Virus record (IMG/VR): IMGVR_UViG_3300033144_004391
Span: 1-46,130 of that record
Length of the DNA stretch: 46,130 nucleotides
Source of the DNA: a virus
Strand: one strand, 5' to 3'
Below are positions 1-46,130 of this stretch, piece by piece (position 1 is the first letter of the stretch; every line of letters starts with the position of its first letter). Both the position numbers and the translations under genes were made by a program. Below the pieces are notes generated by a model. That model made no database searches. It was not told where the DNA came from and was given only the letters and a program-made list of their open reading frames with translations.

Positions 1-667
1 TGCCACTCTTATCGGTGCAAGACCCCCAATCACCACCATACTTGCACTTCCGGCCTTTCTTCTTGCCAGCGGCTTTAGCTTTACCCCCGCCACCTCCAGA
101 ACCTCCACCACCAGTCGCTTTCGCAACTTTCGCGATAAGTTTATCAGCAAAGCCGCCCTTCCCTGCTTTAACCCTCGCGAGTGCTTCCTTCGTTTTCTTT
201 GCGTTCTTCGCGTCCTTTGCCTTCATGTAATCCTTGACCTTCTTTTTGAGCCAGGAACGAATGCCCTCGTCTATCACAGGCAGCAATGCCTCGACCAGTT
301 CGTCTTCGTCCATTTGGCTAATATCGAAGCCGGACTCAACTAACCTGGAGAGAGCGGCGTCGATAGCAGATTCCTCCACGGTATTCTCAAACCTTGCGAT
401 CTTTAAGAAACGATCTAATGATTCGGACATGACTGCATCCTTTTGTATGTCTGTAATTTCAACGTCTTCGTTAAACCTATAACGTTTAATAATATTACAG
501 ATCTTCAATAGTTCTCTTTTTGTGAACGTGTCGGTACGCATACCACGCACTACAAGCCAATATGACTGTGGCCCATGAGGATATTCAGTCGTCGGCTCGA
601 TATGAATAATATCGGCAGAAGTCCCTATACTCCCCATTGCTTCGTTAAACCGCTCTACTGGTGACAC
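1..667 (-). CDS. Unknown protein with Gly-rich linker and basic tail (3' end outside window)
   Basis: I do not recognise this protein. I place the start at a GTG (667) preceded by AGGGAG at 675-680, seven bases upstream; the frame stays open to the window edge, so 222 residues are visible and the C-terminus is missing. Residues 1-80 look globular. Residues 80-150 are acidic and helical (SQMDEDELVEALLP), and residues 155-190 are Lys/Ala-rich. A GGGGSGGGGK linker then leads into a basic Cys-containing tail (KKKGRKCKYGGDWGSC). A shorter ATG start at 430 is in frame and also has an AAGGA site. The gene lies just downstream of putative virion proteins, so a structural or head-associated role is possible but unproven. 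Confidence 0.7.
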   Translation of the reverse strand, partial: MSPVERFNEAMGSIGTSADIIHIEPTTEYPHGPQSYWLVVRGMRTDTFTKRELLKICNIIKRYRFNEDVEITDIQKDAVMSESLDRFLKIARFENTVEESAIDAALSRLVESGFDISQMDEDELVEALLPVIDEGIRSWLKKKVKDYMKAKDAKNAKKTKEALARVKAGKGGFADKLIAKVAKATGGGGSGGGGGKAKAAGKKKGRKCKYGGDWGSCTDKSG

Positions 668-678
668 AACTAAACTCC

Positions 679-1086
679 CTAAGTATTAATGGGTGTACTG
701 GCAGGCTGGCGAATATTGGTATCAAACCTCGAAGGCGAAGCAACATCAAGCTCCATAGTGCCAGCGGTTATTGTCAACATAGTGACCCGATTTTGAAAAG
801 TCGCGGGCGCAAGGGGATGACCACCACCACCGCGCAAAACAAACTTACTTTGCGCACCGCCAACAAGACTCACCGTTGTCGTAGCAATAGGAGTATCAGC
901 AATATCTGGTGCCGCGTTGGTACCGTTCTGATCATCGACAACATTAAAAGCGTCAATCCTAACGGTCACGCCTTCTCTTTGGGCGTTAAAGAGACAGTAA
1001 GCGTTCGGCTCATAGAAGTGCATTGCTATCACAACCACGTCTGTCCGATTAAGGAACGGATAATTATTTCTTATAACGCTAGACAT
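679..1086 (-). CDS. Putative virion structural protein, possible paralogue of the 1706-2038 product
   Basis: The product has 135 residues, is rich in Thr, Val and Ala, lacks charged clusters, and looks beta-rich as small head or tail decoration proteins do. Its start (MSSVIRNNYPFLNRT) and end (TITAGTMELDVAS) resemble the start and end of the 110-residue product at 1706-2038 (MSLRINSLPLLRT and TSGQIAVDVVCNS), which suggests an old duplication flanking the gene at 1079-1702. Its first 8 bases overlap the end of that gene, so the three are probably co-translated. No catalytic motif is visible. The structural role is inferred from context. Confidence 0.7.
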   Translation of the reverse strand: MSSVIRNNYPFLNRTDVVVIAMHFYEPNAYCLFNAQREGVTVRIDAFNVVDDQNGTNAAPDIADTPIATTTVSLVGGAQSKFVLRGGGGHPLAPATFQNRVTMLTITAGTMELDVASPSRFDTNIRQPASTPINT

Positions 1087-1702
1087 AACGCATCTCTTTT
1101 CTTAGATCCTGCTCAATTCTTGGTACATACGAAGGACCAGACCGCTTATCAAATAACAGTTTACCCCATTCGGTGTTCGTTGACGCTTTATCAAATTCAG
1201 GAAAAACACTCCGGCGCAAAGCGTCGAGCTTCAAACTACCTGTAATACCGTATGCGCCACCACTATACTTACGCTCAACAACAGGTTTTTCATGCCCTCG
1301 AATATAGGCGTCAAGAGTAGGGATAAGAACCGTCCAGACAAGACGGGATTTCTTGGTGAGGAACCATGTTGGGCCAAGGCGTGGGTCGTTAGCTATAACA
1401 TCGTCCCTTGTAAACCCTGGTATAGAAAATCTAAAGTCAGCTATCCCAAAAGCCATCCTGGTTCCAGGCTTTGTAAATCGCGCTTCTTTGAGTTGAAGTC
1501 CAAATCGACGAATATTTGCTTTGAGAGTATCCTTGATGGCAAAGTATGAAGCTACAGGGAATTGAAATTTGCCCGCGAGCATATCATTTAACACAGTCTC
1601 CTTAACAACTTCCCATTCTTCGGGTGGCTGATCGAAGATAGTGTAGTTCTCTTTGAGCGCCCATAAAGGACTATGCGTTAAACCTAAACGGTTTCTTTCC
1701 AT
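1079..1702 (-). CDS. Unknown protein in the virion gene cluster
   Basis: The product has 207 residues and I do not recognise it. It is soluble, with no signal peptide or membrane segment, and has many aromatic and Pro residues (WALKENYTIFDQPPEEWEVV, FRFSIPGF, GPTWFLTKKSRLVW). This composition is common in head-completion, neck or tail-assembly proteins. The ATG at 1702 follows AAGGGTGACTA, and the upstream gene stops 4 bases earlier, so coupling is likely. It lies between two possibly paralogous small proteins. Confidence 0.7.
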   Translation of the reverse strand: MERNRLGLTHSPLWALKENYTIFDQPPEEWEVVKETVLNDMLAGKFQFPVASYFAIKDTLKANIRRFGLQLKEARFTKPGTRMAFGIADFRFSIPGFTRDDVIANDPRLGPTWFLTKKSRLVWTVLIPTLDAYIRGHEKPVVERKYSGGAYGITGSLKLDALRRSVFPEFDKASTNTEWGKLLFDKRSGPSYVPRIEQDLRKEMRYV

Positions 1703-1705
1703 TAG

Positions 1706-2038
1706 TCACCCTTGCAATTGCGTAACAAACGGCGAGTTGCAAACAACATCAACCGCGATCTGTCCACTAGTACAATCAATAAATGTAAAAGGGTCGGTCA
1801 CGTCACCGCTCTCAGGCAATTCAAACCGAACAATCTTGCCGGGGAAGACATTGCCTCCCATGACATTGGTGGTGGTAGAGCGTGTATCGTTCCTGGTTTT
1901 ACCGGAACGGATATTGGCTTGCGCGTTTGTTGTCAGCGCCCGAAGGAATAACATAGCGTCTTGCTCATAATGCCAGAACCTCGCGACAAATGTAGTACCT
2001 GTACGAAGCAGTGGGAGGGAGTTTATACGAAGAGACAT
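1706..2038 (-). CDS. Putative virion structural protein, possible paralogue of the 679-1086 product
   Basis: The product has 110 residues and is beta-rich and Thr-rich, with no catalytic motif. The ATG at 2038 is preceded by GAGG at a 5-base spacing. N- and C-terminal similarity to the product at 679-1086 (RINSLPLLRT versus RNNYPFLNRT; TSGQIAVDV versus TAGTMELDV) suggests common descent. It is probably a capsid- or tail-associated protein judging by composition and neighbourhood; the exact role is unknown. Confidence 0.7.
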   Translation of the reverse strand: MSLRINSLPLLRTGTTFVARFWHYEQDAMLFLRALTTNAQANIRSGKTRNDTRSTTTNVMGGNVFPGKIVRFELPESGDVTDPFTFIDCTSGQIAVDVVCNSPFVTQLQG

Positions 2039-2051
2039 TAGAACCTCACTT

Positions 2052-2627
2052 TTACCTTGGTAAAACCAGTTTACCTAGCTTTTTTAGAGCAGCCATAACA
2101 CGAGCAGGCTTCTTAACATAAATCTTAGACAACGGATTTTTCTTTGATTGCCATGGCTCGCGCAATTCTTCCGCAGAACCTTGCCGACAATTATCCCTCT
2201 CAGTTGGAGTTAATGTATTCTCGGTGTCATCAAGCTGGAACTTTCTCACATCCTTACGGCGAGTATTGTAATAACGCCAAACGTCCTCGGCTTCTCCACT
2301 TACCGTTTCCCTATCAGAAATCAATCCAGCGGCTACCTTGGAAGCGAATTCAATGGCGACATCATAAAGCAACGGCCCCCAACCCTTCACTGCCCCTGAT
2401 AGGTCAACAGTCAACGCACCACCACAATCCCATTCCGGCTCCTCTAAGTAAACAGAACCCCAAATATCGCCCCCGCCCGCTCGTTTACCGTTTCTGTATA
2501 TCTCAACCGCATAACTACCGTTTGAACCCTTAATACCTACAGAATATCCGTCAGGCAAGTCTTTCGGCCCTTTCGCAGCTTCCAACAACAGTAGAAGAGC
2601 GCGTTCCATCCCCAAATTAGTTGTCAT
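2052..2627 (-). CDS. Putative internal head protein with LxE|A leader
   Basis: The product has 191 residues. Residues 7-19 read MERALLLLLEAAK, a hydrophobic leader ending in L-L-E|A. This matches the (L/I)-x-E|(A/G/S) site cut by T4-type prohead proteases and resembles the capsid-targeting leaders of T4 internal proteins. The same leader, identical over 40 bp of DNA, starts the next gene upstream (2646-3290). The body is acidic at first (VYLEEPEWDCGG, VDLSGAVKGWGPLLYDVAIEF) and basic at the end (KKNPLSKIYVKKPARVMAALKKLGKLVLPR), which would suit DNA contact. No enzyme family is recognised. I infer that it is packaged in the head and processed there. Confidence 0.7.
   Translation of the reverse strand: MTTNLGMERALLLLLEAAKGPKDLPDGYSVGIKGSNGSYAVEIYRNGKRAGGGDIWGSVYLEEPEWDCGGALTVDLSGAVKGWGPLLYDVAIEFASKVAAGLISDRETVSGEAEDVWRYYNTRRKDVRKFQLDDTENTLTPTERDNCRQGSAEELREPWQSKKNPLSKIYVKKPARVMAALKKLGKLVLPR
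2571..2610 (-). repeat. 40-bp exact repeat, copy 1 (head-targeting leader)
   Basis: This segment is identical, third codon positions included, to 3252-3291. It encodes MERALLLLLEAAK in the same reading frame in both genes. Downstream of it the two genes are unrelated. Confidence 0.97.
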
Positions 2628-2645
2628 AGTATGCTTCTCACCAAG

Positions 2646-3290
2646 TTATGATCCTCTAACTTTACGAAAGGACGCTACTGTCCTCTTAAACTTTGCAAGT
2701 CCTTCTCTCTCATACCCCCTTCTTCTCCGCGACCTTATTTTTTGAAAATGATCCCGCCGTTGATCGCCAATATGGTCTTTTACTCCTGAAGAAAATTGTG
2801 TGCATGATATTTCCCTAATAATCCGCTCATCGTAGACCGCGATCTCGGTCGAGCCTCCTGGTAACTTTTCGGTCACCCCTGTAATACCCACACGGGCCAA
2901 CATTAGACGAGCAATATTAGGCCCAACTTCATAGACTAACGACTTGATTCCAATGATACCTCCGTAGGCATTATCTGGACCTAAAAGTTCTCTAGTCAAC
3001 TTCTTGATTCGTCCCTTGGGGTCGATTCCGTAATCAAGTACACCACGCATATCGAGGCTAACCTCACACAACCATGCATCTCTTCGCTTCTTCTGAGAGT
3101 ATTTACAATACCGCATCGCAGTATCTCGACAAGTAGAGAAGTAAAACCCTGGTCCTAAAGGTGGCCTCGCGTAACCTTCCCCTTTTCCAAATGACGACGC
3201 ATTAAATTCCACACCTTTAGGTTTTGACCCACAATGATAAGCTCGCATACGTTTCGCAGCTTCCAACAACAGTAGAAGAGCGCGTTCCAT
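2646..3290 (-). CDS. Putative packaged ADP-ribosyltransferase (H-Y-E type) with prohead-protease leader
   Basis: The product has 214 residues. The ATG at 3290 forms TGATG with the upstream stop and has GGAG seven bases upstream. Residues 1-13 are the leader MERALLLLLEAAK; T4-type prohead protease would cut L8-L9-E10|A11. What follows reads like an ADP-ribosyltransferase: Y18-H19-C-G-S22 for the NAD-binding His-Gly-Ser/Thr, P47-G-F-Y-F-S52 followed by a helix for the Tyr motif, and S147-T-E149-I-A-V-Y-D for the catalytic Glu strand. Several phages (T4 Alt is the model) package such an enzyme and inject it to modify host proteins. The tail (SRRRRGYEREGLAKFKR) is very basic. Both the family call and packaging are inference from motifs. 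Confidence 0.62.
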   Translation of the reverse strand: MERALLLLLEAAKRMRAYHCGSKPKGVEFNASSFGKGEGYARPPLGPGFYFSTCRDTAMRYCKYSQKKRRDAWLCEVSLDMRGVLDYGIDPKGRIKKLTRELLGPDNAYGGIIGIKSLVYEVGPNIARLMLARVGITGVTEKLPGGSTEIAVYDERIIREISCTQFSSGVKDHIGDQRRDHFQKIRSRRRRGYEREGLAKFKRTVASFRKVRGS

Positions 3291-3291
3291 C
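3252..3291 (-). repeat. 40-bp exact repeat, copy 2 (head-targeting leader)
   Basis: Identical to 2571-2610. It covers the start codon and the first 13 codons of the ADP-ribosyltransferase-like gene. Confidence 0.97.
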
Positions 3292-3655
3292 AACAGTCTC
3301 CGGCAGCGATCATGTTAATAGTGGTCTCGTTGGCACCAATGGTTACAAAAAGAGCAGTAATACCGCTCTCATTCATAGTGACCATGCCGCCTTTAAGGTT
3401 AAACCCAGCTTCGGTATCAACGTTAAATTTAACGAGAACTTCATAATCAGAGTTAATAAAAATCCTTTTGGCTAACGTAACCCCTCCCAAACTAATCTGA
3501 AAGTTAGCGGCTGTCCCTGCGGGGATTTTTATAGGTTGATGCGTTGTCACACACTCATAGTCTGCTGAGTCGCTGATGACTTGTTTAGCTTCTTGCGATT
3601 TTGTTGTTGATTCGATGCTCTCAAATGAGGCAGATATTTTTACAGTTTTAGCCAT
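3290..3655 (-). CDS. Putative virion structural protein (beta-sandwich-like)
   Basis: The product has 121 residues. It shows alternating hydrophobic strands, SLGGVTLAKRIFINSDYEVLVKFN and ALFVTIGANETTINMIAAG, typical of small beta-sandwich decoration or tail-fibre-related proteins. The ATG at 3655 has GGAG eleven bases upstream inside a promoter-like motif (3664-3679). Its stop overlaps the start of the ADP-ribosyltransferase-like gene by one base (TGATG), so the two are likely made together. The structural call rests on composition and context. Confidence 0.65.
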   Translation of the reverse strand: MAKTVKISASFESIESTTKSQEAKQVISDSADYECVTTHQPIKIPAGTAANFQISLGGVTLAKRIFINSDYEVLVKFNVDTEAGFNLKGGMVTMNESGITALFVTIGANETTINMIAAGDC

Positions 3656-3663
3656 AACTTTTA

Positions 3664-3679
3664 CTCCTATAATTTACCG
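3664..3679 (-). promoter_or_regulatory. Promoter-like motif, CGGTA family
   Basis: The minus strand reads CGGTAAATTATAGGAG just upstream of the gene at 3290-3655 and overlaps the last codons of the gene at 3667. It matches the CGGTA-N8-TAG motif found at several operon heads in this window, though with a shorter spacing to TAG. Confidence 0.45.
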
Positions 3680-4623
3680 ATTGGTGCAGCTCCTATATTA
3701 TCAGATGTAGTGCCGCGAAATTGTTTTGGGGATTTTTCCGGCGCACTTGTCGCCGTGTTATTAGTAATCACGTCGTCAAGCCAATTGTCACCCCATAGGC
3801 TAACTTGCTCCTCTACAGAGTCTCTACCCATGTTTAATATCTTCATCACCTTGGCAACTTTAGCAGGCGGCTTTTTACGCTTTTTAGTTTTTGTTGTTCG
3901 CTTAGGCTTAGTCGTCTCCAAATCCTCGGCGCGTAAGGTATTCAAAGGTAAATCCTGAGTATCGACGGCGACAATAACGTCTTCACCAAGGCGATATATC
4001 ACGCGGTTAGTGAGGCGACCCTCCCCCACCTTTTCGCATGTAGCACCTTCGTATTCCTCTTTAAGTGTCGCCTCAAGAGCCTCTTCGCTTGGCTTCCACG
4101 AATTAACCGACTTGCCTGGGCGATCATGAAAACCTATCACAACCTCAATATAACAAGCTCCTGCGGGCGCTAGGAGAGACAAAACACTCTTTAATACTGA
4201 ACGTGGGTCAACCGCTTCTTCTAAACCTTCGGGCCAAATAATAAGATCCAACCCTTTATGATCTTTAGAATCAGGCCATCTCTCGGCAAACATGATTTTC
4301 TGTTCATCTGTCTTAACGAGAAGAGATAAAACGGAATGTATTGCGTTTTGGAACAGATAGCGAGGCTCATAAACATAAACTTTTGACGCACCGCGTCGTA
4401 TGGCTTCGGCAACGATACCACCATTACCAGGGCAAATGACTCCAACCTTGAGGCCATCTAGTTTTTTGATGCCAAGATCATCCATATATTTAGCGGGGCC
4501 AAAGTTACCTGGGAGGACGACATCTTTATCAAGCGGAACCCTGAATGAAAGTTTATCTCCTGATGTAAATTTAGAGCTTCTTACAAGCTCTTTTGCCCTC
4601 GTCTGGAGAGTTGACACAGCCAT
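3667..4623 (-). CDS. SAM-dependent methyltransferase-like protein
   Basis: The product has 318 residues. Residues 58-85 form a Rossmann-type SAM-binding start: LKVGVICPGNGGIVAEAIRR, then VYVYEP, where the acidic Glu would bind the SAM ribose. A strand with DLIIWPEG and a later APAGACYIEVV strand fit the central sheet of class I methyltransferases, though the DPPY-type catalytic motif of DNA amino-methylases is absent. The last third is low-complexity and very basic (TTKPKRTTKTKKRKKPP), then polar, suggesting nucleic acid binding. The substrate is unknown. It sits between terminase and virion genes, so a late function is likely. Confidence 0.6.
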   Translation of the reverse strand: MAVSTLQTRAKELVRSSKFTSGDKLSFRVPLDKDVVLPGNFGPAKYMDDLGIKKLDGLKVGVICPGNGGIVAEAIRRGASKVYVYEPRYLFQNAIHSVLSLLVKTDEQKIMFAERWPDSKDHKGLDLIIWPEGLEEAVDPRSVLKSVLSLLAPAGACYIEVVIGFHDRPGKSVNSWKPSEEALEATLKEEYEGATCEKVGEGRLTNRVIYRLGEDVIVAVDTQDLPLNTLRAEDLETTKPKRTTKTKKRKKPPAKVAKVMKILNMGRDSVEEQVSLWGDNWLDDVITNNTATSAPEKSPKQFRGTTSDNIGAAPIGKL

Positions 4624-4628
4624 CTTTA

Positions 4629-4859
4629 TTATTCCTTAGCTTCAAGAGGTGTTCTCAATAGATTAATTTTCGATTCGGTTAATGTTATATCAAGCTTTCT
4701 AAAGTCACTGGCATAAACCTCGTTAGTGAAATAAAACTTTCTACAACCTTCGCACTTCCTCTTCCTCCTCTTGCTATGACAATTAGAGATTTTAGATTCA
4801 AACTTAGGCCAAGTACGAATAACTTTACTTCCATCAAATTGACAAAATGGGCATATCAT
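4629..4859 (-). CDS. Small zinc-ribbon protein
   Basis: The product has 76 residues. Its N-terminal half is a zinc ribbon of the NrdR/Ogr type: C3-P-F-C6 at the start and C35-E-G-C38-R-K-F-Y-F further on, separated by a Lys/Arg-rich stretch (KRRKRK). Such ribbons bind DNA or RNA polymerase; Ogr/Delta proteins activate late phage promoters. No NrdR ATP cone follows. The gene overlaps the next gene upstream by 4 bases (4856-4859). A transcriptional role is plausible but not shown. Confidence 0.6.
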   Translation of the reverse strand: MICPFCQFDGSKVIRTWPKFESKISNCHSKRRKRKCEGCRKFYFTNEVYASDFRKLDITLTESKINLLRTPLEAKE

Positions 4860-5128
4860 CTTTTTCTTATCCTTGACCCGAAGTAGCTTTTCGGTCTGGG
4901 CAACTTCTTCTTCTTCCCTCCCGGTTTATCTGGTGCAATAACTCTGCGATGCTCAAGGTCACGTTCTCGGCGTCTTTTACGCGACCGCATCAAACTACTC
5001 GCCTGCCCAACCTCACCAGCAACTCTCCGGTTCAATCTGTACATAAGATTACGACGCTGGAAGTGCATTCCCTCCCCCAGCACTAAACGAGCTATAACCC
5101 TTGTTCTCTCAATTAAATTAAGGATCAT
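4856..5128 (-). CDS. Small highly basic protein of unknown function
   Basis: The product has 90 residues, more than a third of them Arg or Lys (RSRKRRRERDLEHRR, GGKKKKLPRPK, SRIRKR). It overlaps the terminase gene stop by 4 bases (ATGA) and the zinc-ribbon gene start by 4 bases, so the three are translated as a coupled set. The charge suggests DNA or RNA binding, perhaps in head assembly or packaging. I do not recognise a family. Confidence 0.6.
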   Translation of the reverse strand: MILNLIERTRVIARLVLGEGMHFQRRNLMYRLNRRVAGEVGQASSLMRSRKRRRERDLEHRRVIAPDKPGGKKKKLPRPKSYFGSRIRKR

Positions 5129-7131
5129 GTCACAATATACCTCGGCAACCCTTTTTCATTATCCTTATTATCTGGCTTCTCGTCCGGCCATAAATAGTTA
5201 CCACCCGTTTGCCATGTGCCTTTAACAACAGGATCATCACTATACCCTTTTGATGGTACATAAACTCGGTGACCTGTGCTTATTTCTGTTAAATACCAAA
5301 TAGTGGCACCCCAAACGTCAGCCAGATCTTTAGACCCTCTCAAGGGATGATCTATTTTACCTTTATCTGTCCTCTCAAGCCTGCGCAATTCCTTACGTAA
5401 CACCTCAGAGTATGGACAGTGAACCCGCCGCTCATAAAGCGAAGCGCGAGCCGTGAGGTATTGCATCGGCTTACGATCCATTGAGATTTCAATAACCTTT
5501 AAGCCATGCTTTTTGAATAGCTGGGCGTTTGGTGGGCGGCTCCACTGGTCCATCGATACTGACCTGATAGGAAGACCATTCTCCTGAAGCGTATAAATCA
5601 AATTACGAACGCACTCATGCTCAATTTCTCCAGCAGACGGTGGAATAATACGCAATACTGCATCGATATGAATAACAGGTGCGTATTCTTCCCCTTCTTT
5701 TCCGGTGCCACTATTACGTCTCACAACCTTAGTCATACCAGCGTCGTGGGCTATACAAAAGCCTGTAGCGTCTTCTTTTACCGACATATCAAGGGCTACA
5801 TGACGCATAGCTCCAGGGCAACAAAGCGGTGCCGGTTCCCCACGCATATTTGTTGACATGAATTTATCCCAATGAATAACTAGATCCTCTTCAGTCGTCC
5901 ATTCAGAAACCCCGAAAATATGGGGCATATCGTGCGCCATCATTTCATCAATAAAAGTCCTATTGGTGATAAACGGGTGAGCAACCTCAACTGAAACGCC
6001 AGCTTTATCTCGAAGTGACCCTATGGGATCGCGCTCAAAATCAGGCAAGAAGTCATTAGGAAAATCAATACCATCTTCGCCGCGAGTCAACTTGGCGTCC
6101 TTATCAATAACACGAGAGCGCCCTGTTTCTGGGTTGAATGCTAAGGTATGCCACTTTTGATCGGCGTATGAATCTGGCGCTACATCCCAAGCGGAATAGT
6201 CGCGCACGAACACCCCAAGAGACTGCATATAGGTTTCTATTTCTCCTTCTGTCTTCGGCGGCTTAGATAAAGACTCCTGCGCAGCCCTGATACGTCTCTC
6301 AGTAAAATCTTCTGCGCCCCGCTTTGATGACACAAGGAACACAAAACCTCTAACCCCGTGTTTAGAAAAGCGAGACTGGATACGGCTAACAAGACCGTTA
6401 TAGATAACCTCGGCTTTATCATATGCCTCGTCATCTGACATCGTAGACATCTTACCCCGGCCCATGAAGTTACCTTCGTCCACCAACCCAGCAATAACAT
6501 CCATACCAAGGATATGAGCGTTGTTGGAGGTGCCGCCGATAATATAAATACCTTTATCTGGAAATCTAACCTCTTCCTTTGTCTCGATAAATTTGCCGCG
6601 AAAGAATGGTGATAAGTTGAGCTTGCCTGCTATCTGACCAAATGCCACCCTGCGAGCAAGCTCTTTTGTCTTTGAAATCGGCGCGATATAAAGAGGCGAG
6701 CCGGGAGATAGTCCAAGAGTTGTCTGCGGATTCTTTAAGCATAAAAGCTCATAGAGAACGCGCATGATACACACTGTCGCGGTAAACGTTTTACCAACGC
6801 CAATCCCGCCTGTAAGAATGTATTCATGATAATCACCATTGAAGAAATCAATGATGTCTTGTTTATGTCTTGGAAATATTGACTTATGAATATCCCCAAC
6901 TAATTCGGGGTCATTAATCCACTGCTCTATTGGTACTGGTTGAATCTCCCATTGATCCGCTGCTATCTCTTGACCAATCGAACTAGAACCAGTTCCAATC
7001 TCTTCTTCGATGATCATCATGGCGCATCTTCGCTCACTCTCAGACAAATCGCCAAGCTCATAACCAATAAGCTTTGCTGCCTCTTCGGGCGTCCTATAAG
7101 AACGAAAATGCCCCTTCTCTTTAATTATCAT
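5125..7131 (-). CDS. Terminase large subunit (DNA packaging ATPase/nuclease)
   Basis: The product has 668 residues, somewhat long for the family. The ATPase domain has Walker A GGIGVGKT (residues 108-115) after YHEYILT, and a Walker B-like VIAGLVDEGNF near residue 215, where Asp-Glu are the catalytic pair. The C-terminal half carries RNase H-like nuclease features: HVALDMSVKEDATGFCIAHD (first acidic residue), SVSMDQWSRPPNAQLFKKHG, and a final Asp in KDLADVWGATIWYL. Together these drive DNA into the procapsid and cut it. The small subunit candidate lies immediately upstream (7151-7726). The ATG at 7131 follows TAGGTAGG. Confidence 0.92.
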   Translation of the reverse strand: MIIKEKGHFRSYRTPEEAAKLIGYELGDLSESERRCAMMIIEEEIGTGSSSIGQEIAADQWEIQPVPIEQWINDPELVGDIHKSIFPRHKQDIIDFFNGDYHEYILTGGIGVGKTFTATVCIMRVLYELLCLKNPQTTLGLSPGSPLYIAPISKTKELARRVAFGQIAGKLNLSPFFRGKFIETKEEVRFPDKGIYIIGGTSNNAHILGMDVIAGLVDEGNFMGRGKMSTMSDDEAYDKAEVIYNGLVSRIQSRFSKHGVRGFVFLVSSKRGAEDFTERRIRAAQESLSKPPKTEGEIETYMQSLGVFVRDYSAWDVAPDSYADQKWHTLAFNPETGRSRVIDKDAKLTRGEDGIDFPNDFLPDFERDPIGSLRDKAGVSVEVAHPFITNRTFIDEMMAHDMPHIFGVSEWTTEEDLVIHWDKFMSTNMRGEPAPLCCPGAMRHVALDMSVKEDATGFCIAHDAGMTKVVRRNSGTGKEGEEYAPVIHIDAVLRIIPPSAGEIEHECVRNLIYTLQENGLPIRSVSMDQWSRPPNAQLFKKHGLKVIEISMDRKPMQYLTARASLYERRVHCPYSEVLRKELRRLERTDKGKIDHPLRGSKDLADVWGATIWYLTEISTGHRVYVPSKGYSDDPVVKGTWQTGGNYLWPDEKPDNKDNEKGLPRYIVT

Positions 7132-7150
7132 GGAACCTACCTAGTGCGCG

Positions 7151-7726
7151 TCACACACCCTCCTTAGCCTCCACGGTAATTGTCTTAGGCACGATTTTAA
7201 GAGCCTTACTAACAGCCGCAAGCACTCGACGCCGTGATTTATCATCATCCAATGTAGATAGTGGGCTATCTTCACCGAAACGCTCAGAGAAAGATATTTT
7301 ATGCTCTGTCCTGATATTTAAGTCCTGACCAGCCTTCGGGAAAACTCCCGTAGTTATAAGAACCTCAGTCAAAGTCTTTGTCGCTTTAATCGCTGTATTA
7401 AGAAAGCCGTTCTTACCCATCTCACTATTAGCGCCCGCATACTCCATAAGCGCGTTCTCGCGGATGTAAAGCAGCGAGTCCATGACATTACCAAGCATGT
7501 CACCAATAGCTTCACGCGACTTAATCATAGACTCGATATGATCTGCGGATTGCTTCTTTATATAAGCAGCATCCGCGTCTATCGTGCGCCGATCCACTTT
7601 GCAAAGATCAGCAATGACAGTATACGGGGTGCCTTGAAAGAGCATCTCGCGCACGAGCGCACGGCGTTTCTCGATAGACTCAAAATCCTTAGCCAGTCTC
7701 ACAGGCTCCATCTTATCGTCAGTCAT
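7151..7726 (-). CDS. Probable terminase small subunit
   Basis: The product has 191 residues. The N-terminal region contains a helix-turn-helix (ALVREMLFQGTPYTVIADL then VDRRTIDADAAYIKK), the usual DNA-recognition part of small terminases, followed by a helical middle (EAIGDMLGNVMDSLLYIRE) suited to ring assembly. It sits directly upstream of the large subunit, the standard gene order. The ATG overlaps the stop of the 796-residue gene as ATGA and has GGAGG five bases upstream. The function is inferred from HTH, size and position. Confidence 0.72.
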   Translation of the reverse strand: MTDDKMEPVRLAKDFESIEKRRALVREMLFQGTPYTVIADLCKVDRRTIDADAAYIKKQSADHIESMIKSREAIGDMLGNVMDSLLYIRENALMEYAGANSEMGKNGFLNTAIKATKTLTEVLITTGVFPKAGQDLNIRTEHKISFSERFGEDSPLSTLDDDKSRRRVLAAVSKALKIVPKTITVEAKEGV

Positions 7727-10113
7727 GCAACCCTCCCGAACAATTGACGTAAATTACCTCTCAACTGATTCGGCCTGTCCTCGGTCATAATAGCCACTAA
7801 ACGATCACCAAACTCTAAGAATAGTTGTACCGACTCTGACATAAAGATCAGCTTCTTCAAAGCCTCAATTTCCTTACTCTTAGCTCTGGTTTGTCGCCCT
7901 TTCTTAATACGTGCAATACGTGCCTTTAATATTCTATCGTAATCACGGAAATTGCCTGTTTTCTTGGCGTCGTCTCTCATTGTTTTCATAAACACATTAA
8001 ACTCAGCCTTAGTGCGAACAGGCTTAGTAAGAAGACCAGCTATATCCTCTATGTCGCCTTTCGAGTAAGAGCTAGGTGCAAATTGTTGTGTTGTGTCTAC
8101 TCTCGAAGGCTTATCTAACCCCTTAACATTTGGTATAGGAACATAAAGATCCTTTTTCGGCTTCAAAAGTCCTCTCTTGTTTAACCATTTCTCGATATCA
8201 AACAAAGACACTACACCAACATAATCAGTCGCCAAATTATCTATTGGCTGGCCTGTCTTGCTGTCCTTCAAAGGCCACTCTACTGCAATACGTTTCTTGG
8301 AGAATTCAAGTTTTGCAAGTTCTTGTTGTGATTCTTTACTTGGTTTTTTCTTTATTTTGTTTACTAACTCTTTGATTTCTTTATTAATCGTCCTTATCTC
8401 TTTCAACGCAGACCTACGATTAAGTAACCATTCGCGCACGGCTCGAACAATATCCTGTTTATTAAGTAGACTCTTCAAATAATTTATAAACGTGCCTGTG
8501 TCAACACGCTTACCACTGCCAGAAAGTCCTAATGCCCTCTCTGGGTCTGAAACCGGAAGACCCTTCTTTGAATCTTTACCCAATTGTTTCTTAGCTCTAC
8601 CACCAGCGTCAACGTCGCCAGCCTTGATCTTTACTTGTCTAAAAACGTTGTATATATTCATGGGACTGCCAGTTACTTTACTTTTGACAGCCGGAATAAG
8701 TATATCCCGCTTATTGCCCTCTTTATCAGGTTTAGGATTAGAAATATCCGGCAATCCACTCAACTTCCAATCCCTAATCGCAGCATAAACTTCTTCGGGC
8801 GTTTTCATACTCCTAAGCAACTCAATGAATTTTGGTTTGTCAGCTTTAGTGTAAGGAATAATTTCAAGCTCTTTAGGTGCAAATATTGGTTTATAAACTT
8901 CTTCAGGAGCTTTGAGACGTGGTGGTAATTTTACTGTCCAAGGATCGCCACCAGGCAACGACATAACAATCTTATCGCCTGGAAACAACTCTCTGGTCAG
9001 CGCCAGAGACGGCTCTCCGAGCAATTTCCTTATTTCAGCCCACACATCATGGATCTGCTTCTTTATAAAATCTTTAATTGTTTCTTCAGTAGCACTACCT
9101 TTTTTCTTAGCCTCCAACACGCTATTAGCGAGTTCGCTTAATTTCTTGTCATCTGGCATACCCTGAATTATCTTACTTATAGTATTTTTCTTCAAGCCCA
9201 TCCCAGCTTTGTTAGGTTTAAGCGAGATGAGTCCGTGTTTTTGTAACCTGTGTAAAGGTTGGTCAACGGGGCCAAAGATTAAGTCTGCAATACGATATTT
9301 GAATTGAGATAACAATGATTCGTAGTTGTCGCCTTTAGTTGTCGCCTTCTTCAATGACGTTATGTATGAGCCAATTTGCTGTTGGATAACATTAACGCTT
9401 TTATGGTCAAGACCTATCTTAGACATACGAAGCATAAGATCCTCTTCAGACGGTGTATCTACTAAATCGTTGAGAGATATCTCCTTACCTGTCAATTTAG
9501 ATTTTTCTCTTTTTAGTATCCCCTGTGCATTTTTATTAACTACAGATAAAAGTGTCTTGAATAGTCTTTCAATACTCGCCCCACCAGGGGTTGTACTAGC
9601 TTTACTACTACCCCCTTTGGTCCACCGTTTCGATTGTGCTACCAAAAGACGATATAGGCCAAGCAGAGGACTGCCCATTGTCCCAATTTTCTTAGTACCA
9701 ATCCTACTAAAAACATCATTCACAACGTCTTGAGGAGTAAGCTTAAGTTGTTCTGGATGGGAATTAACAGTAATATGTTTACGTATCCCGTTCAATGCTG
9801 ATCTTTCAAGCATAGGAAGTAATTTACTGTAGAGTTTAGCGAGACCTTCAGACGCTTTGGGGTTGTTATGAGTCTTTTCTAGCTCTGTAACAAGATCTAC
9901 AATCTCTGCCTCTGTAAAATCATTAGCAACACCAAGAGACTCCTTCTCTGCTTCTTCCTCGTCTTCTATCTGATTAGTTTCTCTAGCGACTTCGTCATTA
10001 GCGGTGGGTGTAAGATTGTTTTGGTTGCCTATTTCACTAATAAACAATTTCTCAAAATCGTCTTTTTTAGCCTCGAATAGATATGTCAACCGTTCAATTA
10101 AAATAGTATTCAT
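7723..10113 (-). CDS. Large putative internal head protein with LxE|A leader and sigma2-like segment
   Basis: The product has 796 residues. Residues 5-17 (LIERLTYLFEAKK) resemble the MERALLLLLEAAK leader of two other proteins here, and L12-F13-E14|A15 fits a T4-type prohead protease site. Residues about 84-166 resemble sigma-70 region 2 of ECF type: a helix with SALNGIRKHI, then LTPQDVVNDVFSRI, then LLGLYRLLVAQSKRW; LNDLVDTPSEEDLMLRM follows near 214. The rest is charged, helical and Lys-rich (NKEIKELVNKIKKKPSKESQQ) with no polymerase or protease motif I can see. It lies beside the terminase. I infer an ejected or core protein; the sigma resemblance is weak. Confidence 0.6.
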   Translation of the reverse strand: MNTILIERLTYLFEAKKDDFEKLFISEIGNQNNLTPTANDEVARETNQIEDEEEAEKESLGVANDFTEAEIVDLVTELEKTHNNPKASEGLAKLYSKLLPMLERSALNGIRKHITVNSHPEQLKLTPQDVVNDVFSRIGTKKIGTMGSPLLGLYRLLVAQSKRWTKGGSSKASTTPGGASIERLFKTLLSVVNKNAQGILKREKSKLTGKEISLNDLVDTPSEEDLMLRMSKIGLDHKSVNVIQQQIGSYITSLKKATTKGDNYESLLSQFKYRIADLIFGPVDQPLHRLQKHGLISLKPNKAGMGLKKNTISKIIQGMPDDKKLSELANSVLEAKKKGSATEETIKDFIKKQIHDVWAEIRKLLGEPSLALTRELFPGDKIVMSLPGGDPWTVKLPPRLKAPEEVYKPIFAPKELEIIPYTKADKPKFIELLRSMKTPEEVYAAIRDWKLSGLPDISNPKPDKEGNKRDILIPAVKSKVTGSPMNIYNVFRQVKIKAGDVDAGGRAKKQLGKDSKKGLPVSDPERALGLSGSGKRVDTGTFINYLKSLLNKQDIVRAVREWLLNRRSALKEIRTINKEIKELVNKIKKKPSKESQQELAKLEFSKKRIAVEWPLKDSKTGQPIDNLATDYVGVVSLFDIEKWLNKRGLLKPKKDLYVPIPNVKGLDKPSRVDTTQQFAPSSYSKGDIEDIAGLLTKPVRTKAEFNVFMKTMRDDAKKTGNFRDYDRILKARIARIKKGRQTRAKSKEIEALKKLIFMSESVQLFLEFGDRLVAIMTEDRPNQLRGNLRQLFGRVA

Positions 10114-10116
10114 AGC

Positions 10117-10851
10117 TCAATCCCAATTGCTTAGTTCGTTCTTAATCGCCGTTGTAAGGAATTCATCTATTCTATCTGATTCTTTCTTACACACCCGTAC
10201 CATCGCCGAGATAAATCCATGCAACTGCTTCGATGCGTCTACAATCAAATGAGATTTACCATTCTGTCCGACGTAGAGATACCCATGTTCTACTGTATCA
10301 CCAGAGTCAACAAGGCACTCTTGTTGAAATGACCTAGCGTCTGCAAGAAGCCGCGTTCGATCTGCTACAGTCTTACGCTCTTCGCGCTCGCCGTCCGTAT
10401 CTGCTTTGGTGGGAAGTGTTTTGCTTGCTTGTTTTGCACGAACAAGCATTCTCTTACGCGCCGTCTCTTCTTGAAGATCCATCCGCTTACAAACTGTCTG
10501 CTCAATATGCGCGTACTTCTGCTTATTCTGTCTTCCCTTTTGGTTATTACGGCGCACGGACCAAAGCATTAACTCGGCTTCGTCGGCGTCTTTTAAGTGA
10601 TGAAGAATATAACAAGGGAGCGTTCTCAGACCATTAGATATGGCCGCTTTATATCTATGCTCCCCGCCGACGATCAAGTATTTATCGCCAAGCGACGATC
10701 TTGGTACAACGTGTATAGGCTCATCAAACCCCTCTTCACCCATGGTAGAGACCAACGAGGCAAACTCAGAGTCTGCCATCTCGTTGCAGTTCCACTCACA
10801 CAGGACGAGTTTAGTCACGCTGATATCTGTTGTATCTAAAATCTCAACCAT
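10117..10851 (-). CDS. ParB/Srx-like domain protein
   Basis: The product has 244 residues. The N-terminal 95 residues match the ParB N-terminal (ParB/sulfiredoxin) fold: ISVTKLVLCEWNCNEMADSEFASLVSTM, GFDEPIHVVP, then YLIVGGEHRYKAAISNG, where G-E-H-R is the nucleotide-binding motif, and LPCYIL. A basic helical region follows (RRNNQKGRQNKQKYAHIEQTVCKRM). In phages such proteins serve as DNA-binding regulators, nucleases or partition factors; the exact role is not visible. An inverted repeat (10854-10881) lies over its ribosome site. It ends 3 bases before the 796-residue gene. Confidence 0.75.
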   Translation of the reverse strand: MVEILDTTDISVTKLVLCEWNCNEMADSEFASLVSTMGEEGFDEPIHVVPRSSLGDKYLIVGGEHRYKAAISNGLRTLPCYILHHLKDADEAELMLWSVRRNNQKGRQNKQKYAHIEQTVCKRMDLQEETARKRMLVRAKQASKTLPTKADTDGEREERKTVADRTRLLADARSFQQECLVDSGDTVEHGYLYVGQNGKSHLIVDASKQLHGFISAMVRVCKKESDRIDEFLTTAIKNELSNWD

Positions 10852-10853
10852 AA

Positions 10854-10881
10854 TAGAATAGTCCCTCTCAAGAGTATTCTA
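10854..10881 (-). promoter_or_regulatory. Inverted repeat over the ribosome site of the ParB-like gene
   Basis: TAGAATA and TATTCTA (7 bp, perfect) flank 14 bases that contain CTCTTGAGAG, itself a short dyad, and the GAGGG ribosome site. It ends 3 bases before the ATG. It could be an operator for the ParB-like protein or an mRNA hairpin hiding the start. Confidence 0.5.
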
Positions 10882-10901
10882 CATTGATATAGCTAAAGAT
10901 C

Positions 10902-11684
10902 CTAGTCTTTATCGTAAGACCCTAGAGATTCTCTAAGCTGAGAAATACCCTGCTTTATCAAAGATTTGACTTTCCAAAGTTTGAATTGCCCTTGGTAATA
11001 ATCAACAATATCATTTTTACCAAATCCCTCGATAAGACTCATGCTAACCATCTTACGCAAAGGTTCTGGCAATTTTTTCATAGCCTGCTGAAGATCATAC
11101 GATGCACCTACATTTGGTTCCTCGTATAGACCGCTATTAATATGATACGTCTCGGCTAGGATAGAAGGGGAATCGTCACCATAAGAAGACGGGATGAAAT
11201 GGGTATACGGTCTTTCCCCTGACCCTGGTTTTTGATCAGGATAAAGTGACCGTTTCTTCATCCAAGGATAAGCATAACTTACCCAAGATGCCCCTTTTGA
11301 TTGAGCTAAATCATAATCATATTTTAACGCAGCTTCCCAAACACCGTAAAATATCCGCGAAGGTGCCTCATGTTTGGGCCAAGGTGACGATCCACATAAT
11401 TTATTAACGTAGGCTTGCATCCGTCCTCTTAGAATTCTTAGAGCTTGAGACGCTGAAGGGTCACCGTCTTTAATAGCATTAATAAGAACCCCGTCCTTGA
11501 GGTCACACAACCCTATTACTGAGGCATTAACAACAGCTTCCCTTATGGGATGATGGGTAGGGTGGTAAACCCCCCCGACCATACCCTCGACGCTCTCTAA
11601 AAATAATTCAGGGATATTAGTTTTCTCAGCAACAAACGACGATAACCGCTCGACTATTTTAATAATGGGTTTATCATTTCGCAT
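10902..11684 (-). CDS. Sigma-70-like RNA polymerase sigma factor
   Basis: I prefer the ATG at 11684 (260 residues), which has AGAGGAG nine bases upstream, over an in-frame TTG at 11744. The middle carries a region 2-like segment: LRGRMQAYVNKLCG, then RIFYGVWEAALKYDYDLAQSKGASWVSYAYPWMKKRSL, which parallels the sigma region 2.2-2.4 pattern of a FxxG/AxxAxxxYD core followed by F-S-T-Y-A-x-x-W-I-R. The C-terminus has a region 4-like helix pair: LQQAMKKLPEPLRKMVSMSLIEGF, then VDYYQGQFKLWKVKSLIKQGISQLRESL. It would redirect RNA polymerase to phage promoters; the CGGTA motif family is a candidate target. The gene stands just before the virion gene block. Confidence 0.72.
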   Translation of the reverse strand: MRNDKPIIKIVERLSSFVAEKTNIPELFLESVEGMVGGVYHPTHHPIREAVVNASVIGLCDLKDGVLINAIKDGDPSASQALRILRGRMQAYVNKLCGSSPWPKHEAPSRIFYGVWEAALKYDYDLAQSKGASWVSYAYPWMKKRSLYPDQKPGSGERPYTHFIPSSYGDDSPSILAETYHINSGLYEEPNVGASYDLQQAMKKLPEPLRKMVSMSLIEGFGKNDIVDYYQGQFKLWKVKSLIKQGISQLRESLGSYDKD

Positions 11685-11768
11685 ATTTGTTCTCTCCTCT
11701 GGCCCATTTGCTTTGCAGGGGGCGCATTTTTCAACAACTCGCAATGATGGTGGATAACCACTTAGAAG

Positions 11769-11969
11769 TCAAGATGAAACATCAAATTTTTCTACCTCCT
11801 CTTTAAGCTTTAAGCTCGTAACCCAAGTGTCTATACGGTCATACATCAAAATATTTATTGCCGCTGCCATTATTTTCATCAACTCATCAGGTGGAAATTC
11901 TGGAGCCAACAAAGCGCGGTCAAGCGCCAAGTTAAGCTTGACCGCCGCCTCAAGAACGTCGCTAGTCAT
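11769..11969 (-). CDS. Small helical protein of unknown function
   Basis: The product has 66 residues, is all-helical by appearance and acidic at the end (LKLKEEVEKFDVSS). The ATG at 11969 follows AGGGGGATCT. Nothing identifies a family. It lies between the sigma factor gene and another small gene in the same direction. Confidence 0.6.
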   Translation of the reverse strand: MTSDVLEAAVKLNLALDRALLAPEFPPDELMKIMAAAINILMYDRIDTWVTSLKLKEEVEKFDVSS

Positions 11970-11986
11970 AGATCCCCCTAATGGTG

Positions 11987-12295
11987 TTACAGGTTAAAAG
12001 AAATCTTTCGCTTCAAAACAATGGGTTCAGCCTTGAATACCAGTGGTTTTGGGTAGGAGATAACCGTTATCTTCTTCCCATCATACTGCTCATCCCCTTT
12101 TGCCGCTGCGCTTGTCACAGACCGAAGGATCTGAGCCTTACCGCTCATGTCAGTACCTTCAGGCACCGGCAGGGGAATAAAGATAAACTTGCCATCGTCG
12201 CCGTCTGCAACGACTTCTACGAGGGCATAAGTTAATGGTTTCTTATCTCGCGTCCGTTTTGCCTTCGGCAAAGTAGTAGGGTCAATGGTTTTCAT
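11987..12295 (-). CDS. Small protein of unknown function
   Basis: The product has 102 residues. A basic start (KAKRTRDKKPLTYALVEVV) is followed by a short beta-type pattern (GKFIFIPLPVPEGT, KKITVISYPKPLVFKAEPIVLKRK). GAGG lies five bases before the ATG at 12295. There is no recognised motif. It lies in a run of regulatory-looking genes between the RuvC-like and sigma genes. Confidence 0.65.
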   Translation of the reverse strand: MKTIDPTTLPKAKRTRDKKPLTYALVEVVADGDDGKFIFIPLPVPEGTDMSGKAQILRSVTSAAAKGDEQYDGKKITVISYPKPLVFKAEPIVLKRKISFNL

Positions 12296-12313
12296 AATAT
12301 CCTCGTTTCTTTT

Positions 12314-13156
12314 TTACTCGTCATCCCAAGTAGGATCAAAGAGATCCGGCCTTGAATCTATAAATTGCTTAATGGCCTGAGCAGCTTCATCGGTTCGAGG
12401 TAACGCCATAATTTCTACCTCAAACGCATTTTGAAGGTTCTTTAGATGGAACCGCAAACGATTGTTTTCCTTGGGGTCATTACCCACCATACTCGCAAGG
12501 AAATCAGTAGCAATACACGTCAACAGATGTCCTCTTTTGGAGGATTCAGCTATCAGTTCCGCTTTGTTTAGGGCTTCTTCGACAACTTCTCGCTGTTCCT
12601 CATACAACGAGAAGGTTAGCATCTGGGCGTCCCCCTCTTCTTCTACAGAAACGTCAGCAGGTACTGTCACATCCATAGATGACGTTGTTGTCGTCGCGGT
12701 CGTTTTCTTCTTCTTCCCGTCTACGAAAGCTTTATGTGCCTTTGACGTTACCCCGTCTAAGTCCCTATAGGACATTTTTCGCGCCCTAGATATCCAAGAT
12801 CGAATCGACGATCTTGTTGCGACCCCGTGTTTACATAGCAATGTTGCCTTTGAGAAGCCAATATCAATAAGGTCTTCTTGGCTTACACCAAACTCCTTAA
12901 CTAGAGTGACCCAAACCTTACGTAAACGTTCAGCTTGCTTAACGCTGTCGCCGGTTTCGGTCTCAACATATTCTTTGAAAGAATCGTAACCCCATTTAAG
13001 GTGGTGTTCGCAATGGAACACTATATACAAAGCTTTGCCTTGCGCGAGGTACTCCCGCTCAAGACGTTTTGCTCTTTCGCGAATCTCTTCACGCAATTCG
13101 TCGGGTTTTTTCGGCGTCAAAAAATTTTCTTGATCCGGTAAGTCGTCATCTTCCAT
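12314..13156 (-). CDS. Unknown, probable DNA-binding helical protein
   Basis: The product has 280 residues; the second ATG of an ATGATG pair (13156) has the better spacing (six bases) to AAGGAG. Residues 20-50 form a charged helix (RERAKRLEREYLAQGKALYIVFH). Residues 50-130 contain GYDSFKEYVETETGDSVKQAERLRKVWVTLVKEFGV and FSKATLLCKHGV, a helix-turn-helix-like pattern seen in phage and plasmid ParB/KorB-type regulators. A Thr/Lys-rich linker (KKKKTTATTTTSS) separates a second helical domain and a very acidic end (DPTWDDE). It starts an operon behind a CGGTA motif at 13169-13184. Confidence 0.6.
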   Translation of the reverse strand: MEDDDLPDQENFLTPKKPDELREEIRERAKRLEREYLAQGKALYIVFHCEHHLKWGYDSFKEYVETETGDSVKQAERLRKVWVTLVKEFGVSQEDLIDIGFSKATLLCKHGVATRSSIRSWISRARKMSYRDLDGVTSKAHKAFVDGKKKKTTATTTTSSMDVTVPADVSVEEEGDAQMLTFSLYEEQREVVEEALNKAELIAESSKRGHLLTCIATDFLASMVGNDPKENNRLRFHLKNLQNAFEVEIMALPRTDEAAQAIKQFIDSRPDLFDPTWDDE

Positions 13157-13168
13157 CATTTACTCCTT

Positions 13169-13184
13169 CTGAAATGTTTTACCG
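13169..13184 (-). promoter_or_regulatory. Promoter-like motif, CGGTA family
   Basis: The minus strand reads CGGTAAAACATTTCAG, followed by AAGGAG and the gene at 12314-13156. It is a CAG variant of the CGGTA-N8-TAG family. Confidence 0.45.
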
Positions 13185-13227
13185 ATAGCTAAGGAGTCTT
13201 GGCGACGAAAAATAAAAGATTTTGATT

Positions 13228-13722
13228 TTATGTCTCACAATCCCATGGCATCGCATAACCAATATCACGACACGCCTTATCAAGCAACCATAGCGCGTCG
13301 GCTTCATCATCGGTGCTTGGCTCCCGCCTCATCGTCTTACGAACAGACTCTACCATCATTTCTTTACTGGCGTTACCCTTACCTGTACCGTGTTTTTTAA
13401 TTTGTCCTACCCCAACACCGTCATACCCTATATCGTTACGCTCTGCCCATGCCAAAAGATGGGCCAAGAAACCCCCATATTGGTGAGCGGCATCAGTACC
13501 TAGATGGCGATGGACAGCTTCATAAACGATGTGGTCTGGTCTCGGCAAGGAGTCAAGCTTGGCGGTAAACTTGTTAAATCGAACGCCCCATCCTTCTTTG
13601 CGCCTCTGCGCCTGGGTTTTGGGCGACAACTTCCAGACGCCCGAAGCGACTGCGCCGTTCTCGAAGTATGCGTAGCCTGTAGAACCCCCTAAATCAATGG
13701 CTAGAATGGTCATAGTCGCCAT
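13228..13722 (-). CDS. RuvC-like Holliday junction resolvase / RNase H-fold nuclease
   Basis: The product has 164 residues from the ATG at 13722, which has GGAAGG seven bases upstream; an in-frame ATG at 13752 has a poorer site. RuvC-family acidic residues appear in order: D10 in ILAIDLGGSTGYA, Glu in HIVYEAVHRH, and Asp residues in STDDEADALWLL, with the typical GVGQIKKHGTGKGNASKEMM stretch between them. It would resolve branched DNA made by recombination-dependent replication before packaging. It follows the Cas4-like and HTH genes. A 25-codon reading frame (13694-13771) overlaps its start in another frame. Confidence 0.82.
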   Translation of the reverse strand: MATMTILAIDLGGSTGYAYFENGAVASGVWKLSPKTQAQRRKEGWGVRFNKFTAKLDSLPRPDHIVYEAVHRHLGTDAAHQYGGFLAHLLAWAERNDIGYDGVGVGQIKKHGTGKGNASKEMMVESVRKTMRREPSTDDEADALWLLDKACRDIGYAMPWDCET

Positions 13723-13771
13723 CGCCGCACCTTCCACATTTGTCTTCGTCATGCGCCTGATTGTTCTTCAC
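13694..13771 (-). CDS. Possible 25-residue CCHH mini-protein overlapping the RuvC-like start
   Basis: A GTG at 13771 has AGGAG five bases upstream and opens a 25-codon frame ending in TGA at 13694. It contains C12-G-R-C15, then H22-S-S-H25, a C-x2-C-x6-H-x2-H spacing that could bind one zinc. It overlaps the RuvC-like start in a different frame. Its first six residues (VKNNQA) repeat those of the next gene upstream because of a 19-bp duplication. It may be translated as a leader or be chance. Confidence 0.3.
   Translation of the reverse strand: MKNNQAHDEDKCGRCGDGDYDHSSH
13753..13771 (-). repeat. 19-bp exact repeat, copy 1
   Basis: The minus strand reads GTGAAGAACAATCAGGCGC, identical to 14012-14030. 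In both copies the GTG is a possible start codon. Confidence 0.95.
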
Positions 13772-13796
13772 GATAACTCCTATCCCAACGTCTCTC

Positions 13797-14030
13797 TCAT
13801 GTGTCACCTATCGCTTTCAGGTCCGACTTGATGGTTTCGATACTCACCATGAATCGCCGCGCTAAATCCTGAATACTAGGCGGCTCTTCACCATCCATCG
13901 CCTTCTTCACGAGAGCTTGTCGCGCCAGCTTACCCGCTGACTTATTACGCCTAAAGTTCGTCTCTCGATACTTGGTAGTGAGTTTCGGTGTGGGATCAAC
14001 CCATTGACCTCGCGCCTGATTGTTCTTCAC
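13797..14030 (-). CDS. Small helix-turn-helix protein
   Basis: The product has 77 residues and starts at GTG 14030, which overlaps the end of the Cas4-like gene by 35 bases and lacks a clear ribosome site, so coupling or a later start is possible. The C-terminal half is a helix-turn-helix (PSIQDLARRFMVSIETIKSDLKAIG) of the DeoR/MarR style. The N-terminal half is basic (KYRETNFRRNKSAGKLARQALVKK). It is likely a small DNA-binding regulator. Its start shares a 19-bp repeat with 13753-13771, and its end shares 24 bp (one mismatch) with the end of the methyltransferase at the right edge. Confidence 0.6.
   Translation of the reverse strand: MKNNQARGQWVDPTPKLTTKYRETNFRRNKSAGKLARQALVKKAMDGEEPPSIQDLARRFMVSIETIKSDLKAIGDT
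13803..13826 (-). repeat. 24-bp near-identical repeat, copy 1
   Basis: Matches 45385-45408 with one mismatch. Here it covers the last codons of the HTH gene; in the other copy it covers the last codons and stop of a methyltransferase gene, read in a different frame. Confidence 0.9.
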
Positions 14031-14982
14031 AAGACTCTATGGCGAAGCACTCGTCTTTCACAGGACAGCCCTTAGCAAGCTCGCACTTCTTAGAAGAGCA
14101 GGATCTTGGATAATTCTCAATAATCTCTACCGAATCGTTTTTAAGATCGTTGATCGCCTTATGGTGGTAGTAAACCATGCGCTCAACTCTACCCCAAATA
14201 TCATCGTCCCAAGGAACCCTGAAACACTTTGCTGTTGCGCCTGTACACTTCCAAACACCGCCCGGTCTTCTCCAACTTGCAAGCTTCCCTTTTTGAATGT
14301 AAACAATAAAAGCCTCTTTTAGCTTTAGCCCTTTCATATAAGCATGGGCCTGAATAACATGAGCTGGGTCTGGAAAGTGTATGCCTCGAAACTGCGCTAT
14401 ACTTTTGGTCTTAAGCTCAAAGACTCTGTCCTCCCCCCTCCACTCAACAATCCCATCGCAAGAGCCTGTAACCTTAACGCTCTTTATATAAACACCAACC
14501 TCTTCATATCTAAATTCGGCTTCACCGCATGATGGACAAGATGTTGGCCGCTCTATTATCTCGGCTGTCGTTTTATGTTTACAGGCCACACAAGACCAGT
14601 GACCTTTAAGTCTGCCCCAGTTAGCGAGATAATTATCCTGCCAAAGTTGATGCAGTACATGACCTTCATCTGTCGTCTGCAATCCCCCTGCGGTAAACTC
14701 CCTCGGCACCGACTCGATGGTGTTATTTGCGCAGAGTATTTCACGCCTGCCGCACGTCTGCCAAAGCGAAGACGCATGAAGACCGCCCGTCCTGGTCTTA
14801 ACAATATCTGGATGACCTGACGCCATCCAATCATAAAGATCAGCTAAAAACTCGTCTCCTAAAACATCTTTCAAAGGTGTTTTACTCCTAATTGTCTTCT
14901 TAGGAGTTACGGGTTTTTTCTTAGGCTCATCGTGGCCCAACAGGTCCACCAAAGATGTTTTCTTATTCGGCTCAAATGCCAT
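13996..14982 (-). CDS. Cas4/RecB-like PD-(D/E)XK nuclease with iron-sulfur and zinc cysteines
   Basis: The product has 328 residues from the ATG at 14982 (AGGTG eight bases upstream). PD-(D/E)XK core: H108, D176 in VTGSCDGIVEW, E189-L-K191 in RVFELKTKS, and Q211 in VIQAHAYMKGL. Cas4-type iron-sulfur ligands are likely C77 (LWQTCGRR) with C295/C300, C306 and C312 in a C-terminal cluster (CSSKKCELAKGCPVKDECF). A second Cys set, C131-x2-C134 and C149-x2-C152, is a zinc ribbon inserted before the active site. Such enzymes act as 5'-3' ssDNA exonucleases in phage recombination and end processing. It overlaps the D12 methylase gene. No cas genes or arrays are nearby. Confidence 0.82.
   Translation of the reverse strand: MAFEPNKKTSLVDLLGHDEPKKKPVTPKKTIRSKTPLKDVLGDEFLADLYDWMASGHPDIVKTRTGGLHASSLWQTCGRREILCANNTIESVPREFTAGGLQTTDEGHVLHQLWQDNYLANWGRLKGHWSCVACKHKTTAEIIERPTSCPSCGEAEFRYEEVGVYIKSVKVTGSCDGIVEWRGEDRVFELKTKSIAQFRGIHFPDPAHVIQAHAYMKGLKLKEAFIVYIQKGKLASWRRPGGVWKCTGATAKCFRVPWDDDIWGRVERMVYYHHKAINDLKNDSVEIIENYPRSCSSKKCELAKGCPVKDECFAIESCEEQSGARSMG
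14012..14030 (-). repeat. 19-bp exact repeat, copy 2
   Basis: Identical to 13753-13771. It contains the GTG start of the HTH gene. Confidence 0.95.
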
Positions 14983-16018
14983 AGTTGTGACACCTACATA
15001 TGTAAAGTAACTCTTTATGATCCGAAATGATGCCCCGCCCTGCGCTGAAGTGTTTATAGTCCTTTGAGAACACTTTAACTTCACCTTTAGCTTCCAGGCA
15101 CCCTACAATTTCTTCTTCTGATATCTTGGCATTTGCAGTTCTGGAACCTTTACTGCCCATATTGTTATATGAAGTAACTATATACCGCGCATTGATTGAC
15201 TCTATTAAATCTTCAAATATAGCTGGTGCTTTTTTTGTGCAGTACAAGCTTCTCAAATGCTCTCTATCTCTCATCTTCTTAGTTATACCAATTAGTTCTG
15301 GTTTTTGCCAGCAAGCAATATTTTCTAATAAATGATATAGAGAACCATACTGGCGAGAATTGTATGGTGGGTCCAAATAAACAACGTCGCATTGGATTTC
15401 TTTTGCCAAGACATTCGCGTCTTTATTAAAGATCTTGTTATTACTATTCTTACTGTTATCAATAACAGGAACCTTCATCTTTAACGGCTCAGAGGAGTCC
15501 AAAACCTTTCGGTAGGCGTCGAAGTGGCCGCATGTGTTAGCACTCTTGTCGATGGCATAGATCAAGGAAGTAACAAGGATCGCGTATTCTCTAAAGCCAA
15601 CAGTATTAGCTATATAAAGTCCTTCGATATGCTCTCTTATGCCGCCGATAGTAAATGCGTTGTCAAGAGTAAAATAGCTATCCGCAAAGTTTTCCGAGAC
15701 ATAGTTTGGTTCTCGGAATGTTTTACTGTTTAGTTCTGAGATTATGTCCTTAATTATTTCAATTCTATAAGGTTTATCAGAAAACCATGTTACGTAAACT
15801 AAATAGTTCGAGTAGAGAAGATCGTTTATGTATAGGGGTCGGTCTTTGGTGTTGAACTGATGGGCGACTGCGCCGGTCCCGGCGAATAGGTCGCAGAAAG
15901 ATTTTATAGCACCGCACTCAAGTTTTATTTGAAAATCAATGAAGCGCAACAACTTAGATTTATTTCCAAGATATCTTCTGTTACCTATTACAACCGAATT
16001 GTCGTCAGTCTCTGTCAT
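14972..16018 (-). CDS. D12-class N6-adenine DNA methyltransferase
   Basis: The product has 348 residues. It has the D12 (Dam-like, alpha) order: N-terminal RRYLGNKSKLLRFI, SAM-binding FCDLFAGTGAVAHQF, IND as the ribose-binding Asp, and catalytic DVVYLDPPYNSRQY, with an insert between the SAM site and DPPY that would carry target recognition. Such enzymes methylate adenine to protect phage DNA from host restriction. No restriction endonuclease gene lies beside it, so it is an orphan. It overlaps the reductase fragment upstream by 4 bases (ATGA) and the Cas4-like gene downstream by 11. Its A+T-rich coding (KNSNNKIFNKD) looks different from its neighbours, hinting at acquisition. Confidence 0.93.
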   Translation of the reverse strand: MTETDDNSVVIGNRRYLGNKSKLLRFIDFQIKLECGAIKSFCDLFAGTGAVAHQFNTKDRPLYINDLLYSNYLVYVTWFSDKPYRIEIIKDIISELNSKTFREPNYVSENFADSYFTLDNAFTIGGIREHIEGLYIANTVGFREYAILVTSLIYAIDKSANTCGHFDAYRKVLDSSEPLKMKVPVIDNSKNSNNKIFNKDANVLAKEIQCDVVYLDPPYNSRQYGSLYHLLENIACWQKPELIGITKKMRDREHLRSLYCTKKAPAIFEDLIESINARYIVTSYNNMGSKGSRTANAKISEEEIVGCLEAKGEVKVFSKDYKHFSAGRGIISDHKELLYICRCHNYGI

Positions 16019-16929
16019 GCAATACTACAAGATCCCCCTCCGCAGGCCACTTCGCCTTGGGGTTGGGTTGTATCTTCTTCCTCGTGCATTTTAGTCCAAT
16101 CAACACGGCGATAGCCATTAATCAATCTATTCCATTTAATCTCGTCTTCCGGTGTCACAACCTCCTCACGAGGCGCAAAGGGGAAATTCTTATCAAGAGT
16201 AAAAGGAACAAAAGTCATGGCCGCAATCCGGTGTCTATTCTTCCATACCTCTTCAATTACGTCTTCCACCTCGTCGTCACGAACAGTAACCGAGCAAGAG
16301 ACGTTATGAGTAGCCCCTGGCGACATAGAAGGATCAGCGGTGCCGGGAACAATCCAATTAGTATAGGTAGAAAAGACTCTGCTAAGGAAATGCAGCGCCG
16401 GTTCTTCCTTAACAGTAACCGCTTCTTTTGGTGCTTCTATCGGGAAAACAATAGACCAATCCCCGTTGGGTTTTACCTCAACCATATGAGGGTTTTTATC
16501 ACGAAAATAAACAGCCGGAGCCTCAAACTTGTTCGCTGTTATTCGCCTAAAGTAACGTCGTGCATGATGAGGATGGATGCCCGATCCTACGACACCCAGG
16601 ACAACCGAAGCCGTCCCTGATGGCTTTATTGTTGTCACACGCGCTGCTGGACGAATATTGACAAGGGCAGCATATTGACGATTTGTCTCGACAGCTACCT
16701 GGGCTGCTTTTTTCTGCGCTAAAGGATCGAATGCAAGACGTGGGTTATCGGCCATGCCCGTCATACTAACACCAAGAAGAGCTTCCCGGCGCTGTACTGC
16801 CTCGGACACTTCACCGAGATAAGGAAATTTGTTATACGCTGCCTGTAACGTTCCGATAAAAGCGGCAGCACGAGCGGAAGCAAAATACTCCTCTTCGTTT
16901 TCAATACGAGCCATATTGATTTCTGTCAA
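16015..16929 (-). CDS. Class II ribonucleotide reductase, C-terminal part (out of frame with the N-terminal part)
   Basis: 304 residues are listed from the TTG at 16929, but the frame is open further upstream and encodes FCNLTEINMARI, the conserved reductase segment with the second active-site Cys. Also present are the loop T-T-I-K-P-S-G-T with VVGSGIHPHHARRYFRR, and the C-terminal redox pair CGGGSC with the C-x4-C spacing of Lactobacillus leichmannii RTPR (C731/C736). It needs the N-terminal ORF (16926-18287) for activity. The join is a -1 frameshift at the GGGG run 16944-16947. Starting at TTG would lose the essential Cys, so independent translation makes little sense. Confidence 0.9.
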   Translation of the reverse strand: MTEINMARIENEEEYFASARAAAFIGTLQAAYNKFPYLGEVSEAVQRREALLGVSMTGMADNPRLAFDPLAQKKAAQVAVETNRQYAALVNIRPAARVTTIKPSGTASVVLGVVGSGIHPHHARRYFRRITANKFEAPAVYFRDKNPHMVEVKPNGDWSIVFPIEAPKEAVTVKEEPALHFLSRVFSTYTNWIVPGTADPSMSPGATHNVSCSVTVRDDEVEDVIEEVWKNRHRIAAMTFVPFTLDKNFPFAPREEVVTPEDEIKWNRLINGYRRVDWTKMHEEEDTTQPQGEVACGGGSCSIA

Positions 16930-16950
16930 ATTACAGAACGAAACCCCTTA
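16926..16950 (-). other. Frameshift site in the ribonucleotide reductase gene
   Basis: The minus strand reads CCTAAGGGGTTTCGTTCTG here. Frame 0 reads AAG GGG TTT and stops at TGA (16926-16928); slipping back one base on GGGG gives GTT TCG TTC TGT AAT TTG, restoring S-F-C-N-L-T-E-I-N. One extra G in the run would also fuse the two ORFs. Confidence 0.85.
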
Positions 16951-18287
16951 GGATAAGATCCCATTACTTCACGATACTGTTCCTGGGTAATTGTTGGATT
17001 CAAGCTGATTTCGCCGCATGGATTGCATCCATAATCGGGGTTATCTGTAAACAGAAAGCCGGGGTCGCCATAAGATTTTTGCGATAGTCTCATCAGCCTC
17101 ATGAAAGGTCTTTTGGTGATCTTCCTGCGCAAAAATACAGCAGAGTTATTAGCCATCTGCCGTTGATCATTAAGACCAGGATCGTTAGGGCCGGTCGATG
17201 GACGGAAATTATCAGAAGCTTTCGCCCGCATCATTTCCCCGTCGTCAGCGGAGAACAAGGAAATAAGGGAAGACCTACGAATACCCCCAGCTAACACAGC
17301 CAACGCTGTAAAGCACATAATATCGTGACACTCAATAGGCCGCAGCTTACGACCCTTCGCGTTTGTAAGTAGTGATCGAACATTCTCAAGGCATTCACGA
17401 AGAGGTAAATGCCCTGGAGCTTTACCGCCTGAAGAAATGAAAGAACCCTCCCCACGAATATTAGAATAATCAAACTCAACCCAATACCCTTCAACATGAG
17501 ATTGTATAAGCTCACCAAGGGAATCGCCCCAACCCTCTATAGAATCGTGGACAGTGTAGTGCTTGACTCTCTTTGAATCTATTCTTTTCATCTCAGGCAA
17601 TTTATTTACATGTTGCCATTGAACACTGAAACCAACACCGCAACCGCAAAGCAATAAATAGAACACTTCTTGAAAGGTGCGAATACGATCAATAAGAGTA
17701 AAACAGCAGTTGTAAAGTCTAGCATTATGCTGGTCAACTGGTGGGCCTGCAAATTGCATCGATCTCATACTAGGCAAGACCTTGCGATCATAAACAAACT
17801 TAAACGCAATGTTAATATCTTCTTCAAGGTAAGGGAAACGTGCTAGATGCATATCACGCACTCTTGTCACAGTCTCCTCGTATGTCTCTCGGCGTCCTTC
17901 TTCGGCGTTATAGCGAGCATACTTAGCGGAGTGTATGTAATTCGCCATAGCAATGTTATCAGGCACTAAACGATCTTCCCTGGCTTGCTCGCGAGTTTGA
18001 CGATACCGAATATAAGAACGCGCCGCCTCGTTAAACCCATTATCCATAAGAGTATTTTCAACAACGTCTTGGACGACTTCAATGTCAACGGACCCACTGT
18101 TATCTGGTTCTAATTTCTCCACCACTTTTTCAGCAAGCATTTGTAAATCGGGCATCTCTATAAAGTTATGAATATCAAGGAAAGAACAACCCATCGCTTT
18201 CTTTATTTTACGTATATCAAATTTCTGTAAATCACTGCTTCTTTTGCGAATAAACAACACTACATCGCTCCTTACCTTTGTTTGCAT
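16926..18287 (-). CDS. nrdJ: Adenosylcobalamin-dependent (class II) ribonucleotide reductase, N-terminal part
   Basis: 453 residues. Residues 1-95 form an ATP-cone (VVLFIRKRSSDLQKFDIRKIKKAM), the allosteric activity site. The catalytic barrel follows with RLYNCCFTLID (C194/C195, first redox Cys) and NPCGEISL, where C424 is the thiyl radical Cys and E426 the active-site Glu. The frame then drifts into SYPKGFRSVI and stops, while the expected FCNLTEIN continues in the -1 frame. Whole, the enzyme would be about 757 residues, of the monomeric RTPR type, making deoxynucleotides with B12 as radical source. No separate class I small subunit or class III activase is nearby. The frameshift may be programmed, mutational or a sequencing error. 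Confidence 0.92.
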   Translation of the reverse strand: MQTKVRSDVVLFIRKRSSDLQKFDIRKIKKAMGCSFLDIHNFIEMPDLQMLAEKVVEKLEPDNSGSVDIEVVQDVVENTLMDNGFNEAARSYIRYRQTREQAREDRLVPDNIAMANYIHSAKYARYNAEEGRRETYEETVTRVRDMHLARFPYLEEDINIAFKFVYDRKVLPSMRSMQFAGPPVDQHNARLYNCCFTLIDRIRTFQEVFYLLLCGCGVGFSVQWQHVNKLPEMKRIDSKRVKHYTVHDSIEGWGDSLGELIQSHVEGYWVEFDYSNIRGEGSFISSGGKAPGHLPLRECLENVRSLLTNAKGRKLRPIECHDIMCFTALAVLAGGIRRSSLISLFSADDGEMMRAKASDNFRPSTGPNDPGLNDQRQMANNSAVFLRRKITKRPFMRLMRLSQKSYGDPGFLFTDNPDYGCNPCGEISLNPTITQEQYREVMGSYPKGFRSVI

Positions 18288-18337
18288 TGATTCCTCCTTA
18301 TGCTAGTAAGAACTAAGAAGCGCCTATTATAAACACT

Positions 18338-18763
18338 TTATTTCTGGTTTTGCGAGCCTACGGTAAACCATATTGTCGCATTTCTTCCGGTGACCTGACA
18401 TTCCCTTGGCCCCCCTCTTGTCACAAGACCTTCTTTTTCCAATTCTGGAAGTCTCCTGCCTATTTTTCTACTATCCCTATCTTCGGCAATAAGAGCCAAC
18501 TCATTTGCAGTCTTGCCGGGATTATTAGAAACAAATCCAAGCGCCCTCAATTGACTACCCCTACGCTTTGGTGCAAAATAAACAGCCGCCTCTGCTGACG
18601 TTGAGGGATGGCACTTACGGGCCATCGTCTTAGAAACAGCGTCAACAATAATTTTGTAGCTTATCGTTGTCTCGCAATCCTTGCATCGTAGACCAACACC
18701 ACGCTCAATAGCAATAGAAACGGCACCTGAGTCCACCCCGCGCCCGCAACCTGGACATTTCAT
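18338..18763 (-). CDS. Zinc-ribbon plus winged-helix DNA-binding protein
   Basis: The product has 141 residues from the ATG at 18763, which has AGGAGG five bases upstream (an in-frame ATG at 18778 has none). Residues 1-35 hold a zinc ribbon: MKCPGCG and LRCKDCE. Residues 70-141 look like a winged helix: LRALGFVSNNPGKTANELALIAEDRDSRKIGRRLPELEKEGLVTRGGPR, then TIWF as the wing strand. It is probably a transcription regulator. The gene stands alone behind a CGGTA-type motif (18788-18803), with the reductase downstream. Confidence 0.72.
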   Translation of the reverse strand: MKCPGCGRGVDSGAVSIAIERGVGLRCKDCETTISYKIIVDAVSKTMARKCHPSTSAEAAVYFAPKRRGSQLRALGFVSNNPGKTANELALIAEDRDSRKIGRRLPELEKEGLVTRGGPRECQVTGRNATIWFTVGSQNQK

Positions 18764-18787
18764 AACAACCTCCTGCATAGTTAATAA

Positions 18788-18803
18788 CTATAATGTTATA
18801 CCG
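18788..18803 (-). promoter_or_regulatory. Promoter-like motif, CGGTA family
   Basis: The minus strand reads CGGTATAACATTATAG, identical to the motif at 27061-27076. It stands upstream of the zinc-ribbon winged-helix gene. Confidence 0.55.
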
Positions 18804-18839
18804 AGGAGGAAGATGATATGAGGATGAATTCTCACAAGA

Positions 18840-19427
18840 TTATTCAAGAATCATAGCTTCTTTAGGAGGGGCAGATACCTGAAAGATAAATCGGTTTCTT
18901 TTGATAATTAAGCAGCCAGAAGCAGGCTGGACCCAATATCTTGTATTCCTAAACCACTTAGTACGACTCCTGCACCATCGAAGAGCCGTCGCGGTCGAAT
19001 CTTCAAGGTCAATAACAAAATCGCTGCAAATGTCCTCGTTGAAGTCAATGATGTCTTCGCCTAGATAATTAAGATTATAATATCCACCAGCAATCCTTAA
19101 AGCCAACTGGTTATCGAAAACGCGCCAAGACAACTTATCAAGATCCTTTTCTGATTCTGTCAGCGACATAAAATACTCATCCACACTTCGCAGAGTCAAA
19201 GACAACGGCAACGGCTTAATGGTGATAGTATCCTTTTTTTCTATTTCTAATAATAAAACTCGTTGAGTCAGATTATTAATAAGTTCCCTATGCTCCTCAT
19301 TCCTAATACTTAAAGAGGCGGCATAGCGATTGACATTGCACTCTAATTTACTAAAGCGCCCATCAACAGCCGAAGAAATATCTTCCGAATTTTCACAATC
19401 AGTATCGTCGTCTTCTGTACAACTCAT
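18840..19427 (-). CDS. Unknown protein with coiled-coil stretch
   Basis: The product has 195 residues. It has an acidic start (TEDDDTDCENSED), a predicted coiled coil (NEEHRELINNLTQRVLLLEIEKK, residues 43-65), then a mixed domain with acidic LGEDIIDFNEDICSDFVIDLED and aromatic TKWFRNTRYWVQPASG. I do not recognise the family. It overlaps the resolvase-like gene by 4 bases, so it belongs to that recombination operon. Confidence 0.65.
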   Translation of the reverse strand: MSCTEDDDTDCENSEDISSAVDGRFSKLECNVNRYAASLSIRNEEHRELINNLTQRVLLLEIEKKDTITIKPLPLSLTLRSVDEYFMSLTESEKDLDKLSWRVFDNQLALRIAGGYYNLNYLGEDIIDFNEDICSDFVIDLEDSTATALRWCRSRTKWFRNTRYWVQPASGCLIIKRNRFIFQVSAPPKEAMILE

Positions 19428-19807
19428 TTGATACCCTCAACAATCTTATCGAAATCGTCTGCTGGTATCAAAACCCAATCTTTGGGTACCGGCGGCGATT
19501 GACCCTCAAAGCATATCTCCATGATAGGCGTCAATCCCGAAGTAAGAGCTTGTTCTACGATTTTAATTAGCTCAGAGGATTTTATGAACCGCCCGCCTCC
19601 CCTGGTAGTCTTGGCTTCGCGCAAGAATTTAATATCTCTAAGATCGGCAGGGCGACCTGGTTTTGAGCCAGACCCTCTCACACGTTTAGCGCCTGTACGC
19701 TTTGCTATCCTCTTCTCGTGAGATGCACCACGGCGACCTGTCGTCATCGCCTTGTCAAAATTCGGTTCGGCACGACGGCGCGGTCGATTGAAGTCAGGAC
19801 CAGACAC
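19424..19807 (-). CDS. PD-(D/E)XK Holliday-junction-resolvase-like nuclease
   Basis: The product has 127 residues from GTG 19807 with GAGGG five bases upstream. After a basic start it shows the Hjc-type pattern: HEKRIAKRTGAKRVRGSGSK with Glu early in the helix, PADLRDIKFLREAKTT with the Asp and the E-x-K of the active site, SSELIKIVEQALTSGLTPIMEICFEG, then WVLIPADDF. These small enzymes cut four-way junctions or nick branched DNA. With the RuvC-like gene it gives this phage two candidate resolvases. Confidence 0.7.
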   Translation of the reverse strand: MSGPDFNRPRRRAEPNFDKAMTTGRRGASHEKRIAKRTGAKRVRGSGSKPGRPADLRDIKFLREAKTTRGGGRFIKSSELIKIVEQALTSGLTPIMEICFEGQSPPVPKDWVLIPADDFDKIVEGIK

Positions 19808-19808
19808 C

Positions 19809-20051
19809 TCAACCCTCTCTTAAAACAGTTACAGTCGCATTGCTCGACTCAGTCCAATTATAAATCGTCACGTCGTTGGGGTTTCGCCATGCAACCACGC
19901 CCCCAAAACCTGGGGGGGATAAGTTCTCAGGTATCACCCAATGGCATTGACGCTCAAACGCCTGCGTTATCGTAACACCATGCGGCCTAGTCTTCGTATA
20001 AACAACAGCGCCCACCGCTATCAACATCGTGTCAAATACCCTTACCGCCAT
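19809..20051 (-). CDS. Small protein of unknown function
   Basis: I choose the ATG at 20051 (80 residues), with AGGTGG four bases upstream, over a longer frame from 20135 whose extra residues look random. The product has hydrophobic strands (FDTMLIAVGAVVYT, GVVAWRNPNDVTIYNW) and no catalytic motif. It stops one base before the resolvase-like gene's start region, in the same operon. Confidence 0.5.
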   Translation of the reverse strand: MAVRVFDTMLIAVGAVVYTKTRPHGVTITQAFERQCHWVIPENLSPPGFGGVVAWRNPNDVTIYNWTESSNATVTVLREG

Positions 20052-20144
20052 AAACCCACCTAACTTGAAATATAATATCCCAAATAAATATAATAGCTGA
20101 AAAGCTCCAAACCACGCCATGCCATGCCGCACCAAACCCTAAAA

Positions 20145-21368
20145 TTAACTTCTACAAAGCTCACGAATGAAAACGTCCCAGAGCTTTTGTTGAGCTTTGT
20201 CGTCGTTTCTAAAATTCTGCATAACATCGTCGTTTATGCGTCCATTGCAAAACTCTGTTTCTCTTTCTTCGTCGTTCTGCGCCCACCCTTCGGGTATTTT
20301 CAAGCAGCGGCCTTCTTTACCTGTTGTGAGAAGCCCATACCTCTTTGCATACATCCACATCGAAGCAGCATTATCTGGATCACCTTTTCGCCGTCCGTGC
20401 GTGTTTTTAAGCCAGTACCGATAGGTACCCGAACGTCCGGGTGGGCAACATGAAGACGTTGTCACCCTATAATCAACCTCTTGATAATCGGGTGTAGCGT
20501 CTAGCTTCTTGGCACCTTCCATATCGCTTTTTTTAAGGTCTGTAAATGTCCCGTCAGACTTCACTGACCGAAATCTCCATTTGCTTTTAGAAGACGAAAA
20601 CCGAATATCCAAGCTGGTTGCAAAGTTTTGTCCTTTCCCTCCAGGTAAAGTTTCCGGTATGTATTGACTAAGAGTACCACGAATTTGATTGATAATTATT
20701 ATCGTAGGCACTTTATTAACGTCTTCAAAGCCCCTTTGAGAAAGAGCTATAACCCATTTCCTCATAGCTTTATTAACAAGCTTTGCCGAACGCCCTGGCA
20801 ATTCACCATCTTCTGTTGGTTTTTCAATCTCAGCACGAGACACCATATGAGCAATAGAGTCAACAATAACAAGGCCAATACCTTGACGAATAGCCATATC
20901 AACTAGGTCAATAACCTCATTACCAGAATCAGGTCGTTGAAATAACACAGCCGACATATCAATGCCATGATCCGTCATCCAATCAATCATTAAAGAATCA
21001 GCTAGTTTATTTTCTAAGTCAGCAATAAGCGTTCCTGCTGGTCGTCTATGACTGCATTTACACGGCCCTCTTGCAAAACAATAGGCGCAGTGTTTTTGCC
21101 ATGCAGTAATTGTATTTAAGCAAGATCCCGATTTTGTTGATCGAGGCGTGCCCCATGCCCTTGATATACGTCCACGGGGCCATCCGCCGAAGGTGGCAAT
21201 GTCGAGAGCGAAGTTCCCAGTGCTTATCCTTGGATATTCCCGTGAAGGCATATCTGAAGCCCTGATAATAGATTTGGTCCATCGTTTTTCAGCTTGCAAT
21301 TGAAATAACTGCAACGGATCAGGCGGAACAGATACCTTCGCAGCAACTTTTTTAGTTTTCTTCGCCAT
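20145..21368 (-). CDS. RecA/UvsX-like recombinase with Cys-rich insert
   Basis: The product has 407 residues from the ATG at 21368. The RecA core starts with ISTGNFALDIATFGGWPRGRISRAWGTPRSTKS; Walker A is G-T-P-R-S-T-K-S, closer to UvsX (GPSKSFKS) than to RecA (GPESSGKT). Walker B is QGIGLVIVDSIAHM, with PTIIIINQIRG for the L2-adjacent strand and LPGGKGQNFATSLDIRF after it. Between Walker A and the next strand, C94-x2-C97-x5-C103-x-C105-x-H107 forms a likely zinc-binding insert that bacterial RecA lacks. It would pair homologous DNA in replication and repair with the SF2 helicase, SSB and resolvases nearby. Confidence 0.88.
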   Translation of the reverse strand: MAKKTKKVAAKVSVPPDPLQLFQLQAEKRWTKSIIRASDMPSREYPRISTGNFALDIATFGGWPRGRISRAWGTPRSTKSGSCLNTITAWQKHCAYCFARGPCKCSHRRPAGTLIADLENKLADSLMIDWMTDHGIDMSAVLFQRPDSGNEVIDLVDMAIRQGIGLVIVDSIAHMVSRAEIEKPTEDGELPGRSAKLVNKAMRKWVIALSQRGFEDVNKVPTIIIINQIRGTLSQYIPETLPGGKGQNFATSLDIRFSSSKSKWRFRSVKSDGTFTDLKKSDMEGAKKLDATPDYQEVDYRVTTSSCCPPGRSGTYRYWLKNTHGRRKGDPDNAASMWMYAKRYGLLTTGKEGRCLKIPEGWAQNDEERETEFCNGRINDDVMQNFRNDDKAQQKLWDVFIRELCRS

Positions 21369-21564
21369 TATCCCCATCCCACTCAACATTGTTATCTATT
21401 AACCAAGTAGCGTCGGGGTCAGGCACATAAGTAATATCCACTTCCCCATTTGCTGTCACAAGCCATCCTTCTGGCGTTCTCGCTATATATAAGGAAGGAA
21501 AGTTATAACGACTCCAGCCATCCGGCCCTTCCTGCTCAACTCTCTCCCAAATGAGCTTCTTCAT
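21352..21564 (-). CDS. Small protein of unknown function
   Basis: The product has 70 residues, rich in Trp and acidic residues (EGPDGWSRYNF, DATWLIDNNVEWDGDNGEEN). AGGGG lies five bases before the ATG at 21564. It overlaps the recombinase gene start by 17 bases, so it is probably co-translated. The family is not recognised. Confidence 0.6.
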   Translation of the reverse strand: MKKLIWERVEQEGPDGWSRYNFPSLYIARTPEGWLVTANGEVDITYVPDPDATWLIDNNVEWDGDNGEEN

Positions 21565-21573
21565 TTGTTCCCC

Positions 21574-21918
21574 TTATAAATCCCGAAGTGAACCAAGAAA
21601 TTCTCTCATCTCAGGTAACTCCCCGACGAGATGTTGCTTTGCCCGCTCGTAGGCTTCAACTCCTGCTTCTTCAATGAATTCTTTGTAGGCTGGAATTGAG
21701 TATTCAATGGCAACAGTGATGCTCTGGTAGGATCGGGACATGGTGACTCCAACTCTAGCCGTTGCGAGCGCCGGAGTCGTCGCGAACGAATGTATCTCAA
21801 CAATCTCTTCGTCTCCAACATCGTCCTCATCCTTAGCCTTACCCCTTGTCATCTTCACCTTACGAAAAACTTTAAGCTTAGTCGGAACGATCTTACACTC
21901 AGGTGTTGTTTCCTTCAT
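21574..21918 (-). CDS. Small protein of unknown function
   Basis: The product has 114 residues. It has a basic and then acidic start (RGKAKDEDDVGDEEIVEI), then a strand-helix part (SITVAIEYSIPAYKEFIEEAGVEAYERAKQHL). The ATG overlaps the stop of the SF2 helicase gene as ATGA. The position between helicase and recombinase suggests an accessory recombination factor; no motif supports a specific role. Confidence 0.6.
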   Translation of the reverse strand: MKETTPECKIVPTKLKVFRKVKMTRGKAKDEDDVGDEEIVEIHSFATTPALATARVGVTMSRSYQSITVAIEYSIPAYKEFIEEAGVEAYERAKQHLVGELPEMREFLGSLRDL

Positions 21919-23366
21919 TTTTTCCCTCTTGACGTAGATTTTCTACTTTTTGATATTACATTATTCTTTTTAACTTGGGTTACCTCACAACCTAAATCCT
22001 CGTAAGCCCAAATCCGCCTATCTGCTTGTTCTGAGGCGTATTGGACTCCTGATTCAGTAATGTCAACCCACATTAAAGACTTTCTACCTTCTGGCCCCTT
22101 ATCGCGAAGTCGCCCTATGGGTTGGAGCGGTTTTGCTAATGGTGTCACCGCAAAGCCTGTATCTAAGTGAGGCGCGTTGAATGCGGTGGACGCCATTGAA
22201 TAAGTCGAGAAAATAAAGTCGGCACCTAGAGCTTCTTCGAGCGTGGCAATTCTTTTCCTCATGTCTTTAGGCTCGCCTTTTTGCTTGCTCTTAGAGATAA
22301 AGAGAGCTGATTTTGTCTCAATCTTGGCCTTTTCCATCTCTTTATCGAAAACTTCTTTCAGTTGTAAAAGATGTTTTCTGTAATGAGAAAAGACGATGGC
22401 TTTCCGGCCTTTTTTCCTGGCGTCTACAAGGAGTTTGCCGATCATGACATTGCGTCCGTGATCTTTTGACACAACCATCCGATACTTAGTCAACTCAGGC
22501 TTTTGAGAAGGCCAAGCGGCGTATGAACCTCTCTTATATGTAGTTTCGTATTCAACAAGTATGACTTTTGGTTTGGCGATGTTTTCGGTCTTATTAATAG
22601 TATGCCCAACAGCCCCGAAGTTCCAAGAGATGATAGAACCTAAACCATCTTGGCGACTTTCATCCGCGCTCATTCCTAATCTATATCGAGCTGGAAATCT
22701 CTGGAGAATCGTCTGCCATACAGGTGCGCCATAACGATGGACTTCATCAGCAACAATAACCCCAAATTGTTCAAAAAGCTCAGGTGGAAATTCTCGACCA
22801 GAGTAGAGAGTTTGCACCGTCATTATGGTGATAGCTTTACCTAAATCGCACCGACCCTCTTTAACAATTCCAATGTCCTCTGGCTTGATACCAAAACATA
22901 ACTCAGCATGTTCAACCCAATTGTCAATCATATGTTCGGCATAAACTAGAACACCTATAGACTTCTTGAATCTCGCAGCAACAGCGTATCCCAGAATAGT
23001 CTTACCACACCCTGTAAAAGCCTTCAGGATGCCAGCCTTATAGTCAGACAGATGGGCATACATCTTATCAACAGCCTCTGGCTGTCCTCGTTTCGGATCA
23101 AGAGTGACTTTCAAATCAAAAGTCTCATCCAACCCTGTAACGTCTCTCTGTTCAGACTTCAAGTATAAATCGTGGTCAAAGTATCTTGGCATCCATAACC
23201 AGTCGCCATCTTTGACATAGCATTTCACAGTCTCGTCTGAACCTTTATACTTGCGTTGAGTAAGTGTTAATTGCTGAATCAAATAATTCTTATCTCTGCT
23301 TTTTAAGTCTGGTAAATAAACCACAACTCCTGATTTCGCTAATGATTCTATATTTACCGGCTTCAC
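21915..23366 (-). CDS. SF2 (DEAD/H, UvsW-like) helicase
   Basis: The product has 483 residues if started at GTG 23366 (GGAGG seven bases upstream); an in-frame ATG at 23411 would run through a promoter-like motif and has no ribosome site. Motifs appear in order: RGQPEAVDKM (Q-like), AFTGCGKTILG (I), VLVYAEHMIDNW (Ia), IMTVQTL (Ib), VIVADEVHRYG (II, DEVH), LGMSADESRQDG (III), KAIVFSHYRKHL (IV), and LQPIGRLRDKG (VI, Q-x-x-G-R-x-x-R). The layout fits UvsW/RecG-like phage helicases that remodel recombination intermediates and R-loops. Confidence 0.88.
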   Translation of the reverse strand: MKPVNIESLAKSGVVVYLPDLKSRDKNYLIQQLTLTQRKYKGSDETVKCYVKDGDWLWMPRYFDHDLYLKSEQRDVTGLDETFDLKVTLDPKRGQPEAVDKMYAHLSDYKAGILKAFTGCGKTILGYAVAARFKKSIGVLVYAEHMIDNWVEHAELCFGIKPEDIGIVKEGRCDLGKAITIMTVQTLYSGREFPPELFEQFGVIVADEVHRYGAPVWQTILQRFPARYRLGMSADESRQDGLGSIISWNFGAVGHTINKTENIAKPKVILVEYETTYKRGSYAAWPSQKPELTKYRMVVSKDHGRNVMIGKLLVDARKKGRKAIVFSHYRKHLLQLKEVFDKEMEKAKIETKSALFISKSKQKGEPKDMRKRIATLEEALGADFIFSTYSMASTAFNAPHLDTGFAVTPLAKPLQPIGRLRDKGPEGRKSLMWVDITESGVQYASEQADRRIWAYEDLGCEVTQVKKNNVISKSRKSTSRGKK

Positions 23367-23386
23367 CACTATACCTCCATAACAGT

Positions 23387-23402
23387 CTATGTAGTTATAC
23401 CG
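23387..23402 (-). promoter_or_regulatory. Promoter-like motif, CGGTA family
   Basis: The minus strand reads CGGTATAACTACATAG, 20 bases before the preferred GTG of the SF2 helicase gene. Its presence argues against the longer ATG start at 23411. Confidence 0.5.
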
Positions 23403-23488
23403 CCAAGACATAAGATTCGACGAAGATATTTATTAAGTTTTTATGAATACAAAATTCGCTGTTCGCGAATAGCAAATACTTTTAGTCA

Positions 23489-25783
23489 TTAATGTATACA
23501 ATCCCAGGTTCTACCCGACTGACATGTAGCCGTTAAGGGGACCAGAAGCTCTGCGGCACTACAAAAAGACCCCTCCACCATATCCTTAATTTCCCTGTCA
23601 AGACAAGTCGGGCCTGCCATAATTATCTCGTCATGAATTTGAAGAAGGAATTTAACTCTTTTCCATTGTTTCCTGGTTGCTACACCGCCAAATTCAACCT
23701 TATTAGAACGTCTACGCATTATCCCCCTCATAGCAATCTTCATAATATCTTGAGAAGATCCTGAAACAGCAAACTGAATAGACTGTGTGACAGCTTTGAA
23801 GTCATTAAACTTATACTCTTTATGAAGACGCCTTCGCCTTCCTGTAATCGTTGTAGTTACGAAATTATTTCTTGGTAACCTAACAGCATGTTTTTCATGA
23901 AATTCTTTAATACCATAATAAGATCGAAACCATTTATAAGACAGCTTTTGAGCATAAACTTTGCGGGGAACGCCTCGACTATCATAAAGACCAGCATTTG
24001 AGCAAAACGTGTATGCACCCATTCGATAAAGAAGACCAAAATTAAGCGTCTTAGCTAACTGGCGGGGAACTCCAACGTCCTCGGCGGTCCTTTGGTGAAT
24101 ATCGCAGTGACGGCACCGACCGCTATCCTTATATAAATCGCAACCACCTATTCCTTCACGACAAACATTTCCAGCACGGTATACCTCAAGCATACTTTTA
24201 TCTTTAGATAAATGAGCCGCAACCTTTAACTCAATCTGATCATAGTCGCAACCGAATAGGCGCATGTCACACTCACCCGATAAGACCGATTCTTCTAAAC
24301 CTGAACAGAATGCCTTACGGATCAATCCTTTCTCTCTTGGTTGATTCATAAGATTTACAGGGTTTGAACTGCTGAGACGACCAATAACGGTGCCAGTCTG
24401 ATTAAAATGAGCGTAGAGCCTACCGTCCGGTTCTTGTTCGACCACCTTGATGATCTTTTTAGCAAATGTAGCGTCAATGGTATCGCGGCTTCTCCAATCT
24501 AAGATGCCTTTAACAATGATAGGCTCGGCAACTTTGAACCGTTGTAAGACTTTATTACTCGTCGGCAACTTTCCACCTGGAGTCCTTTGTAGATCGTCAC
24601 CTTCTAATTCAAGCCCACCAAGCTCAGGAGTGGAATACAAGAGATGAGCTACATCTTGAGGCGAATTGAAGTTAGGCGGCTTTGCCGACCAATCTCTTCT
24701 CGCTTCCCCTTTTTTTACACTCGAAGCACCTTCTTTTGAACCATCCCCCCAACCAAATAAAACCTGTCCATCCAAAGCAAGCTCGCTATCTTTTGGGTCA
24801 GGCAGTCGTCTCAAAAGCTCTTTAGTGACGCTCTTATAAATCTCGATCTTCTCTTCCCCTAGACGCTTACTGACACAATCTAAATGCTCCCAATCTATGA
24901 AGACGCCTTCACCCTCCATCTCAGTAATAATCTTAGTGATGGGCATCTCAATATTCCAAAACACCTTTTCAAGTCTACCGCTTGGATCTTGACGACGAAT
25001 TGATTTCATTGACCAATCAAACAGCTTCCAGGTCCATTCGACATCGTCCATTGCATACGCGCCAAGGGGCATACATGACCAATCGTCGGAAAAGTATTCG
25101 TCATTGTCTACCTTCCGTCGTCTTCGGGCGCTAACGGCGCTTCTGGTCCCGTCACCCCAGCCAAAACCAAGGCGATCCGTGTAATTCACCATAGCCTCTT
25201 TATACGACGTCATCTTATACTTAAAAACCCGCTCGACGCTTTGCTTCAAACCATACCGGCGCAAGGTTTCGTTATGAATATAGTGAGCGACCATTGAGTC
25301 GGCCCACTTACACAAGATGGGTATACCTTCTTCAAGACCACTTGCTTGTCGAATAAAGCTGGCGTCAAATTTAATATGATGCGCCAAGCAGGTTATGGAA
25401 GGTATCGAGAATAACTCTCTGAGACCCTCCATTATTTCCTCTTGATCGAGTGGTTCCCTTAGTGACTCCCATTCCTGTTGCACTTTTGAATTGCAAACAG
25501 GGCATTTATTAGTGGCCTTGATTCTAAGAGCTTCCCAATCGCAATGAGTGCAGGAAGCACGAACGACCACCATGGTATCCTTTACGAATGGATACCAAAC
25601 CCTTTCTGCTGGCAGGTCTTTTACGGGGGGAAGATAAAAGGAGATACCGTCAATACGGTCGCGACGGGGGTTTAGACCTGTTGTCTCAAGGTCGAACGTA
25701 AATATTTCGCGCTTCTCAGCGCCTTTGATCAAATCCGAGATTTTCATAATCCCTAGATCAGAAAACTCCTCGATGGATACCAT
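23489..25783 (-). CDS. Family A DNA polymerase with 3'-5' exonuclease and two Cys-rich inserts
   Basis: The product has 764 residues. GGAGG lies six bases before the ATG. Exonuclease motifs: D31-L-E33 (ExoI), HHIKFD140 (ExoII), Y243 and D247 (ExoIII). Polymerase motifs: A at D513-Y-D-Q-I-E518, B at R574-x3-K578 through F582 and Y586, C at H717-D718-E719. F582 at the Phe/Tyr position predicts strong discrimination against dideoxynucleotides. Two inserts are unusual: C78-x2-C81/C94-x2-C97 in the exonuclease domain, and C541/C548/C557/C560 between motifs A and B; both look like zinc sites. No 5'-nuclease domain is present. This is the replicative polymerase of the module. Confidence 0.95.
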   Translation of the reverse strand: MVSIEEFSDLGIMKISDLIKGAEKREIFTFDLETTGLNPRRDRIDGISFYLPPVKDLPAERVWYPFVKDTMVVVRASCTHCDWEALRIKATNKCPVCNSKVQQEWESLREPLDQEEIMEGLRELFSIPSITCLAHHIKFDASFIRQASGLEEGIPILCKWADSMVAHYIHNETLRRYGLKQSVERVFKYKMTSYKEAMVNYTDRLGFGWGDGTRSAVSARRRRKVDNDEYFSDDWSCMPLGAYAMDDVEWTWKLFDWSMKSIRRQDPSGRLEKVFWNIEMPITKIITEMEGEGVFIDWEHLDCVSKRLGEEKIEIYKSVTKELLRRLPDPKDSELALDGQVLFGWGDGSKEGASSVKKGEARRDWSAKPPNFNSPQDVAHLLYSTPELGGLELEGDDLQRTPGGKLPTSNKVLQRFKVAEPIIVKGILDWRSRDTIDATFAKKIIKVVEQEPDGRLYAHFNQTGTVIGRLSSSNPVNLMNQPREKGLIRKAFCSGLEESVLSGECDMRLFGCDYDQIELKVAAHLSKDKSMLEVYRAGNVCREGIGGCDLYKDSGRCRHCDIHQRTAEDVGVPRQLAKTLNFGLLYRMGAYTFCSNAGLYDSRGVPRKVYAQKLSYKWFRSYYGIKEFHEKHAVRLPRNNFVTTTITGRRRRLHKEYKFNDFKAVTQSIQFAVSGSSQDIMKIAMRGIMRRRSNKVEFGGVATRKQWKRVKFLLQIHDEIIMAGPTCLDREIKDMVEGSFCSAAELLVPLTATCQSGRTWDCIH

Positions 25784-25817
25784 CGCAAGCCTCCGTTTTC
25801 ATTGTTTGTGTAAGGAT

Positions 25818-26108
25818 TTATCGCCGCTTTTTATCAACGAATGTTTTAAGAGCGGAACCGCACTTAAAGCTAACCGTCTTTGAAGCTTTGATCATAATTG
25901 ATTCCCCTGTTTTCGGGTTTCTCCCTTTACGTTTTTTACGTTTCTTGACATTGAAAGAACCAAATCCAATAAGCTGGACCTGACCGTCTTCTTTAAGACC
26001 ATTGGTGATAGACTCTAAAACTGTTTCTAAAACCCGACCCGCTGCCGCTTTAGATGGAATTTCACTGCTATTTTCCATAATAGCAGTTACAAGCTCTTGC
26101 TTATTCAT
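25818..26108 (-). CDS. HU-family DNA-binding protein
   Basis: The product has 96 residues from the ATG at 26108 (AAAGGA upstream). The full HU/IHF pattern is visible: MNKQELVTAIMENS, SKAAAGRVLETVLESITNGLKEDGQVQLIGFGSFNVKKR, then the arm GRNPKTGESIMIKASKTVSFKCG with the conserved R-N-P-x-T-G-E. It would bend or coat phage DNA in replication or packaging. A degenerate CGGTA motif lies upstream at 26157-26171. Confidence 0.95.
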   Translation of the reverse strand: MNKQELVTAIMENSSEIPSKAAAGRVLETVLESITNGLKEDGQVQLIGFGSFNVKKRKKRKGRNPKTGESIMIKASKTVSFKCGSALKTFVDKKRR

Positions 26109-26156
26109 TTTTGGTTCCTTTCGATGAACCTGAAAAGATTGTTTTAATTGACCCAA

Positions 26157-26171
26157 CCCATTTCGATACCG
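26157..26171 (-). promoter_or_regulatory. Promoter-like motif, CGGTA family (degenerate)
   Basis: The minus strand reads CGGTATCGAAATGGG upstream of the HU gene. The CGGTAT core is kept; the TAG end is not. Confidence 0.35.
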
Positions 26172-26202
26172 TCAGGCCAACTAAAACGAGTTTAACAATT
26201 TA

Positions 26203-27024
26203 TCAGAACGGTACTTCTTCTTCCGGTGCTGATCGTCTGCTTTTCTTTTTAGGCTCAGGCTTATCCCACTTGTTTGGTGGGGCTACATGACCTTCAAGAT
26301 CACGAGCTAACTCTTCCATCGCCTCATACGAATAGGGAGCAAACAGTTGATCGTAAGAGACGGGCTGAATGTACTCTTCAGGGGAAATCCCCTTACGGGC
26401 AGCGGTCTCCTCAAATTCCTTTAGCATCTCTTCTTCAGTCAAGCGTTTCGTAGGTGTGTGGGCGCTACCAATACGAGGTGACTTTTGCTCTTTGTTGCGC
26501 CTAACACGAATCTGATATCCTCGGAAGTCGGCACCTACACCGCCATCCTCCTCGTCATCGTCCATCATTTGCTCAAAATCTGGAACTTTTCCCTTATGAA
26601 TCAACAATACGCGCCGATTATCCTTATAAACGGTACCGGCGTTACGTCCTTCATCGGGAATGAATTCTGTACGATCAATACAGGAGCCAACAAGATACCA
26701 AGTAGGGTCGCCTACTTGGTCACACAAAGGGCATCCTTTGCTATCTACATGCGCTCTACAAACAGCGTAGTTATCCCTGGACTTCTCAAAATAGAACCGT
26801 GGATGCAATAATAGGTTGTAACCCAAACAACCCTTGTCTAACATCACGATGTTAGTCTTCCGGTCATTAAAGATGTAGAAAGGTTTGATTCTTTTACGAC
26901 CTGAATCAAATACCTCATACATATGAAATGGATGTTCCTCGAATTTATCCGAGTCCACTTTTCGTCTCGTTGGAGGGGGACCACCACCTGGACCCCAGTA
27001 CTCTCTTTTTGTTGACTTGCTCAT
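26203..27024 (-). CDS. Candidate single-stranded DNA-binding protein
   Basis: The product has 273 residues from the ATG at 27024, with AAGGAG seven bases upstream (an in-frame ATG at 27051 has none). The end, KKKSRRSAPEEEVPF, matches the acidic C-terminal tip of SSB proteins (D/E-rich then I/V-P-F) that docks partner proteins. The middle holds C-R-A-H, then C-P-L-C, a possible zinc site (AVCRAHVDSKGCPLCD) near NLLLHPRFYFEKSRDNYAV, which recalls the gp32-type zinc-containing core. A start rich in Gly and Pro precedes it. It lies between the VWA gene and HU/polymerase, where SSB is otherwise missing. Confidence 0.68.
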   Translation of the reverse strand: MSKSTKREYWGPGGGPPPTRRKVDSDKFEEHPFHMYEVFDSGRKRIKPFYIFNDRKTNIVMLDKGCLGYNLLLHPRFYFEKSRDNYAVCRAHVDSKGCPLCDQVGDPTWYLVGSCIDRTEFIPDEGRNAGTVYKDNRRVLLIHKGKVPDFEQMMDDDEEDGGVGADFRGYQIRVRRNKEQKSPRIGSAHTPTKRLTEEEMLKEFEETAARKGISPEEYIQPVSYDQLFAPYSYEAMEELARDLEGHVAPPNKWDKPEPKKKSRRSAPEEEVPF

Positions 27025-27060
27025 TGAGCTTCTCCTTGAATCCTGCACCATTGCTAGATC

Positions 27061-27076
27061 CTATAATGTTATACCG
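27061..27076 (-). promoter_or_regulatory. Promoter-like motif, CGGTA family
   Basis: The minus strand reads CGGTATAACATTATAG, identical to 18788-18803, upstream of the candidate SSB gene. Confidence 0.55.
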
Positions 27077-27090
27077 CTAACAAAAGTAAT

Positions 27091-28959
27091 CTAGCGATAA
27101 AAAATAGATGTTTCTCGTAAAACTTTTCGTAGTAGTACAAAAAACTGTTCGGCCATATCTTCGATTTTCGATACGACAACATAATTCGCAAAATAATTCT
27201 TGACGTGATCTGTACCCATGCCGACGCCTATTACTGACACACCCGCTTTCTCTACCCTCTCTACTGATCTTTTAAGATGCGAGTCCAATACAGAGCAGGT
27301 CTCTGGAGTTGAAGCCGGTACGCCGTCGCTGAACATAATAATAATAGGCTTCGCCCCTACAGCAGCTTGAGACAACACCCTATGAGCCGCCCATAACAAA
27401 CCTTCACCATCCACATTTTGATCCGCATAATTCATCTTACCCAACGCAACAAAGCGGTCTCTCGATTGGTTATACCCTTCTCTAACCTGCTTAACTACTA
27501 GATGTAGAAGAGGTCGAACACGATCATAGGCACCACCCATAGATTTATGCTTAGAGTAAATATCCCCGCTAAAATAATCCCGTGTCGTAAAACCCAAGCA
27601 TTCATGATCAACATTAATCAAGTCAAGTGTCTGAGACATCGCCGCTGCACATTGAGCGGCCAGATAAATGTTCTTGTAAGCGCCGGTACGAACATACATC
27701 GATGAAGAACAATCAACGAGTAGGCTAACAAAGGCATTAACAACAATCGCAGGGGTACGATTCTTAAAAACCCTATTCGACCCAAACGCAACCTTAAATA
27801 ATGATCGTCCGTCGATCTTACCCTTCTTTTTATGTCTCACAACCTTCCGACCTACCCCTTGGAATTCCATAAGAGTCTTCCGGCGCAAAACAGGCACTGT
27901 TGCCTTAACCGAATGCAGAAACTCTTCCCTGTCTCTCCAACGAACCGAGTTAGAGTCTATGACCCTGACTACGTCTTGATCCGTATCTGCGAGATAAAAG
28001 TCACGCGAAGTAAACTTTTTATCACTAACAATACTCTTGCGAACATCCGCGATAGCAGAATCCTTAAGCAATTTAGCTAACTTACGAAACTCTTTTTTTG
28101 TCGGGTCTGATTCGCTTTCAGAGGGAGCTTTATCCTCCGATGTTGACGACAAGTCTTTATCCTCACTAATTTCGCTTTCATCCGGCTTGCCAGCATCTCC
28201 TTCTGAAGAAGATTTGTCCTTCTCACCTTCAGGCTTTTCGGGGCTTGCAGACGGTTTTTTTCCTTTTTTGCCCTTCTTGGGGGTGTCCTTCTCGCTATTA
28301 GTTCGCACCTTTTTGCAATCTGCGCTTTTCTTTTTGGGCGACTTTGTATCCGACTTAGCCCAATGCGACCAACGTTCTTTTAACTCTTTAGACTTTGTCA
28401 CAACCTCATAAGTCGTGGGCAATCCTTTAAGAGTAGGAATGATGTCATCAATCTCATCGAACAATTCATCAACGTCTTCGCCAACCATACGAAGCACTTT
28501 TGACCGCTCGTGACCGAAGGTAAGAAGGGTTACACCAGCGAGGGCGCGACTTCTCTTCGATTCTTCTGAGCTATCCCTGCTCTCCCTGATGCGATCAATA
28601 GCTCGTCCTCCACTATTAGCTAGATTCTCACCGCAACCGTAGTATTCGTCAGTTATGAGTTTTTCTATCCTGCCATCCTCGACAACATTAATCAAAAGCT
28701 TAAGAAACGGACATTTAATATCTTCAAGAGCTGTAATATCTGTATGCTTAAAGTGTCCTGACTCATGATCACAGTCACCACGAAGATCCTCTAAATCTAT
28801 GGAGCTTAATTCGTCGGGTGTAGGACGAAGATGCATAACCCTGTTTTTTAAGTCAGCATAAGGCGCGTCCTTAGCGTCATAAACAACATGAACGTCCATC
28901 CCAGCCAAACTAGAAGCAGTAACTCCTTGAGCCGACTCAATATACTGTTTAGGTCTCAC
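27091..28959 (-). CDS. VWA-domain protein (CobT/NorD-like), partner of the MoxR-type ATPase
   Basis: The product has 622 residues and starts at GTG 28959, overlapping the ATPase stop (GTGA). The N-terminal part has H65-E-S-G-H69 followed by KHTD and then NVVEDGRIE (E94): an HExxH-plus-Glu arrangement seen in VWA proteins of the CobT type. The middle (about residues 205-290) is low-complexity and highly charged (KKGKKGKKPSASPEKPEGEKD). The C-terminal VWA domain has the metal-binding D-x-S-x-S in LLVDCSSSMY, and IIIMFSDGVPAS. MoxR/VWA pairs act as metal-insertion or protein-remodelling machines; in cobalamin synthesis CobS/CobT load cobalt with CobN. No CobN is seen here, so the target is unknown. 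Confidence 0.85.
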   Translation of the reverse strand: MRPKQYIESAQGVTASSLAGMDVHVVYDAKDAPYADLKNRVMHLRPTPDELSSIDLEDLRGDCDHESGHFKHTDITALEDIKCPFLKLLINVVEDGRIEKLITDEYYGCGENLANSGGRAIDRIRESRDSSEESKRSRALAGVTLLTFGHERSKVLRMVGEDVDELFDEIDDIIPTLKGLPTTYEVVTKSKELKERWSHWAKSDTKSPKKKSADCKKVRTNSEKDTPKKGKKGKKPSASPEKPEGEKDKSSSEGDAGKPDESEISEDKDLSSTSEDKAPSESESDPTKKEFRKLAKLLKDSAIADVRKSIVSDKKFTSRDFYLADTDQDVVRVIDSNSVRWRDREEFLHSVKATVPVLRRKTLMEFQGVGRKVVRHKKKGKIDGRSLFKVAFGSNRVFKNRTPAIVVNAFVSLLVDCSSSMYVRTGAYKNIYLAAQCAAAMSQTLDLINVDHECLGFTTRDYFSGDIYSKHKSMGGAYDRVRPLLHLVVKQVREGYNQSRDRFVALGKMNYADQNVDGEGLLWAAHRVLSQAAVGAKPIIIMFSDGVPASTPETCSVLDSHLKRSVERVEKAGVSVIGVGMGTDHVKNYFANYVVVSKIEDMAEQFFVLLRKVLRETSIFYR

Positions 28960-30236
28960 AATGCCCCCAGTGGGGTTTCGTATTTCCCGCCATATACTCT
29001 TTTAAGTATTTCCTCAAAAGAGCAACGATCCTCCATAGTAGCTCGATTTAACACGGAAAATGTCCATGCGTCTTCCGGTGACATCCCAGCAACTAGGTTT
29101 CTACTTACAGCTAAAGTACGGCGTAAAGAAACAGACATCATGACTTTTTCGCTATCAAGAGCTTTACGCATTAAATCCGCAGTCTTAACAACGTTCTCGG
29201 CATATTTCATGGGCAAGCCAATACGCTTATTAATAATGAGTGACTCCTGGTCTTTGGTGGGGTAACTAACCCGAATAAAACAATTCCATCGATCAAGGAA
29301 AGCTTCATCCTGCAAGGCTCGACCATGGTAAAGACCCATAGAATCACCTCGTCCTTCGGTGTTTTGGGTGCCTGTTACTCGAAAATTGTCGTGGCGATCA
29401 ATAGACCCATCGTACCCTTTTCTAAGGATCTCCATAGAACGACCATCAATGATCCTATAAAGCGCATAACAAGCCTCTGGAGGCACTGCGTCTGCCTCAT
29501 CCAGAAGCAAGCCATAACCTTTCTCAAGGGCAATTGCAGGAGCAGCAGGATTAAATACGGTCTTCATCCCGCCCGACTCAGTATCAACTAGATCTGTCAC
29601 ACCCTCTAGGTCATCCGCTGTTTGAGACGGGTTACAAGAAACTATAAGCAATCTTTGATTTAACTCTTTGAAGAGTTGTTCGACTGCTTCAGATTTGCCC
29701 GCGCCAGCAGGACCGATAAGAAGAACAGACAACCCCGCTTTTACGAACTTTCTAAAGTTATTGAACCAATCAGGATAGAGGAAAAAGTTATCGTCTATCC
29801 CTTCTTTCTCTATCACCATCGAGTCAATCTTGGGTGCGGCACCTTTGATTGTCTGTTTACGTATCTTTCCCATTGAGTCCATATAAAAAACGGACCCTTT
29901 TCGAGCCGAAGCTCTAATAAAAGACGGGTGACAAATAAGAGATTCAGCAGAAAGACCGTCTGCTTGCTCTGTTATATCATCGACGCTAAATACTTCCTCT
30001 TCTCCTTTTAACATCCAATCAACAACGTCATCACACAAGTATTTCTCCACTGTCCTTTTGGAGTTTATCTTTAACGAAGACCCGAAAGAATCACCCATAG
30101 ATGTTGATACTTCATTACTACCAACAAACCTAGATCGAAAAGCATCGACAGCCCCTGAAGCTGACCCTTTCAATTTCTTCTTTGTCACCGCTGGTTTTTT
30201 ATCCCAAGGTTTCTTAGGAATAATTGGTTTCTTCAT
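28956..30236 (-). CDS. MoxR/CobS-type AAA+ ATPase
   Basis: The product has 426 residues. GGGGG lies just before the ATG at 30236. Residues 1-150 are a basic and variable lead; the AAA+ core starts at FFLYPDWFNNFRKFVKAGLSVLLIGPAGAGKS (Walker A), with GYGLLLDEADAVPPEACYALYRIID (Walker B and pore-side helix), RVTGTQN (sensor 1) and a later DRWNCFIRVSYP arginine-finger region. This is the MoxR family, with NTEGRGDSMG after sensor 1. It partners the VWA protein encoded directly downstream with overlap. It has its own CGGTA motif at 30266-30281. Confidence 0.88.
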   Translation of the reverse strand: MKKPIIPKKPWDKKPAVTKKKLKGSASGAVDAFRSRFVGSNEVSTSMGDSFGSSLKINSKRTVEKYLCDDVVDWMLKGEEEVFSVDDITEQADGLSAESLICHPSFIRASARKGSVFYMDSMGKIRKQTIKGAAPKIDSMVIEKEGIDDNFFLYPDWFNNFRKFVKAGLSVLLIGPAGAGKSEAVEQLFKELNQRLLIVSCNPSQTADDLEGVTDLVDTESGGMKTVFNPAAPAIALEKGYGLLLDEADAVPPEACYALYRIIDGRSMEILRKGYDGSIDRHDNFRVTGTQNTEGRGDSMGLYHGRALQDEAFLDRWNCFIRVSYPTKDQESLIINKRIGLPMKYAENVVKTADLMRKALDSEKVMMSVSLRRTLAVSRNLVAGMSPEDAWTFSVLNRATMEDRCSFEEILKRVYGGKYETPLGAL

Positions 30237-30265
30237 TAATAACCCCCAAATTAAATAACTTATTT

Positions 30266-30281
30266 CTATCTTGTAATACCG
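30266..30281 (-). promoter_or_regulatory. Promoter-like motif, CGGTA family
   Basis: The minus strand reads CGGTATTACAAGATAG. It overlaps the last codons and stop of the primase gene and stands 30 bases before the AAA+ gene. Confidence 0.5.
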
Positions 30282-31318
30282 CCAAGAGGGGTGTTCCAGC
30301 GAACATTTCTAAGAATAATAGACGCCGATTTAATAAGATCCCTGATGGCTTCAATACTTAATGACCCTGGGTCTTCACCAATAGGAGTCTGAACAAGCCT
30401 CAAAGACAATGGTTTCAACGATTTGACAGCTTTACGTGCCATAATACGACCAGCAGCATCACCATCAGCAAATATATAAACTGTCGAAGGACAACTATTT
30501 TTTATAGTCACTACATGTTCTTTTGTTAAACCAGAACCCATACACGCGACTGCGCCGACGTCTCCTCCCATCGCCTGATGAACCATCAAAGCATCGCCTG
30601 GACCCTCGACCAGTATCACAGGCTTGCCCGTCTTAAGTAAATGCCCCCCAAACAAATACTTTGACTTATTAAGACCAGAGTAATTAAACCACTTCGGAGA
30701 CCTATCCCCTGTAATATCCCGACCAGTCATACCAATCAACTTACCGTCATGCCTACGACACGGGAAAACAAGCCTCTCCTTCCTCGGATCGAACCTCAGT
30801 CCCCAATATCTACAAGTATCCTCAGACAACCCCCTATCTATGGTGTATTTAGGCAAATCACTAACAAAGCCTAAGTCATCGAAGACACTCTCCTGTAGAA
30901 TATCCCGCTCATCAGGATCTCTTCTGTTATAAACTGCATTACATCGCTCAACACGTTTTTTCACTCGTAACCGGGCGCGGCCAGTTATTGTTGACCAATC
31001 TTGCTTTTCTTGCTTATTTAACCAACTAAGAAGTTTAACAAACTTATAGTCGGCCTTACGCATCGCTACAGCCTTTTCAATAAGCCTAAGTAACGAACCC
31101 TCAAACCCGCAAGAAATAGAATGACACTTGGCAACCGAAGGACCGGCTTCCTCGATTTTAATAGAACAAGAATTATTATCGTCGTAAGGGTTAGAATGTG
31201 TACTGATAGCTAAGGGGCATGACACTGAGATATGCGGTCCCCTAGACCCACCTATATAATCTCGTGTATATTCAAGACCTAATTCATTACATATTCTCAC
31301 AATCCCTGTAGAGTCCAT
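30266..31318 (-). CDS. DNA primase (zinc-binding plus TOPRIM)
   Basis: The product has 350 residues. The N-terminus carries a CHC2-like zinc-binding module: SCPLAISTHSN, NNSCSIKI and AKCHSISCGFEG. The TOPRIM domain has PVILVEGPGDALMVHQAMGGD with the catalytic Glu, GAVACMGSGLT, and VYIFADGDAAGRIMARKAV with D-x-D. The stretch RLVFPCRRHDGKLIGMTGRDI before it fits the DnaG catalytic core. It makes RNA primers for lagging strands with the helicase encoded just upstream. It is shorter than bacterial DnaG, as usual in phages. Confidence 0.92.
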   Translation of the reverse strand: MDSTGIVRICNELGLEYTRDYIGGSRGPHISVSCPLAISTHSNPYDDNNSCSIKIEEAGPSVAKCHSISCGFEGSLLRLIEKAVAMRKADYKFVKLLSWLNKQEKQDWSTITGRARLRVKKRVERCNAVYNRRDPDERDILQESVFDDLGFVSDLPKYTIDRGLSEDTCRYWGLRFDPRKERLVFPCRRHDGKLIGMTGRDITGDRSPKWFNYSGLNKSKYLFGGHLLKTGKPVILVEGPGDALMVHQAMGGDVGAVACMGSGLTKEHVVTIKNSCPSTVYIFADGDAAGRIMARKAVKSLKPLSLRLVQTPIGEDPGSLSIEAIRDLIKSASIILRNVRWNTPLGGITR

Positions 31319-31328
31319 CTAACTACCC

Positions 31329-32642
31329 TTAAACATCAATCTCTTCCCCGGTCCCTGATAATGATTCAACATCTTCAAAAGATTCAAGCTCGGAAAAGTC
31401 AGCATTAGCCATATTAAATTTGATTCTGAATCCAAAAGGTATCTTGAATTCATTAGCTTTCAGACAAATAATCGTCCTTAAGTCAGACGGCCCATCATCA
31501 TCAGCTCCCCCAAAAACACCAAGAACCACCGAAGACGTATCGAAAATAGCAGACGCATACTTTGCCGCCTCACGAGAAGACGACCTAGACGTTGACTTTG
31601 CTTCCTTCTTAAACTGACTGGTGATAATAACAGGCACATCGCAGCCGACAGCTACTTTACGGAGACCCTCAATAGCCTCCGTCACCCGCTCCCATCTTGC
31701 CTTCCGATGCTCATGGGAATTAAGCAAGTAAACTCCATCAATTACTACCAATCTTGGTTGCAGTTCCTTGCACCGCAACATGATATCCTTGACAGATCGA
31801 ACCTCGTCACCAAAGAAAATAATTTCAGGCCGCATAGAATCTCGGTCTGCATACTTTTCGCAGAATTCTTTTAACTTTTTTTCCTCAATTTCTGTCAGAT
31901 ATCCACTGGTCAACCGTTCGTAATCCAAACCCAATGAAATAGCGGCTATTCGATCAAGTAAAGTCTCGCGAACTGTTTCCAATGAGAAAAATAACACACA
32001 CTCACCCAAGCCCAAACTATTGTCCCAGGAATGAACAGCTTGAACCAATGACAAGTGAGTCTTTCCCACTCCCGTCTTAGCGAGTATCGTTGTAATTTGT
32101 CCTTTTTGGAATCCTTTACTACGCTTATCCCACGAAGGCCAAGGCGAAGACAAACCCACTATTTCACCGGATCTACGGCGATCTTTTACCAAGTCATAAC
32201 GACTTTTAATTAGAGCCATCGTATCAGGATTATTGGTGCGTACCTCCTCGGCACGTCTATCCCTAGCTGTATCCAAGAATAACTCCTGAAGAAGCTCACG
32301 ACTCTTATCAGGGTCTTTCTCGGCTTTAGACGCGATGCCCTCCAAGCCTGAATAAATACTTTCCCGAAGGTGCGTCTTACGTATCGACTCGGCGTATATC
32401 TCAGTGTCACACTCCAAATCCCAATCAGGAACCTCAACATCAATAGCAGTAATTATCTCGTGTCTGTTAGGCATACGGGATTTGCCCAAAAAGCCCATGA
32501 GATAGCTAAAAGTCTTATAGGTATCAGATCCATACTCACCAAGATACTTGGCTTCGATACCTGCGCGAGTAACCTTTGATAACTCGCAGGGACCGCCTTG
32601 CATCATTCCGTGAATAAGCATCCATTCAACTGAAAGACTCAT
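31329..32642 (-). CDS. Replicative DNA helicase (DnaB/SF4)
   Basis: The product has 437 residues. An N-terminal helical domain with little conservation is followed by a RecA-like core: FQKGQITTILAKTGVGKTHLSL (Walker A), ECVLFFSLETVRETLLDRIAA (H1a with catalytic Glu), RLVVIDGVYLL (Walker B), and VPVIITSQFKKEAK (H3, Q). It unwinds DNA at the fork as a hexamer. The ATG overlaps the loader stop by 4 bases, and primase follows 10 bases after its stop. Confidence 0.93.
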   Translation of the reverse strand: MSLSVEWMLIHGMMQGGPCELSKVTRAGIEAKYLGEYGSDTYKTFSYLMGFLGKSRMPNRHEIITAIDVEVPDWDLECDTEIYAESIRKTHLRESIYSGLEGIASKAEKDPDKSRELLQELFLDTARDRRAEEVRTNNPDTMALIKSRYDLVKDRRRSGEIVGLSSPWPSWDKRSKGFQKGQITTILAKTGVGKTHLSLVQAVHSWDNSLGLGECVLFFSLETVRETLLDRIAAISLGLDYERLTSGYLTEIEEKKLKEFCEKYADRDSMRPEIIFFGDEVRSVKDIMLRCKELQPRLVVIDGVYLLNSHEHRKARWERVTEAIEGLRKVAVGCDVPVIITSQFKKEAKSTSRSSSREAAKYASAIFDTSSVVLGVFGGADDDGPSDLRTIICLKANEFKIPFGFRIKFNMANADFSELESFEDVESLSGTGEEIDV

Positions 32643-33292
32643 TCGGCACCGCCTCTCCAGTCAACCTCTGCAACCTGTATAGACCGATAAGCGTGTCTTA
32701 ATATTGTCGATAGATCATCATAATGACTCACTGTCTCGTCGGGACGATTGTTGGTGTTTATGATAGTCATAAGTTGACTATCATAACGATGCCTAATCAA
32801 ATCTTCTGTCGCTTGCTTAATCTTAGCTGACTCATGACTTGTACTATTCTCTCGTTCAACGCCCATCTCGTCTAAGACAACAAGTTGATAGCGCCGAAGG
32901 TCGGCCCAACGATCCTTTTGACTTTCTTCAAAATCAAAAGCAATACGACCAAGATCACGGGCTGACACAAACCGACACCGGCAACCTCTCTTTATAGCCT
33001 CGTAAAGAACAGATACAGACGCGCCCGTCTTACCAGTTCCATACGAACCGAACATAAGAAGACCGTCACCGCGCTTATCCCGCTCAACAAGAGTCTCAAC
33101 AAAAATCATCAGTCCGGCTCGATAGTCAACATTATCTGGCACCTTATCTAAACGACACTGTTGGTATCGTTTAGGAACACCAATGACCCGCATGATCCTC
33201 TGAATCTCTTTATCCTTAACAAACTTGTCAGGATTAGTTTCTACAGGCTGTCTGTAGATCCTACCCCCACCTTTATCTATGTCCCAAGGCAT
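32639..33292 (-). CDS. DnaC-like helicase loader (AAA+)
   Basis: The product has 217 residues. The AAA+ core has GLLMFGSYGTGKTGASVSVLYEAIKRG (Walker A), RRYQLVVLDEMGVE (Walker B), MTIINTNNRPDE (sensor 1) and LSTILRHAYRSIQVAEVDWRG with an Arg finger. This matches DnaC/DnaI loaders that place DnaB at the origin. The ATG follows AAGGAGAGGTT. It lies between initiator and helicase as in many phages. Confidence 0.9.
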   Translation of the reverse strand: MPWDIDKGGGRIYRQPVETNPDKFVKDKEIQRIMRVIGVPKRYQQCRLDKVPDNVDYRAGLMIFVETLVERDKRGDGLLMFGSYGTGKTGASVSVLYEAIKRGCRCRFVSARDLGRIAFDFEESQKDRWADLRRYQLVVLDEMGVERENSTSHESAKIKQATEDLIRHRYDSQLMTIINTNNRPDETVSHYDDLSTILRHAYRSIQVAEVDWRGGAE

Positions 33293-33301
33293 AACCTCTC
33301 C

Positions 33302-34726
33302 TTACTCCTTGAAATCCGGCTTTATCAATTTATCCAAATCGTACTTCTCACGGCAAATCTCATCGAAAGTCTTATAAGTCTTGGGTTTTACATTCTTAAC
33401 AACATGCGAAGAAACCCTTGATGACCCATCCGTAAAACCAGTATCAATCCGCGAAGCCAATACATCCGCCAGACGATACATATGCGAAAGCACCGGATGA
33501 CCTTCCTTCGGCTTTGGAAAAACCTTGTCCTTGATCGTCGAATAGTCAGCAACCAAAACCTGAGCCATCTTTCTCACAACCTCCGGCTTGTAAACCGAAA
33601 CGGTCTGCGCCAGATTCTTAAAATCCTTACCAGTAGGCTGGAGCGGTATAGCCGCATTCGGATATGTCTTTAGTAACTCTTCGTTAAACATCTCGAAAGC
33701 TTCAATAGGAGTCGTCCCTCCCTTTGGTGTTATCCTCTCCTTGCCTACCTTCTTATACCGACGAGAAGATTTCTCTGGCGATGATTTCTTTGAAACCTTC
33801 GGCTTTTTCTCGACATCGAACATAATCCGCTGATTACCATCTTCATCCTGGTCCTTGATAAAGGATTTCCGAAAAGGTAAATCTCTAGCCACCAAATCCG
33901 GTCGCAGGCATTCTTCTGTCTTTTCGGATTCTTCAAAAGGAAAATTTTTGTTTTCATCTCCGGCGAATGAGCGAAGCGAATTCGGCAAAAAAGAATTACG
34001 AAGTAATTCTTTTTCTCTTCTCTTTTCCTCTCTTATTAAATGTGCGGGCGCGTAGCAAGCATCGTTCCCGACTTCTGACACAGGTAATTCCTTGTCTGTA
34101 GAGGAGTCATTTGTTTCGTAGTCACTAAGAGGGACCGCCAGGTTTCTGGCGGGGGGTGCGCCAGGTTTCTGGCGGTTACTCTTTTGGGGGACCGCCAGGT
34201 TTCTGGCGGGGGGTGCGCCAGGTTTCTGGCGGGCATCTGTTTCTTTTTCACCGGAGGAATCTGATTTTTCCGGCAATTTTGATGGGACTTTTGCGATGAT
34301 TTCGCCGGTATTTTTATCAGACCAGATGGCGATGTTTACCTGATCACCATAGACAGCTTCAAGGTCATTAAGAAAGATGACAAGCTTATTGGGATTTTCG
34401 GTATCCTTTGCCCGAACCAATAGCTCCTTCTCTTCAAGCTCAACTAAAGTTTCTCTTACGGTACTTATCCCTCTTTTAAGGAATCGAGCCATTTCTTTTA
34501 TGGTGGTGACGACACGGTTGGCTTTTTGGCTTCGAGCGAGGCAAACGACAAAGCCATAAACCCTTAACTGTCGGTCTGATATATTCGGGTCACACAACAC
34601 ACAATCGTGGATTTTTGTAAAATAACTGCGCCCGTTTTTAAGTTTTTTTGTGGGCGGATTTCGATAGAGAAGAATAAGATCGTTTGAAATAGCGGGTTTG
34701 AGAGAGTCGTGTCTTTGATATACCAT
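33302..34726 (-). CDS. Replication initiator (lambda O / replisome-organiser-like)
   Basis: The product has 474 residues. Residues 25-135 look like a winged helix: FTKIHDCVLCDPNISDRQLRVYGFVVCLARS, TTIKEMARFLKRGISTVRETLVELEEKELLVR, as in phage O-type and RepA-type initiators. Residues about 178-215 repeat a 19-residue unit (QKPGAPPARNLAVPQKSNR) because the DNA there holds four inverted repeats. A charged linker (HLIREEKRREKELLRN) comes from a purine-only stretch. The C-terminal part is helical (TPIEAFEMFNEELLKTYPNA, MAQVLVADYSTIKDKVFP) and probably binds the helicase-loader complex. It heads the replication gene cluster, immediately before the loader. I infer origin binding within its own gene. 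Confidence 0.75.
   Translation of the reverse strand: MVYQRHDSLKPAISNDLILLYRNPPTKKLKNGRSYFTKIHDCVLCDPNISDRQLRVYGFVVCLARSQKANRVVTTIKEMARFLKRGISTVRETLVELEEKELLVRAKDTENPNKLVIFLNDLEAVYGDQVNIAIWSDKNTGEIIAKVPSKLPEKSDSSGEKETDARQKPGAPPARNLAVPQKSNRQKPGAPPARNLAVPLSDYETNDSSTDKELPVSEVGNDACYAPAHLIREEKRREKELLRNSFLPNSLRSFAGDENKNFPFEESEKTEECLRPDLVARDLPFRKSFIKDQDEDGNQRIMFDVEKKPKVSKKSSPEKSSRRYKKVGKERITPKGGTTPIEAFEMFNEELLKTYPNAAIPLQPTGKDFKNLAQTVSVYKPEVVRKMAQVLVADYSTIKDKVFPKPKEGHPVLSHMYRLADVLASRIDTGFTDGSSRVSSHVVKNVKPKTYKTFDEICREKYDLDKLIKPDFKE
34007..34034 (-). other. 28-nt purine-only tract in the initiator gene
   Basis: All 28 bases of the coding strand are A or G here (all pyrimidines on the given strand), 101 bases downstream of the last inverted repeat. 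In the lambda origin an A+T-rich stretch with strong purine bias beside the iterons is where DNA opens. Confidence 0.75.
34135..34232 (-). repeat. Four perfect 16-bp inverted repeats inside the initiator gene (putative origin)
   Basis: CGCCAGGTTTCTGGCG occurs at 34136-34151, 34159-34174, 34193-34208 and 34216-34231. Each is a perfect 6-bp dyad with a 4-base centre. Spacing alternates 23, 34, 23, giving a 57-bp duplicated unit that keeps the reading frame. The arrangement recalls the four dyad iterons of the lambda origin within gene O. Confidence 0.85.
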
Positions 34727-34802
34727 GAAACGAAAACTCCTGGCCTTGATAATGTTGACCTAGAGCTATATTTTCCGTTATGATCATAACCATGTAGCTC
34801 CA

Positions 34803-34935
34803 GTCTTATTATTAAGGCTTCCTAAAAGTTGGAAATAAACGCTTTTGTCTTATTATTAAGGCTTGCTAAAGTTGTGGAAATAAACGCTTTTGTCTTATTA
34901 TTAAGGCTTCCTAAAAGTTGGAAATAAACGCTTTT
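34803..34935. repeat. Three 44-45 bp direct repeats (iteron-like)
   Basis: Units begin at 34803, 34847 and 34892 with GTCTTATTATTAAGGCTT and end in GGAAATAAACGCTTTT. The first and third are identical; the middle differs in a few central bases. No spacers separate them, so this is not CRISPR. The position just upstream of the initiator gene suits an origin or initiator-binding site. Confidence 0.9.
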
Positions 34936-34994
34936 GTTAAGTATCCGCTGTGAGCTAAAGTTGTAAAGTATCTGCGGTGATACCTTTGATTCAT

Positions 34995-35024
34995 AAACAA
35001 CCCCGGTCATTTCCGGGGTTGTTT
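34995..35024 (-). terminator. Strong terminator hairpin after the 35162-35638 gene
   Basis: A 12-bp perfect stem (AAACAACCCCGG / CCGGGGTTGTTT) with a six-base loop is flanked by A/T ends, so it could act on both strands. It separates the early genes from the origin and replication module. Confidence 0.85.
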
Positions 35025-35161
35025 GCTGTACGTCTTTGTAATTGGTGTTCTCAGCATCCGATCCCCGGTCTTCTATTCTAACCATCAATTTAACCAGATT
35101 ACTAGAACATAACCATCTTAAAAGATGATCTGTTATAGACATTAGGATTGAAGGGGAAAAT

Positions 35162-35638
35162 TCATTTGTCATGGAACAGTGCGGCATCGCCGCCATAGAA
35201 TTCTTGGGAGATCATATGACACACCCCTAATTTCAAATTAGCTAGAATAACGTTCTTTGTTACTAACGTCTCAGGGTTGTTCATAAGAGAGTCTTCGTGA
35301 TCTTTGATGATCCCTCCCGCCTTGCAATACCACCCTCGAAGCTGATTAACGGTAGGCACCTCATCTGGGTGTCCTTGGCCGCGCTTACTGAGCCATCTAT
35401 TCTGCTCTAAGATCAAAGCAGCCATGTTTTCGACGTCTCCTATAGTAGCTTTCCTCGTATTATGAAGTAGGACTTTGCTCATATAGGATCTAGCTAAGAC
35501 AAAGCTAATATCTACCACAGTCACGGTCTCAGGGAACCAGTAGGGGTCTCCCCTTACTTCAGGGTTTGCCCGCGTTTCCTTCAAGATCTTCTTTTCTATC
35601 GCGTCAACAAGTTCAATACTGTCTATGTTAAGCACCAT
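35162..35638 (-). CDS. Unknown helical protein
   Basis: The product has 158 residues and is soluble and mostly helical (DSIELVDAIEKKILKETRA, IGDVENMAALILEQNRWLSKRG). It has no recognised motif. Start at ATG 35638 or the adjacent GTG 35635; AGGAGG lies just upstream. It has its own CGGTA motif (35647-35662) and ends before a strong terminator, so it is probably a single-gene unit at the start of the replication region. Confidence 0.65.
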   Translation of the reverse strand: MVLNIDSIELVDAIEKKILKETRANPEVRGDPYWFPETVTVVDISFVLARSYMSKVLLHNTRKATIGDVENMAALILEQNRWLSKRGQGHPDEVPTVNQLRGWYCKAGGIIKDHEDSLMNNPETLVTKNVILANLKLGVCHMISQEFYGGDAALFHDK

Positions 35639-35646
35639 TGGCCTCC

Positions 35647-35662
35647 TTTTTTAGTTATACCG
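35647..35662 (-). promoter_or_regulatory. Promoter-like motif, CGGTA family
   Basis: The minus strand reads CGGTATAACTAAAAAA, then GGAGG and the start of the gene at 35162-35638. The TAG end is replaced by A residues. Confidence 0.45.
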
Positions 35663-35683
35663 ATAAAGAGGCTTGTTTGAATA

Positions 35684-36049
35684 TTAAAAAACACGCCCTT
35701 CTTCTTTTTTTACCGGAATTCTGGGTATTTTACATTTCTTATAACAAGTCTCTTTAACATCCCAACAACAACACTCTGTTTCTTCTTTTTTACAACATTT
35801 ACCCCACGCGATACAAACGCTACAGGCTTTATCCCCTTTAGCGATTTGTTCAAGGGTAGGCTTCCAACAAGGTTGATAGGCTATAAAATCATTCTTGGCG
35901 CACTTATCGCAAATACGCCCCTCACCATGAAGATTCCTTAGTCTTTTTAAGCGTTTAGTTGAAGCTTCAGCACGGTTATCGTTATATCCAATACCAAAGC
36001 CGACGACAATCAAAGCAAGAGCAGCAAAACCGAAGATATACTTTTTCAT
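35684..36049 (-). CDS. Secreted or membrane-anchored Cys-rich small protein
   Basis: The product has 121 residues. The start MKKYIFGFAALALIVVGFGIGYNDNRAEASTKR is a signal peptide or membrane anchor, with A-E-A|S as a possible cleavage site. The rest carries 14 Cys, many in clusters (ICDKCAKND, ACSVCIAWGKCCKKEETECCCW, CYKKCK), and is Lys-rich. It would work in the host envelope or periplasm with disulfides or metal. The function is unknown; superinfection exclusion or host envelope modification are guesses. GGAG precedes the ATG at 36049. Confidence 0.65.
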   Translation of the reverse strand: MKKYIFGFAALALIVVGFGIGYNDNRAEASTKRLKRLRNLHGEGRICDKCAKNDFIAYQPCWKPTLEQIAKGDKACSVCIAWGKCCKKEETECCCWDVKETCYKKCKIPRIPVKKEEGRVF

Positions 36050-36099
36050 AAGATTCTCCTTCTACTCTCACAATGACCACTTTATGACGATTGTTCAAG

Positions 36100-36489
36100 T
36101 TACACTTTTTCGGCGGCGAATATTTCACCCATCAGTTTGCGGGTACCTTTGTTTATCTCGGCAATGACGACGCACTCGTCCCCCGAAAACAAAGCCACAT
36201 CAGGATGAAACTCCTCAACAAAGAAGTTGATAGTCAAGAGCCAATGGTTATACGTTGACTCCTGTAACTCTTTGTTCGTGCGCAAGATATCTAGCCATTC
36301 CAACATCTCCTCCATCTTTGGAATCTCGTGAGGATGAGTTTTCATCCTTCTCTTTACTGCCACCAATCGGCGGCTCCAGTTGTCAAGTTGCTTATGAATA
36401 ATGCACTTCGGCGCATTAATCCTTTTGAACACGGCGAGAAAATTCTTCCCGCTCAAATATGATCGGACCAATTCGAGTAAGTCTTTCAT
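36100..36489 (-). CDS. Unknown small helical protein
   Basis: The product has 129 residues, helical and rich in basic residues early (LDNWSRRLVAVKRRMKTHPHEIPKMEEMLEWLDILRTNKELQ), with FFVEEFHPDVALFSGDECVVIAEI later. The family is not recognised. AGGAG precedes the ATG at 36489; an inverted repeat (36513-36530) lies a little further upstream. Confidence 0.65.
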   Translation of the reverse strand: MKDLLELVRSYLSGKNFLAVFKRINAPKCIIHKQLDNWSRRLVAVKRRMKTHPHEIPKMEEMLEWLDILRTNKELQESTYNHWLLTINFFVEEFHPDVALFSGDECVVIAEINKGTRKLMGEIFAAEKV

Positions 36490-36512
36490 TCTATTCTCCT
36501 TGTTTACATAAC

Positions 36513-36530
36513 GACCTATGGTGATAGGTC
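36513..36530 (-). promoter_or_regulatory. Operator-like inverted repeat upstream of the 36100 gene
   Basis: GACCTAT and ATAGGTC form a perfect 7-bp dyad around four bases, between the terminator at 36541-36568 and the ribosome site. The ATAGGTCGT half also occurs in the nested repeat at 43849-43884. Confidence 0.45.
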
Positions 36531-36540
36531 TGGGGACAAA

Positions 36541-36568
36541 AAAATCCCACGCCGTAACATGGGATTTT
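36541..36568 (-). terminator. Rho-independent terminator
   Basis: A 9-bp stem (AAAATCCCA / TGGGATTTT) is followed by a run of T on the minus strand. It ends the 36708/36577 gene pair. Confidence 0.85.
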
Positions 36569-36576
36569 CATTATCT

Positions 36577-36711
36577 CTACTCAATAAAATCTTCGTCTTT
36601 GCATCGAGCATCGACGATGCCCTTGAATTTGAAGGCATTAGGAGACGCCGACTCAAACATAAATTGTTGGGCCAATCTATTAAGTATTTTCTCTTTCTCC
36701 TGATCATTCAT
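36577..36711 (-). CDS. Unknown 44-residue protein, coupled to the 36708 gene
   Basis: I choose the ATG at 36711, which overlaps the upstream stop as ATGA. The longer frame from 36906 is mostly the shadow of the neighbouring gene. The product is MNDQEKEKILNRLAQQF followed by FESASPNAFKFKGIVDARCKDEDFIE: one helix and an acidic tail. The function is unknown. Confidence 0.5.
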   Translation of the reverse strand: MNDQEKEKILNRLAQQFMFESASPNAFKFKGIVDARCKDEDFIE

Positions 36712-36938
36712 TCTTTTACCCATGCTTTCTTTAGATGGCTTGCTTTCTTTGCCTGCCTTGCTCTCTTTATCGGTCTTAATTGGTTCTCGCTGTTGTATTT
36801 TGCAAGAGCAGATTTCTCGGACCAATGGCCTGTCGTCTCCACTCTTGTCACAGCTAACCACCCGTGTTGATAACCTGCCGGAGCAACATAAACCCCCGGT
36901 ACCCAATCAAAACTGGCGCATAAATTTGGATAAGTCAT
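36708..36938 (-). CDS. Unknown small basic protein
   Basis: The product has 76 residues. The first half is aromatic (CASFDWVPGVYVAPAGYQHGWLAV), the second basic and helical (KRARQAKKASHLKKAWVKE). AAAGGAAA lies before the ATG at 36938. It is followed, with a 4-base overlap, by a 44-residue gene. The family is not recognised. Confidence 0.6.
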   Translation of the reverse strand: MTYPNLCASFDWVPGVYVAPAGYQHGWLAVTRVETTGHWSEKSALAKYNSENQLRPIKRARQAKKASHLKKAWVKE

Positions 36939-36976
36939 TTTTATTTCCTTTCGTTAGAGTTAGTACATGCCAAAAA

Positions 36977-36990
36977 GCCCCGTTAGGGGC
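36977..36990 (-). terminator. Small-cassette terminator
   Basis: GCCCC / GGGGC stem with a TTTTT tract on the minus strand, six bases after the stop of the gene at 36996-37445. Confidence 0.8.
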
Positions 36991-36995
36991 CATAG

Positions 36996-37445
36996 TCATG
37001 GCGTACCGCCGTTTCTTGCTAATCGGCTCATTTCCACGCAGCGATCCATCGTATTACTGTCGAGTCCTCTTAGCGGCTCCTCGCTGTCCCAAGGGATCGG
37101 CAGAGTCGCAAACTCGTTCGCCCATAGGATAGCAATTGCCTTCCGGCTTAGGCCAGACACCGCCGACAATCCGCTGTGCCGGTGTGTCACGTTCCAAGGC
37201 CCACGATTCTCTCCCCAAGCGCGATGCACTGCAAAGTGGTCGCCCACTGGAATCGCCTCGACAATCTTTTCGTCGTCACTCGCCAACTTAAGCATGAAGC
37301 TCTTGCCGGAAGCGATGCGCTTCGCTTTACCCTCCGCGACCTTATCACGAAAGAACTTTTTCACGTATTCGACATCCCCATCATCTAATTTAGATAGGAG
37401 CTTTCCCATCGTAATATCAGTAATTGACACTGATTTGGTTGACAT
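36996..37445 (-). CDS. Unknown small protein
   Basis: The product has 149 residues from the ATG at 37445 (AAAGGAG upstream). It has a helical, charged N-terminus (KLLSKLDDGDVEYVKKFFRDKVAEGKAKRI) and a mixed C-terminus with RHSGLSAVSGLSRKAIAILWANEFATLPIPWD. Single-gene cassette: promoter motif at 37464-37474, terminator at 36977-36990. The family is not recognised. Confidence 0.65.
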   Translation of the reverse strand: MSTKSVSITDITMGKLLSKLDDGDVEYVKKFFRDKVAEGKAKRIASGKSFMLKLASDDEKIVEAIPVGDHFAVHRAWGENRGPWNVTHRHSGLSAVSGLSRKAIAILWANEFATLPIPWDSEEPLRGLDSNTMDRCVEMSRLARNGGTP

Positions 37446-37463
37446 AATAATCTCCTTTGTTAA

Positions 37464-37474
37464 TTGAATTACCA
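37464..37474 (-). promoter_or_regulatory. Small-cassette motif TGGTAATTCAA
   Basis: It stands between a terminator hairpin and the AAGGAG of the gene at 36996-37445. The same 11-mer occurs at 39128, 42494 and 43298, with close variants elsewhere. Confidence 0.55.
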
Positions 37475-37482
37475 TCGGCTAA

Positions 37483-37502
37483 AAGCCCCGGTCAAAGGGC
37501 TT
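37483..37502 (-). terminator. Small-cassette terminator
   Basis: AAGCCC / GGGCTT stem followed by TTTT on the minus strand, just after the stop of the gene at 37506-37784. Confidence 0.75.
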
Positions 37503-37505
37503 CGT

Positions 37506-37784
37506 TCATTGCGCGTCGTCGTAGGCTAGTAGCTTCTCGCCAGGGTGGTCCTCCTTGCGAAAGCCCCGCACCGTGATCGGCTTTATGTGCCACGTATCCA
37601 CGCCCCCTTCGGCTTGAATTCGCTTGCCGAAGCCGACCACGACTTCCGCACCGCAGCCGGGGCAGCGGTAGCGGTCGCCGCTGCTGTAGGCTGTCGGGTC
37701 GCAGCCCCCGTGGAACACGGGAAAGCCGTTACGAGTGCAACGCATCTGAAGCCGACACTTAACACAAACTGGTCTATGCAACAT
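37506..37784 (-). CDS. Small zinc-finger protein
   Basis: The product has 92 residues from the ATG at 37784, which is spaced seven bases from AAGGAG (the ATG at 37790 is too close). Cys pairs are PVCVKCRLQMRC and YRCPGCGAEV, with a GGCD between, enough for one or two zinc ribbons. The C-terminal part is charged. A DNA-, RNA- or protein-binding role is likely; nothing is more specific. Confidence 0.65.
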   Translation of the reverse strand: MLHRPVCVKCRLQMRCTRNGFPVFHGGCDPTAYSSGDRYRCPGCGAEVVVGFGKRIQAEGGVDTWHIKPITVRGFRKEDHPGEKLLAYDDAQ

Positions 37785-37804
37785 TTCCATTCTCCTTTTT
37801 AAGT

Positions 37805-37815
37805 TTGAATTGCCA
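37805..37815 (-). promoter_or_regulatory. Small-cassette motif (variant TGGCAATTCAA)
   Basis: It stands upstream of the zinc-finger gene at 37506-37784, between hairpin and ribosome site, with one base changed from TGGTAATTCAA. Confidence 0.5.
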
Positions 37816-37823
37816 TCGGCTTA

Positions 37824-37841
37824 AAGCCCCCGAAGGGGCTT
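37824..37841 (-). terminator. Small-cassette terminator
   Basis: AAGCCCC / GGGGCTT stem with T tract; it overlaps the stop codon of the gene at 37840-38019. Confidence 0.8.
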
Positions 37842-38019
37842 AACCTCTCACAGTCTTCAAAATGTATTGAAGCCTTTTTTCAGTCTCCTCCATAACCGAA
37901 ACCAATGCCAGATTAGTTTCAGGGTTTTGGTATTTATCAAGCCATTCTCTTGTCTTGATACTGGCAAGCTTAATACATTGAAAAGCTTCTTCAGCTTCCG
38001 TTACCGCCTCAGATTTCAT
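37840..38019 (-). CDS. Unknown 59-residue helical protein
   Basis: The ATG at 38019 has AAGGAGG upstream. The product is one or two long helices (VTEAEEAFQCIKLASIKTREWLDKYQ, VMEETEKRLQYILKTVRG). There is no motif. Terminators stand on both sides, but no promoter motif precedes it, so it may rely on read-through from the gene at 38052. Confidence 0.6.
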   Translation of the reverse strand: MKSEAVTEAEEAFQCIKLASIKTREWLDKYQNPETNLALVSVMEETEKRLQYILKTVRG

Positions 38020-38032
38020 AATTCCTCCTTGA

Positions 38033-38052
38033 AAAGCCCCCAAAGGGGCTTT
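38033..38052 (-). terminator. Small-cassette terminator
   Basis: AAAGCCCC / GGGGCTTT stem directly at the stop of the gene at 38052-38393. Confidence 0.75.
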
Positions 38053-38393
38053 CAGTCTATCTCTAGCTCAACACGCAGAATGCCAATACTAGCTCTGGTC
38101 CGATCAATTAATGCCATCATATCCTGAGCATATTTATTGCAGATTGTCGCGTATTCATAATCGACGGCGCAGTCGCCACTTTCAATCAATTCGCTCATTG
38201 CAATCAATATGTTATCGAACGTTTCAAGCTCGGCAACTTCTTGGCCTTTAGGGGTTGCCTCGTTACATAAAGTGCATCTGTTTGCGACCAAATTATTCAT
38301 ATCAAAAAACGCGGGTTGGTCCCCCGAAAGCTTAAAACTATCTTTCGGGAATAACGCGGGAAAAAGCTGGTTCTCACAAAGTATACATTTCAT
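38052..38393 (-). CDS. Small zinc-binding protein of unknown function
   Basis: The product has 113 residues from the ATG at 38393 (AAAGGAG upstream; the longer frame to 38465 crosses the promoter repeat). Two Cys pairs, MKCILCENQ and NRCTLCNEA, would hold one zinc. The rest is helical (AELETFDNILIAMSELIESGD, YAQDMMALIDRTRASIGIL). Both promoter-like motif classes lie upstream (38419-38445 and 38474-38489). Confidence 0.65.
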   Translation of the reverse strand: MKCILCENQLFPALFPKDSFKLSGDQPAFFDMNNLVANRCTLCNEATPKGQEVAELETFDNILIAMSELIESGDCAVDYEYATICNKYAQDMMALIDRTRASIGILRVELEID

Positions 38394-38418
38394 AATGATC
38401 TCCTTTTGGGTTGTATCC

Positions 38419-38445
38419 TTATAAAGTAAAAGCGATGATGGACCG
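38419..38445 (-). promoter_or_regulatory. GTCCATCATCG-type early promoter candidate
   Basis: The minus strand reads GGTCCATCATCGCTTTTACT, then TTATAAGG. TATAAG would be the -10 box, and an A/T-rich TTTTT stretch lies upstream. The gene at 38052-38393 follows 26 bases later. Three more copies exist at 40105, 40161 and 43695. Confidence 0.55.
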
Positions 38446-38473
38446 AGAAAAACTTCTAAGACCATTGATACCC

Positions 38474-38489
38474 CTACCTTGTGTTACCG
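38474..38489 (-). promoter_or_regulatory. Promoter-like motif, CGGTA family
   Basis: The minus strand reads CGGTAACACAAGGTAG, between a terminator hairpin and the GTCCATCATCG element. Confidence 0.45.
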
Positions 38490-38495
38490 CAAAAA

Positions 38496-38513
38496 GCCCC
38501 CTTAATGGGGGGC
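38496..38513 (-). terminator. Small-cassette terminator
   Basis: GCCCCC / GGGGGC stem with TTTTT on the minus strand, overlapping the end of the gene at 38502-38864. Confidence 0.8.
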
Positions 38514-38864
38514 AATAGCGAACACGCCGCGCTCATTACATAAACAATACCGAGCATTCTGCGTTAATGCACGGCTCTTTTTTATAAAGAAATGAGAACC
38601 CCTGTAAGGGTTGTAAGAAATAGCTTCCAAACAACCCTTACCAATGTTCGCAACAGTGCCGACAACGAACGCATGAACGTTCTTTCTGCGCTGTCTCAGA
38701 ACCCGCTGACGCCCTTTCTCTGATACTTTGAAGGCGCAGTTCTTGAGACTAATCAAAGACGTATGGTCAACAACTAACCAACGCCCATCGACCTTCTTTT
38801 GAACTGAGTAAACGACTAGGCCAGGGCTGGATCGAGTAAGATTTACATACACTCTTACCAACAT
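38502..38864 (-). CDS. Conserved small protein (VYxNL...VSEKGRQRVL...KNVHAFVVG type)
   Basis: The product has 120 residues. The pattern RVYVNLTRSSPGLVVYSV, LKNCAFKVSEKGRQRVLRQRRKNVHAFVVGTV, ISYNPYRGSHFF recalls a conserved hypothetical protein found in many phages and bacteria; I recognise the pattern from memory but know of no function. It is basic and compact. It follows the gene at 38867 by two bases, so the two form a pair ended by the hairpin at 38496-38513. Confidence 0.7.
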   Translation of the reverse strand: MLVRVYVNLTRSSPGLVVYSVQKKVDGRWLVVDHTSLISLKNCAFKVSEKGRQRVLRQRRKNVHAFVVGTVANIGKGCLEAISYNPYRGSHFFIKKSRALTQNARYCLCNERGVFAIAPH

Positions 38865-38866
38865 AA

Positions 38867-39109
38867 TCAGTCCTTCTTAGTCATCATGAATTTGAGCAAT
38901 TCACGCGCCTTTTGTTTAGCTCCATCCATTGAATTAGCTTTGCAGTCTCGTGTTACAGTGACCTGGACACCCCATTTACCAGTGGAATACTGGAAAACTC
39001 GAATATCAGTCCTTTCGTTAGAAGCAAACCTATAACCTTTCACAGTCGGTATGGTACTCATGTCATCGCATTCTTGATCATGCAACGTTCCCCAACAGAT
39101 ATTTTTCAT
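38867..39109 (-). CDS. Unknown small protein
   Basis: The product has 80 residues from the ATG at 39109 (AAAAGGAG upstream). It has beta strands (RFASNERTDIRVFQYSTGKWGVQVTVTRD) followed by one helix (DGAKQKARELLKFMM), a small alpha/beta fold reminiscent of dsRNA- or DNA-binding domains, though I cannot assign one. First gene of a two-gene cassette. Confidence 0.65.
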   Translation of the reverse strand: MKNICWGTLHDQECDDMSTIPTVKGYRFASNERTDIRVFQYSTGKWGVQVTVTRDCKANSMDGAKQKARELLKFMMTKKD

Positions 39110-39127
39110 AACAATCTCCTTTTAAGT

Positions 39128-39138
39128 TTGAATTACCA
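39128..39138 (-). promoter_or_regulatory. Small-cassette motif TGGTAATTCAA
   Basis: Exact copy of the motif, preceded by GCGA and followed by ACTTAAAAGGAG and the gene at 38867-39109. Confidence 0.55.
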
Positions 39139-39148
39139 TCGCAGAAAA

Positions 39149-39162
39149 GCCCCCGAAGGGGC
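39149..39162 (-). terminator. Small-cassette terminator
   Basis: GCCCC / GGGGC stem with a TTTT tract on the minus strand after the gene at 39167-39517. Confidence 0.8.
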
Positions 39163-39166
39163 CAAT

Positions 39167-39517
39167 CTACTTGATCTTACTGAAGTTATCCTCCATCCAA
39201 TAACCAATTTCACTGTCATTTTCAAAATACCCGACAATGCGAGGGCATTTCTTGTGTGTGAGAACAGTCCCCCACTTTTTCGGTCCCTTCATCTCAGGTC
39301 GATGGTAGGACGACCCTACCTTTTTATTAGGTACCTGAGCGACTCTTCTCGGTTTTGGATTATGCCAAATCTCGTAAAAATCCGGCGCAACCGCGTAAAC
39401 CCTGAATCGACCGCTCGCGAGCCAAAGGCAATCAGGGGGGGTCTCCTCCAGCTTCGCTTTTGGCTTCGCTTTTGGCTTCGCTTTTGGCTTCGCTTTTGGC
39501 TTCGCTTTAGTTGCCAT
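39167..39517 (-). CDS. Unknown protein with Lys-Pro-Lys-Ala repeat tail at the N-terminus
   Basis: The product has 116 residues from the ATG at 39517, overlapping the upstream stop by 11 bases. Residues 3-22 repeat A-K-P-K five times, an unfolded basic tail of the histone H1 kind that would bind DNA. The body contains FRVYAVAPDFYEIWHNPKPRRV and KCPRIVGYFENDSEIGYWMEDNF. The function is unknown; a DNA-binding protein is a reasonable guess. Confidence 0.65.
   Translation of the reverse strand: MATKAKPKAKPKAKPKAKPKAKLEETPPDCLWLASGRFRVYAVAPDFYEIWHNPKPRRVAQVPNKKVGSSYHRPEMKGPKKWGTVLTHKKCPRIVGYFENDSEIGYWMEDNFSKIK
39451..39510 (-). repeat. 12-bp tandem repeat in the 39167 gene
   Basis: GCTTCGCTTTTG (given strand) is repeated four times plus a partial fifth unit, encoding A-K-P-K units. 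Copy number may vary between relatives by slippage. Confidence 0.95.
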
Positions 39518-40058
39518 CTTTAGCCCCCTCAACCGCGCTCCAGGGCAGATTAACACTGATATTAGGAAGCTCTGGTATTACAAGCTCTCGGCGACTTCTA
39601 AAAGTCGAGTCGAGCAATTGATACCTCTTGCTATACTCAGTAAGTCGCTTCCCGTCTTCAGTCTTATCCCAGGCTTTGCCTTGGTTATGCGAATAAACAA
39701 CGATGGACTCTAAGATACTCTTAACACAATCATCGTATGCTTCCATAGCCAAAGATAATTCGTCTTCGGCTACATAACTAGATTTGAGGAAGTGATCAAA
39801 ATGCTTACTCGCACGTTCGACAGCCCCCTCCGCAGATGCAAATTTCTCAAGCTCATCGTATAGGAACAGATTTTCAATAACTGGCAGCTTTTGATCAGAC
39901 TCGGTCTCCAAATCTTTCAATCGCTGACGAGCTTCAAGAACATCTTGTTTAAGTTGAACTAAAGAATTTGCAATCGTTGCCATATAGGAAGAAGAGCCTT
40001 CGATTGCTTCTGTAAGAGAAGCAATTTTTTGCTCTAACTTCTGATGTTCATTTGACAT
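39507..40058 (-). CDS. Unknown coiled-coil protein
   Basis: The product has 183 residues from the ATG at 40058 (AAGGAG seven bases upstream). Residues 5-55 form a coiled coil (EQKIASLTEAIEGSSS, LVQLKQDVLEARQRLKDLETES). More helices follow. There is no motif. A CCTCA/TGAGG hairpin at 40074-40086 lies just ahead of the ribosome site. Two GTCCATCATCG-type elements drive it. Confidence 0.65.
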   Translation of the reverse strand: MSNEHQKLEQKIASLTEAIEGSSSYMATIANSLVQLKQDVLEARQRLKDLETESDQKLPVIENLFLYDELEKFASAEGAVERASKHFDHFLKSSYVAEDELSLAMEAYDDCVKSILESIVVYSHNQGKAWDKTEDGKRLTEYSKRYQLLDSTFRSRRELVIPELPNISVNLPWSAVEGAKDGN

Positions 40059-40104
40059 CAAAATTCTCCTTTCCTCAAAATGAGGATTTTGGTTTTCTCT
40101 ACCC

Positions 40105-40130
40105 TTAAAAAGTAAAGTCGATGATGGACG
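40105..40130 (-). promoter_or_regulatory. GTCCATCATCG-type early promoter candidate
   Basis: The minus strand reads CGTCCATCATCGACTTTACT, then TTTTAAGGG, upstream of the gene at 39507-40058. The -10-like part is weaker (TTTAAG). Confidence 0.5.
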
Positions 40131-40160
40131 TCCAAAAAACTTTGGGACTTCCTACACTCG

Positions 40161-40186
40161 TATAAAGAGAAAGCGATGATGGACCG
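40161..40186 (-). promoter_or_regulatory. GTCCATCATCG-type early promoter candidate (tandem)
   Basis: The minus strand reads GGTCCATCATCGCTTTCTCT, then TTATACG, with CTTAAAACTTTTTTT upstream. It lies 56 bases ahead of the copy at 40105, so the gene at 39507 has two. Confidence 0.55.
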
Positions 40187-40219
40187 AAAAAAAGTTTTAA
40201 GTCTTTTGTTTTTCAGGAC

Positions 40220-40723
40220 TTAAGAAATCTTGTTCGAGGTACCGTTTGAAGACGAAGGGGAGCTTTTGAGGGGATGGTTCTGTTGATCTTGAGCTAGAAT
40301 TTTCAAGAGATGTAAACGAGTATTTTCCGTGTCCTCTCGACTCCTGGTTATCTCTACATCTTGAGAAGGTAAGTTTTGCTCGGCGACCTTGACTATTTCA
40401 TAATGATGGCCGGAAGCTGGCTTCCAAGAAATTTCCTCAACGTCGAGATACGGCCCCCCCTCACCATTGGCGAGGAAGACGGCAAAATGTCTTTGTTCTT
40501 GTACTTCCCCATCATCAATTTCTGTTTCTTTAACAAAAAAAGCTTCTTCCATAATGTCAATTATTTTAATACCTATTCCATAAACTAATCTTTTAATTCC
40601 GTTACCTGGACCTACAAACCTACTTGTCCTTTTCACAGTAGGCTGTCTCTTAAGGGTTGTATTGGTTATAACAAACGGCACTGCCTCCCCTGCCTTAAGT
40701 TTTATCTTTTTTATTCCTGTCAT
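40220..40723 (-). CDS. Unknown protein
   Basis: The product has 167 residues from the ATG at 40723 (GGAGG seven bases upstream), overlapping the upstream gene by 29 bases. It has a basic, beta-like N-terminal half (KKIKLKAGEAVPFVITNTT, GNGIKRLVYGIGIKIIDIMEEAFFV), then HFAVFLANGEGGPYLDVEEI, and a polar low-complexity end (SSPSSSNGTSN). The family is not recognised. Confidence 0.6.
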   Translation of the reverse strand: MTGIKKIKLKAGEAVPFVITNTTLKRQPTVKRTSRFVGPGNGIKRLVYGIGIKIIDIMEEAFFVKETEIDDGEVQEQRHFAVFLANGEGGPYLDVEEISWKPASGHHYEIVKVAEQNLPSQDVEITRSREDTENTRLHLLKILAQDQQNHPLKSSPSSSNGTSNKIS

Positions 40724-40994
40724 TTGGACGCCTCCCCTTATCCTTAGTTTTCTTACGATACTGGGTATCGCATTGAATAACACCTTTTAACCCCATCATT
40801 TCAGTGTAATCATATTCAGGGCATACCTTAAAATGAACTTCGCCCTCTTTATCAACGAAGGCGCTTACACCAAGGGCCACATCGTTAATTATTCGGACAA
40901 GTTTATGCAAGGCTGGTCGGCTACAAAGCACCATACCGTTTTGTCTCGCCCAATTAATTACAAAAGCTTTTTTCTCTGATTCACTTAATGACAT
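40695..40994 (-). CDS. Unknown small protein
   Basis: The product has 99 residues from the ATG at 40994 (AGGAGG seven bases upstream; the longer frame to 41024 crosses a promoter-like motif). It has helices (SESEKKAFVINWARQNG, ALHKLVRIINDVALGVS) and a very basic tail (YRKKTKDKGRRPNDRNKKDK). Nucleic acid binding is possible; no family is recognised. Confidence 0.6.
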   Translation of the reverse strand: MSLSESEKKAFVINWARQNGMVLCSRPALHKLVRIINDVALGVSAFVDKEGEVHFKVCPEYDYTEMMGLKGVIQCDTQYRKKTKDKGRRPNDRNKKDKT

Positions 40995-41005
40995 AACGTA
41001 ACCTC

Positions 41006-41023
41006 CTATGGTGTAGGATACCA
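41006..41023 (-). promoter_or_regulatory. Promoter-like motif, related to the CGGTA family
   Basis: The minus strand reads TGGTATCCTACACCATAG followed by GAGG. It has the TGGTA start and TAG end but a longer spacing than the others. Confidence 0.35.
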
Positions 41024-41057
41024 CGGCGAAAAAAAAGCCGCCGAAAAAAGAGCCGGA

Positions 41058-41405
41058 TCAGAACATCTCTGCACTGTCCGGCCCATTGTATCTCGTCTCA
41101 GGAGGCCACGGATACCTTTCATCCGCAAAGCTAAGGTCGCTATCCTCAACCTCATGGATATGAATCATGGCGTCTACACGTTCAAAGATCTTCCCGTCGC
41201 CTTTGTTGTGTAAGGCGCGAATCTCTGTTCGGAGCATTTTCCTGAAATAACCGTCAAATTCTGGTTCTTCTTCTGTCGGTGCAATGCCCATAGGCCACAA
41301 TGGAATGCGACCAGCGAAGAAGTCCTTTTTTAACTGCTCTTTGTTGCCAGGGTACTCCCAGAGATACTCTCTGTAGCCGTACTCCTCGTCAACGTAAACT
41401 TTCAT
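41058..41405 (-). CDS. Unknown small acidic protein
   Basis: The product has 115 residues and is acidic and Tyr/Trp-rich (VDEEYGYREYLWEYPGNKEQ, SFADERYPWPPETRYNGPDS), a composition often seen in phage proteins that mimic DNA or bind host enzymes. No assignment is possible. Single-gene cassette with AAGGAG before the ATG at 41405 and a variant motif at 41427-41436. Confidence 0.65.
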   Translation of the reverse strand: MKVYVDEEYGYREYLWEYPGNKEQLKKDFFAGRIPLWPMGIAPTEEEPEFDGYFRKMLRTEIRALHNKGDGKIFERVDAMIHIHEVEDSDLSFADERYPWPPETRYNGPDSAEMF

Positions 41406-41426
41406 AATAAACTCCTTTATTGAATT

Positions 41427-41436
41427 TTAATTACCA
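41427..41436 (-). promoter_or_regulatory. Small-cassette motif (variant TGGTAATTAA)
   Basis: Located between the hairpin at 41447-41460 and the ribosome site of the gene at 41058-41405; the TGGTAATT core is kept. Confidence 0.5.
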
Positions 41437-41446
41437 TCGCATTAAA

Positions 41447-41460
41447 GCCCCCGAAGGGGC
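41447..41460 (-). terminator. Small-cassette terminator
   Basis: GCCCC / GGGGC stem, loop GAA, TTTAAT on the minus strand, after the gene at 41468-41644. Confidence 0.8.
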
Positions 41461-41467
41461 TATTTAA

Positions 41468-41644
41468 TTAGGCTGGGGTCCAGCCAACATATGTAAATCG
41501 TCCACCGGAACCTTCAAGGCTCATAAGGGCGCTTGTCCCTGCGACCATTTCTTCAGTCTCGTAAACAATTGAGTATTTCTCTTCGCTCGGAAAATTTTCG
41601 TAGTGCAAACGAGCAGGATAAACTGGATTTTTATCTGGGTTCAT
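41468..41644 (-). CDS. Unknown 58-residue protein
   Basis: The ATG at 41644 follows AAGGAAACAATA. The product has PVYPARLHYENFPSEEKYSIVYETEEMVAG, beta-like, then GSGGRFTYVGWTPA. There is no motif. Its upstream region (41645-41700) lacks a clear TGGTAATTCAA motif. Confidence 0.55.
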   Translation of the reverse strand: MNPDKNPVYPARLHYENFPSEEKYSIVYETEEMVAGTSALMSLEGSGGRFTYVGWTPA

Positions 41645-41700
41645 TATTGTTTCCTTCAATTAGGACAGCGCGGAATTGCACTCTCACACATCGCATTAAA

Positions 41701-41714
41701 GCCCCCAAAGGGGC
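41701..41714 (-). terminator. Small-cassette terminator
   Basis: GCCCC / GGGGC stem with loop AAA or TTT, TTTAAT on the minus strand, after the gene at 41723-41983. Confidence 0.8.
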
Positions 41715-41722
41715 TAAATTGC

Positions 41723-41983
41723 TTAGATAAAAGGCAGGAATCGTTCCTCTGCTGATATCTTCTCGACAAACAACTTGCCGAGATTGACAGAAGCCTCATT
41801 GCGAAGATCTGAGCGACCTTCTGCAACTTGTTCAAGCCAGTTCACGCAAAGGCGCGTGAAGTTTTGCTGAAGCGTCCTATGGTCACGCGACATTTTTTCA
41901 ATGAACACTTCTTTAGGTTCATCGTTCATGTTGTTAATAAATCTACTCATGGCCTCGGCCATTTCTTTTCCGTTTAAGGACAT
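41723..41983 (-). CDS. Unknown small helical protein
   Basis: The product has 86 residues, mostly helical (GKEMAEAMSRFINNMN, LQQNFTRLCVNWLEQVAEG). AAAAGGAG precedes the ATG at 41983. Single-gene cassette. The family is not recognised. Confidence 0.65.
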   Translation of the reverse strand: MSLNGKEMAEAMSRFINNMNDEPKEVFIEKMSRDHRTLQQNFTRLCVNWLEQVAEGRSDLRNEASVNLGKLFVEKISAEERFLPFI

Positions 41984-42001
41984 AACAATCTCCTTTTAAG
42001 T

Positions 42002-42012
42002 TTGAGTTACCA
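42002..42012 (-). promoter_or_regulatory. Small-cassette motif (variant TGGTAACTCAA)
   Basis: Upstream of the gene at 41723-41983, followed by ACTTAAAAGGAG as in the other cassettes. Confidence 0.5.
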
Positions 42013-42020
42013 TCAGCTAA

Positions 42021-42038
42021 AAGCCCCCGAAAGGGCTT
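42021..42038 (-). terminator. Small-cassette terminator
   Basis: AAGCCC / GGGCTT stem with TTTT on the minus strand, overlapping the stop of the gene at 42037-42474. Confidence 0.75.
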
Positions 42039-42474
42039 AATAGCTTGGACACGATCCGTCGATTGCTATGGTTATCAGGTCCATGCAAACCTTATTAACC
42101 ACTCCCCAATCGATGTAAGCAGCAACGTCGTCATGGGCAGTCAATTCTGCCCATTGCGCAGTAGGAGCGTTGAAGTTTTGCCCACTTAAATAGCCCGTCC
42201 CTTCACACAAGGAAATTATAGCCACTTCAACACGAGTGTAATGCTCTATTGACTTCAACATGTCCCTCGGAGTGCTATACATACTGGGGCCAGCGACGAT
42301 GGAAATCTTAAACCTATCGCCGATAACAATCATCTTTTGCCATCCTCTATTATAAGAATGAAAAGTTACAGTTTCAGTAACAAAACGACCGAGCCTAAGC
42401 TCTTCAAGCCTTTGCTTACGCTGGGCTTGCACGTCCTGTAAATCTTTAGCTGCGTCTCTTTTTATTAATGTCAT
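42037..42474 (-). CDS. Unknown small protein
   Basis: The product has 145 residues. The start is charged and helical (RDAAKDLQDVQAQRKQRLEELRLGR), then beta-like (TETVTFHSYNRGWQKMIVIGDRFKISIV), ending GSCPSY. AAGGAG lies ahead of the ATG at 42474. Single-gene cassette. No family is recognised. Confidence 0.65.
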   Translation of the reverse strand: MTLIKRDAAKDLQDVQAQRKQRLEELRLGRFVTETVTFHSYNRGWQKMIVIGDRFKISIVAGPSMYSTPRDMLKSIEHYTRVEVAIISLCEGTGYLSGQNFNAPTAQWAELTAHDDVAAYIDWGVVNKVCMDLITIAIDGSCPSY

Positions 42475-42493
42475 AATAAACTCCTTTTTAAGT

Positions 42494-42504
42494 TTGAATT
42501 ACCA
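42494..42504 (-). promoter_or_regulatory. Small-cassette motif TGGTAATTCAA
   Basis: Exact copy upstream of the gene at 42037-42474. Confidence 0.55.
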
Positions 42505-42512
42505 TCAGGTAA

Positions 42513-42528
42513 AAGCCCCGTAGGGCTT
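42513..42528 (-). terminator. Small-cassette terminator
   Basis: AAGCCC / GGGCTT stem followed by TTTT on the minus strand, at the stop of the gene at 42527-42721. Confidence 0.75.
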
Positions 42529-42721
42529 AAACGTCAATTGCCTCCCAATCAATAGAGCCGTCCCTATTGACAAGCCCTGACTCAATCAAATCACGGGCCG
42601 TCCTTCCATAATGGCCCTGTAAAGTCCACGCCATACCAGACTTAATAAGATCCCCAAATAATTGGACTGTCTCAACAGCATTCATTTCCCCTGCTTCGTA
42701 CGACATTAATTTTGTAATCAT
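42527..42721 (-). CDS. Conserved small phage protein (LQGHYGRTA type)
   Basis: The product has 64 residues: MITKLMSYEAGEMNAVETV, LFGDLIKSGMAWTLQGHYGRTARDLIESG. This pattern, with LQGHYGRTA, recurs in many unrelated phages as a short early protein of unknown function. AAAAGGAG precedes the ATG. The recognition is from memory, not a search. Confidence 0.75.
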   Translation of the reverse strand: MITKLMSYEAGEMNAVETVQLFGDLIKSGMAWTLQGHYGRTARDLIESGLVNRDGSIDWEAIDV

Positions 42722-42760
42722 AACAATCTCCTTTTAGGTTTTAAGTAACATCGCCTTAAA

Positions 42761-42775
42761 GCCCCCTTGGGAGCT
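42761..42775 (-). terminator. Small-cassette terminator
   Basis: AGCTCCC / GGGGGCT imperfect stem followed by TTTAAGG on the minus strand, at the end of the gene at 42774-42986. The promoter motif of the downstream gene is degenerate here (GATGTTACTTAAAA). Confidence 0.6.
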
Positions 42776-42986
42776 AGGCTAGAAGAACGATCTCCTGTCT
42801 TAACTCTTCAGGGGATGTCTTCGCGAAGGCTAAACCTTTCTCCTGTGTGAAGACATAAAGCCTAAGCTCGTCCTCAACCTCGAAAGAATCCATCTCGCTT
42901 ATATAAAAAGAGCGACCAGGGAACGCCCTTAAACCAAAGGTCTCAGGGAACGTCTTAATAATCGCCGGAATGTCAAACTTTGCCAT
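42774..42986 (-). CDS. Unknown small protein
   Basis: The product has 70 residues, mixed alpha/beta (IIKTFPETFGLRAFPGRSFYISEM, DELRLYVFTQEKGLAF). GGAGG precedes the ATG at 42986, and the upstream gene stops one base before, so the two are coupled. No family is recognised. Confidence 0.65.
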   Translation of the reverse strand: MAKFDIPAIIKTFPETFGLRAFPGRSFYISEMDSFEVEDELRLYVFTQEKGLAFAKTSPEELRQEIVLLA

Positions 42987-42987
42987 T

Positions 42988-43278
42988 TCAATCCTCCATT
43001 AAATCCAAGTCATATGGTTCGACTTCAAAAATAGTTTCAACCCCGTAAGGCACTGCATCTGTCGGGTCATAATCGCCCACGATCCAGTACTTGACGCTAC
43101 AAACAGAAACCCTTGATTCCTCGATTTGAAGTGCATCTGGGATACCTTCGCAGAGCTTATTAATGCTATTACTAGAGCCAATAACGTATGGCTGGCCCCG
43201 TAAACTAATAGGCCAAGTACAAAGAACGAATTGATCGCCTTCGACTTTGGTACCTTTTGTTTTCGTCCTTGGTTGCAT
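42988..43278 (-). CDS. Unknown small acidic protein
   Basis: The product has 96 residues. It has beta-type strands (DQFVLCTWPISLRGQPYVIG, SRVSVCSVKYWIVGDYD) and an acidic end (VEPYDLDLMED). AAGGAGG lies before the ATG at 43278. First of a two-gene cassette. A second frame over the same bases (42999-43283) is a shadow. Confidence 0.65.
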   Translation of the reverse strand: MQPRTKTKGTKVEGDQFVLCTWPISLRGQPYVIGSSNSINKLCEGIPDALQIEESRVSVCSVKYWIVGDYDPTDAVPYGVETIFEVEPYDLDLMED

Positions 43279-43297
43279 AGCAACCTCCTTGTTTGAA

Positions 43298-43308
43298 TTG
43301 AATTACCA
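43298..43308 (-). promoter_or_regulatory. Small-cassette motif TGGTAATTCAA
   Basis: Exact copy upstream of the gene at 42988-43278. Confidence 0.55.
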
Positions 43309-43315
43309 TCTCCGA

Positions 43316-43333
43316 AAAGCCCCGCAGGGCTTT
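43316..43333 (-). terminator. Small-cassette terminator
   Basis: AAAGCCC / GGGCTTT stem with loop of four bases at the end of the gene at 43332-43676. Confidence 0.8.
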
Positions 43334-43676
43334 AAGGTCTTTGTTTACCTGGGGGATAGCATAACAACGAGAATGCTGTCACACGATCAATCCGCAGGTT
43401 TGTCTCCCCTGCTGATCTTCCGTCTGCTCGCATCAAATCCCTCAACAGGATCGTCGTGTTCTTTGCCTTCGACAATTTTTTGCCGACGATAAAACCGATA
43501 TGGGTATCGTCATCGACACCCGGTACCTCGACATAGTCAAGGCCAGGACGTCTAGTCGATGGGTCCAAGCGTTCATAACGTACGGCAACGATAGGTCGAA
43601 ACCCATCGTCCAACTTTTCAAGGGCATCTTGAAATCTTGCCTTCTCGGTTGGACTTATTTTCTTATGGAATATCAT
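43332..43676 (-). CDS. Unknown protein, first gene of the early block
   Basis: The product has 114 residues: helical start (SPTEKARFQDALEKLDDGFRPIVAVRYERLDP), then DDDTHIGFIVGKKLSKAKNTTILLRDLMRAD. GAGG lies ahead of the ATG at 43676, and a GTCCATCATCG-type promoter candidate ends 19 bases upstream. The family is not recognised. Confidence 0.65.
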   Translation of the reverse strand: MIFHKKISPTEKARFQDALEKLDDGFRPIVAVRYERLDPSTRRPGLDYVEVPGVDDDTHIGFIVGKKLSKAKNTTILLRDLMRADGRSAGETNLRIDRVTAFSLLCYPPGKQRP

Positions 43677-43694
43677 CTGGTCTCCTCTCTAAAG

Positions 43695-43720
43695 GTATAA
43701 AGAGAAGTCGATGATGGACC
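43695..43720 (-). promoter_or_regulatory. GTCCATCATCG-type early promoter candidate
   Basis: The minus strand reads GGTCCATCATCGACTTCTCT, then TTATACC, with CTTAAAACTTTTTTT upstream. It heads the early gene block. Confidence 0.6.
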
Positions 43721-43848
43721 TAAAAAAAGTTTTAAGTCTAATGAAAATAAGGGTTTATGATCTTGAGGATTTTGGGGTCTGAAAGGTTACGCAAAGGTTA
43801 CGGAGTCTCGTACCCTTCCCCTGCAACCCTTCAAAAACCTTCCTTCTC

Positions 43849-43884
43849 CATAGGTCGTAACTTCGTTACCATTGCGTACCTATG
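43849..43884. repeat. Nested inverted repeat (two-level hairpin)
   Basis: Outer arms CATAGGT and ACCTATG enclose inner arms GTAAC and GTTAC with a TTC loop. Both dyads are perfect, so the DNA could form a cruciform or bind a dimeric protein. Confidence 0.7.
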
Positions 43885-43925
43885 ACGCGGGAAGCTCTCG
43901 GAAGATAGGTACACAAAAACAGACC

Positions 43926-43947
43926 CTCATGAGGTTGGGTTCATGAG
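43926..43947 (-). terminator. Terminator after the 44015 gene
   Basis: CTCATGA / TCATGAG stem followed on the minus strand by GGTCTGTTTTTG. It ends virion gene transcription before the early block. Confidence 0.75.
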
Positions 43948-44014
43948 AGCCTATTCGGACGAGGATAAATTTTGAACGGCGCAGTCGTCTATGGTGTTGC
44001 GGTCACGTCAGGAA

Positions 44015-44524
44015 TCAATAAGCGCCTTGACGTTTGAGATTGGAGTTAGCAGCAACAACATTATGGTTAGACGATGTTTCTACCGAAAGGAACGCAACAC
44101 AAGCGGTGCCGTCGATAACAACAGTCGCTGCTCCGGCGCTTATTGCATTACCAAACAGTTGAATGCGATAGGTACCTTTATTCAAACGATACATGCGTCT
44201 GCAATTCGCTTGAACAGGTGCTGACGCTGCGGCAAAAAGAACAGCATTACGATAAATAACGTCGTTTGTGTAATTAGTCGCGCCAGTTGCGTCGATAGTT
44301 AAATCTGGAACAGCCGCTCCAAGATCATCTGTAAGAGCTAAAGCAAGTTGAACTACTGCGTTAGCAACACCACCAAGAAGACCACCTTGAAATTTTGCTT
44401 CAACATACATATTGTCTTCAAGGACGTCAAATTTGAAGCCAAGGTCATCGGCGTCAACCAAAACGGGGCTAGCCCCAACAGTGAGGTTACCCGAATCAAC
44501 GGTTAATCTTTGTTCGTTATACAT
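44015..44524 (-). CDS. Putative virion structural protein
   Basis: The product has 169 residues, rich in Ala, Val, Thr and Asn, beta-type (VDSGNLTVGASPVLVDADDLGFKFDVL, GTYRIQLFGNAISAGAATVVIDG), low in Lys, typical of decoration or fibre-type virion proteins. GGAG lies eight bases before the ATG at 44524. It follows another protein of similar composition and is closed by a terminator. The role is inferred from composition. Confidence 0.6.
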   Translation of the reverse strand: MYNEQRLTVDSGNLTVGASPVLVDADDLGFKFDVLEDNMYVEAKFQGGLLGGVANAVVQLALALTDDLGAAVPDLTIDATGATNYTNDVIYRNAVLFAAASAPVQANCRRMYRLNKGTYRIQLFGNAISAGAATVVIDGTACVAFLSVETSSNHNVVAANSNLKRQGAY

Positions 44525-44544
44525 TTCTTATTCTCCAAAACTCG

Positions 44545-44602
44545 TGCAAAACCTAGACTTTTAGCCCTAACCAACCAAGGTCAGGGCTTCATTATGGTGA
44601 TT
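44545..44602 (-). other. Hairpin between the two virion-type genes
   Basis: GCCCTGACC and GGTTAGGGC (44564-44587) form a 9-bp stem with two non-Watson-Crick or G-T pairs, without a clear T tract. It may be a weak terminator, a processing site or an mRNA stabiliser. Confidence 0.4.
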
Positions 44603-45194
44603 ATGAATTGAGCGCGTAATCACTTGCGTGGCGACCAGTATCATAAAGTGTTGAAATAATATTGTTGGGTGCTGCTGGCGCAATTGCGCCACCAGGAACG
44701 CGGAAAGTCAACCGAATTTGTTGGTTAGCTCCAATAGGGAGGTTAGCCAGCAACGCGCCAATAGCAGTTGTGGCAGCAGGAGTCGGGCCTACGATTCCTG
44801 TGGCGTCACTAAAAAGAACTTCAGGTTCACCAACACCTGTAGCTCCGGTCGGGAAGAGAGCGCCGGGGGTTGGGCCAACAGCCGCAACACCAATGACGTT
44901 TGTTCCCTGATTTGATCCGCCGAAGTTTGGCGAATTAGGAGCAAAACCTTCGGCCATCCGAACAATCGCAACTTCTGTTAAGAACGCAGCATTCGTCCAA
45001 AGTAAACTAGGAATAGAAACGATAGCTTTACCGGCACGAAATTCGTCGCGGCTTGCTGGCTCAATAACATGGTCTTTGTTATTGTTCAGAGCAGGCACGA
45101 GTGTCTGTGGTCGCGCAAGCGTCACAACCGTTGAAGCTGTCGCTGCTAAAGTCAAACCATTAGTAAGTTCTACAAATTGTCCTCTGTCTATCAT
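44601..45194 (-). CDS. Putative virion structural protein
   Basis: The product has 197 residues, rich in Ala, Gly, Thr, Pro and Asn, with repeated short strands and turns (ATASTVVTLARPQTLVPAL, GVAAVGPTPGALFPTGATGVGEP). It is probably beta-rich, as in head-decoration or fibre proteins. AAGG lies close to the ATG at 45194. It is paired with the gene at 44015. No family is recognised. Confidence 0.6.
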   Translation of the reverse strand: MIDRGQFVELTNGLTLAATASTVVTLARPQTLVPALNNNKDHVIEPASRDEFRAGKAIVSIPSLLWTNAAFLTEVAIVRMAEGFAPNSPNFGGSNQGTNVIGVAAVGPTPGALFPTGATGVGEPEVLFSDATGIVGPTPAATTAIGALLANLPIGANQQIRLTFRVPGGAIAPAAPNNIISTLYDTGRHASDYALNS

Positions 45195-45385
45195 CGTCCT
45201 TAACCTCGCGTTCGAGTGATCTGCGTTTTTGTCGCAGTCGTTCTTCTAAGTATAACACACCCGGTAAGGGCGCAAACAATTCTTTCGTTACCTTCTTATA
45301 TTATAGGTAACCTGTCAAGTTTGATTCTTATTCATCCTACATTATAAAGTTATTACATTCTATTATTTATTTCTTAAAACCCAAG
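45195..45385. other. A+T-rich intergenic stretch
   Basis: 191 bp, A+T-rich, upstream of the virion pair. It contains TTATACT and TATAAT-like boxes on the minus strand but no convincing -35 partner. It probably holds the promoter of the 44601/44015 genes. I see no CGGTA motif. Confidence 0.4.
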
Positions 45386-45408
45386 TCACCTATCGCTTTC
45401 AAGTCCGA
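45385..45408 (-). repeat. 24-bp near-identical repeat, copy 2
   Basis: Matches 13803-13826 with one mismatch. It covers the last codons and the stop of the methyltransferase gene. Confidence 0.9.
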
Positions 45409-46130
45409 ACATTAGTCCTTGAGCCATACGCTGTTGGGCCATCTGGCAATAATCCTGCGATATATCGATTCCAACAAAATCCCGATGTAGCCTCCGCGCT
45501 GCTACAGCGGTTGTTCCAGAACCCATGAACGGGTCTAAAACAGTTCTGGCTGTGGTGGACGAGATAACCCGCTCGATAAGAGCTACAGGGAAAGGGGCGG
45601 GGTGCTTGTTATCTCGTTCTTGCCCAAATTCCCAGACATCGCCACAAGCATTTGCTTTCTTCGCTAGCTTAAACTTTGGCTTTGCAATCAAATAGATGAC
45701 CTCATAGGTGGGCAGGAAATATCCGGGGTTGAAATTTATCCCCCCTTTTCTTCTCCAAATGATGATTTGCCTTACAGGGAAACCGGAGACAATATCATTT
45801 CTATCTTGCAATAGCCCCGCTTGCACCCGCCACTTATGATTATAAAATATCGCCCCGTGGTCAGGTATTATCCTCATCATCTCTGTGAGACAAGCTCGTT
45901 GCCAAGCCACATATTCGTCGTGAGGCATATTGTCATCGTAATGCGAATAGCCCTTTATCAGAGCGGCGTTAGCCCACTTGCCTCCCCGACCGTCTTTCAT
46001 CCCATTACCAGTCGAATTTTTAAGATTGTAGGGCGGCGAAGTAACTATTAACTCTACGGCACCATCTGGTATCTGTTTCATTACGCCGACGGTATCCCCG
46101 CAAATAAACTGATTATTAAAATCGTCCGGG
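45386..46130 (-). CDS. DNA methyltransferase, beta class (5' end outside window)
   Basis: The frame is open to the right edge and 248 residues are visible. Reading from the edge, FICGDTVGVMKQIPDGAVELIVTSPPYNLK gives the catalytic T-S-P-P-Y motif, and near the end VLDPFMGSGTTAVAARRLHRDFVGIDIS gives the SAM-binding F-x-G-x-G motif with the ribose-binding Asp. Catalytic motif first and SAM motif last is the beta order. S-P-P-Y is common in N4-cytosine enzymes but also in N6-adenine ones. Only a few residues should be missing. It probably protects phage DNA from restriction; no endonuclease is seen. Confidence 0.92.
   Translation of the reverse strand, partial: PDDFNNQFICGDTVGVMKQIPDGAVELIVTSPPYNLKNSTGNGMKDGRGGKWANAALIKGYSHYDDNMPHDEYVAWQRACLTEMMRIIPDHGAIFYNHKWRVQAGLLQDRNDIVSGFPVRQIIIWRRKGGINFNPGYFLPTYEVIYLIAKPKFKLAKKANACGDVWEFGQERDNKHPAPFPVALIERVISSTTARTVLDPFMGSGTTAVAARRLHRDFVGIDISQDYCQMAQQRMAQGLMFGLESDR

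Follow-up and report, generated by a model that had tools for sequence, protein, structure and literature searches.

A 40-nucleotide repeat gives two unrelated phage genes a common leader that may act as a cleavable capsid tag

Why do two adjacent phage genes, whose products are otherwise unrelated, begin with the same stretch of DNA? The window analyzed here is the whole of IMG/VR record IMGVR_UViG_3300033144_004391 (46,130 bases). On its minus strand, the 40 nt at positions 2571 to 2610 and at 3252 to 3291 are identical, exactly where an earlier note on this DNA had placed them. The repeat runs from an ATG to Lys13 (39 nt), with one G 5′ of the ATG, and both copies encode the same 13 amino acids, MERALLLLLE-AAK. 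Copy A (3252..3291, encoding MERALLLLLEAAK at 3252 to 3290) starts the gene for an ART-like protein, and copy B (2571..2610, encoding MERALLLLLEAAK at 2571 to 2609) lies near the start of the gene for a GNAT-like protein. These are the only two copies in the record with up to three mismatches allowed, and none are expected in shuffled sequence. Behind the leader the two proteins have no similarity (best BLASTP E = 11). By calculation, about 24 million synonymous encodings of the leader peptide are possible, and its five leucines use four different codons. Since all silent positions match between the copies, selection on the peptide alone does not explain the identity; the DNA itself was copied recently. 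The earlier claims that the bodies are unrelated and that the tag was recently copied or converted were both borne out.

The genes of the leader locus all lie on the minus strand. The ART-like gene (2646..3290, 214 amino acids) begins exactly at the leader, and its ATG at 3290 overlaps the stop codon of an upstream 121-amino-acid gene (3290..3655) in the sequence TGATG. The gene of the GNAT-like "GWGPLLYD" family (2052..2627) encodes 191 amino acids from an ATG at 2627 or 185 from the leader's own ATG at 2609. It probably starts at ATG 2627, 18 nt before the leader, with the Shine-Dalgarno-like GGTGAG nine nt ahead, and from this start the leader forms residues 7 to 19 of MTTNLG-MERALLLLLEAAK. 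Both GGTGAG and ATG 2627 belong to the stretch between the ART-like stop codon and leader B (2611..2645), which is missing in the relative G028 described below. The leader had earlier been assigned to the start of both proteins; this holds for the ART-like gene, while the GNAT-like gene probably begins 18 nt upstream of it.

The reading that we consider likely, on the strength of sequence comparisons, is that MERALLLLLE acts as a cleavable N-terminal capsid-targeting sequence (CTS) of the T4 kind. The leader would carry the ART-like and GNAT-like proteins as cargo into the prohead core; an S77 prohead protease of T4 type, encoded past the left end of the window, would cut after Glu10; and the mature cargo, beginning AAK, would be ejected into the host along with the DNA. 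We infer packaging, cutting, injection and the enzyme activities from the evidence presented below. The leader DNA would have been recently copied or converted between the two genes, and it would provide homology for in-frame gain or loss of cargo genes, G028 being a one-leader form. Counting against this reading, the GNAT-like protein of this phage probably has six additional residues ahead of its leader.

In T4, CTSs are N-terminal propeptides of 10 to 19 residues that are cut by gp21 and are conserved among internal proteins that otherwise differ widely (PMC9026906, PMC3012670). The propeptides of IPII and IPIII are identical (PMC9026906), Ip1 to Ip3 have the leader alone in common and block different GmrSD enzymes (PMC12373910), and internal proteins vary between related phages (PMC9026906, PMC3012670, PMC12373910). 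The window resembles T4 IPI, IPII, IPIII and Alt in that a short N-terminal leader, cut in T4 by the prohead protease, is common to unrelated bodies. It differs in the leader sequence, in the GNAT-like partner and in that the leader DNA is itself a perfect repeat. Two features by which a CTS is recognized were found: (L/I)-x-E followed by a small residue is present as L-L-E↓A in both window leaders (arrows mark predicted cuts), and the same leader stands on unrelated mature parts in the window and in other contigs. The predicted scissile bond, Glu10↓Ala11, maps to 2577..2582 in copy B and to 3258..3263 in copy A (both minus strand). For copy B the prediction comes from GNAT-like homologues, and for copy A it is carried over from these homologues of the other protein, in which the Glu is invariant and the P3 Leu nearly so. 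In SPN3US, gp53 and gp54 are otherwise diverged head proteins with identical first 15 residues that include a protease site (PMC5694885); these two are paralogues with 34% identity and long propeptides, whereas the window tag has about 10 residues and stands on unrelated bodies. In P1 DarB, N-terminal residues are enough for head loading of a foreign protein; no consensus common to the Dar proteins was found (PMC9024508). The window leader is N-terminal like the DarB signal, and its head-loading role is putative.

The cut site is conserved among relatives of the GNAT-like protein. Viral contigs yielded 30 stretches in a degenerate DNA search for the GWGPLLYD core, and searching by alignment later recovered 45 viral loci of the family plus 4 in bacterial assemblies. 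When gene starts were compared across related phages, as the earlier note had proposed, Met1, Glu10 (of the L-x-E↓A/G/S cut) and core residues were invariant in 26 aligned members and Leu8 (P3) was nearly so, while the remaining leader varied. [LIVMF]xE[AGS] was found ahead of the domain in 31 of 34 matched members. The AlphaFold (AF2) model of the window protein has a mean pLDDT of 88.5, with only residues 1 to 8 below 50. Its best PDB fold match is the KKT23 acetyltransferase (E = 0.034, probability 0.89, TM 0.41), and several viral NAT_SF proteins are among the matches; the modeled fold appears, weakly, to be most like GNAT acetyltransferases. Searches of Pfam, PHROGs and NCBIfam, and a tblastn search of 50,697 phage records, gave no match to the family. 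Tagged GNAT-like genes are present in a Methylococcaceae MAG (contig L070) and a WOR-3 MAG (L069). An S77 gene was also found in the assembly to which L070 belongs, on contig C5, and therefore this is probably phage sequence binned with bacteria.

The S77 protease of T4 gp21 type (PF03420) was detected in 22 of the 50 records searched (12 of 29, and 10 of 21 in a second set). A link to the T4-type head was seen in the 11 records with a confident Gp23 capsid gene, all 11 of which have S77. Among records of at least 100 kb with an L-x-E leader, S77 is present in 13 of 15; none was found in G017 and G036 (both >100 kb), perhaps since they are fragments. G043 and G044, which form one lineage (at least 100 kb), have neither S77 nor an L-x-E leader and carry the repeated tag ASRVASR instead. 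The association of the L-x-E leader with S77 in records of at least 100 kb has a Fisher p of 0.04, with only one independent lineage on the no-leader side.

No prohead protease, portal or capsid gene was found in the window or in the 52.6-kb contig of G028, both of which are fragments. With no protease gene visible in the window, the tag might be cleaved by a protease other than the S77/T4 type, such as S78_2. In keeping with this, the cultured terminase relative JP1 has an S78_2 protease, and S77 was found neither in JP1 nor in the other cultured terminase relative, RHph_Y1_11. However, JP1 is not the nearest relative. The large terminase of the window (5125..7131, minus strand) is closest to those of G015 (346 bits) and then G045 (295 bits), with JP1 behind both (228 to 230 bits). 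These closest relatives are contigs with leader proteins, and both have S77 about 4 to 5 kb downstream of TerL. Portal, protease and capsid protein form a T4-type set in G015, and the tag of G045, MKRSEILQE↓AAKG, is similarly short. Moreover, a protease of HK97 type, S78 or S78_2, was found in 0 of 29 records with the GNAT-like family, and the G043/G044 lineage, which lacks S77, also lacks the L-x-E site. We regard cleavage by another class of protease as unlikely and retain S77 as the probable enzyme.

Leaders of this kind recur in other contigs. A leader profile finds, within single contigs, one lineage-specific start on many nonhomologous proteins, well above control. The lineage leaders recovered by the profile search include MKLLREYVRQLLSE, MKKLLTEWRKFLKE, MKxLRQYIRKILLTE, MKLLLENWREYLNE and others; against an other-lineage profile, the window leaders have modest scores (12.9 and 9.8; top control, 9.3). 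In 43 of 44 proteins from outside the GNAT-like core search, [LIVMF]xE directly follows the leader core, compared with a rate of 15% in windows of equal size taken from the rest of these proteins. We selected the 44 on the leader core alone, with the site ignored, and proteins of one lineage are not independent, which makes this comparison descriptive rather than a formal test. The tagged genes stand in tandem arrays of up to seven, with unrelated bodies and many overlaps of one base. Recognizable bodies include GNATs, a kinase, a transglutaminase-like protein and an HNH protein, as expected if these were injected effectors. Silent sites differ between most array members in these lineages, and therefore the peptide is kept there, not the DNA. 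The window pair is the freshest leader copy found.

In polyproteins, an L-x-E↓AAK site is internal, between modules and ahead of GNAT-like modules. Such a position is more in keeping with a site of cleavage than with a peptide that only targets. L062 (931 amino acids), L100 (937), L072 (956) and L014 (1383) combine a GNAT-like module with other domains and have L-x-E↓AAK between modules. The GNAT-like modules of L114 and L115, on contigs of 150 and 297 kb, lie in open frames of 1519 and 478 amino acids and are preceded by the repeated tag (A/S)ASRVASR(Y/F), without an L-x-E site; no S77 protease was found in these contigs. This repeat may be another kind of cargo tag, unrelated to the first and served by a different protease.

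Within the window, the search for further MERALLLLLE-type starts gave one weak candidate alone, a possible third tagged protein of 796 amino acids (7723..10113, minus strand). It begins MNTILIERLTYLFE↓AKK (shuffle p = 0.014, uncorrected), and its sole [LI]xE[AGS] site is at residue 14. Repeats of other kinds are present elsewhere in the window. An element of 56 to 66 nt, with some copies 89% alike, occurs at least seven times between small genes at 37443 to 43339 and consists, on the minus strand, of a terminator-like GCCCC..GGGGC and then a Shine-Dalgarno-like and start region. An element with TATAAAG and CGATGATGGAC has four copies (38410 to 38457, 40096 to 40198 and 43686 to 43760) and is perhaps a phage-specific promoter.

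The ART-like protein has, as read from its sequence, H19, Y50 (in GPGFYFST) and D154 (in EIAVYD), which fit the H-Y-D pattern of the ARTs of phage polyvalent proteins (PMC5512222); in H-Y-D ARTs the three residues lie in strands 1, 2 and 5, respectively. Its match to ART-PolyVal (PF18760) is below threshold, at 14.2 bits against a curated cut-off of 31.2, and a single-sequence fold prediction gave no reliable fold (pLDDT 35). The protein may nonetheless work as an ART. The T4 packaged protein Alt is an ADP-ribosyltransferase (PMC9026906, PMC3012670, PMC12373910), but of the R-S-E type, whereas the window protein resembles the H-Y-D type. Polyvalent proteins of the PF18760 kind have an ART domain with H, Y and D residues; the window differs from them in that its ART-like and GNAT-like parts are two small proteins, and each bears a tag. 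The L012 polyprotein joins ART-like and GNAT-like modules, with the site MLAE↓AAMK ahead of the GNAT-like module; its GPGIYLTS and DVAVYD parallel the ART-like motifs, but R replaces H. Neither the ART-like nor the GNAT-like protein matched a Pfam, PHROG or NCBIfam family above cut-off or had a match in phage records, and a PDB sequence search returned nothing. Single-protein searches of viral contigs found no relatives of these two or of a 207-amino-acid neighbor.

G028 (IMGVR_UViG_3300033155_001652) is 99.6% identical to the window over 42.97 kb. From the DNA that precedes the first leader, its sequence continues through only one leader and then straight into the GNAT-like body; its 52.6 kb contain no ART-like gene. 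The GNAT-like gene of G028 starts at the leader, in a TGATG overlap, like array genes elsewhere. This form is as expected for a product of leader-leader recombination or for the state before the ART-like gene came, and any direction of gain or loss would be inferred. The contig ends 74 nt from this junction, which may therefore be a chimera formed at the repeat during assembly or PCR. Repoila et al. reportedly proposed in 1994 that flanking promoter-bearing repeats serve as shuffling homology in T-even phages.

The absence from G028 of exactly the between-repeat segment also suits another explanation, in which the 40-nt repeat is chiefly a recombination scar: the ART-like gene would have come in by way of a short direct repeat, with the common peptide playing no part in targeting. 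The perfect DNA identity and the odd MTTNLG extension ahead of the downstream leader copy point the same way. A scar, however, does not account for repeat limits that coincide with the limits of the conserved peptide module, for the dozens of phages whose homologues of the downstream protein bear a leader of the same kind with an invariant Glu, or for other arrays that retain the peptide though silent sites differ, and we give it a low probability. It is highly improbable that the repeat serves in regulation or translation, as an RNA structure, promoter or binding site, and is coding by chance, as the peptide is kept with silent changes in other lineages, even though both copies are at gene starts in one operon and the upstream copy overlaps a stop codon. 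An RNA structure and a promoter were each considered for the repeat and rejected (folding not unusual, z = -0.24; no promoter excess).

Capsid tags common to unrelated cargo are known in T4, and so the modular capsid-loading signal proposed in the earlier note is not new in principle. For this locus the proposal gains partial support by comparison, from the invariant Glu, the leader on unrelated proteins, the S77 contigs and G028. The new elements are the ART-like/GNAT-like pair, the uncatalogued GNAT-like family, how widely lineage-specific tagged arrays occur, and the leader as a perfect DNA repeat, with a natural form that is missing one of the cargo genes. A limited literature search found no papers describing such arrays. 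On this reading the window captures a tag shortly after it was copied, and a close relative either lost one of the cargo genes or has yet to acquire it. Whether uncultured T4-headed phages have a general cargo-loading code, with a lineage leader across an effector array and the leader DNA as an in-frame swap handle, we judge to be evenly balanced. To our knowledge, phage proteins injected with the DNA are known for few cultured phages. If this code is real, the leader would predict the injected proteins of a phage from sequence alone, and in uncultured phages it would single out ART-like proteins, acetyltransferases, kinases and others as candidates for injected effectors.

Follow-up and report, generated by a model that had tools for sequence, protein, structure and literature searches.

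A stretch of viral DNA of 46,130 nucleotides (IMG/VR record IMGVR_UViG_3300033144_004391; hereafter the window) carries four perfect copies of a 16-bp dyad inside the gene of its putative replication initiator. Judged from sequence comparison and from analogy with characterized phages, these dyads are very probably the sites for the winged-helix domain encoded by the same gene, and together they would constitute the replication origin of the phage. The initiator is lambda-O-like in design and lies outside the PHROG family of lambda O. The window thus appears to be another case of the known "origin embedded in the initiator gene", with a dyad specificity of its own that is shared with one clade of phages, referred to below as the L046 clade.

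Four Exact Dyads Within the Initiator Gene

The sequence CGCCAGGTTTCTGGCG (coding strand, CGCCAGAAACCTGGCG) occurs four times at positions 34136-34231, without a single mismatch. The iterons, all assigned to the minus strand, are located at 34216-34231 (iteron 1), 34193-34208 (iteron 2), 34159-34174 (iteron 3), and 34136-34151 (iteron 4), with start-to-start spacings of 23, 34, and 23 bp. Each dyad is composed of the arms CGCCA and TGGCG around an A-rich centre (CGCCA-gaaacc-TGGCG), and the array contains two identical 45-bp blocks offset by 57 bp. No fifth copy was detected in the whole window with up to three mismatches allowed, and four matches were reached in none of 100 shuffles. These results confirmed the paired 23-34-23 arrangement described in the original prediction, and its placement inside a coding sequence also held, as the ORF at 33302-34726 (minus strand) is open throughout the array, which spans codons 166-197.

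Counted in codons, the four dyads begin at 166, 173, 185, and 192, in frames 0, 2, 0, and 2. Consequently, iterons 1 and 3 are read as RQKPG, while iterons 2 and 4 are read as PARNLA. The reading of one 16-bp word as two different peptides indicates that the DNA, and not the peptide, has been selected. This agrees with the earlier proposal that the 57-bp unit, which keeps the frame and repeats a peptide, reflects a DNA function shaping the protein. The intervals of 23 and 34 bp differ by 11 bp, or about one helical turn, and this difference would fit proteins bound on one face of the helix. Elsewhere in the window, nearly five perfect 12-bp repeats (GCTTCGCTTTTG; 39451-39508) encode a KPKA repeat within the ORF at 39167-39556 (minus strand).

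The Initiator and the Replication Genes

The 474-aa product of the gene at 33302-34726 (minus strand) comprises a winged-helix N-terminus, a linker that holds the dyads, and a helical C-terminal region; an AlphaFold prediction of this protein alone yielded a pLDDT of 36. In a comparison with PHROG, the N-terminus matched phrog_186 (E 4e-6), phrog_270 (1.1e-4), and phrog_1098 (1.6e-4), and the only other family matched by the protein was phrog_428. The N-terminal matches are to families of DnaD-like proteins and initiators of phage replication. The lambda O family, phrog_277, was not matched by the window initiator, while lambda O itself matched it with an E of 1e-152. Among the Pfam matches up to E 1 there was no PF13730, and a RepA_N match was likewise absent from the Pfam results. 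As both phrog_277 and PF13730 are missing, we grouped the window by its embedded origin, and not by protein family.

The initiator gene is followed on the minus strand by genes for a DnaC-like helicase loader (32639-33292; phrog_50, E 8.4e-25; Pfam IstB), a DnaB-like replicative helicase (31329-32642; phrog_19, E 4.7e-36; Pfam DnaB_C), and a DNA primase with a Toprim domain (30266-31318; phrog_47, E 5.6e-50), in this order. Directly after the primase gene, the replication region also holds CobT-like (VWA) and CobS-like (AAA+) genes (27091-30236). Protein searches with the initiator or the loader retrieved nothing beyond one near-identical copy of this phage, and no relative of the initiator was found in 50,697 phage records. 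A near-identical contig of 52,638 bases (3300033155_001652) encodes replication proteins without differences and carries the same four dyads; its length implies that the window probably falls short of the complete genome.

The Same Dyad in the L046 Clade

A relaxed search for two GCCAG-N4-CTGGC dyads returned 24 stretches, which were mostly chance matches. The same design, with C/G-runs and a period of 22-23 bp, was seen at five loci, two of which lay inside another winged-helix gene (PF13730, HTH_36) beside a DnaC-like gene. Relatives were then fetched with the DnaC-like loader of those loci, leaving the dyads unused in the search, and this gave seven loci, six of them distinct (L046, L047, L049, L050, L051, and L052). 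All six carry three iterons in the initiator gene, just after the winged helix, in the form CCCCC-CGCCAG-AAAA-CTGGCG, 22-23 bp apart and more or less degenerate. Frames 0 and 1 are both used to read these iterons, with frame 2 in addition in L051 and L052, and the resulting peptides are RQKTG, PENK, or PAGKLA. The dyad is therefore conserved in relatives, with the same word at the same place in six other phages and in up to three frames. The left half-site and the A-rich centre are kept, but the right arm varies, so that 2-6 of the 6 arm pairs remain; this would be expected of a site bound by protein, not of a paired hairpin.

The initiators of L046 and L050 (also labelled L032 and L038) match PF13730. 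The protein model of L046 shows a winged helix at residues 15-90, a low-confidence linker at 91-135, and then C-terminal helices, and the linker coincides with the iteron-coded stretch. This position in a linker would explain why the coding sequence tolerates the array. A fold search with the L046 model returned generic winged helices; the listed hits included DnaD and the pSK41 RepA N-domain, and none had an E below 0.001. BLASTP found no significant match between the window and L046 initiators, and for this reason we do not claim common descent of the whole protein.

Dyad arrays of the form CGCCAG-N4-CTGGCG with G-runs were also observed between genes (L020, 3102-3140; L036, 3762-3822; L027, 5945-5983), upstream of a conserved phage gene that has no PHROG or Pfam match. 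The L050 and L052 contigs contain both an intergenic and an initiator-embedded array, reminiscent of oriL and oriR of phage SPP1.

Embedded Arrays Across Phage Winged-Helix Initiators

We inspected about 35 phage winged-helix initiators, most of which possess tandem A-centred dyads 20-24 bp apart after the DNA-binding domain. The named phages in this sample are those of Pseudomonas, Lysinibacillus, Oceanospirillum, Lactobacillus, Enterococcus, Acetoanaerobium, Cellulophaga, Bacteroides, Flavonifractor, Fusobacterium, Staphylococcus, Polaribacter, Erysipelothrix, Butyrivibrio, Leuconostoc, and others. On inspection, the dyads are 16-17 bp long with 5-bp arms and an A-rich centre, as represented by c5 (TTAAC-aaaaat-GTTAA), AB1 (TTGAC-gaaaat-GTCAA), HU1 (CTTCG-gaaaaca-CGAAG), fec1340 (TCGGC-aaaaat-GCCGA), and lambda (TCCCT-caaaacg-AGGGA). 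The arrays mostly start at about codons 90-117, and that of the window at codon 166.

Tandem near-repeats 18-27 bp apart were assessed by shuffling codon order (60 shuffles; floor p ≤ 0.016). In the first set, the floor was reached by 17 of 21 initiators, lambda O included, and by none of the 19 adjacent genes for a loader or helicase; Ld3b, which is among the 17, has a low-complexity AAG/AAC run and is not to be counted. The second set gave 12 of 15 initiators versus none of 15 upstream stretches.

An A+T-rich string right after the iterons is often AATAATACAAGTATTAATAATAC, read as NNTSINNT. Similar strings were noted in L066, L071, L072, L074, L078, L079, and others, in phages of Firmicutes and Fusobacterium and, more loosely, of Pseudomonas and Cellulophaga, and they represent a candidate conserved opening element. 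Lactobacillus phage Ld3 (L058, 2480-3629) encodes its HTH_36 initiator as a short ORF of 96 aa that contains no iterons and precedes a separate O-like gene; its relative c5, in contrast, carries an array within a full-length initiator.

Covariation of the Recognition Helix and the Dyad Arms

The comparison indicates that similar helices go with similar arms, even in far-apart phages. Helix similarity correlated with arm identity across 28 phages (Mantel r 0.57, p 0.0002; partial r 0.39, p 0.0002, after removal of the rest-of-domain similarity) and with one phage per clade (23 phages; Mantel 0.51, partial 0.33), values that are to be read in light of the arms having been registered by the author after viewing the arrays and of the relatedness of the sequences. 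The helix KVTVSR accompanies the arms TTAAC (c5, SP120), KET-SRW accompanies TTGAC (B1578, AB1), RS-I/V accompanies GAC (Cellulophaga phi39:1, Leuconostoc LLC-1, Flavonifractor Cormatin), NSRVSEI accompanies TTCG (three Pseudomonas phages), and S-S/T-VR accompanies CGCCA (the window and the L046 clade). The helix closest to that of the window is found in L046, whose arms are identical and which is not the closest over the rest of the domain; this match is to be weighed with the fact that it was the dyads that first led to the L046 clade.

Initiators and their embedded iterons might form one exchangeable origin-specificity cassette, in which the residues at the helix start predict the 5-bp arms across phyla. 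We put this forward tentatively, as an idea slightly likelier to fail than to hold. In the staphylococcal hybrid plasmid pPR9, the RepA_N domain and the origin have been exchanged together, with a PF13730 domain in place of RepA_N (PMC5703833), and this joint swap fits the notion of a domain-plus-iteron cassette. We found no paper stating a family-wide relation between helix and iteron in the open-access literature; the relation across phyla may be new.

Comparison with Known Origins

Lambda O binds every iteron as a dimer and puts stress on a 39-bp A+T-rich tract beside the iterons (PMC6022878). Like the array in the window, the lambda origin lies within the initiator gene (gene O), with four A-centred dyad iterons in the linker-coding part, a helicase-recruiting gene next to it, and a purine-rich A+T tract downstream (PMC6022878, PMC7466680). 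Lambda, as the positive control, and the window both have several dyad iterons after the DNA-binding domain, spaced by about 20-24 bp in lambda and by 23-34-23 bp in the window. The window initiator differs from the lambdoid type in its protein family and in having no A+T-rich region adjoining the last iteron. The arms also differ (TCCCT in lambda, CGCCA in the window), in line with the earlier remark that the two motifs are unrelated. Furthermore, lambda uses the loader P, whereas the window encodes a DnaC-like loader and the phage's own DnaB-like helicase.

The HTH_36 (PF13730) initiators with embedded iterons (L046-L052, Skulduggery, Cormatin, c5, and others) share with the window a winged helix followed by tandem A-centred dyads with a period of 22-24 bp, C-terminal helices, and a loader or helicase gene directly downstream. 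The 16-bp dyads of the window follow the 20-24 bp spacing of this type except for one interval of 34 bp, and its helix points to the correct arms, the best helix match being L046 with identical arms. In contrast to these initiators, that of the window shows no match to PF13730 and has double their length; its dyads number four, are exact, and follow a 23-34-23 split, and no A+T-rich AATAATACAAG-type tract comes directly after them.

In Bacillus phage SPP1, gp38 binds repeats located in the gene that encodes it and acts together with a loader and a helicase of the DnaB type; as in the window, oriL places repeats and an A+T-rich element inside the initiator gene (gene 38), and the gene order is initiator, loader, helicase (PMC6316719). 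SPP1 differs in that its repeats are direct ones and that another origin, oriR, lies at a distance of about 13 kb (PMC6316719), while no second dyad array was detected in the window. In the staphylococcal RepA_N plasmid pSK41 and the pPR9 hybrid, the origin boxes are likewise central in rep and encode a dispensable linker between the winged-helix and C-terminal domains; these are plasmid initiators that contact primase (PMC5703833), and they differ from the window initiator, which has no RepA_N match. The array in the window is best explained, by analogy, as working like lambda ori, SPP1 oriL, and the pSK41 origin.

Candidate Opening Region and Proposed Mechanism

The predicted 28-nt purine-only tract was located on the coding strand (pyrimidine on the plus strand) at 34007-34034, and 101 bp separate it from the closest dyad. 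This run exceeds all others of its kind in the window, was equalled in about 1% of 200 Markov simulations, and is a candidate opening region. The surrounding stretch at 33987-34026 is A+T-rich (77.5% AT, top 1% of the 40-mers of the window), and a computed perfect inverted repeat (33988-34014), also A+T-rich, with 12-nt arms and a 3-nt loop, overlaps the tract. The 45 bp after the last dyad, however, are not A+T-rich (56% AT, 42nd percentile of the gene). The corresponding segment of lambda is 73% AT (98th percentile), and this segment lies at or above the 90th A+T percentile of the gene in 25 of 28 initiators, lambda included, with the window as an exception. The lambda-like layout originally proposed therefore stands for the embedded dyad array, but not for the opening region, which is displaced by about 100 bp and does not adjoin the dyads; this displacement makes the opening step less certain. 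The GC skew of the window shows no origin-marking inflection, and nearly all genes run one way.

In the proposed mechanism, an initiator dimer would bind each 16-bp dyad through the arms CGCCA/TGGCG. The assembled complex would open nearby A+T-rich DNA, most likely at the purine tract, and the C-terminal part of the initiator would recruit the DnaC-like loader and the DnaB-like helicase encoded by the next two genes. The binding of lambda O and SPP1 gp38 to repeats in their own genes is experimentally known (PMC6022878, PMC6316719), and by this analogy the array is most likely the origin. The same-position arrays elsewhere, the reading in several frames, the helix/arm covariation, and the loader, helicase, and primase genes all point to an initiator-embedded origin, as first suggested.

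Alternatively, the dyads could be bound for regulation or for holding DNA, with the true origin elsewhere, for example at three 44-bp direct repeats (34803-34937) upstream of the initiator gene. These repeats (91% matches) are situated 77 bp upstream of the initiator start codon, in one of the most A+T-rich 100-bp stretches of the window, and a second dyad array is intergenic in two relatives. Each repeat, however, contains a promoter-like pair (TTTCCA-16/17-AATAAT, minus strand) that faces the initiator gene, which fits a promoter array; this is the probable assignment, although protein-binding sites were also considered. The repeats are also devoid of any iteron-like dyad, while an embedded array has origin function in lambda and SPP1. 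An origin elsewhere thus seems improbable.

Hairpins in mRNA or single-stranded DNA, acting in translation control, as a terminator, or as a primosome assembly site, would be compatible with the single-strand folding of the array (-37.3 kcal/mol, z -8.7) and with the terminator-like score of one dyad on the antisense strand. Good folding is nevertheless expected of any palindromic binding site, the array has no Rfam match, the spacing of about 23 bp fits protein binding to duplex DNA, and the six related initiators do not preserve the pairing of the arms; we consider a hairpin function very unlikely. Palindromic elements that insert in frame into coding genes are known, and they provide a precedent for a mobile repeat, similar to the Rickettsia palindromic element or REP, that was inserted in frame and duplicated. 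Such an origin of the dyads is scarcely credible here, given that 84,980 bacterial and archaeal genomes contained no paired copies, that the exact search in viral contigs found only 12 other matches, all unrelated, single, and without a neighbouring copy, and that the arrays recur solely at this initiator position or beside one other phage gene. Equally hard to credit is that the repeated peptide (RQKPGAPPARNLAVP), which does arise from the in-frame period of 57 bp, is what matters and the palindrome its by-product: the identical 16 bp occupy different frames within each pair, relatives read the word differently, and the iteron-encoded region is a disordered linker in the L046 model. The mobile-element, RNA-hairpin, and peptide-repeat readings were rejected on this evidence of frame, pairing, and copy distribution.

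Implications

Reading the dyads as initiator-bound origin sites places a probable origin, together with a putative binding site, in an uncultivated phage, and it offers an example of a DNA function shaping a protein linker in all three frames. The wider comparison indicates that, for a large class of phage initiators, A-centred dyad arrays embedded in the gene are the rule. With protein and DNA covarying, both the location of an origin and replication compatibility would become predictable from sequence. If the tentative cassette and its helix/arm code are true, the origin of many uncultivated phages would be readable from the initiator gene alone, as would the phages or satellites that are able to share an origin.
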